A stretch of 46,028 bases of DNA. Source: a virus. The DNA is taken from positions 1-46,028 of IMG/VR virus record IMGVR_UViG_3300041409_000292, one strand, 5' to 3'. Positions 1-46,028 of this stretch are shown here, piece by piece (within the stretch, counting starts at the first letter, position 1; each line of letters opens with the position of its first letter). A model generated the notes under the pieces. That model saw nothing but the letters and a program-made list of their open reading frames with translations. It ran no database searches and was not told the DNA's origin. Both the position numbers and the translations under genes were made by a program.

Positions 1-439
1 AGGAGGTGACCGCAAGAGCGAGGCGGCAAAATCGCTTCCGGTGCTGACACCGGAAGCGATCCCGCGAGGCGATTCGCGTGACCTTGCAGGCCGGGCCGTC
101 GGTGTCGGTGGCACAACAATCGACAAGGCTACGAAGGTGCTGAAGAAGGGGACTGCCGAACTGATCGCGTCGGTAGACGCTGGAGAAATGCCCGTGTACG
201 TCGCCGCGAGGATCATCGACACCCCGCATCCGGAATCGGACACGGAGAAGGATGTTGCGAAGGAGTCGCCACAGGAAATCCCAAAACCAGAGCAACGACC
301 GGCGGCCAACAAAGAAGACGGCAAGGCCATCTTGATTGCGAACGAAGCCATCAACCTGCTCATGAAGATCCGGCCCGACAACCCCCGTCGCGCCGAGGCG
401 TACAGGATCGTTCAGTTGTGGATCAGGAAGAATCTCTAA
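1..439 (+). CDS. ParB-like DNA-binding protein, C-terminal part (gene continues from 45700)
   Basis: This frame is open from base 2 to the TAA at 437-439 and has no start of its own. Joined to the gene that runs off the right end, it gives one 255-residue protein; bases 46027-46028 plus base 1 form an ATA codon. The segment begins GGDRKSEAAKSL, a sequence typical of the linker after the DNA-binding part of phage and plasmid ParB/Spo0J-like proteins, followed by a second helix-turn-helix-like stretch (VGVGGTTIDKATKVLKKG). A GTG at 41 could be taken as a start but has no ribosome site at a proper distance. The next ParB-like gene starts 12 bases downstream, so the two are probably co-transcribed. 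DNA binding is inferred from family resemblance; the target site is unknown. Confidence 0.8.
   Translation, partial: GGDRKSEAAKSLPVLTPEAIPRGDSRDLAGRAVGVGGTTIDKATKVLKKGTAELIASVDAGEMPVYVAARIIDTPHPESDTEKDVAKESPQEIPKPEQRPAANKEDGKAILIANEAINLLMKIRPDNPRRAEAYRIVQLWIRKNL
31..60. repeat. Perfect 13-bp inverted repeat inside the ParB-like gene
   Basis: Bases 31-43 (ATCGCTTCCGGTG) are the exact reverse complement of 48-60, separated by a 4-base loop (CTGA). It lies inside coding sequence, about 30 bases from the window end, and would form a very stable hairpin in the mRNA or a cruciform in DNA. No T-run follows, so it is not an obvious terminator. It could be a binding site for the ParB-like protein itself; that is inference. 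Confidence 0.75.
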
Positions 440-451
440 CCCGGTGCGAAC

Positions 452-1240
452 ATGAAGGCTCCCAAAGTCCAGGCGACGAACAAGTATGACCTGTTCTACC
501 GCTCCGACGACAACCGGCCGCTGGACCTCACGCGGCACAAGGCGCTGTCGAAGAGCATGGAAACCTACGGGTTCCTGGAAGACTACCCGATCGGCGTGTA
601 CCCCGATGGGAAGGGCAAGTTCGTCATCAAGGACGGCCAGCACCGGCACGCGATCGCGGCTTCGCTCGGGCTGCCGATCTACTACATCATCTCGTCGGTC
701 GATTACGACGTGGCCGTGGTGAGTAGCGCGGCGAAGGGGTGGCGTCCGATCGACTATGCGGAGCGGTGGGCGGCGGCAGGCAAGCCCGACTACACCGAGG
801 CGATCGAGTTCGTGAGGGAGTACAAGATTCCCCTTTGCACGGGGTTCGCTCTGCTGGCGGGCACGACCTCGTTCGGGAACTTGCAGCCGGCCTTCACCAA
901 CGGCGATTACAAGGTGAAAGATCGGGCGTGGGCCGTGAAGGTCGCGTCTCTCCACCAAGGCGTGTCGCGGATCAACCCGAAGCTGAGAAGCGCGAACCTC
1001 CTGATTGCATTCATGGCCGTCTGCCGGCTACCCGAGTTCGACTCGCAACGCCTGCTGGCGAACGCGGCATCCGCCCCGGACAAGTTGGTGGGTTACAGCA
1101 CGCTCGATCAGTGCCTGCGGATGCTGGAAGAGGTTTACAACTTCCGCCGCACGAACCGATTCCCCCTGGAATTCAAAGCCCGCGAAGTGATGCGGGCGCG
1201 GAGTGCGGCGAAGCCAAAGCGAGACGACCCGCCCGCCTGA
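452..1240 (+). CDS. ParB N-terminal-domain-like protein
   Basis: A 262-residue protein with the ParB/sulfiredoxin-fold signature DGQHRHAIAA at residues 61-70, which in the family contacts nucleotide. The N-terminal about 100 residues match the ParB-like fold; the rest is helical and not recognised. It starts 12 bases after the stop of another ParB-like gene, and no ParA-type ATPase is present anywhere in the window, so a classical three-part partition system is not visible. Proteins like this occur in phages and mobile elements beside replication genes. The role could be plasmid-style maintenance, transcription control or nuclease activity; I cannot choose among these. Confidence 0.7.
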   Translation: MKAPKVQATNKYDLFYRSDDNRPLDLTRHKALSKSMETYGFLEDYPIGVYPDGKGKFVIKDGQHRHAIAASLGLPIYYIISSVDYDVAVVSSAAKGWRPIDYAERWAAAGKPDYTEAIEFVREYKIPLCTGFALLAGTTSFGNLQPAFTNGDYKVKDRAWAVKVASLHQGVSRINPKLRSANLLIAFMAVCRLPEFDSQRLLANAASAPDKLVGYSTLDQCLRMLEEVYNFRRTNRFPLEFKAREVMRARSAAKPKRDDPPA

Positions 1241-1305
1241 GCATCGAAGCGAGTGCGTGGCGCGTCACAGAAATCCGCGCAGTGTGGTTCGCTCAAGAAC
1301 CTGTA

Positions 1306-1382
1306 AGCGGCGTAGCTCAGCAGCAGAGCGCGACGGTTATCGCTGGCCGTCGAGGTCGCGGGTGCGAGTCCCGCCGCCGCTT
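1306..1382 (+). tRNA. tRNA-like gene with a 12-nt anticodon loop
   Basis: A cloverleaf can be drawn base by base. The acceptor stem has 7 pairs (1306-1312 with 1375-1381). T8 and A9 follow. The D stem is GCTC/GAGC (1315-1318, 1326-1329). The anticodon stem is CGACG/CGTCG (1331-1335, 1348-1352). The variable loop has 5 bases, and the T stem GCGGG/CCCGC carries a 7-base loop TGCGAGT. Two things are abnormal: the anticodon loop (1336-1347) has 12 bases instead of 7, and the D loop lacks the usual GG. The extra bases may extend the stem with G-C and two G-T pairs, leaving a 6-base loop. No CCA is encoded, so the anticodon cannot be assigned. It may be a decayed or unusual phage tRNA, or an attachment-site relic. 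Confidence 0.55.
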
Positions 1383-1412
1383 CTGATTCCTCCCTCGAAC
1401 CCGGAGCCTCCC

Positions 1413-2123
1413 ATGCCCGCCGCTCACCCGGCCCGTCCGCTCTGCGCTTACGACCCCGCCCGGCCCCGCGCCGGCGACGTGGTCCGCCTGCACACCAACG
1501 ACCGCCCGTTCGTGGTCGTCGAGGAGTTCGCCGCGTACCGCGTCCGCTCGTGCGACGGGTACAGCGCGACGGAGTTCACCGTCCAGGCGTTCGAGATCAA
1601 GCCGGACGCGCCGCCGGCCCTCGCCGCCGCCCCGCTCGACGACTTCGCGCAGGGGGCGGCGGCCGCGCCCGCCGACAAGCCCGCCTTGGAGTGGGTCGAC
1701 AGCCCGAGCGGACTCGGGGGCAAGTCGAGGTGCGGGCTGTACGGCGTGAAGACCGTCTCGGGGCGGTGGATCGGCCAGCGGTTCCTGTCGCCGACGCACA
1801 GCGTGTGCGAGGAGAGTTCCCGGTCCCTCGGCTGGGACGCCTTCGAGACGATGGCCGAGGCGAAGGCCTGGTGCGAGCGGCGGCACGCCGAGTTGGTCAC
1901 CCCGCAGCCGCCCGCCGACCCGAACCAACTGCACTGGCTCGACGGCGACGGGTGCATCTCGCGGTCGAGGTGCGGGGCGTACGCGATCGACTTCACCGGC
2001 CACTACGCCGCGCCGTACCGCGCCACCAAGAGCGCCGCGGGCGGGTCGTCGGTGATCGGCCACTTCGCGTCGGCCAACGCCGCGAAGGACGCGTGCCAGG
2101 AAAACAAAACGTACCCGTTCTGA
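1413..2123 (+). CDS. Hypothetical protein with two related modules
   Basis: A 236-residue protein of no recognised family. The ATG at 1413 is the first start after the tRNA-like element, so the longer open frame from 1203 is rejected. Two related modules can be seen, roughly residues 88-150 and 170-235. Each begins with a Trp and a short Asp/Ser/Gly-rich stretch, then has (K/R)SRCG followed by L or A, Y and G or A (KSRCGLYGV and SRSRCGAYAI). Each ends in an Ala-rich segment before Cys (AEAKAWCE and AAKDACQ). This points to an internal duplication of a small domain of about 55 residues. A Pro/Ala-rich linker precedes each module. It sits at the head of the recombination/replication gene run. 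Confidence 0.75.
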   Translation: MPAAHPARPLCAYDPARPRAGDVVRLHTNDRPFVVVEEFAAYRVRSCDGYSATEFTVQAFEIKPDAPPALAAAPLDDFAQGAAAAPADKPALEWVDSPSGLGGKSRCGLYGVKTVSGRWIGQRFLSPTHSVCEESSRSLGWDAFETMAEAKAWCERRHAELVTPQPPADPNQLHWLDGDGCISRSRCGAYAIDFTGHYAAPYRATKSAAGGSSVIGHFASANAAKDACQENKTYPF

Positions 2124-2146
2124 TCCCCCACCCCGAGCGTGCCGCC

Positions 2147-2389
2147 GTGAAGGAAAAGCCGTTCTCGATCGCCCCCGGCCGGAACAAGCTGTCCCCCGGC
2201 AAGACGGTCCGCCTGACCGTCGGGAACAAGGCGTTCAGCCTGACGCCCCGCGCCCTCCGCGACCTGGTCACGGTCGGGGCGATGATCCTGCCCGAGGCCG
2301 AGCGGCTCGCGGGCGTGTCCGGCGTCCCGCTGCAGGTCGTGGAGATCCACTCCCGCCCGGTGGGGCCGCCCCTCGAATCCGTCCGCTGA
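2147..2389 (+). CDS. Small hypothetical protein
   Basis: An 80-residue protein from a GTG at 2147 to the stop at 2387-2389, 10 bases ahead of the exonuclease gene. The reading frame extends upstream without a stop, but that part overlaps the preceding gene and is its shadow. The sequence (VRLTVGNKAFSLTPRALRDL) looks like a compact folded protein with no Cys or membrane segment. The function is unknown; the tight spacing suggests it belongs to the recombination operon. Confidence 0.55.
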   Translation: MKEKPFSIAPGRNKLSPGKTVRLTVGNKAFSLTPRALRDLVTVGAMILPEAERLAGVSGVPLQVVEIHSRPVGPPLESVR

Positions 2390-2399
2390 AAGGGCCGTC

Positions 2400-3317
2400 A
2401 TGGACCGCGTCGCGTGGCTGAAAGAACGGCAGTCGGGCATCGGCGGGACGGACGCCGCCGCCCTGTGCGGGGTGGGGTTCTCGTCGCCCGAGCGGGTGTA
2501 CGAGGAGAAGGTTTCGCCCGAGCCGATCGACCGCCCAGCGAACCTCCGGATGCGGCTGGGGGCGCACACCGAACGGCTCGCGCTCGACCTCTACCCGCGA
2601 ACCGTTGGCGTGGTCGAGTGGGGCGGCCAGAGGGTCGTGCGCGACCCGCGCGAGTCGTGGCGGTTCTGTTCCCCGGACGGATTCCACGTCGCGGGACCGC
2701 AGCGCCGTCTGCTCGAGGTCAAGACGCTCTGGGGCTACCCGTCCGACGAGTGGGGCGAGGCCGGCACGGACCAACTGCCAGACGAGGTGCTGATTCAGGT
2801 CCAGCACTCGCTCGACGTGTGCCTGGCCGCGGGCGAAGTCGGGGATTCCGTGGCCGACGTGGTGGTGCTGTGCCCGGCGTGGGACGACGTCCGCATCTAC
2901 CACGTCGAACTCAGCACGCGGCTCCTCGCCCCGCTGGTCGAACTGGAGCGATCGTTCTGGGGGTGCGTCGTTTCGCGCTCCGGCGTCGAGGGGTGGGAGT
3001 CGCCGCTGCGGGCGGCCGTCACCGAACAGTTGCGCCGGATCAACCCGGACACGGCGATCGACCTGGAACCAGAGGCGGCGGTTCTGGTCGAGCAGTACGA
3101 GCGGGCGCAGGCCGCCGCGAAGGACGCCGAGGCGTCGAAGAAGGCGGCCCGCGCCCGGCTGGAACTACTGCTCGACGGCCGCGAAGTCGGTCGGCTCGAC
3201 GACGGGCGGCGCGTCCGGCAGAAGGTGACGAGCCGCGGCGGGTACGCCGTCGCGCCCACGACCTACGTGGATTTCCGCATCCTCAAAGCCAAGAAGGACA
3301 AGACCCATGAACAGTGA
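2400..3317 (+). CDS. YqaJ/lambda-type phage exonuclease
   Basis: A 305-residue protein with the restriction-like fold signatures of the YqaJ viral recombinase family. These are SGIGGTDA near residues 12-19, SPDG at 91-94, LEVKT at 105-109 (catalytic E-V-K) and IQVQHSL at 132-138. Such enzymes digest one strand of a duplex 5'-3' and hand the single strand to an annealing protein. The C-terminal about 80 residues are charged and probably coiled coil. The following gene overlaps by 11 bases and is the likely annealing partner, giving a two-gene recombination module of the Red or RecET type. Confidence 0.88.
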   Translation: MDRVAWLKERQSGIGGTDAAALCGVGFSSPERVYEEKVSPEPIDRPANLRMRLGAHTERLALDLYPRTVGVVEWGGQRVVRDPRESWRFCSPDGFHVAGPQRRLLEVKTLWGYPSDEWGEAGTDQLPDEVLIQVQHSLDVCLAAGEVGDSVADVVVLCPAWDDVRIYHVELSTRLLAPLVELERSFWGCVVSRSGVEGWESPLRAAVTEQLRRINPDTAIDLEPEAAVLVEQYERAQAAAKDAEASKKAARARLELLLDGREVGRLDDGRRVRQKVTSRGGYAVAPTTYVDFRILKAKKDKTHEQ

Positions 3318-4200
3318 ATCCGAAGCGCTCGCGATCCCCGGCGGCGGGCAACTGACGACGACCCCCGTGCAGAGGGTGCAGGGCGGGTACGTCACGGCGG
3401 TCGCGGTCCAGAAGCCCCGCACCCTACCCGGCGTCCAGAAGCGGCTCGAAGAAGAGGCGACGCTCGCGGGCGAGCGGTTCTACTACGGCTGGGGCGCGGG
3501 CAAGGAGCGGATCGAGGGGCCGAGCGTCAAGCTCGCGCTCGCCGCCGTCCGGTGCTGGGGGAACTGCTCGGTCGAACTGCTGCCGGTCCAGGAGACGGCC
3601 GACGCCTGGATCTTCACCGCCGCGTTCGTGGACTACGAGACCGGGTTCACGCTCCAGCGGCAGTTCCGCCAGGCGAAGAAGTGGGCCGTGTTCGGGCGGC
3701 ACGACGAGGCGCGGAAAGAGGACATCCGGTTCCAGATCGGCCAGTCGAAGGCGATCCGCAACGTCGTCATCAACGCCATCCCGGTCGGGCTGACGGACCG
3801 GGCGATGGACGTCGCGAAGGACGGGGCGCGGGCGAAGTTGGAGAAGTACATCGACGGCATCGACAAGAGGGACGGCAAGGGCAGGGGTATCGTGTTCGCC
3901 GTCGAGATGGTGCTGAAGGGGTTGGCGAAGCACGGCGCGACCGAGGCCGACGTCCTGCGGAAGCTGGAGGTCGCCGACCGCAAGGCGATCGACGTGGACC
4001 GCCTGCTGCTGCTCCGCGGCGACCTGGCCGCGCTCGACGCGGGCGAGGAGTACAAGGACGACTTGTTCCCGCCGACCAAGAGCGACCAACTCGCCGGGAA
4101 GCTCGGCGCGGGGAAGCCGCCCCCGCCCGTGGACAACGGCATCGACGAGCCGCCGCTCAGGGGCGAACTCTTCGACAACGCCAGCAGCAACGACCACTGA
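3307..4200 (+). CDS. Probable single-strand annealing protein
   Basis: A 297-residue protein whose ATG at 3307 overlaps the end of the exonuclease gene. The central part (GERFYYGWGAGKERIEGPS, then a segment on conversion of a target with an FTLQRQF-like strand) resembles phage proteins found next to YqaJ nucleases and believed to anneal complementary single strands. The C-terminal about 60 residues are Pro/Asp-rich and end acidic (LFDNASSNDH), as is common for tails of annealing or SSB-like proteins. It is not an obvious match to classical RecT, Bet or Erf motifs. The call rests mainly on context and general resemblance. Confidence 0.6.
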   Translation: MNSESEALAIPGGGQLTTTPVQRVQGGYVTAVAVQKPRTLPGVQKRLEEEATLAGERFYYGWGAGKERIEGPSVKLALAAVRCWGNCSVELLPVQETADAWIFTAAFVDYETGFTLQRQFRQAKKWAVFGRHDEARKEDIRFQIGQSKAIRNVVINAIPVGLTDRAMDVAKDGARAKLEKYIDGIDKRDGKGRGIVFAVEMVLKGLAKHGATEADVLRKLEVADRKAIDVDRLLLLRGDLAALDAGEEYKDDLFPPTKSDQLAGKLGAGKPPPPVDNGIDEPPLRGELFDNASSNDH

Positions 4201-4300
4201 CGGCCGGTTGCGACAACGCCGTCGTGCCCCAAGTCGCCGAGTGGATCGCCCGCCGCATCCGCGCCGGCTGACGCTGACCGCCGCACCGAAGGGGAGTAGC

Positions 4301-4525
4301 ATGACCGGCACTATGGGACAAAACCCGCGACGGAAGGTTCCGGCCATGAAGCCGGCCGACATGACGCGCATCCGCGCGGACGTGCTCGGGCTGACGCAGG
4401 GGCAACTGGCGACGCTCCTGGGCATCGCCCGGAACACGGTGAACGAGTACGAGCGGGGGCATGTGAACATCCCCGGACCCGTCCGGTTGTGCCTCTTGCT
4501 GCTCGAAGAAAAGAACGCGAAGTAG
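4301..4525 (+). CDS. XRE-family helix-turn-helix regulator
   Basis: A 74-residue protein. ATG 4301 is chosen because GGGGAG lies six bases upstream; a second ATG (MKPADMTRIRAD) would give a 58-residue form. The helix-turn-helix reads LTQGQLATLLGIARNTVNEY, a classical Cro/C1 type with Gln and Thr in the recognition region. A perfect 17-bp palindrome lies 46 bases after its stop and before the next gene, a plausible operator for this protein. It is probably an early regulator of the replication operon. Confidence 0.85.
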   Translation: MTGTMGQNPRRKVPAMKPADMTRIRADVLGLTQGQLATLLGIARNTVNEYERGHVNIPGPVRLCLLLLEEKNAK

Positions 4526-4570
4526 CCGCGACGCGCCGCCCCGAAATGGGTCGTGGGTTACGGTTGTTGG

Positions 4571-4587
4571 TGTAAGTGTCACTTACA
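4571..4587. promoter_or_regulatory. Perfect 17-bp palindrome, operator candidate
   Basis: TGTAAGTG-T-CACTTACA is symmetrical over all 17 bases. It lies in the 78-base gap between the XRE gene and the gene at 4604, 17 bases before that start codon. The position suggests repression of the downstream gene or autoregulation by the XRE protein. An RNA hairpin acting on the ribosome site is the alternative. Confidence 0.55.
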
Positions 4588-4603
4588 AGAGAGGGGCGAG
4601 GCG

Positions 4604-5320
4604 ATGGGCAAGAAGGCGACGGCGGTGATTCCACTGATGCGGCTCGTCTGGGACAAGTCTCAGGCGTCAACCTCGCACTCGTGGGAGCGGCTCAACGCGT
4701 CGATGCGGAAGGCGCTGACACTCGCGGTCGGGGCCGGGCTGGAATTCGCCGCGAAGGACTTCGGGGCCATGACTCAGTTCCGCCCCGACCACTGGGTCGG
4801 CGAATCGTGGGAGTGGGTCTACTCGCTGGCCGTCGCCGAGGGCAACACTTCCGCCGCGGTCGCCTTCGAAGAGTGGAAGGGCCGCCCGCCGATCATCGCG
4901 GACGGCGTCTATCCGGGCAGCCGCCACACGAGCTTCGCGCACAAGGCCGGACTGCGGCAGCAGGAGAGGCTGCACGTCGGGTGCTACTTCCGCTGGCAGG
5001 GGCTGAAGGTCAAAGTGACGAGCTTCACCGCCGAGGGCGAGGCGGTCGCGTGCTCCTACCACCCGGCGAAGGGGCAATACGACCACGAGCGGCGGGTCGC
5101 CCGCGTGTTCAAGATCACCCGCGAGGCCGTGATCGAGAACCGCGCCGAGCGGAAGGAGAAGGCCGCGATCCAGAAGGAACTGCTACAGCTCATCACCGAG
5201 GGCCGGGTGGACAACAAGAAGATCATCGACTCGCTCGGGGCGAAGACGAAGGACGAGTTCGACGCGCTGCCGGTGGCGAAGGTTCGCCGGGTGGCCACCA
5301 AGTTCCGCAAGGCGGCCTGA
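4604..5320 (+). CDS. Hypothetical protein, replication region
   Basis: A 238-residue protein. ATG 4604 is preferred over an upstream ATG at 4553 because GAGAGGGGCGAGG lies just before it and the upstream part contains the palindrome at 4571. The N-terminal half has Trp-rich segments (WVGESWEWVYSLA), and the C-terminal third is Lys/Arg/Glu-rich and helical, probably binding nucleic acid. I do not recognise the family. It lies between a regulator and the replication initiator in one direction with short gaps, so a role in replication or its control is likely but unproven. Confidence 0.75.
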   Translation: MGKKATAVIPLMRLVWDKSQASTSHSWERLNASMRKALTLAVGAGLEFAAKDFGAMTQFRPDHWVGESWEWVYSLAVAEGNTSAAVAFEEWKGRPPIIADGVYPGSRHTSFAHKAGLRQQERLHVGCYFRWQGLKVKVTSFTAEGEAVACSYHPAKGQYDHERRVARVFKITREAVIENRAERKEKAAIQKELLQLITEGRVDNKKIIDSLGAKTKDEFDALPVAKVRRVATKFRKAA

Positions 5321-5338
5321 CCGAACCGGAGCGCACCC

Positions 5339-6172
5339 GTGCCGAGCCGACTGTTACGCGAGGGCATCTTGGACAGCGACCGGGTGAACGCCCTGTCGCT
5401 GCCGGCGGAAGTGTTCTACCGTCGGCTGATGAGTGTGGTGGACGACTTCGGACGTTTCGACGGCCGACCCGCCGTGTTGCGGAGCCGGTTGTACTCCTTG
5501 CGAATCGATTCCGTGCGTGAGGCCGACATCTCCCGTTGGAGCGCCGAGTGCGCGAAGGCCGGGCTGATCGCTCTCTACGCCGTCGACGGCAAGCCGTACC
5601 TCCTGTTCCACAAGCTCGGGTCGCCCCGTGCGAAAGACTCGCGCTATCCAGCACCACCGGCCGGAGTCGAACGCCCCGAGGACGCCAGCGCGCATCCGTT
5701 TACGGATGTAAACGCACGTAAACAGCCGTTTACGGATGTACCGTATTCGGGTTCGGGTTCGGGTGCGAGTTCGTATTCGGGTGCGAGTTCGTGTAGCGAC
5801 CCGCCCGAGGCGGGTCGCCCCGCGGCGGCGATACCTCCGGAATTGGATACTCCGGAATTCCGGATCGCGTGGGGGACGTGGAAGGCGCAGCGGGCGGCGA
5901 AGAGGCTCAAGCCCTACACCCCCGTCGGCGAGGCCGGGCAGTTCAAGGCGCTCGCCGTGATCGGCCCGGCCGCCGCGGTCGAGTGCATCGAGGACTCGAT
6001 CCGGAACGAGTACCAGGGCCTGTTCCCGAAGAAGTTCGCCCGCCGCCCGACAGTCGGCCCGACGCTCTCGCCGAGCGAGCAGCGCGCCCGGCTCGACGCC
6101 CGCATCGCCGAGATCGCCGCCGAGGAGAAGGCCCGCAAGGACGGCGGACAACCGGGGAGCGCCGCCGCGTGA
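5339..6172 (+). CDS. Phage replication initiator (lambda O / DnaD-like)
   Basis: A 277-residue protein from a GTG at 5339. The N-terminal about 100 residues (MPSRLLREGILDSDRVNAL, then VFYRRLMSVVDDFGRFDGRP) match the winged-helix DNA-binding domain of phage replication organisers. Residues about 118-160 form a low-complexity linker rich in Ser and Gly. The C-terminal part has the compact helical block with TWKAQR and YTPVGEAGQF that occurs in such proteins, then a basic helix. The DNA coding the linker holds regularly spaced repeats and hairpins (separate entry), the same arrangement as the lambda origin inside O. It overlaps the next gene by 4 bases. Confidence 0.8.
   Translation: MPSRLLREGILDSDRVNALSLPAEVFYRRLMSVVDDFGRFDGRPAVLRSRLYSLRIDSVREADISRWSAECAKAGLIALYAVDGKPYLLFHKLGSPRAKDSRYPAPPAGVERPEDASAHPFTDVNARKQPFTDVPYSGSGSGASSYSGASSCSDPPEAGRPAAAIPPELDTPEFRIAWGTWKAQRAAKRLKPYTPVGEAGQFKALAVIGPAAAVECIEDSIRNEYQGLFPKKFARRPTVGPTLSPSEQRARLDARIAEIAAEEKARKDGGQPGSAAA
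5693..5870. other. Candidate replication origin inside the initiator gene
   Basis: Four copies of GTTTAC or its complement start at 5698 (+), 5708 (-), 5718 (-) and 5728 (+), exactly 10 bp apart. Two copies sit in a 13-bp direct repeat (CCGTTTACGGATG). Next come direct repeats of TTCGGG and GTATTCGGGTGCGAGTTC (5743-5791). A perfect hairpin follows with 10-bp arms (5796-5805 with 5809-5818). Then come two copies of TCCGGAATT, the second forming the palindrome TCCGGAATTCCGGA. Repeats inside the initiator gene are the hallmark of lambdoid origins, where the initiator binds them. Function here is inferred. Confidence 0.6.
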
Positions 6173-6816
6173 GAGACTTCGACTTCGACCAGTGGGTGAC
6201 GTACCACACGAACGCGACCGGCGGCGGCGAGGCGACGGCGAAGATCCTCGAGGCGAACCGCAAGCTGTTCGCGCTCCGGATCCGGACCACGCTCGCGGAA
6301 CTGTGCCTGGTGACGGACGCGATCGTGGAGTCGGGCAGGATCCCGGAGTGGCCGCGCGAGCACCTGGCGGCGGTGATCGCGGGCGTCCGCCGGGCGCGCG
6401 AGGAGGCCGCCGCGGTCGAGCGCCCCGACCCGGCGACCGACGGGTACACCCGCGCGCCGCGGTGCCCGGCGTGCGGCGGGTGCGGGCTGGTCGTCGTCCC
6501 GCACCCGGCGTGCGTCTCGAACGGCCGACTGTGCTGGGTGAAGCGGTACCCGAAGCGCGTCCTGACGACGGCGGTGGCGTGCGACGACCGCGGGTGCAAG
6601 GCCGGCGTCCGGGTGCTGGAGAAGCAGAACCCGGACTTCCCGCTCGTGACGCACGACGCCTACCGCCGGGCGACGGGCATGATGGACGGCCCGGCCGCGC
6701 TCGCCAGCCGCGAGCGGTTCGAGGCCGAGAAGATCCGGGAGCGCGAGCCGGGCGACAACGCCGACCTGTTCGCGTCGCTGAGGACCAAGGCCGCGGGGGC
6801 GGCCGACGCCGCGTGA
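6169..6816 (+). CDS. Hypothetical zinc-binding protein, replication operon
   Basis: A 215-residue protein from the GTG at 6169, which overlaps the initiator stop (GTGA). Residues about 1-85 are helical, with features of a DUF-type replication accessory protein. Residues about 97-145 contain CPACGGCG and later VACDDRGC, a likely four-Cys zinc ribbon with an intervening Trp and His. The C-terminal helix (RERFEAEKIREREPGD) is charged. By position after an O-like initiator it could load helicase (the P/DnaC role), but no Walker motif is visible, so a helicase-loader ATPase of the DnaC kind is excluded. Confidence 0.7.
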   Translation: MRDFDFDQWVTYHTNATGGGEATAKILEANRKLFALRIRTTLAELCLVTDAIVESGRIPEWPREHLAAVIAGVRRAREEAAAVERPDPATDGYTRAPRCPACGGCGLVVVPHPACVSNGRLCWVKRYPKRVLTTAVACDDRGCKAGVRVLEKQNPDFPLVTHDAYRRATGMMDGPAALASRERFEAEKIREREPGDNADLFASLRTKAAGAADAA

Positions 6817-6829
6817 GGGAGTGAAAGCG

Positions 6830-7138
6830 ATGAAGTACGGCCACTGCCCGCACTGCGCCGCCGAAGTCGTCTCCCGGCACGGCTGGGGCAAGGACGAGAC
6901 GGACGAGTGCGGACGGGGGCACCGCTACTCGGCCGTGTTCACCGTGTCGCGCGAGATGTCCGACTACCTCGAAATGGTCCGCCGGACGCTCGACATCACC
7001 CGCGACGCGCTGCTCAACATCATGGCCACGGACGTGATGCTCACGCCGAAGCGGGCGGGCACCTACGCCGCCCGGATCAAGCGGACCCTGAACGCGATCC
7101 CGCTCAAGACCCGGCCCGAACCCGGAGCGCAGTCGTGA
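6830..7138 (+). CDS. Small zinc-ribbon protein
   Basis: A 102-residue protein. ATG 6830 is chosen with GAGGGAG 8 bases upstream; a GTG at 6821 is in frame but too close to that site. The N-terminus carries CPHC (residues about 6-9) followed at some distance by ECGRGH, a probable zinc knuckle. The remainder is helical, with a basic segment ARIKRTLNAI. It overlaps the next gene by 4 bases (GTGA). It is probably a nucleic-acid-binding accessory of the replication operon. Confidence 0.7.
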   Translation: MKYGHCPHCAAEVVSRHGWGKDETDECGRGHRYSAVFTVSREMSDYLEMVRRTLDITRDALLNIMATDVMLTPKRAGTYAARIKRTLNAIPLKTRPEPGAQS

Positions 7139-7605
7139 AGATCCTGTTCCTCGACATCGACGGCGTGCTCAACGACCACGCCCAGCACCGCAACGGCTAC
7201 TGCGGCATCGACCCGCAGAAGGCCGGGCTGCTCGACTTCGTTGTCGGCGAGACCGGTTGCCGGATCGTACTCGCCTCGGCGTGGCGGTACTTGATCCTCA
7301 ACGGCTCCATGCGGATCGACGGGTTCCGCAACATGCTCCTGACGCACGGCGTGCCGCAGCGAACGGCCGCGGTGGTTGACAGCTACCTGCCGGCCGACGC
7401 GGACAAGGATGATCCGCACGACCGCGGGAAGCTGGCCCGCGGCTGGCTCGACGCCTTCCGCACCGTGACGCGGTTCGCCGCCGTTGACGACCTGGAATGC
7501 GGTTACCGCGAAGAGGGCGTCCCGTTCGTCCGCACCGACGGCGCGAAGGGCATCCGCCCGCAAGACGTGTACGACTTGGTGAAGATCCTCAACCTCAAAG
7601 AGTGA
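7135..7605 (+). CDS. HAD-superfamily phosphatase-like protein (RNA-repair type)
   Basis: A 156-residue protein. FLDIDGVLN at residues 5-13 gives the two catalytic aspartates (D7, D9) of the HAD fold. LASAWR at about 46-51 supplies the motif II Ser, and AAVDDLE further on supplies the acidic motif. It resembles the stand-alone HAD domains known from Swiss-army-knife RNA repair proteins, which act on nucleic-acid or nucleotide phosphates. The motif III lysine is not certain. In phages such proteins are thought to repair ends or recycle nucleotides. It overlaps the preceding stop by 4 bases, so it is part of the same operon. Confidence 0.75.
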   Translation: MKILFLDIDGVLNDHAQHRNGYCGIDPQKAGLLDFVVGETGCRIVLASAWRYLILNGSMRIDGFRNMLLTHGVPQRTAAVVDSYLPADADKDDPHDRGKLARGWLDAFRTVTRFAAVDDLECGYREEGVPFVRTDGAKGIRPQDVYDLVKILNLKE

Positions 7606-7609
7606 CCCC

Positions 7610-8029
7610 GTGTACGAGATCCACGCGACAGACCTGTACGTGCTCGCCGGCCTGTACGCCGGCATGGCCCTGATCCTCCTCGGCTGCGTCCACAACGCGA
7701 ACCGCGCCCGCCGGCACAACAAGGCCGCCCGCAGGCACGAGGCCGCGGCCCTCATCCACCGCGACGAGGCCGCCCGCCAGAGCGCGAACGGCGCGGCCAG
7801 CGAAGCGAACGCCGCCCGGAGCGAGGCGAGTTGCGAGACGTGGGTGGGGTTGCGGCAGCTGATCGCCGGCAACGCCGGCGGGAAGGTGGTCACGATGCCG
7901 GGCGGCGTGGACGTGATCGAAGTCGCCGAGCCGCCGGCGACGCTGCCCTTCCCCGCGGTGCCGCGGCCGACGCTCCGGATTCACCGCCCGGACGCGCCGG
8001 GGCGGGACAACGACCGCAAGGGCGGGTGA
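7610..8029 (+). CDS. Small membrane protein with coiled coil
   Basis: A 139-residue protein from a GTG at 7610. Residues about 8-27 (LYVLAGLYAGMALILLGCVH) form one membrane helix. Residues about 30-75 are an Ala/Arg/His/Glu-rich helix likely to be a coiled coil, and the C-terminus is Pro-rich. The layout resembles small phage membrane proteins such as holin accessory or Rz-like proteins, but the position in the early region does not favour lysis. The function is unknown. Confidence 0.65.
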   Translation: MYEIHATDLYVLAGLYAGMALILLGCVHNANRARRHNKAARRHEAAALIHRDEAARQSANGAASEANAARSEASCETWVGLRQLIAGNAGGKVVTMPGGVDVIEVAEPPATLPFPAVPRPTLRIHRPDAPGRDNDRKGG

Positions 8030-8061
8030 AGCGAACCACGAACCCTTTGGAGGATCACGCG

Positions 8062-8541
8062 ATGAGTTGGGACCACTGCCACTACGACAACGCGTTCGCC
8101 GTCTTCCTGACGTGCGGCGAGGACGAACTGCACCCGCCCGACGCGGTCTTCCGCGACGAGGGCGACGCCGAGCGGTGGATCGAGGCCGAGCGGGTCCGCG
8201 AGTGCGCCGACGACCCCGTTCTCGGCCGCACCCCGGCCGACTGCTACCACGAGGCGGCCGTTCACGAGGTCCGCAACGTGTTCGTGCCGTTCTGGAACAA
8301 CGGCATCGACCCGATCCCCGACGAGAAGCCGCCGCCCATCCCGGACTACGAGGGGACGATCGTCGGCCCCGACCGCGAGTTCCTCGCGACGTTCTTTTAC
8401 CGCGTCAGCATGGTCTGCGCGTGCCTGCGGAATTTCTCGCGGTCGCACGTCCGGGCGGACGTGGACGGGGCGATCGCGTTCGCGAAGGAAGTGAGCAGCG
8501 GCTTAGAGGAGTTCAACTCCTTCTTCCGCGAGATGCGATAG
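8062..8541 (+). CDS. Hypothetical acidic protein
   Basis: A 159-residue protein with ATG 8062 preceded by TTGGAGG 9 bases upstream. It is rich in Asp and Glu, with an aromatic-rich N-terminus (SWDHCHYDNAFAVF) and a helical C-terminus. It is the last gene before a strong hairpin at 8567. I do not recognise the family. Small acidic early proteins often act as inhibitors of host DNA-binding proteins, but nothing specific supports that here. Confidence 0.7.
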   Translation: MSWDHCHYDNAFAVFLTCGEDELHPPDAVFRDEGDAERWIEAERVRECADDPVLGRTPADCYHEAAVHEVRNVFVPFWNNGIDPIPDEKPPPIPDYEGTIVGPDREFLATFFYRVSMVCACLRNFSRSHVRADVDGAIAFAKEVSSGLEEFNSFFREMR

Positions 8542-8566
8542 GCGGCGCGCTGACGGCTGAACGGCA

Positions 8567-8598
8567 CCCCGGCCCGTGCGATTCGGCGCGGGCCGGGG
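8567..8598 (+). terminator. Strong GC hairpin after the early operon
   Basis: CCCCGGCCCG (8567-8576) pairs perfectly with 8589-8598 around a 12-base loop. It follows the stop at 8541 by 25 bases. No long T-run follows, only CCTTAATC about 8 bases on, so it is a weak intrinsic terminator or an mRNA 3'-end stabiliser. Confidence 0.5.
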
Positions 8599-8664
8599 CG
8601 ACCGGCCTTAATCGAAGCGGTGGTGCGATTGCGGGCGGGTCCGATAACTGTGCGGCGGAACGGC

Positions 8665-8931
8665 ATGGCGAACGCACGACCGACACAACCGGGCAGCAAC
8701 GGCGAACCGGCACACTCGCCGACGCCGTGGACGGTTGACGGGCTGCTGATCCGGGACGCGAACGGCTCCATCGTCGCGAGCGTGGCGACGCACGAGCCGG
8801 TGACGTTCGAGCAGCTGCGGGCGAACGCCGCGTTCCTGGTCGCGTGCGTTAACGCGGCGGCGGCGAAAGTCGGGGTTCGGCGGGACGGCCGAAGCGCGGA
8901 CGCGAAATGGACTCGACGAAAGGACGGCTGA
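8665..8931 (+). CDS. Small phage protein, HTPxPW family
   Basis: An 88-residue protein. ATG 8665 is chosen; an in-frame GTG at 8620 would add 15 residues. The pattern SPTPWTVDG, then IRDANGSIVA and ANAAFLVACVNA, marks a family of small phage proteins of unknown function whose C-terminal helix usually reads ANA..I..A.N. A second member lies at 39723-40046 (HTPGPWRI, then ANGRLIAAAPDLL). The C-terminal tail is basic. Confidence 0.65.
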   Translation: MANARPTQPGSNGEPAHSPTPWTVDGLLIRDANGSIVASVATHEPVTFEQLRANAAFLVACVNAAAAKVGVRRDGRSADAKWTRRKDG

Positions 8932-8932
8932 C

Positions 8933-9004
8933 GTGAGCAAGCCCGCGATAAGTGCCGCGCCCGAGGTGCTGCTCGTCAACCGCCCGGCGGGAGGGGTCGC
9001 GTGA
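8933..9004 (+). CDS. Possible 23-residue peptide
   Basis: A GTG at 8933 opens a 23-codon frame whose TGA overlaps the GTG start at 9001. AAAGGACGG lies upstream at usable spacing. It would translate to VSKPAISAAPEVLLVNRPAG plus three residues. It may serve only for translational coupling to the next gene. Support is weak. Confidence 0.3.
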   Translation: MSKPAISAAPEVLLVNRPAGGVA

Positions 9005-9735
9005 ACTGCCCGTGCTGCAAAGCCCCCGGCGCGGAGTCGTTCATCAACATCCGCGCCCGCGAGGTGGACGCCGCGTGCGCCGCGTGCGGGTACGACTCGC
9101 GGAACCACCGCTTCGAGACGTGGACGATCCCCGCCAAGCTCCCCCGCCCGGCGAGGATGTCCGCCGAGGAGTTCGCCTTCCGCGCCAAGCTCTACCACCT
9201 GTGGGCGACCCGCCCGGCGTCCGAACTGGTCGCGGAACTGGCGTACTTCGCGGACTGGCTCGCCGACCACGGGCGACCGGAAGAGGCGGCGGCGCGGGCC
9301 GACTGGCGGGTGTACGGCTCGCCCCGCAACGCCGACCCCACGCGCTGGTGGCAGTGGTCCGTGGCGATCGCGGAAGGCTGGGTCTCGTCGGGCGTCCGCC
9401 ACACCGAGAAAGACTCCGTTACCGGCGAGATCACGCAACTCGCGCACCGGTGGATCAACGCCGACAAGTGCAAGGTCGGCTCGACGGCCCACAACGGCAG
9501 TTGGCTGCTGTGCTGGCCGCCCGGCCTGGTGCGGTTCACCGCCCCGCACTACCACGACCCGAGCCGGTTCCGGGTGACGGTGAGTGCGAACCGCGGGCTG
9601 ACGTACAGCCGCAACTACGACCGCACGTTCCCGGCCGGGTACGCGACGCTCTTCCACCCGCCCGGAGCGCTGGACCGCACCCCGGCCGCGAGGGACGCCG
9701 GGCCGACCCTGTTCGACGACCTGGAGGCCGCATGA
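9001..9735 (+). CDS. Hypothetical protein with N-terminal zinc ribbon
   Basis: A 244-residue protein from the GTG at 9001. The N-terminus has CPCC at residues 3-6 and CAACGYD at about 25-31, a four-Cys zinc ribbon. The central part is rich in Trp (RWWQWSV and NGSWLLCWPPG). The C-terminus includes a Tyr/Asn-rich segment and ends FDDLEAA, overlapping the next start by 4 bases. The fold is not recognised. It may bind nucleic acid through the ribbon. Confidence 0.7.
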   Translation: MNCPCCKAPGAESFINIRAREVDAACAACGYDSRNHRFETWTIPAKLPRPARMSAEEFAFRAKLYHLWATRPASELVAELAYFADWLADHGRPEEAAARADWRVYGSPRNADPTRWWQWSVAIAEGWVSSGVRHTEKDSVTGEITQLAHRWINADKCKVGSTAHNGSWLLCWPPGLVRFTAPHYHDPSRFRVTVSANRGLTYSRNYDRTFPAGYATLFHPPGALDRTPAARDAGPTLFDDLEAA

Positions 9736-9950
9736 GGGCGAACAAGCTCCGAAGCGAAGCGGCGTTCACCTGCTGCAGCCTGCGCGAGGCGGCGGTGAAG
9801 CTGCTCATGTGGGCCGAGTTGCAGCAAGGCGACCCGTGCCCACTGATCCCGAACGAGCACCTGCGCGAACTGGCGCACGCACTCGCCAAGCAAGGCGGGC
9901 GGCTCGACATGGCCGCCGAGATGAGCGCCCCGACGAAGAAGCGGAGTTAG
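9732..9950 (+). CDS. Small hypothetical protein
   Basis: A 72-residue protein whose ATGA overlaps the preceding stop. It has a Cys pair (FTCCSLREAA) in the first helix and is otherwise helical and charged. It is translationally coupled to the gene at 9001. The stop at 9948-9950 is followed directly by the first copy of a 40-bp repeated element. Confidence 0.6.
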   Translation: MRANKLRSEAAFTCCSLREAAVKLLMWAELQQGDPCPLIPNEHLRELAHALAKQGGRLDMAAEMSAPTKKRS

Positions 9951-9990
9951 CTTGCGCCCCGCCCGCCCGCGGGTGAGAATGGATTCTCAC
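9951..9990. repeat. 40-bp element, copy A, with perfect dyad
   Basis: It begins CTTGCGCC and ends in the perfect dyad GTGAGAAT-GG-ATTCTCAC (9973-9990). The same layout with the same internal spacing recurs at 10490-10530. It stands between two genes of one direction, 39 bases before the start at 10030. It is either an operator or a hairpin processing or termination element. Confidence 0.6.
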
Positions 9991-10020
9991 GCCGCCGGGC
10001 CGGGCGGGGCCGTGTGGTAG

Positions 10021-10044
10021 GATTGTGTCATGGCGTTCACAATC
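10021..10044 (+). promoter_or_regulatory. Hairpin enclosing the start codon of the 10030 gene
   Basis: GATTGTG (10021-10027) pairs with CACAATC (10038-10044), placing the ATG at 10030 in the loop. No good ribosome site precedes this gene. It could control translation initiation, or the dyad may be a protein-binding site. Confidence 0.35.
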
Positions 10045-10482
10045 TCGCGAGACCTGTGGATCTGGCAGCCCCGGCGCAGGCCGCAGCGCGTCGAGTACCG
10101 CACACTGACCGTATACCCGCCGCAGGAGGAAGGTCGGCCGCACACCGTAGAGGTCGAATGCGAAGAGGGGGCCGTCTGGCCCCTCGCGCTCGGCCGGACG
10201 TGGCTGTTCCTCCGCGTCTCCACCCGCGTCGATTACACCGCGTTCACGATGACCGACGGCACGCGAGCGGACGGGGGCGTCCGGCTCACGTTCGAGGCCA
10301 CGCTCTTGCTCGGCGACCAGTTCGGGCTGAGTTCGGTAGACTCCGGGTGGTTGTGGTCGATACGCGAGAACCCGTTCGATGCGAATACGCTCGGCCCATT
10401 CGCCGACTGGCTCGACGACCGCGAGCTAGGCGGTTCGCCGTTCCGGAACCTGGCGAACGAGATCCTTCAGAACCCGTGGTGA
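10030..10482 (+). CDS. Hypothetical protein
   Basis: A 150-residue protein from ATG 10030; no clear Shine-Dalgarno sequence is seen. It is a mixed alpha/beta sequence, rich in Arg and aromatic residues, with strand-like repeats (RTWLFLRVSTRVDYTAF) and an acidic C-terminus. It is flanked on both sides by copies of the 40-bp dyad element, which suggests it is a separately regulated or separately acquired gene. The function is unknown. Confidence 0.65.
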   Translation: MAFTISRDLWIWQPRRRPQRVEYRTLTVYPPQEEGRPHTVEVECEEGAVWPLALGRTWLFLRVSTRVDYTAFTMTDGTRADGGVRLTFEATLLLGDQFGLSSVDSGWLWSIRENPFDANTLGPFADWLDDRELGGSPFRNLANEILQNPW

Positions 10483-10489
10483 CGACGGG

Positions 10490-10530
10490 CTTGCGCCGCC
10501 CCCGATCGTGGGTGACAATGGGGTGTCACC
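10490..10530. repeat. 40-bp element, copy B, with dyad
   Basis: CTTGCGCC at 10490-10497 is followed at the same offset as in copy A by GGGTGA. The dyad is GGTGACA-ATGGGG-TGTCACC (10511-10530). It lies 8 bases after the stop at 10482 and 24 bases before the ATG at 10555. The dyad changes in both arms relative to copy A while keeping symmetry, which argues for selection on structure or a binding site. Confidence 0.6.
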
Positions 10531-10554
10531 ACGACAGCACAACACGAGGTCGCC

Positions 10555-10824
10555 ATGTCCGCCGAAGAGTTGGTCGCGATCATCATCGTGCTCTTGGTGC
10601 TGGCCGGCGGACAGCTGCCGCCCTGCCCTTGCACTCGCGGCGAGCCGTGTCCCGGTCGGTTGAAGAGGCAGGGCGTATTGGGTGACGCGCCGAAGATCAA
10701 GGGCCGGATCGTCCCGCCGCAGGGCGGCAGCGGGACGGGTGCAGTGCGGCCTAACGAGTTCGCGGAGATCAACGCGGTGCTGCGACAAATTCAAGAGTCG
10801 TCGCCTCGCAAGACCCGCGAGTGA
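10555..10824 (+). CDS. Small membrane-anchored protein
   Basis: An 89-residue protein. Residues about 5-18 (ELVAIIIVLLVLAG) form an N-terminal membrane helix without positive charges before it. A Cys/Pro segment follows (PPCPCTRGEPCPG), then a soluble tail. It may be an N-terminally anchored or secreted peptide. The Cys cluster could bind metal or form disulfides. It lies just upstream of the packaging genes. Confidence 0.6.
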   Translation: MSAEELVAIIIVLLVLAGGQLPPCPCTRGEPCPGRLKRQGVLGDAPKIKGRIVPPQGGSGTGAVRPNEFAEINAVLRQIQESSPRKTRE

Positions 10825-10827
10825 ACC

Positions 10828-11148
10828 ATGCCCCAGCGCCCCAAGCGGCTGAAGCCACCCGGCGGGAACGCCCCGCGGTACACGCCGCCGCAGGCCGCAC
10901 GCCCCACCGCCGCACAGCGCGGGTACGACTACAGTTGGCAGAAGGCCCGGCTAGGCTACCTGGCCGACCATCCGTTGTGCGTGCCCTGCGGCGAACGCGG
11001 GCTGACCATGGCCGCGACCGTCGTGGACCACATCGTGCCGCACAAGGGCGACAAGACATTATTTTGGTCGTCCGACAATTGGCAAAGTTTGTGCGCCACC
11101 TGCCATAATCGCAAGACGGCAACCAGTGACGGGGGATTCGGGCGATGA
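10828..11148 (+). CDS. HNH endonuclease, packaging-associated
   Basis: A 106-residue protein. It has zinc-binding CVPC (51-54) and CATCHN (89-94) and the catalytic DHIVPH (67-72), the classical HNH order. The N-terminus is Arg/Lys/Pro-rich. In HK97-type phages an HNH protein encoded beside the terminase (HK97 gp74) stimulates cos cleavage, and the position just before TerS fits that role. The next gene overlaps by 4 bases. Confidence 0.9.
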   Translation: MPQRPKRLKPPGGNAPRYTPPQAARPTAAQRGYDYSWQKARLGYLADHPLCVPCGERGLTMAATVVDHIVPHKGDKTLFWSSDNWQSLCATCHNRKTATSDGGFGR

Positions 11149-11423
11149 CTGCGTGTGCCGCAGACCAATGCCGAGCGAATCAATGGGTCGCGGGAACGGA
11201 CCTTCTCGGCGAGGAAGACGGCTGGCTGACCGTCATCCGGATCACTGCCGTTGGCGTCACGTACATTCTCGCCCGGACGCTGGCCGAGAGGCCGTCCGGC
11301 CAGTCGTGGCGGGTGAGCAGTCGCGGCGAGTCGCTGTGGAACTTGTCGGACCGCAGTTGGCGAGTGATGGCAGACGCCGAGTTCGCCCCTATCGTGGCGC
11401 AGATTGAGGGATTCGAGCGATGA
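11145..11423 (+). CDS. Small hypothetical protein
   Basis: A 92-residue protein with ATGA overlap to the HNH gene and to the gene after it. The sequence is strand-rich (GWLTVIRITAVGVTYILART, then SWRVSSRG and WNLSDRSWRVM), suggesting a small beta-barrel such as an SH3-like fold. The N-terminal Cys pair (ACAADQCRAN) may bind metal. No family is recognised. Confidence 0.6.
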   Translation: MTACAADQCRANQWVAGTDLLGEEDGWLTVIRITAVGVTYILARTLAERPSGQSWRVSSRGESLWNLSDRSWRVMADAEFAPIVAQIEGFER

Positions 11424-11659
11424 GCAACAGCAAGACAGTGGCGGCGTCGATCCACATGGGCAAGGCGCTCGGCGAGTGCCGGAAGATCGTCGGGAGCGCA
11501 CAGTGCGAGGACATGAAATTCCTCGCATCCCTCCGCGCGGCCAGAGACAGTTGCGGTGTGATGACGCTCGCCTACCTGTCGGCCGCCGAACCGCACAACA
11601 TCGCGTGGTTGCGGGGCAAGGCGGAACAGGCGTGGTTCCGGGCGATACGAAGGGACTGA
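11420..11659 (+). CDS. Small hypothetical protein
   Basis: A 79-residue, mainly helical protein coupled by ATGA overlap to the preceding gene. It has three Cys residues (GECRKIVG, QCEDM, DSCGVM) and ends in a basic helix. It is the last gene before the 121-base gap that precedes TerS. The function is unknown. Confidence 0.6.
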   Translation: MSNSKTVAASIHMGKALGECRKIVGSAQCEDMKFLASLRAARDSCGVMTLAYLSAAEPHNIAWLRGKAEQAWFRAIRRD

Positions 11660-11780
11660 TTCACGACCGCCCGACGAGATAGTCTGACACCGGGGCGGGT
11701 GTCAAAACTTCGGGGTTTTGCGGACCAGACCGTCCCCGCAGTCGCGCACAAGTTTCGCCACGTTTTACAAAAGAGTTCGC
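11660..11780. other. Gap before TerS with two hairpins; cos/pac candidate
   Basis: TGACACC (11685-11691) pairs with GGTGTCA (11698-11704). CAAAAC (11703-11708) pairs with GTTTTG (11715-11720). These dyads lie directly upstream of the small terminase gene, where cos or pac recognition sites commonly sit in HK97-like phages. The second could also act as a terminator. No cut site can be defined from sequence alone. Confidence 0.35.
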
Positions 11781-12257
11781 ATGGGCCGTCCCAAGAAGTC
11801 TGCCGCGGATCACATCAAGGCGGGGACGTACCGCGAGGATCGCCACGGACCGCCGCCGACGACCGACGGGGTGACAGCGGAATCGCGCCGCCTGCCGAAG
11901 AAGCCTGAGGATCTGGGCGAAGTGGCGTCTGCGGTGTGGGACGAACTACTCCCCCTCCTGGCCGACCGCGCGCGAGAGTCGGACGCGGCGCGGCTCGCGG
12001 ACTTGTGCCGGTGGCGGGTGCGGCTCTCGCAGTGCGCCGAGCACCTCGACGAGTTCGAGATCGGGACCGTCGGGTTCGGCCGGGTGATGGTCTCGCTCGG
12101 GATCATCGAGGACAAGGTGAACAACCTGTCGCGGCAGTTCGGGCTGACGCCGGAATCCCGCGCGAAGCTCAAGCCCGAAGTCTCGGCCGGGCCGGTGGCG
12201 GCGAAGGTGCCGACCCGCCCGCGGACCAAGCTCGACATGAAGGGGCCGCCGAAATGA
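11781..12257 (+). CDS. terS: Terminase small subunit (P27 family)
   Basis: A 158-residue protein. ATG 11781 begins MGRPKKSAADHIKAGTYRED, the typical opening of P27-type small terminases, then a Pro-rich linker and the helical core (VWDELLPLLADR, then DAARLADLCRWRVRL). The C-terminus is basic. It recognises phage DNA and delivers it to the large subunit. A TIGR02996-type gene separates it from TerL, with 4-base overlaps on both sides. Confidence 0.88.
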   Translation: MGRPKKSAADHIKAGTYREDRHGPPPTTDGVTAESRRLPKKPEDLGEVASAVWDELLPLLADRARESDAARLADLCRWRVRLSQCAEHLDEFEIGTVGFGRVMVSLGIIEDKVNNLSRQFGLTPESRAKLKPEVSAGPVAAKVPTRPRTKLDMKGPPK

Positions 12258-12730
12258 CCGACGACAGGAAGTTCGTGGTGGCGATCTTCGCGGCCCGCGG
12301 CGACGACACCCCGCGGTTCGTGTTCGCGGACTGGCTCGACGAGCAGGCCGCCGACCGGGGCGAGCCGACCCCGACGCCGTTCGCCGCGTACCTGCGCCGC
12401 GGGTGGGCGTGGGCGCTGGAGGGCGAAGAGAATTGCATCTGTGATCTGGTCTGTATGCACTACCGGGTGCCGCCGGAAGAGATCAAGATCGTCCCGGCGC
12501 TGAACATCGCCTCCGAGGTCTCGTGGTACGCGATGGCGTGCGAGTGCAGCTACGAGCCGCCGTCGTTTACCTTGATGCGTGCGCCCGAACTGCGGGTCCG
12601 GGAGCCGATCTTCGCAGTCGCGTATCTGACGAAGGAGAGGTTGAGGACGACGGACGGGAGCGAGATGTTCGTCTGGCACGGCCGCTGCGAGAAGTGCCGG
12701 CGAATTCACGTGGCGCTGACCGAGACATGA
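12254..12730 (+). CDS. TIGR02996-domain protein between terS and terL
   Basis: A 158-residue protein. Residues 7-40 contain the TIGR02996 signature RFVFADWLDEQ, an approximately 40-residue N-terminal module expanded in Gemmata and relatives. The rest has several Cys (CICDLVC, ACECSYE and CEKCRRIH), so it may bind zinc. It is inserted between the terminase genes with ATGA overlaps at both ends, an unusual place for a non-packaging gene. The module's function is not established. It may be a host-derived adaptor. Confidence 0.75.
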   Translation: MTDDRKFVVAIFAARGDDTPRFVFADWLDEQAADRGEPTPTPFAAYLRRGWAWALEGEENCICDLVCMHYRVPPEEIKIVPALNIASEVSWYAMACECSYEPPSFTLMRAPELRVREPIFAVAYLTKERLRTTDGSEMFVWHGRCEKCRRIHVALTET

Positions 12731-14421
12731 CCACCGACCGCGACACGAAGGACTGGATACGCACCCCCGCCGACGAACTCGCCGCGAAAGCGGGGATGCG
12801 GTTCGACGCGGAGCGGGGCCAGTTCGCCTGCGACTGGATCGAATCGCGGTGCCGGCTGTACGAGGGGGACAAGGCCGGCGAACTTCTCGAACTCCTGCCC
12901 TACCAGCGCGATTTCTTCATGCGGCTCTTCTCGTGGGTCCGCTGGTCGAACAAGTGGGACGCCTGGATCCGCCGCTTCACGCACGCCGGACTGTGGGCCG
13001 CGAAGAAGAACGGGAAGTCCCCCGGCGCGGCGGCGTTCAACCTGTACATGGTCAGCGGGGACGGCGAGCAGGGGCAGAAGGTGTACATGATGGCGAACGG
13101 CGGGCAGCAGGCCCGCATCGCGCAGCGGCACACGGTGAAGATGATCCAGCAGATGCCCGCCGCCGAGCGGGCCGACTTCAAGGTCAACAACACGACCCTG
13201 AACATCGACCACCTGCCCACGAACAGCCTGATCGAGATCGTGACCGGCGACGACCGCCGCGGGGCGGACGCCAAACACGGGTACAACGGCAGCGTCACGA
13301 TCGACGAAATGCACGTCGTGAACCGGGTCATGATGGAGGCCGTCGGGCGGGCGGGCTTGAGCCGCCGCGAGCCGCTGCAGGTGTCGTTCTCGACGGCGGG
13401 CACGGACCCGTCCTCGGTCGGGTTCGAGCGGTTCCAGTACGGCCGCCAGGTCAACTCGGGCGAGCGCGCCGACCCGCACTACCTGCACGTCGAATACTGC
13501 GCGCCGGACGACGCCGGCGACGCCGACATCGACGAGAACATCGACGAGTACGGGAGGATGGCGAACCCCGCCTGGGGGTCGCTGATCGACCCCGAGGAAT
13601 TCCGGTCGGACTGGCAGCGGTCGAAGCAGACGCCGCGGAAGGTGGCGATCTTCAAGCAGGAGCGGCTGAACCTGTGGGTCGGGTCCACGAACCAGTGGCT
13701 CGACTCGGCCGCGTGGGCGCGGGCGGCGCGCGCCTTCACCCTCGCCGACTGCGCCGGGCGGGACTGCTACGCCGGCCTGGACCTGTCCCGCAGCGGGGAC
13801 ATGACGGCGAACGTGTTCACCTTCCCGTGGCCGGAGGACGGCCCGGAGTGCGTCCGCGTGTGGCCGATGTTCTGGCTGCCGAGGGACACCGCCCGCGACC
13901 GCGAGCACCTGTTCCCGTTCGCGACGTGGGCCGCGGGCAGACACCTGACGCTGACCCCCGGCGCGAAGATCGACTACTGGCAGGTCGAACAGGAGATCCG
14001 CGAGGCGATCGAGGCCCACAACCTCAACGTTCTTGCGCTTTACTATGACGAACATTATGCTAACGAGATGACGCAATCGCTCCACGAGGGGCGGACCGTC
14101 GGCGCGGAAAGTCTCCCCGGCGTCGTCGCCGAGCGGGTGGTGTTCAAGCAATCGCTGATGCCGTTCACCGGACCGGCGAAGGAGTTCGAGCGGCGGGTGA
14201 AGGTGGGCGAGGTCGTTCACCCCGACAACCCGGTGATGAACTGGCAGGTCGGGCACTGCGAGGTGTGGAGCGACCGGAACCAGAACATCCGGCCGGTCAA
14301 GCCCGCGCCGCACTCGGGCAAGAGCGTTGACGGCGTCGTGTCGGCGGTGATGACGTTCGCAGGACTCATGGCCCCGGTCGCGGACTCGACCATCCCACCC
14401 CTCGTGGTGATCGACCTATGA
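12727..14421 (+). CDS. terL: Terminase large subunit
   Basis: A 564-residue ATPase/nuclease that drives DNA packaging. The Walker A-like AAKKNGKSPG is at residues 91-100, Walker B SVTIDEMH at 189-196 and coupling motif FSTAG at 221-225. The RNase H-like nuclease begins at CYAGLDLSRSGD with D352, and a second acidic patch lies in SVDGVVSA near the C-terminus. The order matches HK97-type (Terminase_1/YmfN) enzymes, whose Walker A also has KKNGKS. The portal gene overlaps by 4 bases. Confidence 0.95.
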   Translation: MTTDRDTKDWIRTPADELAAKAGMRFDAERGQFACDWIESRCRLYEGDKAGELLELLPYQRDFFMRLFSWVRWSNKWDAWIRRFTHAGLWAAKKNGKSPGAAAFNLYMVSGDGEQGQKVYMMANGGQQARIAQRHTVKMIQQMPAAERADFKVNNTTLNIDHLPTNSLIEIVTGDDRRGADAKHGYNGSVTIDEMHVVNRVMMEAVGRAGLSRREPLQVSFSTAGTDPSSVGFERFQYGRQVNSGERADPHYLHVEYCAPDDAGDADIDENIDEYGRMANPAWGSLIDPEEFRSDWQRSKQTPRKVAIFKQERLNLWVGSTNQWLDSAAWARAARAFTLADCAGRDCYAGLDLSRSGDMTANVFTFPWPEDGPECVRVWPMFWLPRDTARDREHLFPFATWAAGRHLTLTPGAKIDYWQVEQEIREAIEAHNLNVLALYYDEHYANEMTQSLHEGRTVGAESLPGVVAERVVFKQSLMPFTGPAKEFERRVKVGEVVHPDNPVMNWQVGHCEVWSDRNQNIRPVKPAPHSGKSVDGVVSAVMTFAGLMAPVADSTIPPLVVIDL

Positions 14422-16130
14422 CGACCGAGACGCTCGACTCGATCGGGTTCTTCGCCGCGCCGGGGGCCGGCGACGCCGAAAGCCCGCCGGCCGCGCCCTC
14501 GGCGTCCACGCTCAGTCACCCCGCGCCGTGGTTCGTCCAGTGGGCGGCCGGCAACGCCGGCGGCGACGCGCCCCCGGTGGTGAACGAGCAGACCGTCCTG
14601 AACTACCTCGCGGTCTACAGCTGCGTCGGCCTGATCGCCGGGTCGATCGCGTCGCTGCCCCTCATCGTGTACCGCCGGAACATCAAGACGAAGACGCGCG
14701 AGCGGGCGACCGACGCGCGGGTCTACCGCGTCCTTCACGACGAGTTCAACCCGCGGATGTCCTCGGCCGTCGCTCGGGAAACGTCGGTCGGGCACCTCCT
14801 GACGTGGGGCAACTGCTTCTCCCAGGTCGTCCGCAACAAGAGCGGCAGCGAGGTGCAGCAGATCAACCCGCTCGGCCCGGACGTGGTGGACGTGCGGCAC
14901 GACGAGCGGACCGGGGCGCAGGTGTACGACGTGTACCAGCGCGGGGACCGCACCAAGCCGATCGCGACCCTCGCGGCGGAAGACGTGTTGCACGTCCCGG
15001 CGATCGGGTTCGACGGCATCTGCGGGTACTCCCAGGCCCGCATCGCCCGGAACGTCATCCGCGCGGGCATGGCGACCGAGCGGGAGATGGAGCGGTTCGC
15101 GTCGCGCGGGTTCCGCCCGCCCGGCGCGATCCGGATGCAGCCGGGCAAGAAGTTCGGCAGCACGCAGGAGGCGATCAAGTTCATCGAGGACTTCAAGAAG
15201 ATTCACATGCAGAGCGATTCGTCGTCGAAGGTCGTGATCCTGCAGGACGGCGCGGAGTGGGTCAACATCGGCGTCGCCCCCGACGCCGCGAAGACGCTCG
15301 AAACGCAGAAGTTCACCCGCGGCGAGATCGCCGGCATGTACCACGTCCCGCCGCACATGATCGGGGACGTCGAGAAGTCCACCAGCTGGGGGACCGGGAT
15401 CGCCGAGCAGGTGGACGGGTTCATCAAGTTCGCGCTCCTGCCGTGGCTCGTGAAGATCGAGCAGGAGAAGAACCGGAAACTGTTCGGCGGCTCGACCGAG
15501 TACCACGTCGAGCACCTCCTGGAAGGGCTGGAACGGGCCGACATTTTGAAGCGCACCGAGGCGTACAGCAAGCAGGTCCTGATCGGGATGCGGATGCCGA
15601 ACGAGTGCCGCGAGACGGAGAGCATGAACCCGCACCCCGGCGGGAACGTGCTGCTGTTCCCGTCGAACTACATCCGCGTGGACGAGTTCGGCGACGAGAT
15701 CGCGCCCGCCGCCCCGCCCGCGAACCCCTCCCCCGGCCCGCCCGCGGAGAACGCGGCTCTCGCCGCCGCACTACGGAAGGCGGTCGTGTCGGCGACGGGC
15801 CAGTGCCTGCGGAAAGAGGCGGCGCAGGCGAAGCGGGCCGCGGCCAAACCGGGCGAGTTCGTCGCGTGGCTCGATGCGTTCTACGGCGATCACGTCGAGA
15901 TGGTCGCGGACAAGTTGCAGCCGCTCGCCGAGGCGTGGGAATCGACGTTCGGCAAAGCCCCGTTCGGCGTCGTCCTTCACGTCGAGCGGAGCCGCGCCGA
16001 CCTATTGGCCGCGGCGGACGGTCCGCCGGCGAAGTTCGCGGAGCGGGTCGAAAAGGTCGCGGAGCGGTGGCTTAGCGAACGGGTCGTCGAAGTGGCGGGG
16101 GGCCTTGTTCCACTAACGAAGGCGGCTTGA
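14418..16130 (+). CDS. Portal protein (HK97 family) with C-terminal extension
   Basis: A 570-residue protein. Residues about 55-425 form the portal core: VYSCVGLIAGSIASLPLIVY near the start, the loop segment GRVHLLTWGNCF-like region, and IAGMYHVPPHMIGD at 304-317, a strong HK97 portal signature. A Pro/Ala linker (about 428-445) leads to a further about 125 helical residues, which makes the protein longer than the usual 400-450. The extension may be a scaffold-like or head-completion domain. Portals form the dodecameric DNA channel at one capsid vertex. Confidence 0.93.
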   Translation: MTTETLDSIGFFAAPGAGDAESPPAAPSASTLSHPAPWFVQWAAGNAGGDAPPVVNEQTVLNYLAVYSCVGLIAGSIASLPLIVYRRNIKTKTRERATDARVYRVLHDEFNPRMSSAVARETSVGHLLTWGNCFSQVVRNKSGSEVQQINPLGPDVVDVRHDERTGAQVYDVYQRGDRTKPIATLAAEDVLHVPAIGFDGICGYSQARIARNVIRAGMATEREMERFASRGFRPPGAIRMQPGKKFGSTQEAIKFIEDFKKIHMQSDSSSKVVILQDGAEWVNIGVAPDAAKTLETQKFTRGEIAGMYHVPPHMIGDVEKSTSWGTGIAEQVDGFIKFALLPWLVKIEQEKNRKLFGGSTEYHVEHLLEGLERADILKRTEAYSKQVLIGMRMPNECRETESMNPHPGGNVLLFPSNYIRVDEFGDEIAPAAPPANPSPGPPAENAALAAALRKAVVSATGQCLRKEAAQAKRAAAKPGEFVAWLDAFYGDHVEMVADKLQPLAEAWESTFGKAPFGVVLHVERSRADLLAAADGPPAKFAERVEKVAERWLSERVVEVAGGLVPLTKAA

Positions 16131-16134
16131 CACC

Positions 16135-17034
16135 ATGCGTTACGAGCGAATCCTTGCGGCTCTCCTTGCGGAGCCGCTCGCCATGCACCCGGCGTCGGCC
16201 GAGTGGCTGTTCTCGCTCCGCAAACTGCCGGAGGCCGAGATTCAGGCGAAGCTCGCCGCCGCGACCCGCGGGCGGTCGTCGCGCGCGTCCGGCCCGGCCG
16301 TCGTCCACATCCGCGGGTCGATCGTCCGCGAGCCGAACTTCTGGACCGAGATGGGGTTCGCGACCAGCGCCGAGGACGTGGGGCGGCAGATCGACTCCCT
16401 CGCCGCCGACGCCGGCGTGCCGGCGATCGTGCTGGACATCGACTCGCCCGGCGGGACGGTGAGCGGGACGCCGGAACTGGCCGCGCGGGTCGCGGCGGCG
16501 GCGACCCAGAAGAAGGTGATCGCGGCCGTCACCGGCACCTACGCGGCGAGCGCGGCGTACTACGTCGCGTCGCAGGCGTCGGAACTGGTCGTGTCGCCCG
16601 GCTCCGAGGTCGGGTCGATCGGAGTCGTGATGATGCACGTTGACGAAAGTGAGTACCTGAAACAACTCGGCGTGAAGGTGTCGTTCGTGGCCGCCGGGGC
16701 GCAGAAGGTCGCGGGCAACCCGTTCGCCCCGCTCGACGACGCGGCCCGCGCCGAGTACCAGCGGCGGGTGGACGACTCTTACCAGGACTTCGTCCGCGCG
16801 GTCGCGGTCGGGCGCGGCGTCACCCAGACGCGGGTGCGCGAGGAGTGGGGGGCAAGGATCTTCCCCGCGCGCGAGGCCGTGCGGCTGGGGCTGGCGGACC
16901 GAATCGGGACGATCGACGACGTGCTCACCCGCCTCGGCGGGGCGGGCCAGGGCGGGGGCGGTCGCGCCGAGTCGCCCGCACAACCGGACCGCTCGGCGGT
17001 CCAAATCCGCCGCCGCCGGATGCGAATGGGTTGA
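16135..17034 (+). CDS. S49-family capsid maturation protease
   Basis: A 299-residue protein of the SppA/SohB clan used by many phages as prohead protease. DIDSPGGTVSG at 101-111 is the oxyanion segment, and YAASAAYY at 136-143 contains the nucleophile S139. K191 in AGAQKVAGNPF is 52 residues later, the same spacing as the Ser-Lys dyad of Bacillus SppA. The C-terminal Gly/Arg-rich tail is probably removed. It lies between portal and capsid genes, as expected. Confidence 0.92.
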   Translation: MRYERILAALLAEPLAMHPASAEWLFSLRKLPEAEIQAKLAAATRGRSSRASGPAVVHIRGSIVREPNFWTEMGFATSAEDVGRQIDSLAADAGVPAIVLDIDSPGGTVSGTPELAARVAAAATQKKVIAAVTGTYAASAAYYVASQASELVVSPGSEVGSIGVVMMHVDESEYLKQLGVKVSFVAAGAQKVAGNPFAPLDDAARAEYQRRVDDSYQDFVRAVAVGRGVTQTRVREEWGARIFPAREAVRLGLADRIGTIDDVLTRLGGAGQGGGGRAESPAQPDRSAVQIRRRRMRMG

Positions 17035-17144
17035 CATCCGGCCCGGCGCGGCCGAAGGTGAATGACAGAAATCAACACGGTCGCGGGTTTGCGGTCCTTA
17101 GATCGCAGTCCGCGGCGCGAAACGGTGAGGCCAAGTCGCTAACG

Positions 17145-17204
17145 ACGCGGCCCATCAGCGAACGGGAAACAACCCCTTCGCCGGTGGGCCGCGTCCACGT
17201 TTTT
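17145..17204 (+). terminator. Long hairpin plus T-run ahead of the capsid gene
   Basis: ACGCGGCCCA (17145-17154) pairs with TGGGCCGCGT (17185-17194). Inside, GCGAA pairs with TTCGC and GGG with CCC. A run of five T follows at 17200-17204. It is a good intrinsic terminator in the 201-base gap between protease and capsid genes. It may instead be an attenuator or RNA processing element that raises capsid mRNA over upstream genes. Confidence 0.6.
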
Positions 17205-17235
17205 CCGCGGTAGCCCCGGCAAGACCGAGGGCACC

Positions 17236-18618
17236 GTGAACGAGACCATCCGCCGACTCGAAACGCAGATCGCCGGGCTGATCGACCAGCAGGAGGCCGC
17301 GCTCGCCTCGGCCGAGGCCGAGGGGTGTTCGGCGGAAGACCGCGCCCGCCACCTCGCCAATTGGGACTCGCTCCAAACCCAGATCGCGACCGCCCGCGAG
17401 TCACTCACCCGCGCCACGGCGAGCGTGAGCAACCGCGCGCAACTCAACGCCGGCCGCGGCGAACCGGCGACGCCGGCGATCGTGCAACTCCACAACCCGC
17501 ACGCCGCGGTGTCCGCGCCGGCCCTGCCCGCGGGGACGCGCCGCCGCGCGAACCTGAAGGCGTTCAAGGGCACCGACGCGAACGAGCGGGCCTACCGCGC
17601 CGGGCTGTTCGTCGCCGGGGCGCTGCTCGGGCACTCGCCGAGCCGCCAGCGGTACGCCGAGATGTACGGGCACGGCGACCTGAACGCGACCACGCTCTCG
17701 ACCAGCAGCAACACCGGGGCGGCCTACTTCGTCCCCGACGTCATGGACATGGAGATCGAGCGGCTCAGCGAAGAGTACGGCGTCATCCGCCGGCTCGCCA
17801 AGAAGCGGACGATGACGTCCGACACGTGGAGCGGGCCGCGGTGGACGGGGGCGCTCACCACCTACTTCGTCGGCGAGGGGCAGGCCCCGACCGCGCAGAC
17901 CGAGCAGACCTACGACCTTATCTCGCTCGTCGCGAAGAACCTCGCCGCCTACGGGAAGATGTCCCGGAACCTGTCCGAGGACGCGATCATCGACCTCGGC
18001 GACGAGTGGACGATGTACGCGGCGATCTCCTTCGCGCAGAAGGAGGACGACTGCGCGATCAACGGGACCGGCGCGTCCGCCTACGGCGGGATCCACGGCC
18101 TGCTCCCGAAGATCATCCTGTCGGCGAACTCCGCGGGCCTGGTCACCGCGACCGGGCACACGACCCTCGGCGCGCTCACCCTGGCCGACTTCTGGTCCGT
18201 CGTCGGGAAGGTGCCGAACTACCCCGGCATCGACCCCGTGTGGCTGTGCCACAAGGAAGTGTACGCCGCGAGCATGGGGCCGCTGCAGACGGCCGCGGGC
18301 GGCGTCACCGCGCAGGACATCGCCAACGGCGGCATCCCGAAGTTCCTGAACTACCCGGTGGAGTACGTGAACGTCATGCCGCGGGCCGCGAGCGTGACGA
18401 CCGGCGTCACCGGCATCCTGCTCGCGGACCTGGCGATGTCCACCGCGTTCGGCGACCGCCGCCAGCGGACGTTCGAAGTCGGCATGATCAACGACGACTT
18501 CATCAAGCAGCTCATCACCCTGCTCAGCACCGAGCGGTTCGACATCAACTGCCACACGATCGTGGACCCGGTCGATTCGACCAAGCCGGGCCCGGTGATC
18601 GGGCTGAAGCTCGGGTAA
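17236..18618 (+). CDS. Major capsid protein (HK97 fold)
   Basis: A 460-residue protein from a GTG at 17236. Residues 1-60 are a coiled coil (ETQIAGLIDQQEAALASAEA), the delta/scaffold domain removed by the protease; a linker reaches about residue 110. The remainder carries HK97-fold features: NTGAAYFVPDVMDMEIE (N-arm to E-loop), YFVGEGQAPTAQTEQTYD (spine), LVAKNLAAYGKMSRNLSED, and a late AFGDRRQRTFEVG segment. About 350 mature residues is normal for the family. The start lacks a strong ribosome site apart from GACCGAGGGCA. Confidence 0.93.
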   Translation: MNETIRRLETQIAGLIDQQEAALASAEAEGCSAEDRARHLANWDSLQTQIATARESLTRATASVSNRAQLNAGRGEPATPAIVQLHNPHAAVSAPALPAGTRRRANLKAFKGTDANERAYRAGLFVAGALLGHSPSRQRYAEMYGHGDLNATTLSTSSNTGAAYFVPDVMDMEIERLSEEYGVIRRLAKKRTMTSDTWSGPRWTGALTTYFVGEGQAPTAQTEQTYDLISLVAKNLAAYGKMSRNLSEDAIIDLGDEWTMYAAISFAQKEDDCAINGTGASAYGGIHGLLPKIILSANSAGLVTATGHTTLGALTLADFWSVVGKVPNYPGIDPVWLCHKEVYAASMGPLQTAAGGVTAQDIANGGIPKFLNYPVEYVNVMPRAASVTTGVTGILLADLAMSTAFGDRRQRTFEVGMINDDFIKQLITLLSTERFDINCHTIVDPVDSTKPGPVIGLKLG

Positions 18619-18641
18619 GCCGCCCCGCAGAAACAGCAAGC

Positions 18642-18663
18642 GGGCGGCGACGGACCGCCGCCC
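18642..18663 (+). terminator. Hairpin after the capsid gene
   Basis: GGGCGGCG (18642-18649) pairs with CGCCGCCC (18656-18663) around 6 bases. It follows the capsid stop by 23 bases and has no T-run. It probably marks or protects the 3' end of the capsid message. Confidence 0.4.
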
Positions 18664-18700
18664 TTGACCCATACACCGCACCCGCCGCGAGGCCGCCGCC

Positions 18701-19177
18701 ATGATGCCGATTCTCCCGAAGCTGGTCAGCGTGACGCCGCCCGCGGCGATCGTGGACAACGCCGCGCTGGTGTGCAACGTCATCGACACGCTGGGGTTCG
18801 ACTTCTGCCGGATCGTCGTGTACCTGGGCGCGACGGACATCGCCGTCGCCGCACTGAAAGTGCAAGAGGCGGACGTCGCGGCGAGTGCCACGGCCCTCAC
18901 CAGCGGCGCGGACATCACCGGCACCGTGTGGGCGACCGCCACGCTCGACGTCGGCACCGTGTCCGTCCTGCCGAGCGCGACCGACGACAACAAGTTCTTC
19001 ACCTGGGAAATCGACCTGCGCGGGCGGAAGCGCTACCTGCTGCCGGTCATCACCGGGGGCGACGGGGCGGCCGGCGCGTTCTTCGCGGTGTTCGCCGAAC
19101 TGCACCGCGGCGAGCAGGTGCCGACGACCGCCGCCCAGAAGGGCGTGGCGCAGAACCTGCGCGTCCCGGTGCTCTAA
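18701..19177 (+). CDS. Probable head protein (decoration-like)
   Basis: A 158-residue protein, beta-rich, from ATG 18701. It contains repeated strand segments (FDFCRIVVYLGATDIAVAAL, then VSVLPSATDDNKFFTWEIDL) and a Gly/Ala-rich loop. Proteins of this size encoded directly after the capsid gene are often capsid decoration or head-fibre proteins. No sequence motif settles this, so the role is inferred from position. Confidence 0.6.
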   Translation: MMPILPKLVSVTPPAAIVDNAALVCNVIDTLGFDFCRIVVYLGATDIAVAALKVQEADVAASATALTSGADITGTVWATATLDVGTVSVLPSATDDNKFFTWEIDLRGRKRYLLPVITGGDGAAGAFFAVFAELHRGEQVPTTAAQKGVAQNLRVPVL

Positions 19178-19231
19178 GCCGGCCCGCTGGTTCGGTTCGC
19201 CCCGTTCGCCTGTAGGCCGCGCGAGACACCC

Positions 19232-19453
19232 GTGATCGAGTTCCTCAAAGACTGGCAGGCGTACCGCGCGGGCCGCACGGCCGAAGAGTCCGTCCTCGGC
19301 GGCGGCGTCGTGGACGTGCTCACCCGCCGCGGGATCGTGCGCCCGCTCGCTCCGGCCGTCGCGGGCGACGCCGTGATCGCCGCGCCGCCGATGGCCGGGA
19401 AGACGATCGGCGGGCCGAAGAAGCCGAGGAAGCCGAAACCCGCCCGCCGCTAA
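19232..19453 (+). CDS. Small basic head-region protein
   Basis: A 73-residue protein from a GTG at 19232. The N-terminus (IEFLKDWQAYRAGRTAEES) is helical, and the C-terminus is strongly basic (GGPKKPRKPKPARR). It may be a small connector or internal DNA-binding protein. The family is not recognised; similar short ORFs with a GxVVDVLxRRGI segment follow capsid genes in other phages. Confidence 0.6.
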   Translation: MIEFLKDWQAYRAGRTAEESVLGGGVVDVLTRRGIVRPLAPAVAGDAVIAAPPMAGKTIGGPKKPRKPKPARR

Positions 19454-19489
19454 CGCCCCGCCCGCACCGCACACCGTGGAGCGCCGCCG

Positions 19490-19972
19490 ATGTCCGTGGA
19501 AGTGACCTACAACTCGATCCTCTCCGTGAAGGAGACGCTCGGCACCGGCGTGAGCCTCGTCACGACGCCGACGATCACGCACGACGGGCTCTCGACCGGC
19601 GGGACGTTCAACGCCAGCGGCACGATCCCGTGCACGAAGGTGTCGAGCGGCGTCGCCACGCTCAGCGCGGGCGCGGGGACGATCAACCTCGCGGCGATGC
19701 CGGGGGTGAACGGCGGGACGGTGGACTTCACCGGCCTCAAGGTCCAGTTCGTGAAGCTGTCCAACCCGAGCGCGAACAACATCGTCGTCACGCCGGGCGC
19801 GGCGAACGGGATCGACCTGTTCGGCGCGGCGAGCTCGATCACGATCGCGCCGGGGCAGGAACTGTTGTTCAAGTTCAACGAGACCGGGCCGGACGTGGCC
19901 GCCGCGGACCGGACGCTCGACCTGGCCGGGACGCTCGCGCAGACGCTGAACTTCGTGTTCGTCGCCGGGTAA
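19490..19972 (+). CDS. Hypothetical structural protein
   Basis: A 160-residue protein from ATG 19490, rich in Thr, Ser, Gly and Val. It has strand-like segments ending in a DLAGTLAQTLNFVFVAG tail. One section (GLKVQFVKLSNPSANNIVVT, then GAANGIDLFG) looks like a beta-sandwich found in phage head or tail accessory proteins. It lies among head genes, so it is probably on the virion. No specific function can be assigned. Confidence 0.65.
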   Translation: MSVEVTYNSILSVKETLGTGVSLVTTPTITHDGLSTGGTFNASGTIPCTKVSSGVATLSAGAGTINLAAMPGVNGGTVDFTGLKVQFVKLSNPSANNIVVTPGAANGIDLFGAASSITIAPGQELLFKFNETGPDVAAADRTLDLAGTLAQTLNFVFVAG

Positions 19973-19982
19973 AGGAGGGGCC

Positions 19983-20552
19983 GTGTTCGGACTCTCCGAA
20001 GGCGCGCCGACGGGACTGCCCCTCACGGTCGCCGAAGTGAAGTCCCGCATCCGCGTGGACCACGACGCCGAGGACGCGGACATCCAGGGGATGATCGCGG
20101 CGGCGGCGCAAGCCACGGAGAAGGAATCGCGGCGGGTCTGGCTCACGCGGACCTTCACCCTGACCCTGGCCGACTGGCCGGAGTGCGGCGGGCCGATCGA
20201 GTTGCCGACCGAGGCCGCGGCCCTGACGAGCGTGAAATACTACGCGGCGGACGGGACGCTCACCACGCTGGCCGGCTGCCAGTCGTGGCTGACGCACCGC
20301 CCGCCGCTCGTCTACCCGCCGATCAACACGAGCTGGCCGGGGCTGCAGTCGGGCAAGGTCGCGCCCGTGGTCGTGACGTACACGGCCGGGACCGCGGCGA
20401 GCGGCGTGCCCGACGCCGCGAAAGAGGCGATGCTCCTTTGCGTCGCGGACAGTTACGAGAACCGCGGGGACGGGAAGAGCCCGCACGAACGGGGAGTGCC
20501 GGAGCGGGCGGCAAGCCTGTGCCAGCTGCTGAGAACGGGGGACTATCCGTGA
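19983..20552 (+). CDS. Head-tail connector (gp6 / phiE125 gp8-like)
   Basis: A 189-residue protein from a GTG at 19983, 10 bases after AAAGGAGG. The N-terminal helices (LTVAEVKSRIRVDHDAEDAD, then IAAAAQATEKESRR) are the signature of the connector family that forms a ring below the portal. The long middle insert with strands and the C-terminal helix (AKEAMLLCVADSYENRGD) match the phiE125 gp8 type. The matching adaptor gene is displaced to 25331. Confidence 0.82.
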   Translation: MFGLSEGAPTGLPLTVAEVKSRIRVDHDAEDADIQGMIAAAAQATEKESRRVWLTRTFTLTLADWPECGGPIELPTEAAALTSVKYYAADGTLTTLAGCQSWLTHRPPLVYPPINTSWPGLQSGKVAPVVVTYTAGTAASGVPDAAKEAMLLCVADSYENRGDGKSPHERGVPERAASLCQLLRTGDYP

Positions 20553-20956
20553 GCATCCAACTGTCCGTGGCCGTCCGCAACGCGCGGCTCGACGCGATCG
20601 AGACGACGATCGGCACGAGCGCGATCCTGGAAATCCGCAGCGGCGCGCCGCCCGCCACGTGCGCGACGGCCGACTCCGGGACGCTCCTCGCCTCGATGAG
20701 CCTGCCCTCCGACTGGCTGGCCGCCGCGTCGAGCGGGGCGAAGGCGAAGTCCGGGACGTGGCAAGACTTGTCGGCGGACGCCGCCGGCACCGCCGGGCAC
20801 TTCCGCGTCAAGGACTCGGGCGGCACGGCCTGCGGCATCCAGGGGACCGTGACCGCGACCGGCGGGGGCGGCGACCTGACGCTCGACAACGCGGTCCTGG
20901 CGAGCGGCCAGGCCGTGTCGATCAGTTCCTTCACGCTGACCGACGGGAACGCCTAA
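20549..20956 (+). CDS. Conserved phage structural protein
   Basis: A 135-residue protein from the GTG at 20549, overlapping the connector stop by 4 bases. It carries the pattern RLDAIETTIGTSAILEIRSG, then DWLAAASSGAKAKSGTW, and ends with SISSFTLTDGNA. This is a family seen repeatedly in siphophage structural modules with no known function. It is probably a virion beta-sandwich protein. Confidence 0.65.
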   Translation: MSIQLSVAVRNARLDAIETTIGTSAILEIRSGAPPATCATADSGTLLASMSLPSDWLAAASSGAKAKSGTWQDLSADAAGTAGHFRVKDSGGTACGIQGTVTATGGGGDLTLDNAVLASGQAVSISSFTLTDGNA

Positions 20957-20994
20957 AGCCGCGGGCGTCGGACCAAAACCGTTACGGGGGAATC

Positions 20995-21249
20995 ATGGCG
21001 ATCTTGTCCGACGCCGCGCGGGTGGCCGGCGCGAACGACCTGATGACGCACCCGTCGCTCGGGGCGCTCGGGGCGGTCACGAAGGGCGACCTGCGGGCTG
21101 CGTTCAACGCGATCGACCAGTTCTTCAGCGACAACGCCGCGACCGTCAACGCGGCGATCCCGCAGCCGGCGCGGGGGGCGTTGACCGCGGCGCAGAAGGC
21201 GATCCTGCTGATGCTGGTCATCGAGAAGCGATACCTCGGGGGCGTGTAA
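20995..21249 (+). CDS. Small hypothetical virion-region protein
   Basis: An 84-residue protein with ATG 20995 behind ACGGGGGAATC. It is helical (DLRAAFNAIDQFFSDNAATV) and ends with a hydrophobic helix (AILLMLVIEKRYLGGV). The next gene starts on the base after its stop. Small proteins of this sort accompany the preceding structural family in other phages. The function is unknown. Confidence 0.6.
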   Translation: MAILSDAARVAGANDLMTHPSLGALGAVTKGDLRAAFNAIDQFFSDNAATVNAAIPQPARGALTAAQKAILLMLVIEKRYLGGV

Positions 21250-21741
21250 ATGGCGTCCGGGAACACCCTCTGCTGTTTTTTTCCGGCGGACAACGAGCCG
21301 CCGAGCAGTAACTACGCGACGCTCGATCTGCGGAACGGGCACCCCGTTCTCGACTTCGACACGACCACGCAGGAGGCGGCGATCTTCACCGGGGTCTTGC
21401 CCCGGCACTACGCGGGCGGCGGGGTCACGGTCTACATCCACTACGCGATGACCAGTGCCACGACCGGCACGTGCGGGTGGGACGTGTCCTTCGAGCGGAT
21501 CGGCGACGCACAGCAAGACATCGACTCCGACGGATTCGCCACCGCGCAGACGGTCACGGCGGTCACCGTGGACGGGACCAGCGGGAACGCGGACGTCGTC
21601 AACGTCGCGGTCACGAACGGCGCGAACATGGACTCGGTCGCGGCGGGCGAATCGTTCCGGGTGCGCGTCCGCAGGGACGTGGCGAACGACACGGCGGCGG
21701 GGGACGCCGAGTTGCTGGCGGTCGAAATCAAGGAGACGTGA
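21250..21741 (+). CDS. Hypothetical structural protein
   Basis: A 163-residue protein from ATG 21250. It opens with CCFFPADNEPPSSNYATLD and contains VDVSFERI-like strands, a pattern found in phage proteins encoded with lectin-domain tail proteins (jelly-roll type). It probably forms part of a tail-fibre or head-fibre complex with the next gene, which starts 2 bases after its stop from a TTG codon. Confidence 0.65.
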   Translation: MASGNTLCCFFPADNEPPSSNYATLDLRNGHPVLDFDTTTQEAAIFTGVLPRHYAGGGVTVYIHYAMTSATTGTCGWDVSFERIGDAQQDIDSDGFATAQTVTAVTVDGTSGNADVVNVAVTNGANMDSVAAGESFRVRVRRDVANDTAAGDAELLAVEIKET

Positions 21742-21742
21742 T

Positions 21743-23440
21743 TTGGCACGCTCCAACACCGGCAGCGCCTCCAACTACCTGTCCGGCACCAACCCGGCGT
21801 CCGGCGTCCCGCTGACGATGGCCTGCTGGTTCAACCCGGTCAACGTCACCGCCTACATGAATTTGATGTGCCTGAACCGGAGCGGTTCGGGCGACCACTA
21901 CTTCGTCATGGCCGCGGACGGCGCGACGGCCGGCGACCCGATCTTCATCGAGGAGGCGAACAACTCCACTTTCCAGGGGGCCAGCACTTCGGCGGGGTTC
22001 ACGGCGAACGTGTGGCACCACGCCTGCGGGGTGTTCTCCGCGGACAACGCGCGGGCCGTGTACCTCAACGGCGGGTCGAAGGGGACGGGGGCCGGCAACG
22101 TCTCGCCGGCCCCCTCCTCGATAAACCAGATCGTCCTGAATCAGTACCGGGGCGGCGGCGATCCGACTGGTTCCGGCGTGCTGAACGGGTCGATGGCGGA
22201 AGCGGCCGTCTGGAATGCGGCCCTGACCGACGACGAGGTGTTGGCACTCAGCAGGGGGTACAGTCCGCGACTCGTCCGGCCGGCTTCTTTAGTGGCTTAC
22301 TGGCCCCTGGTCGGCCGCTACAGCCCGGAAATCGACTTGAGGGGCGGGTTCCCGCTCACGATCGCCGGGACGATGGCGACGGCCGACCACTGCCGGGTTT
22401 TCGGTCAGCGGGGGAGGCGGGCGGCGTCCGTGTCGCCGGCCGGTGGGGGCGGTTCGGCGACGGGCGCGCTGGCGGCCACACTCGGCGCGGTCACCCTGTC
22501 CGCGGCCGGCACCTCCCCCGCGGCGGGGACGCTCGGGGCCACCCTCGGCGCGGTGACGGCGAGCGCGGCCGGCGCGTCCGCGATCGCCGGAACGCTCGCC
22601 GCGACCCTCGGGGCCGTCGCCCTGACTTCGGCGGCCGTGTCGTCCGTGGCGGGGACGCTGGCGGCGACGCTGGGGACTGTCGCCCTGTCGGCGACCGCGG
22701 CGTCCCCGGTCGCGGGGTCGCTGGCGGTAACGCTCGGGGCGGTCTCGCTGGCCTCCGCGGGCGTGTCTCCCGCGGTCGGCGCGGCGGCCGTAACGCTCGA
22801 AGCGGCCACCCTCGCCGCAGCCGGCGTATCCCCCGCGGCCGGGACCGCGGCCGTGACACTCGGGGCGGTGGCGCTATCCGGTGCCGCGGCGTCCCCCGTC
22901 GTCGGGTCGCTGGCCGCCACGCTGGGGGCCGCCGCGCTCTCCGCGTCCGGCGTCGCGCCCGTGGTCGGCGCGCTGGGGGTCGCGCTCGCCCCCGCCACGC
23001 TGGTCGCGACGAGCGGGAACGCGGCCACCGGCGACCTGTCCGCGGCGCTCGACGCCGCCACGCTCACCGCGGCGGGCGTCGCACCGGTTGCGGGGTCGCT
23101 CGACGTCGCGCTCGAACGGCTGAAGTCCGTGGCGGCCGGCGTGTCGGTCGTCGTCGGGTCGCTGACGGCCGACCTGGACGCTGCCACACTCGCCGCGGCA
23201 GCCGTCTCGACAATCGGCGGGTCGGCGGGCGCGACGCTCGGCGGCGCGACCCTCGCCGCGGCCGGGACCGCCGCCGTCGCCGGGTCGCTGGCCGCGGCGC
23301 TCGGGGCGGTGACGCTCCTCGCGGCGGGCGGCGATCCGTCAACCACCGCGCCGCCCCGCGCGAACCTCGCGTCGGTGGCGTCGGGGCGGACCGGCTTGTC
23401 CGCGGCGGTTTCGGCGGGCGAGAACCTCGTGAGCGTGTGA
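21743..23440 (+). CDS. Lectin-domain fibre protein with fourteen 21-residue repeats
   Basis: A 565-residue protein. TTG 21743 is chosen because AGGAG lies 7 bases upstream and the frame before it overlaps the previous gene. Residues about 5-215 form a LamG/concanavalin-like lectin domain (NVWHHACGVF, then NGSMAEAAVWNAALTDDEV), which in phages binds sugars. Residues about 240-535 are 14 tandem 21-residue repeats with the core ATLGAVTLSAAG, probably a beta-solenoid shaft. The short Pro/Gly/Ser tail is not repeated. It is a likely receptor-binding or head-fibre protein. Confidence 0.75.
   Translation: MARSNTGSASNYLSGTNPASGVPLTMACWFNPVNVTAYMNLMCLNRSGSGDHYFVMAADGATAGDPIFIEEANNSTFQGASTSAGFTANVWHHACGVFSADNARAVYLNGGSKGTGAGNVSPAPSSINQIVLNQYRGGGDPTGSGVLNGSMAEAAVWNAALTDDEVLALSRGYSPRLVRPASLVAYWPLVGRYSPEIDLRGGFPLTIAGTMATADHCRVFGQRGRRAASVSPAGGGGSATGALAATLGAVTLSAAGTSPAAGTLGATLGAVTASAAGASAIAGTLAATLGAVALTSAAVSSVAGTLAATLGTVALSATAASPVAGSLAVTLGAVSLASAGVSPAVGAAAVTLEAATLAAAGVSPAAGTAAVTLGAVALSGAAASPVVGSLAATLGAAALSASGVAPVVGALGVALAPATLVATSGNAATGDLSAALDAATLTAAGVAPVAGSLDVALERLKSVAAGVSVVVGSLTADLDAATLAAAAVSTIGGSAGATLGGATLAAAGTAAVAGSLAAALGAVTLLAAGGDPSTTAPPRANLASVASGRTGLSAAVSAGENLVSV
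22463..23344 (+). repeat. Fourteen tandem 63-bp coding repeats
   Basis: Each unit codes for 21 residues starting with Gly, with a core like TLGAVTLSAAG. Units are diverged at the DNA level (ATLGAV, VTLEAA, VALAPA) but keep the same length, with no frame change. This indicates old duplication held by structural selection rather than recent slippage. Confidence 0.85.
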
Positions 23441-23447
23441 GGCCGCC

Positions 23448-23789
23448 GTGGCAGACCCGACACCGCAGACTTTCCGGCTGGCCGTCGCGCAGGCGAAAAC
23501 GCTCGTCTTCGCCGAGGCCGCGACGCCGACCGCGTCGGTCGCGAGCTGGGCCGTCCGGTTCCGGATGCGGTCGCGCGGCGGCGTGCTCGTGATCGAGAAG
23601 ACGCTCGGGGCCGGGATCACCTGCACCGACGGCACCGCCGGCGTGTGGGAAGTGGCGGTTGCCGAGACGGACACCGACGACCTGGCGGAAGGCATTTACG
23701 ACTGGTCGTTCTGGCGGACCGACGACGGGAGCGAGAACCCGAAAGCATACGGCACCTGCGAGGTGTACGCGACCGCCGAGACCGGGTGA
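23448..23789 (+). CDS. BppU-like beta-sandwich tail protein
   Basis: A 113-residue protein from a GTG at 23448. Its strands (TLVFAEAATPTASVASWAVR, then LVIEKTLGAGITCTD, then DLAEGIYDWSFWRTDDGSE) match the N-terminal domain of upper-baseplate proteins and related phage Ig-like modules. Such domains link receptor-binding proteins to the particle. It lies between two lectin-domain genes. Confidence 0.6.
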   Translation: MADPTPQTFRLAVAQAKTLVFAEAATPTASVASWAVRFRMRSRGGVLVIEKTLGAGITCTDGTAGVWEVAVAETDTDDLAEGIYDWSFWRTDDGSENPKAYGTCEVYATAETG

Positions 23790-23814
23790 GGCCGGCGAGA
23801 ACAGGGGAGTGACC

Positions 23815-24126
23815 GTGATACCCGATGCGGCCGAATACGAGACCGTCGCCGCGAGCGCCAGCGCGCAAGTGCTCGGCGGCGACACGACCGCGAAGGCCGG
23901 CGACTACCTCGCCGGCGTGCTGATCGTCCCCGCGACGACGAGTCCGGGCGCGGTGTCGGTCGCCGACGGCGGCGGGTCCGCGGTCACGATCTTCACCGGC
24001 GGCGCGAGCAGCGTGAGTAACCTCGTGCCGTTCTTCGTGCCGCTCGGGGTTCGCTCGAACGCGGGCGCGTGGAAGCTGACGACCGGGGTGAACGTGTCCG
24101 CGATCGCGGTGGGGGACTTCTCGTGA
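23815..24126 (+). CDS. Conserved small phage structural protein
   Basis: A 103-residue protein. GTG 23815 is favoured over GTG 23809 because AGGGGAG lies 5 bases before it. It has the family pattern AGDYLAGVLIVPATTSPGAV, then TIFTGGASS and LVPFFVPLG, common in siphophage structural regions. It is predicted to be a single beta-sandwich. The 4-base overlap with the next gene suggests coupled synthesis. Confidence 0.65.
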   Translation: MIPDAAEYETVAASASAQVLGGDTTAKAGDYLAGVLIVPATTSPGAVSVADGGGSAVTIFTGGASSVSNLVPFFVPLGVRSNAGAWKLTTGVNVSAIAVGDFS

Positions 24127-24899
24127 CGCGGCCGCGGCGGGGATCGCTGGCGACGAACGTGGCGGCGCTCATGGGCGGCGGGGCGGTCCCCGCGTCCCTG
24201 ACGTCGCTCGCCCTGCGATACCTCGCCGCCCCCGCGTACCTGTTCCAGGAGACCACCGGGGCTAGTGCCACGACCCCCGCCGCCGCGGACGGAGACCCGG
24301 TCGGGACGTGGAGAGACCTCGGCGGAAACGCCCGCTACCTGACGGCGGCGACGGACGCGACGCGGCCCACGCTACGACTGGTGTCCGGCGTCTGGGAGGT
24401 CCAGTTCGACGGTGTGGACGACGCCCTGTTGAACGCCGCGTACACCCTCCCGCTCGGCTCGCCGTGGTCGATGGCGGTGGCGTACCGGGTGGCCGCGAGC
24501 GCGCACGGGTCGTTCGTGCACCACGGGTCGGCGGCGGCCGGGTACGGGATCGGGTGCGGGGCGGTCGATCAATCCGGGAACGGGACGAATCTGATCGGGT
24601 ACAACGCGGCCGTGGGCTGGGACGTGGACGGCGTACACAACGGGACGGGGGCCGTGCTGGTCCGCCGGGCGTCCGCGACTACTCGCACCTGGGACCACAA
24701 CGGCACCACGTCCACCACCGGGGCGGCGGGGATCAACGCGGGCGGGACCGGGTTCTACGTCGGGCGTATCCCCCCCGCGTCGGGCGTGTTCCTGGCCGGC
24801 GGCATTCGCGAACTGTTGGTCGGCGAGGCGGCGTGGTCGGACGCGGAGAAGGTCGCGCTGTCGGCGTACTTCGCCGCGGCCTACGGGGTGACACTGTAA
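24123..24899 (+). CDS. Lectin-domain (LamG-like) fibre protein
   Basis: A 258-residue protein from the GTG at 24123. From about residue 40 it reads as a concanavalin-like jelly roll: WEVQFDGVDDALLNAAYTL, SPWSMAVAYRV, an internal Gly-rich portion and the closing GGIRELLVGEAAWSDAEK. It is the second lectin-type protein in this cluster and is probably involved in surface sugar binding. The next start codon overlaps its stop by 1 base (TAATG). Confidence 0.7.
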   Translation: MTRPRRGSLATNVAALMGGGAVPASLTSLALRYLAAPAYLFQETTGASATTPAAADGDPVGTWRDLGGNARYLTAATDATRPTLRLVSGVWEVQFDGVDDALLNAAYTLPLGSPWSMAVAYRVAASAHGSFVHHGSAAAGYGIGCGAVDQSGNGTNLIGYNAAVGWDVDGVHNGTGAVLVRRASATTRTWDHNGTTSTTGAAGINAGGTGFYVGRIPPASGVFLAGGIRELLVGEAAWSDAEKVALSAYFAAAYGVTL

Positions 24900-25327
24900 T
24901 GCCGACCCTCAACCCGCACCGCCTCGTCGTCGTCTGCCCGCTCGCCCGCCTCGCCGCGCTCGGGGCGTGGTGGGCCGCGAACATCGACCCGGCGGACGAC
25001 TGCGCGAACTGGCCCGCCCTCAACCCGTCCGGCAGCGACGCCGACGCCGCGACGCACCGCTGGTGCTCGACCGCCCTGACGAACGCGCAGTGGCGGGCCG
25101 TCGTGGTGCGGGTGTGCCAGATCGCGGGCGTCAGTCCGCCGAGCGTGGCGACGTGGAACGGGTGGACGCGGGCGCAGCAGCGGGCGTGGCTCAACACGAC
25201 CCGCGAGGGCCTGTTCGCCGCGACCGGGATTTGGCTGGCGCACAGTGACGGCGACGGCGAGTGGGACGACCCGGAGGGCGCGCTGACCCGGCTGGCGGTC
25301 CGGCGGCGGCAATCAATCGGCGGGTGA
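24899..25327 (+). CDS. Hypothetical protein
   Basis: A 142-residue protein with ATG 24899 sharing a base with the preceding stop. It is rich in Ala, Trp and Arg and mostly helical (LARLAALGAWWAANIDPADD, then AQWRAVVVRVCQIAG). It lies just before the head-tail adaptor gene. It is not recognised; it may be a tail-fibre chaperone or a structural accessory. Confidence 0.65.
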   Translation: MPTLNPHRLVVVCPLARLAALGAWWAANIDPADDCANWPALNPSGSDADAATHRWCSTALTNAQWRAVVVRVCQIAGVSPPSVATWNGWTRAQQRAWLNTTREGLFAATGIWLAHSDGDGEWDDPEGALTRLAVRRRQSIGG

Positions 25328-25330
25328 GGA

Positions 25331-25693
25331 ATGGCCGGCGCGATCCGAAAAGAGCCGATCGGAAAACTCCGGCACCGCTGCCGGATCGAGGCGCTGTCGG
25401 CCAGCCCGACGCGGGACGCGTTCGGCGCGGTCGTGCAGGTGTGGAGCGCCGAAGCGGTGGCGTGGTGCCGCGTCGAGCCCCAGACGGTGGTGAGCGGCGA
25501 GGAGACTCGCGGCTCCCACCAGCAGGCCGACTGCACGCACAAGGTGACGATGCGATACCGGGACGGCTTGACGCCCAAGAAGCGGCTGGTGTGGCTGCGG
25601 GGCGGCCGGGAGTTCGTGCTGAACGTCGTGTTCGCGCCGCCGATGGAGGGCGTCGAGAACTGGCTCGAAGTGTGGTGCAAGACGGAGCAGTGA
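25331..25693 (+). CDS. Head-tail adaptor / head closure protein
   Basis: A 120-residue protein from ATG 25331 belonging to the Phage_H_T_join type (SPP1 gp16-like). It has an opening RHRCRIEALS strand, then DAFGAVVQVWS, a central VEPQTVVSGEE and a final VFAPPMEGVENWLEVWCKTE. These are the beta-barrel elements of stopper proteins that seal the portal channel. It starts the tail-joining gene group. Confidence 0.82.
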   Translation: MAGAIRKEPIGKLRHRCRIEALSASPTRDAFGAVVQVWSAEAVAWCRVEPQTVVSGEETRGSHQQADCTHKVTMRYRDGLTPKKRLVWLRGGREFVLNVVFAPPMEGVENWLEVWCKTEQ

Positions 25694-25694
25694 C

Positions 25695-25916
25695 GTGGCG
25701 AGCGCCGACGACATCACGGTGAACATCGACCGCGAAGTGCGGACCAAGAGCACGTTCGTCGTGACCGTCCGGGCGACCCGCGTCCGGATGCTGCGATTCC
25801 GTTTGCGGGCGTTTTCGGCCGGCGTGTGGCTCGCGGCGAAGCTGACCGGCCTGAAGCTGTTCCGCGTCGAGTGCGACTTGCTCGACGCGGAATACCACCT
25901 GTCGCGGGGCGAGTAA
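25695..25916 (+). CDS. Small basic protein in the connector region
   Basis: A 73-residue protein from a GTG at 25695, 1 base after the adaptor stop. The N-terminus is strand-like (DDITVNIDREVRTKSTFVVT) and an Arg-rich helix follows. Its stop shares a base with the next ATG. It is not recognised. It may be a short neck component or an unrelated small gene. Confidence 0.55.
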   Translation: MASADDITVNIDREVRTKSTFVVTVRATRVRMLRFRLRAFSAGVWLAAKLTGLKLFRVECDLLDAEYHLSRGE

Positions 25917-26443
25917 TGGGGATCGGCGTCCGAATGACGCTGAAGACGAGCGCGGTCCAGGCGCTCGCCCGCAAGCTCAACGAGGTGGACCGGAAGGCCG
26001 CGCGGAAGGCCGTCCGCGTCGGCGTCGGCTACGGCACGAAGGCGGTCCTGGACACGGCGAAGTCCCTCGTGCCGCGGGACACCGGCCTGCTGCGGAAGAG
26101 CCTCGGCCGGCTCATCAAGACGTACCGCGCCGGGAAGGTCATGGCCGGGATCGTCGGCCCGCGGAAGAGTTTCGTCGTGACGCTGCCGAACGGGAAGCGG
26201 ATGCGGGCGTCCAAGTACGCCCACCTGGTCGAACTCGGGCGGCGGGAAGTCGTCCCGAAGAAGAAGCGGGTGCTGGCGGACAAGGCCGGCGGCGTGTTCT
26301 ACGGGGAGCGGGTCCGGGCCGTCCCGCCGCGCCCGTTCATGCGGCCGGCGTGGGAGCGGCACCGGGCGAAGATCCCGTGGCTGCTCGTGCGGGCGCTCAA
26401 CGGGGCCCTGCGGGAATTCGCGGCGAACGCCCGCGGGCGGTAG
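25916..26443 (+). CDS. HK97 gp10-like neck/tail protein
   Basis: A 175-residue protein from ATG 25916. The pattern LARKLNEVDRKAARKAVRVG, then AKSLVPRDTGLLRKSLG, and near the end the PRPFMRPAWERH motif identifies the HK97 gp10 family, small proteins acting at the head-tail joint. The middle KYAHLVELGRREVVPKKKR is the usual variable loop. It lies in the expected order between adaptor and terminator. Confidence 0.88.
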   Translation: MGIGVRMTLKTSAVQALARKLNEVDRKAARKAVRVGVGYGTKAVLDTAKSLVPRDTGLLRKSLGRLIKTYRAGKVMAGIVGPRKSFVVTLPNGKRMRASKYAHLVELGRREVVPKKKRVLADKAGGVFYGERVRAVPPRPFMRPAWERHRAKIPWLLVRALNGALREFAANARGR

Positions 26444-26467
26444 GCGCGGGCCGGGAGTGGGGGACTC

Positions 26468-26920
26468 GTGGACACGATCATCGAGGACGAACTGCGGGTG
26501 TGGTTGGAGGCGCTCGCCGCGACGACGGCGGCCGGCGCGAAAGCCTACCCGTGGGGCGAAGTCCCGCAGGACCCCGCCTACCCGCACCTGACGTACCACC
26601 GCGTCGCGGGGTCGCGGATGCGGACACTCCGGGGGCCGAACGGGGTCAGTTACCCGCGCGTCCAGTTGGACGTGTGGGCGCGGTCTTACGGCGCCGCGAA
26701 GAACCTCGCGGCGGCGGTCCGGGTGGCCCTGGAAGCGTGGGTCGGGGCCGAACAGGCCGCGGGCCGCACGCCGCGGTTCGTCGCGACGACGGGGCGGATC
26801 CTGCAGGCGGTGATTGTCCACGACGAGAGCGACGCGGCCGAGGAACCGGGCCACGGCGACGAGGTGAGCGAGTTCCGCGTCACCCTCGACACAACCATCT
26901 GGTTCCGGGAGACATCGTAA
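26468..26920 (+). CDS. Tail terminator/completion protein (gp17/DUF3168-like)
   Basis: A 150-residue protein from a GTG at 26468. It has an N-terminal helix (IIEDELRVWLEALAA), the YPHLTYHRVAG strand and YPRVQLDVWARSYGAAKNLA, all of which fit the tail terminator fold (a sheet flanked by helices) that caps the tail tube at the head end. The stop shares a base with the next ATG. Confidence 0.82.
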   Translation: MDTIIEDELRVWLEALAATTAAGAKAYPWGEVPQDPAYPHLTYHRVAGSRMRTLRGPNGVSYPRVQLDVWARSYGAAKNLAAAVRVALEAWVGAEQAAGRTPRFVATTGRILQAVIVHDESDAAEEPGHGDEVSEFRVTLDTTIWFRETS

Positions 26921-27399
26921 TGGCAGACTCCGCAGGCGCTCACAGCTACGGCGCGGCGCTCTACTACGGCTCGTACATCGCGACCAACCCGACGACCGCG
27001 CCGCCCGGCGGGTTCGGCGCGTTCACGGAGATCGGCGAGGTGATCTCCATGAACGGGGCGCCCATGACCCGCCCGGCGACCAAGCTCACGCACCTCAAAA
27101 GTGACAACCGGGCGCACGAGAAGATTCCCGGTCTGCTCGACGGCGGGCAGTTGACGGTGCAACTGAACCTGACGAAAGCCCGGATGGCGCAGTTGCACGC
27201 GACGCTCTTTAACGAGACGGTGAACAGCGGCAACGACCACAACCGGTTCAAGTTCGTCGTCCACGTCGAGGGCATGGGGGCGCTGTGCGTCAAGGGCTTC
27301 CTCGGCCAGTTCCCGGTGACGATCCCCGAAGACGACCGCGTGACGATCGACCTGACGATCGAGATCAGCGGCAAGCCGGCGTGGGTGAGCTACCCGTAA
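26920..27399 (+). CDS. Major tail (tube) protein
   Basis: A 159-residue protein from ATG 26920. It has GAFTEIGEVISMNGAPMTRP, the loop with HLKSDNRAHEKIPGLLDGG, and a final VTIPEDDRVTIDLTIEISG. These match siphophage tail tube proteins, in which one beta-sandwich polymerises to form the tube. The position between terminator and chaperones is standard. Confidence 0.88.
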   Translation: MADSAGAHSYGAALYYGSYIATNPTTAPPGGFGAFTEIGEVISMNGAPMTRPATKLTHLKSDNRAHEKIPGLLDGGQLTVQLNLTKARMAQLHATLFNETVNSGNDHNRFKFVVHVEGMGALCVKGFLGQFPVTIPEDDRVTIDLTIEISGKPAWVSYP

Positions 27400-27486
27400 C
27401 GCCGCGGGGCGGGCGATTCGCGAAGTGCGACCGCCCCTCCCCCGGCCTACCTTCCTTGCTTCCATCCTTCCTCCTTTTGGTGACTC

Positions 27487-27870
27487 GTGAAAGACCTGGA
27501 TTTCGGCGCGATCAAGGCCGCGGACAAACTCCGCACCGAGCCCGTGGACGCCCCCGAGTGGGGCGGGCGGGTGTACGTCCGGACGATCACCGCGGCCGAG
27601 TACGCGGCGTACATGGCGGGCGCGGCGAACGCGGACGGCAAGGTCGATCACGCCGCGTGGCAGAACGGCCTGGTCGCGGTCGCGTGCTGCGACGCCGCCG
27701 GCGCGGCGATCTTCCCCGACGCCGCGGCCGTCGGCGGGCTGAACGAATCCGCCCCGGTGCGGCGGATCTTCGCCGCCGCGCAGAAGCTCAACAAGCTCGG
27801 CCGGCACGACGCCGACGCCGAAAAAAAAGACTCCGCCGGGACCACACCCGCCGGTTCGCCTACCGCCTAG
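27487..27870 (+). CDS. Tail assembly chaperone (G-like)
   Basis: A 127-residue protein from a GTG at 27487. It has RTEPVDAPEWGGRVYVRTIT, then a helical core and FAAAQKLNKLG. It corresponds to the short product of the tail chaperone pair that coats the tape measure protein. Near its end lies a run of eight A (27821-27828) reading GAA AAA AAA G, a slippery site. The zero-frame product continues another 13 codons to a stop. Confidence 0.82.
   Translation: MKDLDFGAIKAADKLRTEPVDAPEWGGRVYVRTITAAEYAAYMAGAANADGKVDHAAWQNGLVAVACCDAAGAAIFPDAAAVGGLNESAPVRRIFAAAQKLNKLGRHDADAEKKDSAGTTPAGSPTA
27822..27828 (+). other. Slippery heptamer A-AAA-AAA for -1 frameshift
   Basis: In the G frame the codons are GAA-AAA-AAA-GAC. 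Slipping back one base leads into the frame open to 28184. This is the standard way siphophages make the G-T fusion, and the A-run is conspicuous in this high-GC genome. No stimulatory structure was assigned. Confidence 0.8.
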
Positions 27871-28184
27871 CGGTCGCGATGGGGCGGCTCGACGTGGGGG
27901 CGATGCTCGGCGAGATGACCGCCGAGGAGTTCGGCGGGTGGCGGGCGTTCGCCGAGTTGGAGCCGTTCGGCTCCTTGCGGGACGACTACCGGGCGGCGCG
28001 GTGCGCGGCCCTGGTCGCGAACAACATCCCGCTGCGGGGCAAGGGCGCGCGGGCGCTCAAGCCCGAAGACGTGTTCGTGACGCTCTCGGAGAGCCGCCGG
28101 CAGTCGCGGGAAGAGATTGCGGCGCACGCGAAATGGTTAGTCGCGGCGATGGGCGGGGAGATCGTCGAGGCCGGTAGGGGGTAG
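27828..28184 (+). CDS. Tail assembly chaperone extension (T-like), made by -1 frameshift
   Basis: The frame reached by -1 slippage codes for about 118 residues. It includes LAVAMGRLDVGAMLGEMTAEE, then FGGWRAFAELEPFGSLRDDY, a typical DUF4035/T-type chaperone extension. There is no convincing independent start with a ribosome site; the ATG at 27879 lacks one. The GT fusion would be about 230 residues. The tape measure gene starts 4 bases after the stop. Confidence 0.78.
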   Translation, partial: RLRRDHTRRFAYRLAVAMGRLDVGAMLGEMTAEEFGGWRAFAELEPFGSLRDDYRAARCAALVANNIPLRGKGARALKPEDVFVTLSESRRQSREEIAAHAKWLVAAMGGEIVEAGRG

Positions 28185-28187
28185 GCG

Positions 28188-30572
28188 GTGGCGAAACACG
28201 CGATCGACGACCTGGCGGTGATCATCTCCGCGAGCACGGAACAGCTCGCCGGGGACTTGCGCGCCGCCGCCCGCATGTTCGCCGACTTCCAGAAGGACGT
28301 GGCGAAGGCGAACGGCTCGGTCGCGTCGCAGAAGATGGAGTTCGCCGGGTTGAAGGCGATGACGGCGGGGATCAAGGGCGTGACCGCGCACGCCAAAGAC
28401 GCCGCGCTGTCCGTCGCCGGGATCGCCGCCAAGACCGCCGTCGCGACCGCCACGTTCGGCGCGATGCAGGCCGCCGGGATGGGGATCGGGGCGTCTTTCC
28501 AGCAGGCCAAAGACTCGGTCAACATGGCCGCCGACCTGGAGCAGACGACGCTGGCCTTCGAGGTCATGCTGAAGTCCGCCGACGGCGCGAAGAAGATGCT
28601 CGGCGAGATCCGCCAGTTCGCCGCCACCACGCCGTTCAACTCGAAGGAACTGACCGAGTCGGCCCGGATGCTCGTCGCCTACGGCACGACCGCCGACCAG
28701 GTCATCCCGACGCTGCGGATGTTGGGCGACGTGTCCGCCGGGATGGGCAAGGACTTGCCGATCCGCGACCTGACGTACCTCTACGGCACCCTGCAGGCGC
28801 AGGGCCGGGCGTACACGAAGGACATCAACCAGTTCACGAACCGCGGCGTGGACGTCCTGCCGAACTTGTCGAAGGAACTGAACGTCACGACCGCCGAAGT
28901 GATGAAGTTGGTGGAGGAAGGCCGGGTCGGGTTCCCCGAAGTGGTCAAGGCGTTCAAGGCGATGACGGCCGAGGGCGGGCGGTTCCACGACATGACGAAG
29001 CGGCAGAGCCAGACCTTCGCCGGCCTGCGCGAGAGCGCCTTCGACGCGCTCGATTTGATCAAGACCAAGTTCGGGCAGGTGGTGATCGAGGAGTTCGGCC
29101 TCAAGGACGCGGCGCGGGACTTCGACAAGTTCGCCAAAGACGTGATCGCCAACGTGGACCGCGTCCGGCCGGCGGTCCGGCTCGTCGGCGACGCGGTCAA
29201 GGGGATCGTCCAGATCAGCTACGAGCTCGGCCGCGCCGGGACCGAGTCGCTCGGCCTGTGGGTGGAGCAGGCGCGGGCCGCGTTCCCGGAGTTGGGCCGC
29301 GCCGCCGACTCGTTCCGCGAGGTGATTTCCGGACTGCAGAACTTCAAGTTCGACAACCGGGCGGTCACCCGGTTCGCGATCGACGCCGGGCGGCTGGTGC
29401 TCGAAACCGCGGCCGTGGCGATCGACGCGACGAAGGGGTTCGCCGAGAAGTTCCACGAGAACTGGGTGAAGCCCATCGTGGGCGGGATCAAGGACATCAA
29501 GGCCGCGCTCGACACAGTCGGGGCCGGGTGGAAGATCATCGGGAACGCGGCCACGCCGAACCAGGGGCAGGTCGCCGACCCGTTCGGCCCGCCCGTTCCC
29601 GGCGAGAAGCCGGAGGCGATCCTGGCCCGGTACAAGCTCATCCGCGACCAGATGGAGATGTTCCGGAAGCGGGCGGCCGACTCCGGCGGGGCCGACCAGG
29701 ACGCGATCCACGGCGTTCTCAACATGCGGCACCGCTCGATGAACTTCCTGAAGCCGTTCGGCGACTCGTGGGGCGAGCAGAACGCCGCCCACGCCGCGCT
29801 CGCGGCCGGCAAGGTGCCGGAGCTGAAGGGCGCTCAGGCCGACACCGCCGACTGGCTGCGGGGAATAAAGAACACCCTCGACGGCTTCGAGTCGGCCGCG
29901 CTCAAGCGGCTCGAGGAGCGCGAGGCGGACGCCTACCACGCCGAAGTCGTGGCGAACAGCGCGGCCCTGGAGAAGAGTTTTCAGGCGGAAATGGCCGCGG
30001 CGGACGCCGGGCGCAAGGCCGCCGAGGTGCTCCGCGGGGCGCTCGACCCGGCGGCCGGGGCGGTGACGGCCCTCGGCGTCGCGGCGGCGCACCTCGACGA
30101 GAGTTTCGGGGGGCTGGCGTCGAACTTCTGGCGCAGCGCGGTCAGCGACCTGCGCGGCCAGATCAGGGGCGAAGTGCGCGTCCCCGGCGGGCCGAGTACG
30201 CAGTTGTTGGAGTTCGTCAACACCGCGAAAGACGACTTCGACCCGATGCGCAAACTCCAGCAGGACAAGAAGCTGCTCGACCAGGCCGCGCAGTTCAACC
30301 TGCTCGGCCGCGACCAGATCGACGCGGCGTGGACGCGGAAGGTGCGGGCCGCGGCGGGCCACCTCGGGGTCGGCGGGCCGCCGCAGCTGGCCGACGCGGT
30401 CTCGGTCGGCAGCGCCGAGGACGCGCGGCTCCTCGCCCGCCACCAGGTCGGCGGCGGGCCGGTGAAGACCGAGGACTTGCTCCAGCAGCTGCTGGAAGTG
30501 GCGAAGCAACAGCTACGCATGGACGCGAACGCGAACCGGCACGGCGTGAGGATCTTGGGCATCGAGTTCTAA
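28188..30572 (+). CDS. Tape measure protein
   Basis: A 794-residue protein from a GTG at 28188. The N-terminal helices are followed by a hydrophobic Ala/Gly-rich section (about 72-104). The tape measure domain (about 105-300) has LEQTTLAFEVMLKSADGAKK, FAATTPFNSKELTESARML and VDVLPNLSKELNVTTAEV, close to TIGR02675. The rest is long helices. At about 0.15 nm per residue the tail would be about 120 nm. It is threaded through the tube and ejected with DNA. Confidence 0.92.
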   Translation: MAKHAIDDLAVIISASTEQLAGDLRAAARMFADFQKDVAKANGSVASQKMEFAGLKAMTAGIKGVTAHAKDAALSVAGIAAKTAVATATFGAMQAAGMGIGASFQQAKDSVNMAADLEQTTLAFEVMLKSADGAKKMLGEIRQFAATTPFNSKELTESARMLVAYGTTADQVIPTLRMLGDVSAGMGKDLPIRDLTYLYGTLQAQGRAYTKDINQFTNRGVDVLPNLSKELNVTTAEVMKLVEEGRVGFPEVVKAFKAMTAEGGRFHDMTKRQSQTFAGLRESAFDALDLIKTKFGQVVIEEFGLKDAARDFDKFAKDVIANVDRVRPAVRLVGDAVKGIVQISYELGRAGTESLGLWVEQARAAFPELGRAADSFREVISGLQNFKFDNRAVTRFAIDAGRLVLETAAVAIDATKGFAEKFHENWVKPIVGGIKDIKAALDTVGAGWKIIGNAATPNQGQVADPFGPPVPGEKPEAILARYKLIRDQMEMFRKRAADSGGADQDAIHGVLNMRHRSMNFLKPFGDSWGEQNAAHAALAAGKVPELKGAQADTADWLRGIKNTLDGFESAALKRLEEREADAYHAEVVANSAALEKSFQAEMAAADAGRKAAEVLRGALDPAAGAVTALGVAAAHLDESFGGLASNFWRSAVSDLRGQIRGEVRVPGGPSTQLLEFVNTAKDDFDPMRKLQQDKKLLDQAAQFNLLGRDQIDAAWTRKVRAAAGHLGVGGPPQLADAVSVGSAEDARLLARHQVGGGPVKTEDLLQQLLEVAKQQLRMDANANRHGVRILGIEF

Positions 30573-30588
30573 CGGGTGGAGGGCGGTT

Positions 30589-31470
30589 GTGGGCGTAGTC
30601 CACTTCAAAGAGGTCACCGGCCGCAGCGCGTCGGAAGATCAGGACACGAACCGCGAGTACACGCGGACGTTCCAGGTGCTCACCAACGACCCGCTCGACG
30701 GGGCCGACCAGGTCCGCGCATACCCGGAAGTCCCCGTCCGCGGGCAAGCTTACAGCTACACCGACGCGACCGGAACGCTGCGATTCGACCTGAAAAGCGT
30801 GTGCGTGTCGGTGCGGGTGACGCAGGACGACGGGGACAATTTCGTCAACTGGACCGTCGTCGCCGAATACCGCGGTCTCGACGATCCCGTGTCTCAGCCG
30901 GCGGAAGTCGAGTGGGACGCCGTCCCTTACCAGGTCTCGGTTCTGGAGGACACCAACGGCAAGAAGGTCGTGAACGCCGCGGGCGACCCGTTCGAGAGTG
31001 GGTTGACGGTGGACGGGGACCGATTCACGGCGACCATCGTCAAGAACGTCGTCGCCGGGGACTGGGACCCGATCGAGATGGAGAAGTACCAGAACACGCT
31101 CAACAAGTACGCGTTCTTAACGGTCCGCCACCCGCCCGGCTTTCTCGCCAGGACGTGCAAGCTGAAGCTCACCGCGAAATTGGTGTGGTACCCGGACCGC
31201 ACGAACTTCTACTGGCGCAGGACGGCGAAGATCGAATACCGCGCGGACGGGTGGACGGCGCGACTCCGAAACGCGGGCTACCGGGCGAAGGTCGTCGGCG
31301 CACTCTTCGGCGGCGCGGCGGTCGGGATCATCGACTCGAACGGCACCCGCCCGACGACGCCCCAACTTCTCGACGCGAGTGGCTTCCGTCTACTCAGCGG
31401 GACGCCGACGACGTGCGACTTCGAGCCGTACCGCGAGAAGGATTGGGGTCCGCTGAACCTGGGATACTGA
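30589..31470 (+). CDS. Probable distal tail protein
   Basis: A 293-residue protein from a GTG at 30589, 17 bases after the tape measure gene. It is beta-rich with an aspartate-rich N-terminus (KEVTGRSASEDQDTNREYTR) and repeated Trp/Tyr strands. By position it would be a distal tail or tail-tip protein, but no Dit or Tal signature is plain. Similar N-termini appear in tail proteins of uncertain role. Confidence 0.6.
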   Translation: MGVVHFKEVTGRSASEDQDTNREYTRTFQVLTNDPLDGADQVRAYPEVPVRGQAYSYTDATGTLRFDLKSVCVSVRVTQDDGDNFVNWTVVAEYRGLDDPVSQPAEVEWDAVPYQVSVLEDTNGKKVVNAAGDPFESGLTVDGDRFTATIVKNVVAGDWDPIEMEKYQNTLNKYAFLTVRHPPGFLARTCKLKLTAKLVWYPDRTNFYWRRTAKIEYRADGWTARLRNAGYRAKVVGALFGGAAVGIIDSNGTRPTTPQLLDASGFRLLSGTPTTCDFEPYREKDWGPLNLGY

Positions 31471-31478
31471 GGCCGATT

Positions 31479-33125
31479 GTGACCGAGAACGTTTACGCAT
31501 TGGACGAAGGGCCGGCCGCCGAATTGGTCGGCGCGGTGCGGCGCGTCCGGCGGGAGACGCGGGAAGGGTACAACCTCACCCCGCTCGACGGCTTCGCGTA
31601 CCGCGCCGCGGACAACACCGGCGTCACGGTCGAAGTCACCGGCGCTCTGGGGACCAGTGGGGCCGGGAACGGCCTTCACGCCGGCCTCTTGCGGTTCAGC
31701 GACACGGCCGCGAGCCCGCCGACGTGGAACGACGTGACCGACGGCGTGGTGTGGGTACTCCCCGCGCCGACCGCGACGCACGCGGTGGGCGAGGTGATCG
31801 GCAACGCGCGGCTCACCGGCGTGGCGTCCGACGGCCGCCCCATCTTCACCGGCGGCGGGGGCGCGGGGGCGGCGGTACTCGTCGTGGTGACGGGGTACGA
31901 CGCCGGCACGCGCTACCACACGGTGCGGCGCAAGACGTGGCTGGGCACGCCCGGCGACGTGGCGGATTACGCCCCGACGACGACCTACACGACCTGCCGC
32001 GCGTCGGCCCGGTCCGTCGTCGTCACCTCGCCGACCCGCCCGGAGCCGGAAGGGGCGTTCAACTACCGGATCCCGGACGGCACACTCTGTTACATGACCG
32101 CGATCCCGGACAAGAACGGGGACTACTGGATCGAGCCGACGGGGGACTACGCGACCGCCACCACGCCGGGCCTGCTCTCGACCTACGACCAGGTCAAGAG
32201 CGGCAACCTGCAGATCGTCCGCGGGGTGGCGACCGCATCCGACCCGTGCTCGCTCATCGTCGGAAAATCGACCGAGACGGCCCACTCGCGCGTCGCCGTC
32301 AGGAATTCGGGCGGGAGTTCCCGCATCGAGGTCGGCGGCTCGCTCGCGAACCCGGCGTGGACCATCACCACCGAGGGCGACTCCGTCAACGGCGTGCCCT
32401 TCCCCGGCCCGACGATCAAGACCGAGGGCGCGAACGGGCACCTGCGGATCGAGAGCACGGTGTACGGGCTGGGGGTGAGTTTTTACGCGCACACGGACGG
32501 CGCGACGGGAATCTACGGCAGCCCCGACGGGACGATGTTCGCCGGCGTGGGCGCGACCGGCCCGCTGGCGGGCGGCCTCGAAGCGCTCGTGCTGCAGGCG
32601 AACAGGGGCTACCCCCAACCCCCGCCGCCCCCGAACACGAGCCCCACGCCCTGCTACGCGGTCCGCGACCCGGCCGGCTGGTTCGTCCGCAGCGGCATCT
32701 GGGGCGACCGCACCATCAACGACCGCCTCGGCGGCACGCACCAAGTCGAGATCAGCGGCGGGATCGTAACGCGCTGGGTCGCGCCCGGCGGCGGGCCGGT
32801 GGCCGTCAACGGCGCGCCCCAGACGCTCGAAGCGGGAAAGACCTACTACGCCGACGGCGCGGCCGAGGAGCAGTTCTACCTCTCGCCGCTCGCCCGCGCC
32901 GGCGACCAGTTCCGCGTGGTCGGCCGCGGCACGGGCGGCTGGAAGATCAACCAGCGCGCCGGGCAGACGATCCGCACCGCGGCGGGGTTTTCGACCACCG
33001 CGACCACGACCGGCGCGGCCGGCAACCTGAACGCGAACCAGTGGGCCGCGGTCTCGATCGAGTGCGTCAACGACGGCACCGACTTCATCCTCCTGGCCGA
33101 CAACGGGAACCTTACCTGGGTGTGA
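31479..33125 (+). CDS. Tail tip/receptor-binding protein candidate
   Basis: A 548-residue protein. GTG 31479 is used because the frame upstream overlaps the previous gene. It is beta-rich, with a Pro-rich break near residue 380 (PQPPPPPNTSPTPC). Its C-terminal about 60 residues (NQRAGQTIRTAAGFSTT, then WAAVSIECVNDGTDFILL) resemble a C-terminal domain seen on tail and surface proteins. It is probably part of the host-contact complex. Confidence 0.62.
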   Translation: MTENVYALDEGPAAELVGAVRRVRRETREGYNLTPLDGFAYRAADNTGVTVEVTGALGTSGAGNGLHAGLLRFSDTAASPPTWNDVTDGVVWVLPAPTATHAVGEVIGNARLTGVASDGRPIFTGGGGAGAAVLVVVTGYDAGTRYHTVRRKTWLGTPGDVADYAPTTTYTTCRASARSVVVTSPTRPEPEGAFNYRIPDGTLCYMTAIPDKNGDYWIEPTGDYATATTPGLLSTYDQVKSGNLQIVRGVATASDPCSLIVGKSTETAHSRVAVRNSGGSSRIEVGGSLANPAWTITTEGDSVNGVPFPGPTIKTEGANGHLRIESTVYGLGVSFYAHTDGATGIYGSPDGTMFAGVGATGPLAGGLEALVLQANRGYPQPPPPPNTSPTPCYAVRDPAGWFVRSGIWGDRTINDRLGGTHQVEISGGIVTRWVAPGGGPVAVNGAPQTLEAGKTYYADGAAEEQFYLSPLARAGDQFRVVGRGTGGWKINQRAGQTIRTAAGFSTTATTTGAAGNLNANQWAAVSIECVNDGTDFILLADNGNLTWV

Positions 33126-33126
33126 C

Positions 33127-33726
33127 ATGATTACGATGACGGCGGCCAGAGGGAACATGATCGGCCTGGTGGACGTGACCGCGGGCACGCCGTGGTTCGC
33201 CCTCGTCCCCGGCCTCGCGAACTACACCGCCCGCCTCATGGCGCTGGAGGTGGACAACGGGGCGACGGAAAACGGGCTGTTCCTGATGCGCCCGCTCGCC
33301 TCGAAGACGATCTTGACGGCCCAGGTCGCCACCGACACGACCTTGATCCTCGACGGCAACCCGTCCCCGAGCGGGGACACGATCGCGTCGGGGGACCAGG
33401 TCGTTTACCTCGCGTCTGATGGGACGTACCGCCGGGTCACGGTCTCGTCGTGGAACGGATCGTCCCTGACCCTCACCGTGTCGGCCCTGCCCGCGGCGGT
33501 CGCGGCCGACTCGCCGATGTGGAACTTCGGCGTCCACACCGACACCGAGCCGAACACGTCCCTGCCGTTCCCGAAGCTCCACACCCCGGCGAGCGACGTC
33601 ACGCCGTACCCGCTCGAGTGCGGGTTCGCGGGGTGGGCGGCGGGGCAACCGCTGGCGATCTACTGCCCGAACGCGACCAACAAAACGAAGCTGAACAACG
33701 CCCAGTACGCCCACACCGCGGCGTGA
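33127..33726 (+). CDS. Hypothetical tail-region protein
   Basis: A 199-residue protein starting 1 base after the preceding stop, beta-rich and Thr/Ser/Ala-rich. It has ATDTTLILDGNPSPSGDTIA and VTVSSWNGSSLTLTVS stretches like a beta-sandwich. It is the last gene of the tail group before the secreted peptidase. It may be an accessory fibre or tip protein. Confidence 0.6.
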   Translation: MITMTAARGNMIGLVDVTAGTPWFALVPGLANYTARLMALEVDNGATENGLFLMRPLASKTILTAQVATDTTLILDGNPSPSGDTIASGDQVVYLASDGTYRRVTVSSWNGSSLTLTVSALPAAVAADSPMWNFGVHTDTEPNTSLPFPKLHTPASDVTPYPLECGFAGWAAGQPLAIYCPNATNKTKLNNAQYAHTAA

Positions 33727-33787
33727 TTCGGTGCCGCGCGATGTGACCCGACAGTTTGTTTCTCCGCAACCCGAAAGGACGAACGAT

Positions 33788-35251
33788 ATGCGACTGCGAC
33801 TCTTGTGCCTCACCCTCCTGGCCTACTGCTCGGCGGCCCTCGCGGCCGACACCGCGCCGCCCCCGCGGCCGGTCGTTCCGCCCGGCGAAGTGCCGGCGGT
33901 GATGATCCCGGACGACCGCGCCCCCGCCGAGGCGTTCCGCGTCGTGAAGTTGGGCGCGGTGACGCGGGCCGCGAACATGGTGTCCGTCAGCATCCCCGAC
34001 GACGGGGCGATCCGCGCACTCAAGGCGCAGGGGATCGACGTCGATCCGGCGAACCCGCCGCTGCGCAAAGTGTACCTGGGCGCGGTGTACAACCCGAACC
34101 CGCCGAAAGCGGTCCAACTCGCCGACTTCATGCAGCCGGTTCGCGGCCCGCCGGCCGCCGTGGACTACTCGCCGAAGGCGCTGGAATCCATCCGGCGCAT
34201 GTACGTCAACGACCAGTTGGGGTGTTGTGTGATTTCGAGTCTCTACCACGGCCTCGGCGTGGTGTCCGGGAACCACGGGCCGACGTGCCTGGTCGTGCCT
34301 GATTCGGTCGTCCGCGACGTGTACCGCCGGTGGGCCTACGTTCCGGGGCAGGACACCGGGTGTATCATCTCCGACGTGCTGGACCGCCAGCGCGACACCG
34401 GCGTGCCGCTCGCCGACGGGTCGATCGCCAAGACCGACGGGTACGTGGTCGTGGACAACACGCAGAAGGAACTGGTGAAGGCGTGGGTTCACGTCTTCGG
34501 CGGCGGGCCGATCGGGATCAACCTGCCGCAGGCGTGGACGGCCGGCGGCGACGGCTCGACGTGGGACGTGCCGACCGGCCGCGGGGCGTCGGTCGTGGGC
34601 GGGCACGACGTGCGGGTGGTCGGGTACACCGACCGCGGCGTGATTATCTCGACGTGGGCCGGGCTGCGGACGATCACGTGGGCCGCGTTCTTGAAGAAGC
34701 CGCGGAACCAATCGGATTGGGGCGTGACGGAGTGCTACGCCGTCCTTCACCCGCAGTGGTACGCCGCGGACAACCTGGCACCGAACGGCGTGGACGTGGT
34801 CGGGCTGCGGAAGGCGCTGGCGACGCGGAACCCGAACGTGGACCCGATCACCCCTCCCCCGCCGCCCCCGCCGCCGGGCGGGTTCACCGGCGACGTGGGC
34901 GTGGTCGTGACGTTCGACAAGGGCAAGCCGACCGGCGTGAAGTTGGCCCCGGCTCAGCCGGTCGCACCGACGGACAAGATCAAGGTCCGACTCGCCGACG
35001 GGACCGAAATCGAGATCGACCGCGCGGTGTGGGACGCGGCCCCGCTCGCCGGGCAGCTGCGGCCGACGCCGGTTCCCGCGCCGCCGGCGGTCGCGGTGTC
35101 GCTGTACGACGTCGGGTTCGGGGTAATGCTCCCGGCGCACTTCCAGCGGGACGGGTACGGCCCGGAGATCAACGGGTGGATCCGGGATTACGAGCGGTCG
35201 CGGTATGTGCCGCAGAATTGTCCGGGCGGTGTCTGTCCGCCGCGCCGGTGA
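33788..35251 (+). CDS. Secreted C39/papain-like cysteine peptidase
   Basis: A 487-residue protein. ATG 33788 has AAAGGA 8 bases upstream and begins a signal peptide (MRLRLLCLTLLAYCSAALAA, cleavage expected after an Ala near 19-20). NDQLGCC at 141-147 supplies oxyanion Gln143 and nucleophile Cys147. GGHDVRVVGY (271-280) supplies His273, and STWAG (288-292) follows as in the family. A run of eight Pro near residue 355 separates a C-terminal domain of about 120 residues. Related phage proteins have the NDQxGxC pattern. In the lysis position it may cleave envelope peptide bonds or proteins; that is inference. Confidence 0.72.
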   Translation: MRLRLLCLTLLAYCSAALAADTAPPPRPVVPPGEVPAVMIPDDRAPAEAFRVVKLGAVTRAANMVSVSIPDDGAIRALKAQGIDVDPANPPLRKVYLGAVYNPNPPKAVQLADFMQPVRGPPAAVDYSPKALESIRRMYVNDQLGCCVISSLYHGLGVVSGNHGPTCLVVPDSVVRDVYRRWAYVPGQDTGCIISDVLDRQRDTGVPLADGSIAKTDGYVVVDNTQKELVKAWVHVFGGGPIGINLPQAWTAGGDGSTWDVPTGRGASVVGGHDVRVVGYTDRGVIISTWAGLRTITWAAFLKKPRNQSDWGVTECYAVLHPQWYAADNLAPNGVDVVGLRKALATRNPNVDPITPPPPPPPPGGFTGDVGVVVTFDKGKPTGVKLAPAQPVAPTDKIKVRLADGTEIEIDRAVWDAAPLAGQLRPTPVPAPPAVAVSLYDVGFGVMLPAHFQRDGYGPEINGWIRDYERSRYVPQNCPGGVCPPRR

Positions 35252-35349
35252 GACACCCGGCCGGGGTAGGTAGTCCGACACGTCCCCCCACCGGCGGCCT
35301 TCCCCCGAGGCGTCGCCGCCCCCGTCCCGCCCGCTCGGGCAATCGCTCG

Positions 35350-35374
35350 CCCCGCCTTCTGGCGGGGTTCTTTC
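35350..35374. terminator. Intrinsic terminator between convergent genes
   Basis: CCCCGCC (35350-35356) pairs with GGCGGGG (35361-35367) around TTCT, followed by TTCTTTC. It ends the rightward late transcript. The minus-strand operon meets it head-on. Confidence 0.7.
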
Positions 35375-35410
35375 GTTGGCGGTTCGGGGTGCGGTCGGGG
35401 GTGGGGTGAG

Positions 35411-35611
35411 TTACCAGCGGTAGTGCAGGCCGTTCGACGCGACGTAGTCGTCGCACTCGTCCTTGCCGCCGTCGAGGATTTCGCACTCGATCTCCTCGCG
35501 GATCGTGCCCGGCAGGTCGTCGGCCGACACGTCCACCCAGCAGTGCCCGACGCCGCTCTTGTCGAGTTGCACTTGGCTGCCGCACACCAGGGTCGTTTCG
35601 TCGTTCTTCAT
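35411..35611 (-). CDS. Small acidic hypothetical protein
   Basis: A 66-residue protein, Asp/Glu-rich (REEIECEILDGGKDECDDY). The start is behind a GGAG at good spacing and lies within a leader repeated before its neighbours. It is the last gene of a three-gene minus-strand operon from the promoter at 36173-36200. Small acidic proteins in such positions are often anti-defence or regulatory, but no family is recognised. Confidence 0.65.
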   Translation of the reverse strand: MKNDETTLVCGSQVQLDKSGVGHCWVDVSADDLPGTIREEIECEILDGGKDECDDYVASNGLHYRW

Positions 35612-35644
35612 CGTCGTCTCCAGTTCGGTCGGGGGTGGGGCGGG

Positions 35645-35872
35645 TTACTCTCGCGGCGTAACAACGGCCCGCGCCACCTGAACCACCCGGCCCTCGCGGA
35701 GTCGGGTGAGCAGGTCCGTCGCCCGCTCGACCAGTTCGGGACTCGGCTCGCGGACGGTATTCCCGCCCGCCGCCAACATCACGCACTGGTCGAGCGTCAG
35801 CGGGCCTTCGAGGGGGAAGGTGTGGCCGGGAATGTCGATCGAGGCCGTGTAGCGGGTGAAAGTCGTCGTCAT
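35645..35872 (-). CDS. Small hypothetical protein
   Basis: A 75-residue protein from the ATG at 35872, which is preceded by CCGGAGACCGAG. The longer frame up to 36064 lies inside the next gene and is rejected. It has a beta start (TTTFTRYTASIDIPGHTFPL) and helical end (LVERATDLLTRLREGR). It is the second gene of the minus-strand operon. Confidence 0.65.
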   Translation of the reverse strand: MTTTFTRYTASIDIPGHTFPLEGPLTLDQCVMLAAGGNTVREPSPELVERATDLLTRLREGRVVQVARAVVTPRE

Positions 35873-35907
35873 CTCGGTCTCCGGTTCGGGGTCGGTCGGG
35901 GGTGGGG

Positions 35908-36129
35908 CTAGTTGGCCGCTCGCTCGAAGTACAGTCCGCTTGCGCTCGACTTGCGGGCGAACCCGTGCCCGCGGAGTTCCGCGGCGATCGCCCCGGCGTC
36001 GGCGGCGAACACCCCCGTGACCCGCCAGTCGCGGGCCGCGCGGTCGTAGGTCACGGTGCCGCACCGCTGCCCGGTGGCCGCGGCGATCGCGTCGAGGATG
36101 ATTTGCTTCGGGGTCTTGGTCGTCGTCAT
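35908..36129 (-). CDS. Small hypothetical protein
   Basis: A 73-residue protein from the ATG at 36129 after CCGGAGACCTGAG. It begins MTTTKTPKQIILDAIAAATG and has mixed helices and strands with CGTVTYDRAARDW. It is the first gene of the operon, 44 bases from the -10 box. The leader and first residues (MTTT) echo those of the gene at 35872, suggesting duplication of the leader. Confidence 0.65.
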   Translation of the reverse strand: MTTTKTPKQIILDAIAAATGQRCGTVTYDRAARDWRVTGVFAADAGAIAAELRGHGFARKSSASGLYFERAAN

Positions 36130-36172
36130 CTCAGGTCTCCGGTTCGGGGGTCGGTCGCGTCTCAACACTGGT

Positions 36173-36200
36173 ATAATACGACGGATCGTAGTAGTGTCAA
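36173..36200 (-). promoter_or_regulatory. Sigma70-type promoter, minus strand
   Basis: Read on the minus strand, TTGACA (36195-36200) and TATTAT (36173-36178) are 16 bases apart, close to consensus. It drives the operon 36129 to 35411. The opposite strand also holds a TATAAT (36172-36177) but without a matching -35. Confidence 0.75.
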
Positions 36201-36255
36201 TCGCAGTGCTACGGATTTTCGTAAGTCGTGCAAAACGCCTGGAAAAACGCGGGGT

Positions 36256-36480
36256 TTACGGCCGGAACCCCCGCTCGTGCAGCCACGCGAAATCCCGCCC
36301 CAGCCCCCGCAGGATCGCCCGGAGCGTCCGCACGCTCGGCTCCCGGCCGGCCTGGGTGATCTCCCGCAGGGTGGTGTGCGCGATCCCCGCGCGGGCGGCG
36401 AGGGCGTAGTCGGTCAGGCCGAGCGTGTCCCGCTCGGCGGTCAGGATCGTCTGCAGGTCGGGTGCGGCTATCTTCGGCAC
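36256..36480 (-). CDS. XRE-like repressor candidate
   Basis: A 74-residue protein from a GTG at 36480 with GGAG upstream. LTDYALAARAGIAHTTLREI is a helix-turn-helix (two-helix DNA-binding unit with a Thr-rich recognition helix), and the C-terminus (LRGLGRDFAWLHERGF) is helical. It is compact like Cro/C1-type repressors. Its start overlaps the end of the upstream RHH gene by 13 bases, so they share a message. It could bind one of the operator sets at 37.9 or 39.4 kb. Confidence 0.8.
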   Translation of the reverse strand: MPKIAAPDLQTILTAERDTLGLTDYALAARAGIAHTTLREITQAGREPSVRTLRAILRGLGRDFAWLHERGFRP

Positions 36481-36980
36481 GGGTCGGCTCCGGTGGGGGT
36501 CATGAATACTTCCGGGTGCCACCACTCCCCGCCGCCGACCCCGGAATCGGGATGCCGCCAGAAGTGGCGCAGCGCCGCGAACAGGGCGTACCCGCGGGCC
36601 AAGTCCCACAGGCGGATTTTCTCGGCCAGCTTGCGGCAGGCGGCCCTCTCCTTCCGGTGCTCGGGGAGGACGCAGGCCCGGCCCTCCCACTGCCCCTCCA
36701 GCTCGTGGGCGAGCCGGGCGGACCAGCACACCGGCCCGTCCGCGGGGCCGACGCCTTCCGGCCACGGGTCGGGGTCGTTCAGGTGGGCGAGCGCGGCCCA
36801 CTCGGCGGGCTTGAGGGCGCGGGCGTTCTCGCCCGCGGCGTGCTCGACCGCGACCCGCCAGTATTGCACCGACTCTTTCACGGCGGTCGTGTTGTTGCCG
36901 CCGTTGCTGGCGGCGAGCGCGTTCAGGTCCGCCAGCACGTCGGCGGGCAGGCGGAATTTGAAGTACGGCGTCTCGGCCAC
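36468..36980 (-). CDS. Protein with N-terminal ribbon-helix-helix-like segment
   Basis: A 170-residue protein from the GTG at 36980 with GGAG 7 bases before it. Residues 5-45 (FKFRLPADVLADLNALAAS, then AVKESVQYWRVAVE) look like a ribbon-helix-helix DNA-binding unit. The remainder is Trp/Arg-rich and helical and not recognised. A 24-bp perfect palindrome lies in its 5' leader. It may be an autoregulator. Confidence 0.62.
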   Translation of the reverse strand: MAETPYFKFRLPADVLADLNALAASNGGNNTTAVKESVQYWRVAVEHAAGENARALKPAEWAALAHLNDPDPWPEGVGPADGPVCWSARLAHELEGQWEGRACVLPEHRKERAACRKLAEKIRLWDLARGYALFAALRHFWRHPDSGVGGGEWWHPEVFMTPTGADPCRR

Positions 36981-36997
36981 GGGTAGGCTCCAAAGGA

Positions 36998-37021
36998 GCC
37001 CCCGGCCGATCGGCCGGGGGC
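36998..37021. repeat. Perfect 24-bp palindrome
   Basis: GCCCCCGGCCGA is followed directly by its reverse complement. It lies in the 48-base gap between the minus-strand genes ending at 37029 and starting at 36980. It may terminate the upstream gene or be an operator for the RHH protein. No T-run is seen. Confidence 0.6.
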
Positions 37022-37028
37022 GGTGTAA

Positions 37029-37391
37029 TTACTCGGCGTCGCCAGTCTTCCGTTTTTTTGCCCCCCGCGTGCGCCGCCGGACGGGAATTCCGGCCGCCCG
37101 GCACGCCGAGTAAATCTCGCTCACCCGCTGTTTCGTGACCGCGTGCCGGGCGGCGATCGATGTCAGCGTCTCGCCGCCGGCGCAAAGTGCCGCGATTATC
37201 TGGTACGTGGCCGGCGCGGTCGTTTGGGTCTCGGCCGCGGGAAGGGTCACCCCGTTCTCGCGGCACGCCGCCCACGCCCGCCCCCGCGAGACGCCGAATT
37301 TCGCGGCGGCCTCCGCGGTCGTCGCCCCCGCCGCCACGAACGCGGCGATCTCCTTCCGCCGCGCCGCCCGCTCCGCGTAACTGAGTGGCAT
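37029..37391 (-). CDS. Double helix-turn-helix DNA-binding protein
   Basis: A 120-residue protein from the ATG at 37391. Two helix-turn-helix units are visible: AAFVAAGATTAEAAAKFGVS near residues 14-40 and LTSIAARHAVTKQRVSEIYS near 75-105, each resembling the HTH of resolvases. The C-terminus is very basic (RRRTRGAKKRKTG). The longer open frame up to 37589 is rejected as overlapping another gene. It is probably a regulator or an element-specific DNA-bending protein. Confidence 0.72.
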   Translation of the reverse strand: MPLSYAERAARRKEIAAFVAAGATTAEAAAKFGVSRGRAWAACRENGVTLPAAETQTTAPATYQIIAALCAGGETLTSIAARHAVTKQRVSEIYSACRAAGIPVRRRTRGAKKRKTGDAE

Positions 37392-37402
37392 CGGTCGTCT
37401 CG

Positions 37403-37861
37403 CTAAATGTGGATGCGGGTCGCGGCAACTGACCGACCCCACCGCCCGCCGCTCGACTTGCGGTAGTGGATCACGTCCGTCTTCCGCGTCGTCTTGCTGG
37501 CGAGCAGGCCGCTCGCGGTCAGGCTGTCGTCGGTGTACACGACCACCAGTACCGCCCCGCCCGCTTCCGGCGTCAGGAGACGCTCGCACGTCCGGGCCGC
37601 TGGACCCTTCGCCGCCTTCGCCCGGTCCAGGGTCCAGATTTCGGCGGCCGTCACGTTCGCCGCGAGCAGGGCGGCGGTGATGGCGTCGATCCGCGACTGG
37701 CGGGCGATCTGTTCGGCCGCGGCCAGGGCGTCGGCATACTCGGCACCGGCGTCGGCCGCGGCGTCGGCCAGCACCAGTTGGGCTGTCCGGTCGGTGTGGT
37801 CGGCGATCACGGCGGCGGTCAGGGCGGTCGTCTCGGGGGTCGTCGGGAGTTGCGCGGTCAT
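37403..37861 (-). CDS. Hypothetical Ala-rich protein with diverged TIGR02996-like start
   Basis: A 152-residue protein. ATG 37861 is favoured over the in-frame ATG at 37867 because GAGAGGG would touch the latter. The N-terminal stretch IADHTDRTAQLVLADAAADA has the spacing of the TIGR02996 module but lacks the WLDE core. A long Ala-rich helix follows. The C-terminal VVVYTDDSLTASG, then ASKTTRKTDVIHYRKSSG is strand-rich and basic. It is directly under the promoter with paired GTGGCCAC sites. Confidence 0.6.
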   Translation of the reverse strand: MTAQLPTTPETTALTAAVIADHTDRTAQLVLADAAADAGAEYADALAAAEQIARQSRIDAITAALLAANVTAAEIWTLDRAKAAKGPAARTCERLLTPEAGGAVLVVVYTDDSLTASGLLASKTTRKTDVIHYRKSSGGRWGRSVAATRIHI

Positions 37862-37915
37862 CGTCATCCCTCTCGCGTCATCGCGTCGCGGAAGTCGCTC
37901 GCGTCTGACACGGGT

Positions 37916-37958
37916 AGTATCGCTTTTGTGGCCACGAATGTCAATAGATTGTGGCCAC
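37916..37958 (-). promoter_or_regulatory. Promoter with two GTGGCCAC operators, minus strand
   Basis: On the minus strand, TTGACA (37939-37944) and GATACT (37916-37921) are exactly 17 bases apart. Two copies of TGTGGCCACGAAT with palindromic core GTGGCCAC lie at 37928-37935 (inside the spacer) and 37951-37958 (just upstream of -35), 23 bp apart. This is a textbook repressor-over-promoter layout. Confidence 0.78.
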
Positions 37959-38011
37959 GAATTGCGAGATTGTGGAAAGTCGTGCGGATCGCCTGGGGGA
38001 CCGCGGACGTG

Positions 38012-38042
38012 CGAACGAAACGGCCCGGCGCGAACCGGGCCG
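38012..38042 (-). terminator. Intrinsic terminator, minus strand
   Basis: On the minus strand CGGCCCGG pairs with CCGGGCCG (38035-38042 with 38021-38028) around 6 bases, followed by TTTCGTTC. It closes the operon 39317 to 38052, 9 bases after its last stop. Confidence 0.75.
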
Positions 38043-38051
38043 AGGGCGGGG

Positions 38052-38690
38052 TCAGACGGACTTCGCCCAGGCGATCGCGGCGGCGGACAGGGCGTCGAGG
38101 GCGGCGTCGCTGGTCGGGAGGCACACGAACCGCTGTTCGGCTTTGGCCGTGTTGCGGGGGTCGGCCCGCATCAAGTCAATCAACTCCGCCGGCACCACGT
38201 CCCCGCCCTCGTGCCGGCGGCGGCGGTCGGGCGGCATCCACCACTGGAAACCGCGATAGTAGCCGCCGGCGCTCGGTACCCGGTCCGTCAGCCGCACGAC
38301 CTCGACCGGGTGCGCCCGCACGACCGCCGGGCCGTGGGCCTGCCACGCGGCGAGGGGGCAGCGGACCTCGGCGGCGAACCCGCGATCGAACGACCACAGT
38401 TGGTCCGTCGTGCCGAACAGGTCGTACGGCCCCCAGAGAATCCGTCGAGCCAGTCGCGAGCCGGCCGGGCACCCCTGGATAATCTTGATCGACCGCTCGA
38501 TTGCGTCGCCGTCCCACGCTTTCGTGGCGCGGGTCGTGACCATGTGCCGAATCCACCACGCCCGCAGTGACAGTTCCTCGCCGCCCTGCTCGTCGAGCCA
38601 GTCGGCGAACGCCAACCGAACCGTGTCGTCGGCGGGGTCGCGGAGGATCGCGGCGAGAAGGCCGGCACCGTCGGTTGTGGTCGCGGTCAC
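38052..38690 (-). CDS. TIGR02996-domain protein
   Basis: A 212-residue protein. GTG 38690 has GAGGTG 5 bases upstream; the longer frame is rejected. Residues about 10-35 (AAILRDPADDTVRLAFADW, then LDEQG) are a clear TIGR02996 module. The rest includes a Trp-rich part (GGYYRGFQWWMPPDRRRR) and resembles Gemmata proteins of unknown function that follow this module. Its presence on a phage suggests capture from the host. Confidence 0.8.
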   Translation of the reverse strand: MTATTTDGAGLLAAILRDPADDTVRLAFADWLDEQGGEELSLRAWWIRHMVTTRATKAWDGDAIERSIKIIQGCPAGSRLARRILWGPYDLFGTTDQLWSFDRGFAAEVRCPLAAWQAHGPAVVRAHPVEVVRLTDRVPSAGGYYRGFQWWMPPDRRRRHEGGDVVPAELIDLMRADPRNTAKAEQRFVCLPTSDAALDALSAAAIAWAKSV

Positions 38691-38721
38691 GTCGCACCTC
38701 GTTTCGCCCGCCGGGGCGGGG

Positions 38722-39099
38722 TCAGGCGGCTTGCTGGGCGGCGGGGTCGCCGACGGGAAGGTCTTTAGGCCAGTGGCCGTATGTCGCGAGGTAGTTTCTG
38801 AGCGCAGCTTCGACCACCGCCCGGATGGTGGTTTCATTCGCCGCAACGTAGTCGTCGATCGCCGGGCTCATCGTCTTGATCCGCTCCACATCTTCGGCGG
38901 ACAAGCGGAACCACTCGCCGTGCGCGTGCTTAGCCGCGAACCTCCGATGCAACGCCTTCTCTAGCTGAAACATCCTGATCCACGAAACCTGAACGAGAAG
39001 CTTCGCGCGAAGCGTCTTCGCCCGCTTCGTCGGGTTGCGGCTTGCGCCGATCTTGAACAGGCCGTTGCGTTCGAGGACGTAGATGTAGCCGTGGCTCAC
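38722..39099 (-). CDS. T5orf172/GIY-YIG-like nuclease-fold protein
   Basis: A 125-residue protein. GYIYVLERNGLFKIGAS (4-20) gives the two GIY-YIG-type strands. Arg near 26, Glu47 in QLEKALHRRF, and GEWFRLS (61-67) match the T5orf172/MUG113 group, often found in phages. A C-terminal helix of about 40 residues follows. Its GTG start overlaps the stop of an upstream ribbon-helix-helix gene by 4 bases. Nuclease activity is possible but not established for this group. Confidence 0.75.
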   Translation of the reverse strand: MSHGYIYVLERNGLFKIGASRNPTKRAKTLRAKLLVQVSWIRMFQLEKALHRRFAAKHAHGEWFRLSAEDVERIKTMSPAIDDYVAANETTIRAVVEAALRNYLATYGHWPKDLPVGDPAAQQAA

Positions 39100-39317
39100 T
39101 TCTTACCCCCCTTCGGCTTCGGTGGCGGGGTCTCGTCCTCGTCGTCGGGAACCCACTCGCGAGCGAGTTTGAGTTGCTCGGCACAGTTCTCCGCGACGAG
39201 CCTCTCGAACAGCGCCTGCGGCGAAAGCCCCTCAATCGTGGCGTGGGCGACGAAGGCGCGTTTGATCGCCTCGTCGGTGTCGATCGTGATTCGTGTTCGT
39301 GCCATGACCGCTGGCAT
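39096..39317 (-). CDS. Ribbon-helix-helix protein
   Basis: A 73-residue protein. ATG 39317 is chosen for the AGGACGG before it; ATG 39305 (MARTRITIDTD) is the alternative core start. RTRITIDTDEAIKRAFVAHA is a typical ribbon-helix-helix opening; the C-terminus is acidic, then Pro/Lys-rich. It is first in an operon with the T5orf172 protein and may control its own promoter at 39368-39395. Confidence 0.75.
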   Translation of the reverse strand: MPAVMARTRITIDTDEAIKRAFVAHATIEGLSPQALFERLVAENCAEQLKLAREWVPDDEDETPPPKPKGGKK

Positions 39318-39367
39318 AATCACCGTCCTGTCGGGCGTCCCGTGGATTCCCTCGTAGCCGTATCGAC

Positions 39368-39395
39368 AGTATACCCCAGCCGCTTTATCTGACAA
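39368..39395 (-). promoter_or_regulatory. Promoter, minus strand
   Basis: On the minus strand TTGTCA (39390-39395) and TATACT (39368-39373) are 16 bases apart. It points at the RHH/T5orf172/TIGR02996 operon. The plus-strand promoter lies 20 bases to the right, making a divergent control region. Confidence 0.7.
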
Positions 39396-39414
39396 AATCT
39401 TTTTGGTTTAGTAG

Positions 39415-39454
39415 TTGACATTGGTGACATTGTCGCCGATACTACCATTGTCAC
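39415..39454 (+). promoter_or_regulatory. Early promoter with dyad, plus strand
   Basis: TTGACA (39415-39420) is 17 bases from GATACT (39438-39443), the same pair and spacing as the promoter at 37916. GGTGACA (39423-39429) and TGTCAC (39449-39454) form half-sites on either side of the -10. It drives the small-gene operon from 39488. Confidence 0.72.
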
Positions 39455-39487
39455 AACGCCAACCCCACCCCGACCGGAGCCGACGAG

Positions 39488-39679
39488 ATGCGGGCGTACA
39501 AGTCGATTTACGATCTGCCCCAAGATGTCTGCACGCTGGTGGCGAAGGGGTGGTTCGCGGTGGTCGAAGGGACGACGGTGCTGGCCGTGTTCCCCGGTCA
39601 GTCCGCCGCCGAAGACCACTTGGAGTACGAGCGGCGTGAGGGCCGCGACGCGGTCATGATCCCCGCCACCCACGCTTGA
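39488..39679 (+). CDS. Small hypothetical protein
   Basis: A 63-residue protein with GACCGGAG before ATG 39488. It is a compact alpha/beta sequence (GWFAVVEGTTVLAVFPGQSA, then DHLEYERREG). It is first in an operon of ten small genes and so probably expressed early. No family is recognised. Confidence 0.7.
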   Translation: MRAYKSIYDLPQDVCTLVAKGWFAVVEGTTVLAVFPGQSAAEDHLEYERREGRDAVMIPATHA

Positions 39680-39722
39680 GAATCCTCACCCCCACCCGCG
39701 CCGCCAAGTAGGAGCCGAGACG

Positions 39723-40046
39723 ATGCCGCATACGCCGGGGCCGTGGCGAATCACCACGACCAACAAGCAGTTCTCCAACAGCGTCGAGGGGTACTCGGGC
39801 CGCAAGTCGCACTCTGGCGACGACGGCTTCCGCACGGTCGCCACCTTCCAGGATTGCGGCCCCTCGCGGCTGGACGATGAGTCGGATGCAAACATGCTGG
39901 CGAACGGGCGGCTGATAGCCGCTGCGCCGGATCTTCTGGAAGCGTGCGAGGAGATGCTCCGCGCGTCGTTTGCCAGCGACCCGGCGGACATTAAGTCGGC
40001 GAGGAAGAAGGCCAACGACGCCGTCGCCAAAACCAAAGGAGCCTGA
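39723..40046 (+). CDS. Small phage protein, HTPGPW family
   Basis: A 107-residue protein with TAGGAG upstream. HTPGPWRI at the N-terminus and ANGRLIAAAPDLLEACEEML in the C-terminal helix identify a widespread phage family of unknown function. A shorter relative is at 8665. The C-terminus is Lys/Ala-rich. Confidence 0.75.
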   Translation: MPHTPGPWRITTTNKQFSNSVEGYSGRKSHSGDDGFRTVATFQDCGPSRLDDESDANMLANGRLIAAAPDLLEACEEMLRASFASDPADIKSARKKANDAVAKTKGA

Positions 40047-40048
40047 CC

Positions 40049-40261
40049 ATGCCCGAGGTCCCGCCCAGCTGCTCACTCCTGGTCGCGGCCGAGACCGCAG
40101 CCGCCATGCTCCGCGCACGGGCGCTCTGCCCGTCGTTTGGCCCGTGGCGTCAACTGTCCGCCGACGAGCTGCGGACCCTCGAAGCCATCGACGCGTTCGG
40201 CCGGTCGATGCGGCCCGACGTGCTGCCGGTGGCGGTCGGCGACTGCGACGACGCGGCTTAG
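40049..40261 (+). CDS. Small hypothetical protein
   Basis: A 70-residue protein 2 bases after the previous stop, with AAAGGAG before its ATG. It is helical (LSADELRTLEAIDAFGRSM) and ends acidic (GDCDDAA). It is part of the small-gene operon. The function is unknown. Confidence 0.65.
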   Translation: MPEVPPSCSLLVAAETAAAMLRARALCPSFGPWRQLSADELRTLEAIDAFGRSMRPDVLPVAVGDCDDAA

Positions 40262-40287
40262 TCCCCTTCCCCTTTCGGAGCGACACC

Positions 40288-40521
40288 GTGACACCGCTCG
40301 AACGCAACGCTCTGTCGTCGCTGACGCTGACCGCCGAAGAGGTGGCGGGGATCTACGCGATTTATCCGCCCCCGCTCGCGGACACGTCGCGGCTCGTCTC
40401 CGTGATTCGCCGCCTGTGCGAGTCACACGAGCGGCTGCGGGCCGAGTTGCAGGGCGCGACGATCCTGCTGGACGAGGACGCGAGGGAGCGCGAGAAGACA
40501 ACCCAGGAGACGCGACCGTGA
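40288..40521 (+). CDS. Small hypothetical protein
   Basis: A 77-residue protein. GTG 40288 follows TCGGAG at 8 bases; the longer upstream frame belongs to other genes. It has the LTAEEVAGIYAIYPPPLADT segment, then a helical charged C-terminus likely to be a coiled coil. It overlaps the next gene by 4 bases. Confidence 0.65.
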   Translation: MTPLERNALSSLTLTAEEVAGIYAIYPPPLADTSRLVSVIRRLCESHERLRAELQGATILLDEDAREREKTTQETRP

Positions 40522-40724
40522 CGCAGACGACGTGCCCGCTGTGCTCCCGCGCCGTCGCCCTGGACGCCGCCGGCAAGCTGGCAACCCACACCCACACGCC
40601 GATGCTGCGCGAGAAGTGCGGCGGGTCCGGGCTGACGCTGGGCGAGGCGGCTCGGGCCGCGGCCGACGTCGCCGCGAAGCTGCGGGCGATCCGGAAACCG
40701 AACACCAACGGAGGCACGATGTGA
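40518..40724 (+). CDS. Small zinc-binding protein
   Basis: A 68-residue protein from the GTG at 40518. CPLC (residues 6-9) and HTHTP further on suggest a Cys2-His2 zinc site. It ends in a basic helix (AAKLRAIRKPN). It is coupled to both neighbours by overlapping starts and stops. Confidence 0.65.
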   Translation: MTQTTCPLCSRAVALDAAGKLATHTHTPMLREKCGGSGLTLGEAARAAADVAAKLRAIRKPNTNGGTM

Positions 40725-41017
40725 GGTATCAGCGACACGTTCCGGCGTTCGAATCCGCGAGCAAACTCGGGTTCGCGTACCTGTTCGACGGCCGGTTCAC
40801 GGTGGACGTGTATAGCCACGTCCCCGGCGTCACGGACGAAGAGGTGATCGCGCTCGCCCACCGGCTCGCGGCGAATGAGAAGCTACTCGCGGCGTGCGAA
40901 CTGTGGGACAAGGGGTTCGTCGAGGGCGAGCAGTTCACCCCGGAACAGTTCCGGGTGTGGGTCAACAACAACCGCCGCGCGGCCCGCGAAGCGATCGCCG
41001 CCACCAAACCCACCTAG
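40721..41017 (+). CDS. Small hypothetical protein
   Basis: A 98-residue protein from the GTG at 40721 (4-base overlap with the previous stop). Strands (FAYLFDGRFTVDVYSHVPG) are followed by helices (VIALAHRLAANEKLLAACE). It has no recognised family and ends in a basic helix. Confidence 0.65.
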   Translation: MRYQRHVPAFESASKLGFAYLFDGRFTVDVYSHVPGVTDEEVIALAHRLAANEKLLAACELWDKGFVEGEQFTPEQFRVWVNNNRRAAREAIAATKPT

Positions 41018-41039
41018 CCCCCAACCCGGAAGGACTCCC

Positions 41040-41165
41040 ATGCCCGCCGACAAGCGCCCCCAAGCGAAGCGCCGCCGCGAGTGGCGCGACCCCCGCCCGG
41101 CGAAGAGCGCGAAGTACCCGCGCCCCGCGAAGGGGCACACCGCCAAGTACACGACGAGGAAGTGA
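41040..41165 (+). CDS. Very basic 41-residue protein
   Basis: ATG 41040 has GGAAGGA 6 bases before it. Nearly 40 percent of residues are Lys or Arg (MPADKRPQAKRRREWRD, then TTRK), with Pro/Ala. It probably binds nucleic acid or protein surfaces as an extended peptide. Its stop shares a base with the next ATG. Confidence 0.6.
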   Translation: MPADKRPQAKRRREWRDPRPAKSAKYPRPAKGHTAKYTTRK

Positions 41166-41500
41166 TGCCGAAAGAGAAGTTGAAGCGAGACCTGTACGAG
41201 AAGTGCTGGGGCTGCGACGGCACGCGGAAGCTCACCAAGCCCGTCCACATCGACGAGACGCGGACGAGGCACCGCAACGCCCAGCCCGGCGAAGAGTGCC
41301 CGCTCTGCGAGGACGGGTACTGCAAGATCGGCGTGAGCGTCGGGCAGATGGAGCGACTCGTCGAGAAGGCCCAACGGGTGCCGGAGATGCTCGCGGCGCT
41401 CGAAGGCGTTGTGCGCGTCGCCGACCGGGCGACGGTGGAGTTCGACGCCGCCCGCGCCGCGATCGCCAAAGCGAGGGGAGAGCCATGCCCGCCGACGTGA
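41165..41500 (+). CDS. Zinc-finger protein (DnaJ-like knuckles)
   Basis: A 111-residue protein. CWGCDGTRK near residue 14 and CPLCEDGYCKIG near residue 45 form CxxC pairs like DnaJ-type zinc knuckles. The C-terminal half is one long helix. It overlaps the next gene by 16 bases. Confidence 0.7.
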   Translation: MPKEKLKRDLYEKCWGCDGTRKLTKPVHIDETRTRHRNAQPGEECPLCEDGYCKIGVSVGQMERLVEKAQRVPEMLAALEGVVRVADRATVEFDAARAAIAKARGEPCPPT

Positions 41501-41664
41501 CCACCTGCCCCCGGTGCCGCGGGGCGGCCGCGATCGTGTGGTACAACGCGGTCACCGGCCGGCACGAGGACTGGCCGTGTATTTTGTGCGAGTGGGAAGC
41601 GTTCGACGCGCGGGAAGCGGCCGAGGGGCTGACGCCGAAGGCAAGCGAGGAGCCGAGGCGATGA
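41485..41664 (+). CDS. Small zinc-ribbon protein
   Basis: A 59-residue protein. CPRC (8-11) and CILC (32-35) make a four-Cys ribbon. ATG 41485 lies behind GAGGGGAG and inside the end of the previous gene. It overlaps the next gene by 4 bases. Confidence 0.7.
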   Translation: MPADVTTCPRCRGAAAIVWYNAVTGRHEDWPCILCEWEAFDAREAAEGLTPKASEEPRR

Positions 41665-41927
41665 TCGTGAACCCGCCGACATCGCCCGACGACCTCGCCG
41701 GCGACCCGGAGTGCCGGCAACTGGTGGACGATCTGCGCGACGCGCACGAACTGGCGAAGCGGCTTTGGGCGCGGGCTGCCGCGGACGGCGCTTGCACCTC
41801 GACAGTCGGCATCCTGCGAACGATCGCCCGCGAGATCGGCGGAGCGATGTTTACCGCCGAATTGAATATCGAAGTGCTCGACAAAAGCCGCTTCGAGTCG
41901 GACACACCGGACGCACCGCACAGGTAA
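41661..41927 (+). CDS. Small hypothetical protein
   Basis: An 88-residue helical, acidic protein (LVDDLRDAHELAKRLWARAA). It is the last of the ten small genes, followed by hairpins before the convergent lipoprotein gene. The function is unknown. Confidence 0.65.
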   Translation: MIVNPPTSPDDLAGDPECRQLVDDLRDAHELAKRLWARAAADGACTSTVGILRTIAREIGGAMFTAELNIEVLDKSRFESDTPDAPHR

Positions 41928-41967
41928 GGACGCCCACCGGTGCAGCGGCGCACGGACGCTGCCGCGA

Positions 41968-42061
41968 CACCCCGCCTTTACGCAAGGGATGCGTGGGGGC
42001 GGGGGTGATACACAGAGGCCACGCTCGTCGCGTGGGGTGCGCAGGCCCCGGCGGGCCGGGG
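41968..42061. terminator. Hairpins between convergent genes
   Basis: CACCCCGCC (41968-41976) pairs with GGCGGGGGTG (41998-42007, one bulged G) and encloses ACGCA/TGCGT. A second hairpin, CCCCGG/CCGGGG, is at 42046-42061. They fill the 143-base gap between a plus-strand and a minus-strand gene and probably stop both transcripts. Confidence 0.55.
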
Positions 42062-42070
42062 ACGCCGGGG

Positions 42071-42598
42071 TTACTTCGTTGCAATGTACGGCGAGTACAT
42101 GAACAGCACGTCGCCGTAGTTGGTGCGGCGCGAAAACTGAATGGCCGGCTCCCCGTCCGCGATCCGCACCTTGTACACGTCCGCCGTCGAGGCGTCGCCC
42201 TCGACGGCGCGGCCGAGCACCTTCAGCTTGATCCCGGTGTTCAGTCGAAAGAACCGGCGGCGCGTTTCCATTGCCGCGATCCCGGCCGGGTCGTTGAGTC
42301 GCATCGCTTCCTTGACCTCGGCGAAGTCTTCGGCCGACGCCACGCCCCACGGCTGACTCTTCGCGTCCACTTCGCACGTTACCGCGTCGTCGCCCGGAGA
42401 CAGTCGGGGCTTGCGCGGCTCGACCAGGGGAGTGGGTTCGGCCGCGACCGCCGGTGGTGCCGTAACGGCAGGAACTGGCGCGGGCTTCACTTCGACTGCG
42501 ACCCGCGGGGCAACTGGCCGCGCCGGAGTTGCCACACCGTTCATTGACGGCTCGCACCCGGCACACAACAGCACCAACAGGAGCGATCTTCGTGACAT
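42071..42598 (-). CDS. Putative lipoprotein, lysogenic cargo candidate
   Basis: A 175-residue protein from the ATG at 42598 with GGAG 8 bases upstream. MSRRSLLLVLLCAGC is a lipoprotein signal with Cys15, though Cys at -3 is not the usual Leu. A Pro/Val/Ala-rich linker (about 20-75) leads to a globular part (DVYKVRIADGEPAIQFSRRT). It stands alone on the minus strand next to the integrase, the usual place for genes expressed in the lysogen, such as superinfection exclusion. The role is inferred only from position and export. Confidence 0.65.
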   Translation of the reverse strand: MSRRSLLLVLLCAGCEPSMNGVATPARPVAPRVAVEVKPAPVPAVTAPPAVAAEPTPLVEPRKPRLSPGDDAVTCEVDAKSQPWGVASAEDFAEVKEAMRLNDPAGIAAMETRRRFFRLNTGIKLKVLGRAVEGDASTADVYKVRIADGEPAIQFSRRTNYGDVLFMYSPYIATK

Positions 42599-42936
42599 AG
42601 CGGCGACTCCGGGGAAGGGAATGTGGCACCGTGTAACGTACACGGGTCATGAGTTGTGACTCGATTTTTCAAGTGATTCAGCCGACGGAAGTTGCCCATC
42701 CGTGATTTTGCCGAACGCCACCGAACGCCAGAATTCCAAGCGTTTCGCGCGAAATACGCCCCCGTCCCGCGTTGCATCGGGTACATGGGCATTGGAGTTG
42801 ACGCCGCACGACTGCCGCCGCAATCGCCACGCCCGTAACGATTTGTGCCGCGCATCCTCTGCTTGCTTATCGCTCGCGCGGTGTAGTAGACACGTTCGTG
42901 TCATGAGTTCGCCGCGCCGGTGCCGATACCGGGGGC
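42599..42936. other. 338-base spacer before the integrase; attP candidate
   Basis: No gene is seen. It is less GC-rich than its surroundings. It holds the dyad CGTGTA-ACG-TACACG (42630-42644) and the dyad GACACG-TT-CGTGTC (42889-42902), each followed at once by GTCATGAGTT (42646-42655, 42900-42909). A possible TTGACG -35 box is at 42798. Attachment sites usually lie beside the integrase, and the repeats may be integrase or excisionase arm sites. Confidence 0.5.
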
Positions 42937-44229
42937 ATGGCGAACCCGGCAAAGCTCATCGAGCACGAGGGGAAATCCCTCACCCTGAAACAGTGGGCGG
43001 AACACACCGGTCTCAAAGTGGAGACGATCCGCTCGCGGATCGAGCACCAGGGCTGGCCGGTCGCCCGCGCCCTCGGCACCCCCGCCGGCGGGCGGCCGGC
43101 CCCCGCGCCGCGGGCCGTCGCCAAGCCCTGCCCGCCGCTCAAACTCCACAAGCCCAGCGGCCGCGCGTTCGTCCGGTGGAAGTCGCCCGGCGCGCCCGAG
43201 CAGTTCAAGTACCTCGGCCCGTGGGGGTCGAACGAAGCGGCCGACGCCTACCGCCGCTTCCAGCACGAGTGGGCGGCCGACGGTCCGGCCGCGGCCGACG
43301 GGAGTGGCGTCGGGGTGGGCGAGTTGGTCGCCCGCTACCTCGTCCACGCCGCCGCGTACTACGTCAAGGACGGCCGCCCCACCAGCGAGCAGTACGGCCA
43401 GCGGGCCGCCCTGCGGTTCCTCAACAACCTGTACGGCGACACGCCGGCGGCGGAGTTCCGCCCCGCGCACCTGCGGGCGTGCGTCGAGGGGATGAAGGCC
43501 GCCGACCTGACGCGGACGACGATCAACCAGTACCAGTGGCGGATCGTGAACTGCTTCGCGTGGGCGGTCGGGCAAGACCTGATCCCGCCCGAGGTCCACC
43601 AGAGGCTCACCTACGTCGAGAACCTCCGGCCCGGCCGGAGCGACGCGCGGGAGAAGCCGCCCGTCCGGAGCGTCCCGCCCGCCGTCGTCGAGGCGACGAT
43701 CCCGCACCTGGACGACGACCCGGCGCGGCGGGCCGTGCTCGCCGCGATGGTCCGGCTGCAGCTCGCGAGCGGACTGCGGCCGGGCGAGTTGTGCGCGATG
43801 ACGGCCGGCGCGATCGACACGTCGGGCGCGGAGTGGCTGTACGAGATCGACGGGCATAAAAACTTGCACCGGCAGGTCCGGCGGAAGCCGAAGCGGGTGT
43901 GGCTGGGGCCGAAGGCACAGGCGATCCTCCGTCCGTTCCTGGACGCCGCCCCGCCCGGCGGGCGGGTGTGGGTGTTCCCCGGCAGCCCGCCGCGCCCGGT
44001 GAGGCGCGTGCGGTTCTGGGAGGCGGTCCGGCGGGCGTGCGTCCGGGCTGGCGTCGAGCCGTGGCACCCGCACCAGCTGCGGCACAACAAGGCGACCGCC
44101 GTCCAGGACGTGTACGAGAGCGACGCGCACACCGCCGCCGCGATCGGGGACACGCCGGAAGTCGCGCGGGCCGTCTACGTCGATCCGCGGGACGCCGTCG
44201 CCCGCCGGGTCGCGCGGGAATTGGGCTGA
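42937..44229 (+). CDS. int: Tyrosine recombinase / phage integrase
   Basis: A 430-residue protein. Residues 15-46 (LTLKQWAEHTGLKVETIRSR) form an N-terminal helix-turn-helix unit of the kind found on phage nucleases, followed by a strand-rich arm-binding segment. The core-binding domain (about 125-235) includes AAAYYVKDGRPTSEQ, typical of planctomycete enzymes. The catalytic domain has R281 (GLRPGE), H379 and R382 (HQLRHNKAT) and nucleophile Y414 (RAVYVD). The usual His/Trp before Tyr is D405 here. It carries out site-specific integration and excision. Confidence 0.92.
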   Translation: MANPAKLIEHEGKSLTLKQWAEHTGLKVETIRSRIEHQGWPVARALGTPAGGRPAPAPRAVAKPCPPLKLHKPSGRAFVRWKSPGAPEQFKYLGPWGSNEAADAYRRFQHEWAADGPAAADGSGVGVGELVARYLVHAAAYYVKDGRPTSEQYGQRAALRFLNNLYGDTPAAEFRPAHLRACVEGMKAADLTRTTINQYQWRIVNCFAWAVGQDLIPPEVHQRLTYVENLRPGRSDAREKPPVRSVPPAVVEATIPHLDDDPARRAVLAAMVRLQLASGLRPGELCAMTAGAIDTSGAEWLYEIDGHKNLHRQVRRKPKRVWLGPKAQAILRPFLDAAPPGGRVWVFPGSPPRPVRRVRFWEAVRRACVRAGVEPWHPHQLRHNKATAVQDVYESDAHTAAAIGDTPEVARAVYVDPRDAVARRVARELG

Positions 44230-44313
44230 GTCACTTCGCCGCGGCGCGGAGTTTCGCGCCGGAGCATTAACCGAAGCTTGTCCAAGCAACTTATCAGAGT
44301 GCAAAGATTGGAC

Positions 44314-44331
44314 GCCACCCTCCGGGGTGGC
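44314..44331 (+). terminator. Terminator after the integrase
   Basis: GCCACCC pairs with GGGTGGC around TCCG, followed by TATTCT. It lies 85 bases after the integrase stop and 58 bases before the next start. Confidence 0.6.
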
Positions 44332-44388
44332 TATTCTCGCGCGCGTTGAGTTGCCCGCCCTCAATCTTGCGTCGCCCGAGGGTTCAAC

Positions 44389-44823
44389 GTGTCCGCCATC
44401 CCCTTCGAGCGGGCACTCGTCGAGTGCGCCCGCGAATACGCCGCGCGCGTCGCCGGCCTGCCACTGGTCAGCCTGGTGCTGGTGCTGGGGGACGGCGGCA
44501 AGCGGCGCATCGACTGCCCGGCTTGCTCGCTCCCGCCGCCCGAAACCGGGTGGAAGTTCACCCCGGCCGGGGCCCTCCACGACGGCCGCCACTTGCGGGT
44601 GGGCGGGAAGCAACTCGCCGTACTGAGGCTCCTCGCCGACGCGAGCGAGCCGATGGCCCTCGAAGAGATCCGCGAGAAGGCGTGGGACAAATACACCGCC
44701 GAAGCGACGGTCGTGAACTGCATATCCAAACTCCGCGCGACCCTGCGCGAGCAACTCGCGATGCCGCCCGACCGCGACCCGATCGACGCCACCGAGGACG
44801 GCTACTTCCTCACCGTCGGGTAG
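44389..44823 (+). CDS. Winged-helix regulator
   Basis: A 144-residue protein from a GTG at 44389. The C-terminal half (LRLLADASEPMALEEIREKA, then CISKLRATLREQL and DGYFLTVG) matches the OmpR/PhoB-type winged helix. The N-terminal half has a CPACSLPP motif and no receiver domain. It may regulate the integrase or the neighbouring operon. Confidence 0.72.
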   Translation: MSAIPFERALVECAREYAARVAGLPLVSLVLVLGDGGKRRIDCPACSLPPPETGWKFTPAGALHDGRHLRVGGKQLAVLRLLADASEPMALEEIREKAWDKYTAEATVVNCISKLRATLREQLAMPPDRDPIDATEDGYFLTVG

Positions 44824-44893
44824 TTCACACTTCGTTCACACCCGGAATGCGATCCCGAGAGATGCGCGCGGGTGTACGTTCATTTCACGAAGG

Positions 44894-45100
44894 TCACGAC
44901 GGGGCGGGTTTGCGGCGGGGCCAGAAGCCTTCCTGCTGCAACTTGTCGCGGACGGCCCGGCGGACGAAGTCGGACGCCGTCTCCGCCTTCTCGTCGAGGA
45001 AGTCGCCGAGCGCGTCGGCGACCTTCCCCCTGATCTTGACCGAGATGACGGTTTCCCCGTCCTCGGCTCCCTCTGGCTTCTCGGCTCGGTTGCGTCCCAT
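44894..45100 (-). CDS. CopG/ribbon-helix-helix-like protein
   Basis: A 68-residue protein. ETVISVKIRGKVADALGDFL, then SDFVRRAVRDKLQQEG is a ribbon-helix-helix pattern. No ribosome site is clear before the ATG at 45100, so it may be leaderless or weakly made. It is divergent from the HTH gene at 45295 across a repeat-rich control region, which suggests mutual control. Confidence 0.65.
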   Translation of the reverse strand: MGRNRAEKPEGAEDGETVISVKIRGKVADALGDFLDEKAETASDFVRRAVRDKLQQEGFWPRRKPAPS

Positions 45101-45151
45101 GCGGAAATTCTGCGCGGGTCCGTCGCGGTAAACAACGCGGATCGAAGGGCT

Positions 45152-45246
45152 TTCGGCGTCTATTCCGCATAGTTCGGCGTCCGATAGAGGATATTAGCTT
45201 CTTTAGAGTTCGTTGAGAGGATATCAGCGGATTACGGGGCGATACT
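45152..45246. promoter_or_regulatory. Divergent control region with two repeat pairs
   Basis: TTCGGCGTC occurs at 45152-45160 and 45173-45181, 21 bp apart. AGAGGATATTAGC (45186-45198) and AGAGGATATCAGC (45216-45228) are 30 bp apart. Both spacings are whole helical turns. A GATACT (45241-45246), as in two other promoters here, may be the -10 for the gene at 45295, but no good -35 is seen. Confidence 0.55.
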
Positions 45247-45294
45247 ACACCTGTCCAAATCACGGCAGGGCACACCGGACGGAGGGAAACACGG

Positions 45295-45621
45295 ATGGAC
45301 ACCGCGACGCAGACGAAACCGCTCACGCCGCACGAGGTCGCGGACTCGCAGCGGCTCGGCGTGCAGACCGTGTACGACTGGATCACGATCGGCCTCCTGA
45401 TCCCCGACGGCCGCGCCCGGAAGCGGCGGGTGAAGTTGAAGGCGACGCGGGCCGGCGCGCGGTGGCGGATCGCCCCCGCGGACCTGGGGGCGTTCCTGAA
45501 GACGATGACCGACGCCTACGCCCCGGACGACGCGCCGACCGTCGCCACGACCGAGACGGAGGCGAAGCGGAAGAAGCGACTGGCGGACGGCAAGGCCGCC
45601 GCCGCCGCGATGCTCGGCTGA
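45295..45621 (+). CDS. Helix-turn-helix protein (excisionase/HTH_17-like)
   Basis: A 108-residue protein. ATG 45295 has CGGAGGGAAAC before it. LTPHEVADSQRLGVQTVYDW is a MerR/excisionase-type helix-turn-helix. GARWRIAPADLGAFLKT is the usual second part of such domains in planctomycetes. The tail is Lys/Ala-rich. It sits before the ParB-like pair, so it is either a directionality factor for the integrase or a regulator of the ParB genes. Confidence 0.75.
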   Translation: MDTATQTKPLTPHEVADSQRLGVQTVYDWITIGLLIPDGRARKRRVKLKATRAGARWRIAPADLGAFLKTMTDAYAPDDAPTVATTETEAKRKKRLADGKAAAAAMLG

Positions 45622-45699
45622 CCCACGCGACCCCGCACCACGAGCGGCTTGGGGCGCGGGGCGAGAATCGGTTCACTGCGTTCGCGCGAGGGGGAAGCG

Positions 45700-46028
45700 A
45701 TGGAGTTCCATGAGGCCGCGAATATCTTCCCGATGGAAGAGGATTCGATCGCCGAACTGTCGGCCGACATCGCCAAACGCGGGCAGTTGGTTCCGATCGA
45801 GTTGTTGGGTGGGAAGATCATCGACGGGCGACGACGGTGGACGGCGGACCAGCGGGCGGGTGTGATTCCGATAACTCGCGAACTTGACCCGGCGAAGGTG
45901 CCCGACCCGGTGGCCTACGTCCTGTCACTGAACCTTCACCGGCGACACCTCACGCCGTCGCAACGGGCAATGGTCGGGGCGAGGGCGCGAGAGATTTACG
46001 ACCGAGAGGCGAAGGATCGCCAAAAGAT
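45700..46028 (+). CDS. ParB-like protein, N-terminal part (gene continues at base 1)
   Basis: From ATG 45700 the frame is open to the end of the window, 109 full codons plus AT. The ParB box IDGRRRWTAD is at residues 41-50, and a helix-turn-helix (LTPSQRAMVGARAREIYD) at 84-101. AKDRQK leads at the junction into IGGDRKSEAAKS at base 1. The combined 255-residue protein has the full ParB-like layout, so the break is an assembly or linearisation point and not a biological truncation. No ParA gene accompanies it. Confidence 0.85.
   Translation, partial: MEFHEAANIFPMEEDSIAELSADIAKRGQLVPIELLGGKIIDGRRRWTADQRAGVIPITRELDPAKVPDPVAYVLSLNLHRRHLTPSQRAMVGARAREIYDREAKDRQK

Follow-up and report, generated by a model that had tools for sequence, protein, structure and literature searches.

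Protein homology across the ends of a 46,028-base virus record points to a complete or very nearly complete temperate phage genome in a record without a terminal repeat

The record ends and the open frame across them

The virus record IMGVR_UViG_3300041409_000292 is, in its entirety, the window analysed here (the whole stretch of 46,028 bases), and it raises the question of whether its two ends belong together or are the cut ends of a linear fragment. A first-pass annotation, made from the letters alone, had argued for the former on the ground that the ends join in frame. When base 46028 is joined to base 1, a single ParB-like frame of 255 aa runs from the ATG at 45700, and re-translation reproduced the proposed reading, in which the right-end frame leaves AT over, base 1 (A) completes ATA (Ile), and the frame continues with GGDRKSEAAKS to a stop ending at 439. 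The genes at the join and beside it are the following.

45295..45621, plus strand: HTH_17 / excisionase-like gene, shortly before the joined gene (Pfam HTH_17, E 3.5e-6; phrog_66, E 9e-5)
45700..46028, plus strand: joined ParB-like gene, 5' part, with residues 1-109 and two bases of codon 110 (from the joined translation and the homology of this half searched by itself)
1..439, plus strand: joined ParB-like gene, 3' part, with the last base of codon 110, residues 111-255 and the stop (from the joined translation and the homology of this half searched by itself)
452..1240, plus strand: second ParB-like gene, the immediate downstream partner (phrog_12305, E 2e-23)

That the ends join in frame was correct as a fact, but as an argument it carries little weight. 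The record has a G+C content of about 69% and long open frames throughout, and we set the real join, with its stop-free stretch of 281 codons, against 3,000 artificial ones that connected randomly chosen pairs of positions inside the window. A plus-strand open stretch of this length or more was present in 67% of the 3,000 joins, and one on either strand in 85%; at the real join the antisense strand is itself open for 376 codons. Since long open frames are common at this G+C, an open frame across a join has practically no force by itself, and frame continuity was dropped as evidence of closure after this control.

A terminal repeat commonly marks a closed genome, but closure does not require one. 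Comparison of the record ends revealed no exact direct repeat even as long as 6 bases, let alone one of at least 20 bp, the test for a complete circular virus genome, and no near-terminal repeats linking the two ends. The exact junction sequence was absent from the other contigs of IMG/VR, which may omit near-identical records. Short-read assemblers usually leave a terminal repeat of k-mer length on circular templates (PMC8116208); here the repeat was either trimmed off, or the assembly was of a type that leaves none. The record resembles the circular-template virus contigs that metagenome assembly breaks at random (PMC8116208) in its mid-gene break, its single contig and its full phage modules, but it is without their k-mer-length repeat, and its closure is demonstrated by protein homology instead. 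Because the repeat is missing, repeat-based screening would not rate this genome complete.

Homology of both halves to the same proteins

Closure is judged real on the homology of both halves of the joined gene to the same proteins, and not on the open frame. Residues 1-109, encoded at the right end only, and residues 111-255, encoded at the left end only, were searched separately against 85 related loci. Both halves matched in 14 loci, and in 13 of these the matches were collinear, in a single frame and close together. The N half alone showed 46-67% identity to relatives, with E down to 5e-44, and in the same loci the C half alone reached E values down to 2e-14; at one locus (L008) the N half had 67% identity (E 5e-44) and the C half 34% (E 2e-14), again collinear and in the same frame. 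A search for full-length homologues of the joined 255-residue protein, which the first-pass annotation had put forward as a check, found seven IMG/VR relatives (L008-L014) that are continuous across the junction, with nearly all 255 residues covered at 40-44% identity (tblastn) and the C-terminus aligned to its last residues (IVQLWIRKNL versus IVADWIKQNL). These matches bear out the earlier proposal that the two halves are successive parts of one ParB-family layout. Furthermore, separate searches with the two halves retrieve the same, more distant proteins of a Pseudomonas plasmid and of phage phiAH14a, and residues 13-125, which span the join, align to solved Noc/ParB structures (E 6e-6). With single sequences as queries, either the joined ParB or TerL, IMG/VR and genome contigs gave no matches; with profiles they did.

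The gene that follows the join is informative as well. The partner at 452-1240 starts 12 nt past the stop codon of the joined gene, and in eight loci (L008-L014 and L017) a relative of this partner trails an intact parB by 19-32 nt between matches, while in five more it comes about 200 nt after the intact first gene. Since the partner lies close behind an intact parB in these relatives, the pair reads, on sequence comparison, as a conserved cassette, which the ends of this record divide and which is intact elsewhere. The genes upstream of parB vary among relatives, and in no relative found were the flanks of parB collinear with the window's on both sides. From the homology of the halves and the conserved partner gene, the claim that the ends belong together and that the start point is arbitrary holds. 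We put at roughly 95% the probability that the map is closed and that the record holds all, or very nearly all, of the genome of a temperate tailed phage of the HK97 type.

Exactness of the join

The variable linker that follows the join, from the conserved ERQ to the conserved RD, has 26 residues in the window and 17-32 in relatives. A length inside this range indicates that nothing sizeable was lost at the join, and the loss of whole genes inside the joined parB is not credible. A few codons may have been lost or duplicated, as relatives differ in length just after the join. The reading in which the genome is nearly complete, with one gene at the join but with a short stretch (no more than a few tens of bases, of a length divisible by three) missing or duplicated there, draws on this spread of linker lengths and on relatives L089 (a Pirellulales MAG) and L014, which have one residue more after RQ, before the GGD of the GGD(R) motif that lies beside the join and recurs in L089. 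We consider it unlikely, since the window's 26 residues fall within the natural range and since L104, a locus of a genome sampled from the phylum of a Pirellulales MAG, shows no alignment gap near the join and has the same spacing (AQREGGKK versus RQKIGGDR in the window).

The closest ParB relative, on a Pirellulales MAG contig (L088:1486-1964; 58% over residues 1-108), is broken into two frames near the residue where the record is cut, probably through gene degradation or an assembly error.

Gene content of the phage

Beyond the ParB-like pair, the following genes were recognised.

2400..3317, plus strand: RecE-like / lambda-type exonuclease (phrog_434, E 7e-49; TIGR03033, E 6.5e-16, below cut-off)
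5339..6172, plus strand: replication initiation-like protein (phrog_5810, E 3e-16)
10828..11148, plus strand: HNH endonuclease upstream of the terminase (Pfam HNH, E 6e-10; phrog_2323, E 3e-33)
12730..14421, plus strand: terminase large subunit, TerL (TerL_nuclease, E 9e-23; phrog_9, E 8e-106)
14418..16130, plus strand: portal protein (Phage_portal, E 1e-79)
16135..17034, plus strand: S49-type capsid protease (Peptidase_S49, E 1e-36)
17236..18618, plus strand: HK97-type major capsid protein (Phage_capsid, E 6e-28; TIGR01554 above cut-off)
19983-20552: head-tail adaptor
25331-25693: head-closure
28188..30572, plus strand: tape measure protein (TMP_3, E 1e-19)
42937..44229, plus strand: tyrosine integrase (Pfam Phage_integrase, E 5e-14)

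A major tail protein, a tail chaperone and a repressor-like HTH protein were also recognised, and none of the proteins scanned was recognised as a lysis protein. With genes for packaging, head, tail, integration and replication all found, the earlier description of a gene set without evident gap is reasonable. The phage has in common with HK97-type temperate siphophages that carry an HNH gene beside the terminase its HNH, TerL, portal, S49 protease, HK97 capsid, tape measure and tyrosine integrase genes. It is unlike them in that its structural proteins are distant from those of named phages (the part of the structural module at 28.1-36.0 kb has no DNA relatives in phage records) and in that it encodes two TIGR02996 domains, described below.

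Several other features of the genome were observed. Head-tail adaptor and head-closure genes usually lie close together; here about 4.7 kb of G+C-rich genes (20659-25330) lie between them, with imperfect 63-bp tandem repeats at 22574-22862. In the early region, a plus-strand gene at 6907-7605 encodes a Swiss Army Knife RNA repair-type HAD domain (HAD_SAK_2, E 2e-16). Three similar motifs of 15-16 nt, one of them inverted, flank the integrase region (42693-42708, 45257-45272 and 45287-45301) and are candidate arm-type or operator sites. At 1306-1383 on the plus strand lies a tRNA-Asp-like element with anticodon ATC, whose acceptor and T arms are good, whose anticodon loop has about 10 nt by eye and whose score does not reach the Rfam gathering threshold; it may be a phage tRNA of degenerate or unusual form. 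A role for this element as an att site was weighed and found unsupported.

The joined protein itself resembles ParB/Noc-like phage and plasmid proteins (PHROG 12047 and 4715; plasmid WP_044265922) in its ParB N-terminal domain (phrog_4715, E 1.5e-11 over residues 10-168), in the GRRRW and NLHRRHLTPSQRA motifs, and in the helix-turn-helix-like part that follows this domain. It differs from the plasmid proteins in that identity to them is only about 35%, that Pfam ParB_N scores 16.9 bits, under the cut-off of 26.3, and that no ParA was recognised in the roughly 30 proteins scanned, a subset of the record's frames. This bears on whether the element could be a plasmid-prophage, maintained in covalently closed circular form by its two ParB-like proteins, and not an integrating phage. 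The tandem pair of ParB-like genes and the plasmid-borne nature of many non-phage relatives of the joined protein would fit such a lifestyle, but the integrase with its adjoining excisionase-like gene, the lack of a recognised ParA among the proteins scanned, and the presence of the same ParB pair in many virus contigs otherwise unlike this record make it quite improbable. Another reading takes the record as a linear fragment with an accidental join, in which each end happens to interrupt a different parB gene and the two cuts are complementary. In its favour, ParB-like genes are common in phages, a second one is present at 452-1240, open frames across random joins are frequent here and there is no terminal repeat. 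We consider it very improbable: the pieces are complementary to within about a codon and match one set of relatives collinearly, and behind the left piece comes the partner gene that also follows intact copies elsewhere. Chance cuts at matching residues of two paralogues, at both contig ends, would be very unlikely.

Packaging and the form of the DNA

The complete or very nearly complete phage genome has a closed map, and the closure of the map is all that is demonstrated. The first-pass claim that the element "exists or was assembled as a circle" goes beyond the evidence in its first part, as a closed map is also produced by linear virion DNA that is cos-ended or circularly permuted, and by concatemers. 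An HNH gene beside the terminase goes with cos packaging. Both an HNH gene near the terminase and an HK97 capsid are present in the window, and the order HNH-TerL-portal is also found in several IMG/VR relatives. A passage in PMC5304195, citing Kala et al. 2014, describes HNH genes adjoining terminases as components of packaging machines. The HNH-terminase-portal-HK97 module favours cos packaging, with the true ends away from the record ends. We propose that the DNA in the virion is most likely linear, with its cohesive (cos) ends at about 10-12.7 kb, close to the HNH and terminase genes, and that this DNA would circularise on entry and then either integrate via the tyrosine integrase or replicate as circle and concatemer. 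Read coverage at the 46028/1 join would then be no different from that elsewhere, and the assembler would have opened the map inside the ParB-like gene, with any end overlap presumably trimmed away.

Indications of the host

Two proteins, encoded at 11936-12730 on the plus strand and at 38052-38846 on the minus strand, contain a TIGR02996 (rpt_mate_G_obs) domain above cut-off. This domain is named for Gemmata obscuriglobus, is known from Gemmata and is unusual in a phage. It was absent from 14 control genomes and gave a strong match in 1 of 392 genomes sampled from Planctomycetota. In addition, a profile search found relatives of the joined ParB in Pirellulales MAGs, and together with the two TIGR02996 domains this sequence evidence points to planctomycete bacteria as the probable hosts. 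A search for an integrated relative in Planctomycetota genomes yielded ParB relatives, and the surroundings of the best of them (genome G320; L127 and L128) had nothing else in common with the window. The narrower proposal, that this is a complete temperate phage of Gemmata-type planctomycetes that acquired the TIGR02996 repeat-companion domain of its host group twice, seems to us about evenly balanced. Few phages of Gemmata-type planctomycetes have been described.

Meaning of a closed map

The biology of this phage is ordinary, and the result is useful bookkeeping. With completeness, gene absences become meaningful, the genes may be placed on a circular map, and the record becomes usable as a reference, though repeat-based tools would grade it as a linear contig only. 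More generally, searching half-genes alone against whole homologues, together with a conserved neighbour, provides a simple test for circular records that have no terminal repeat.
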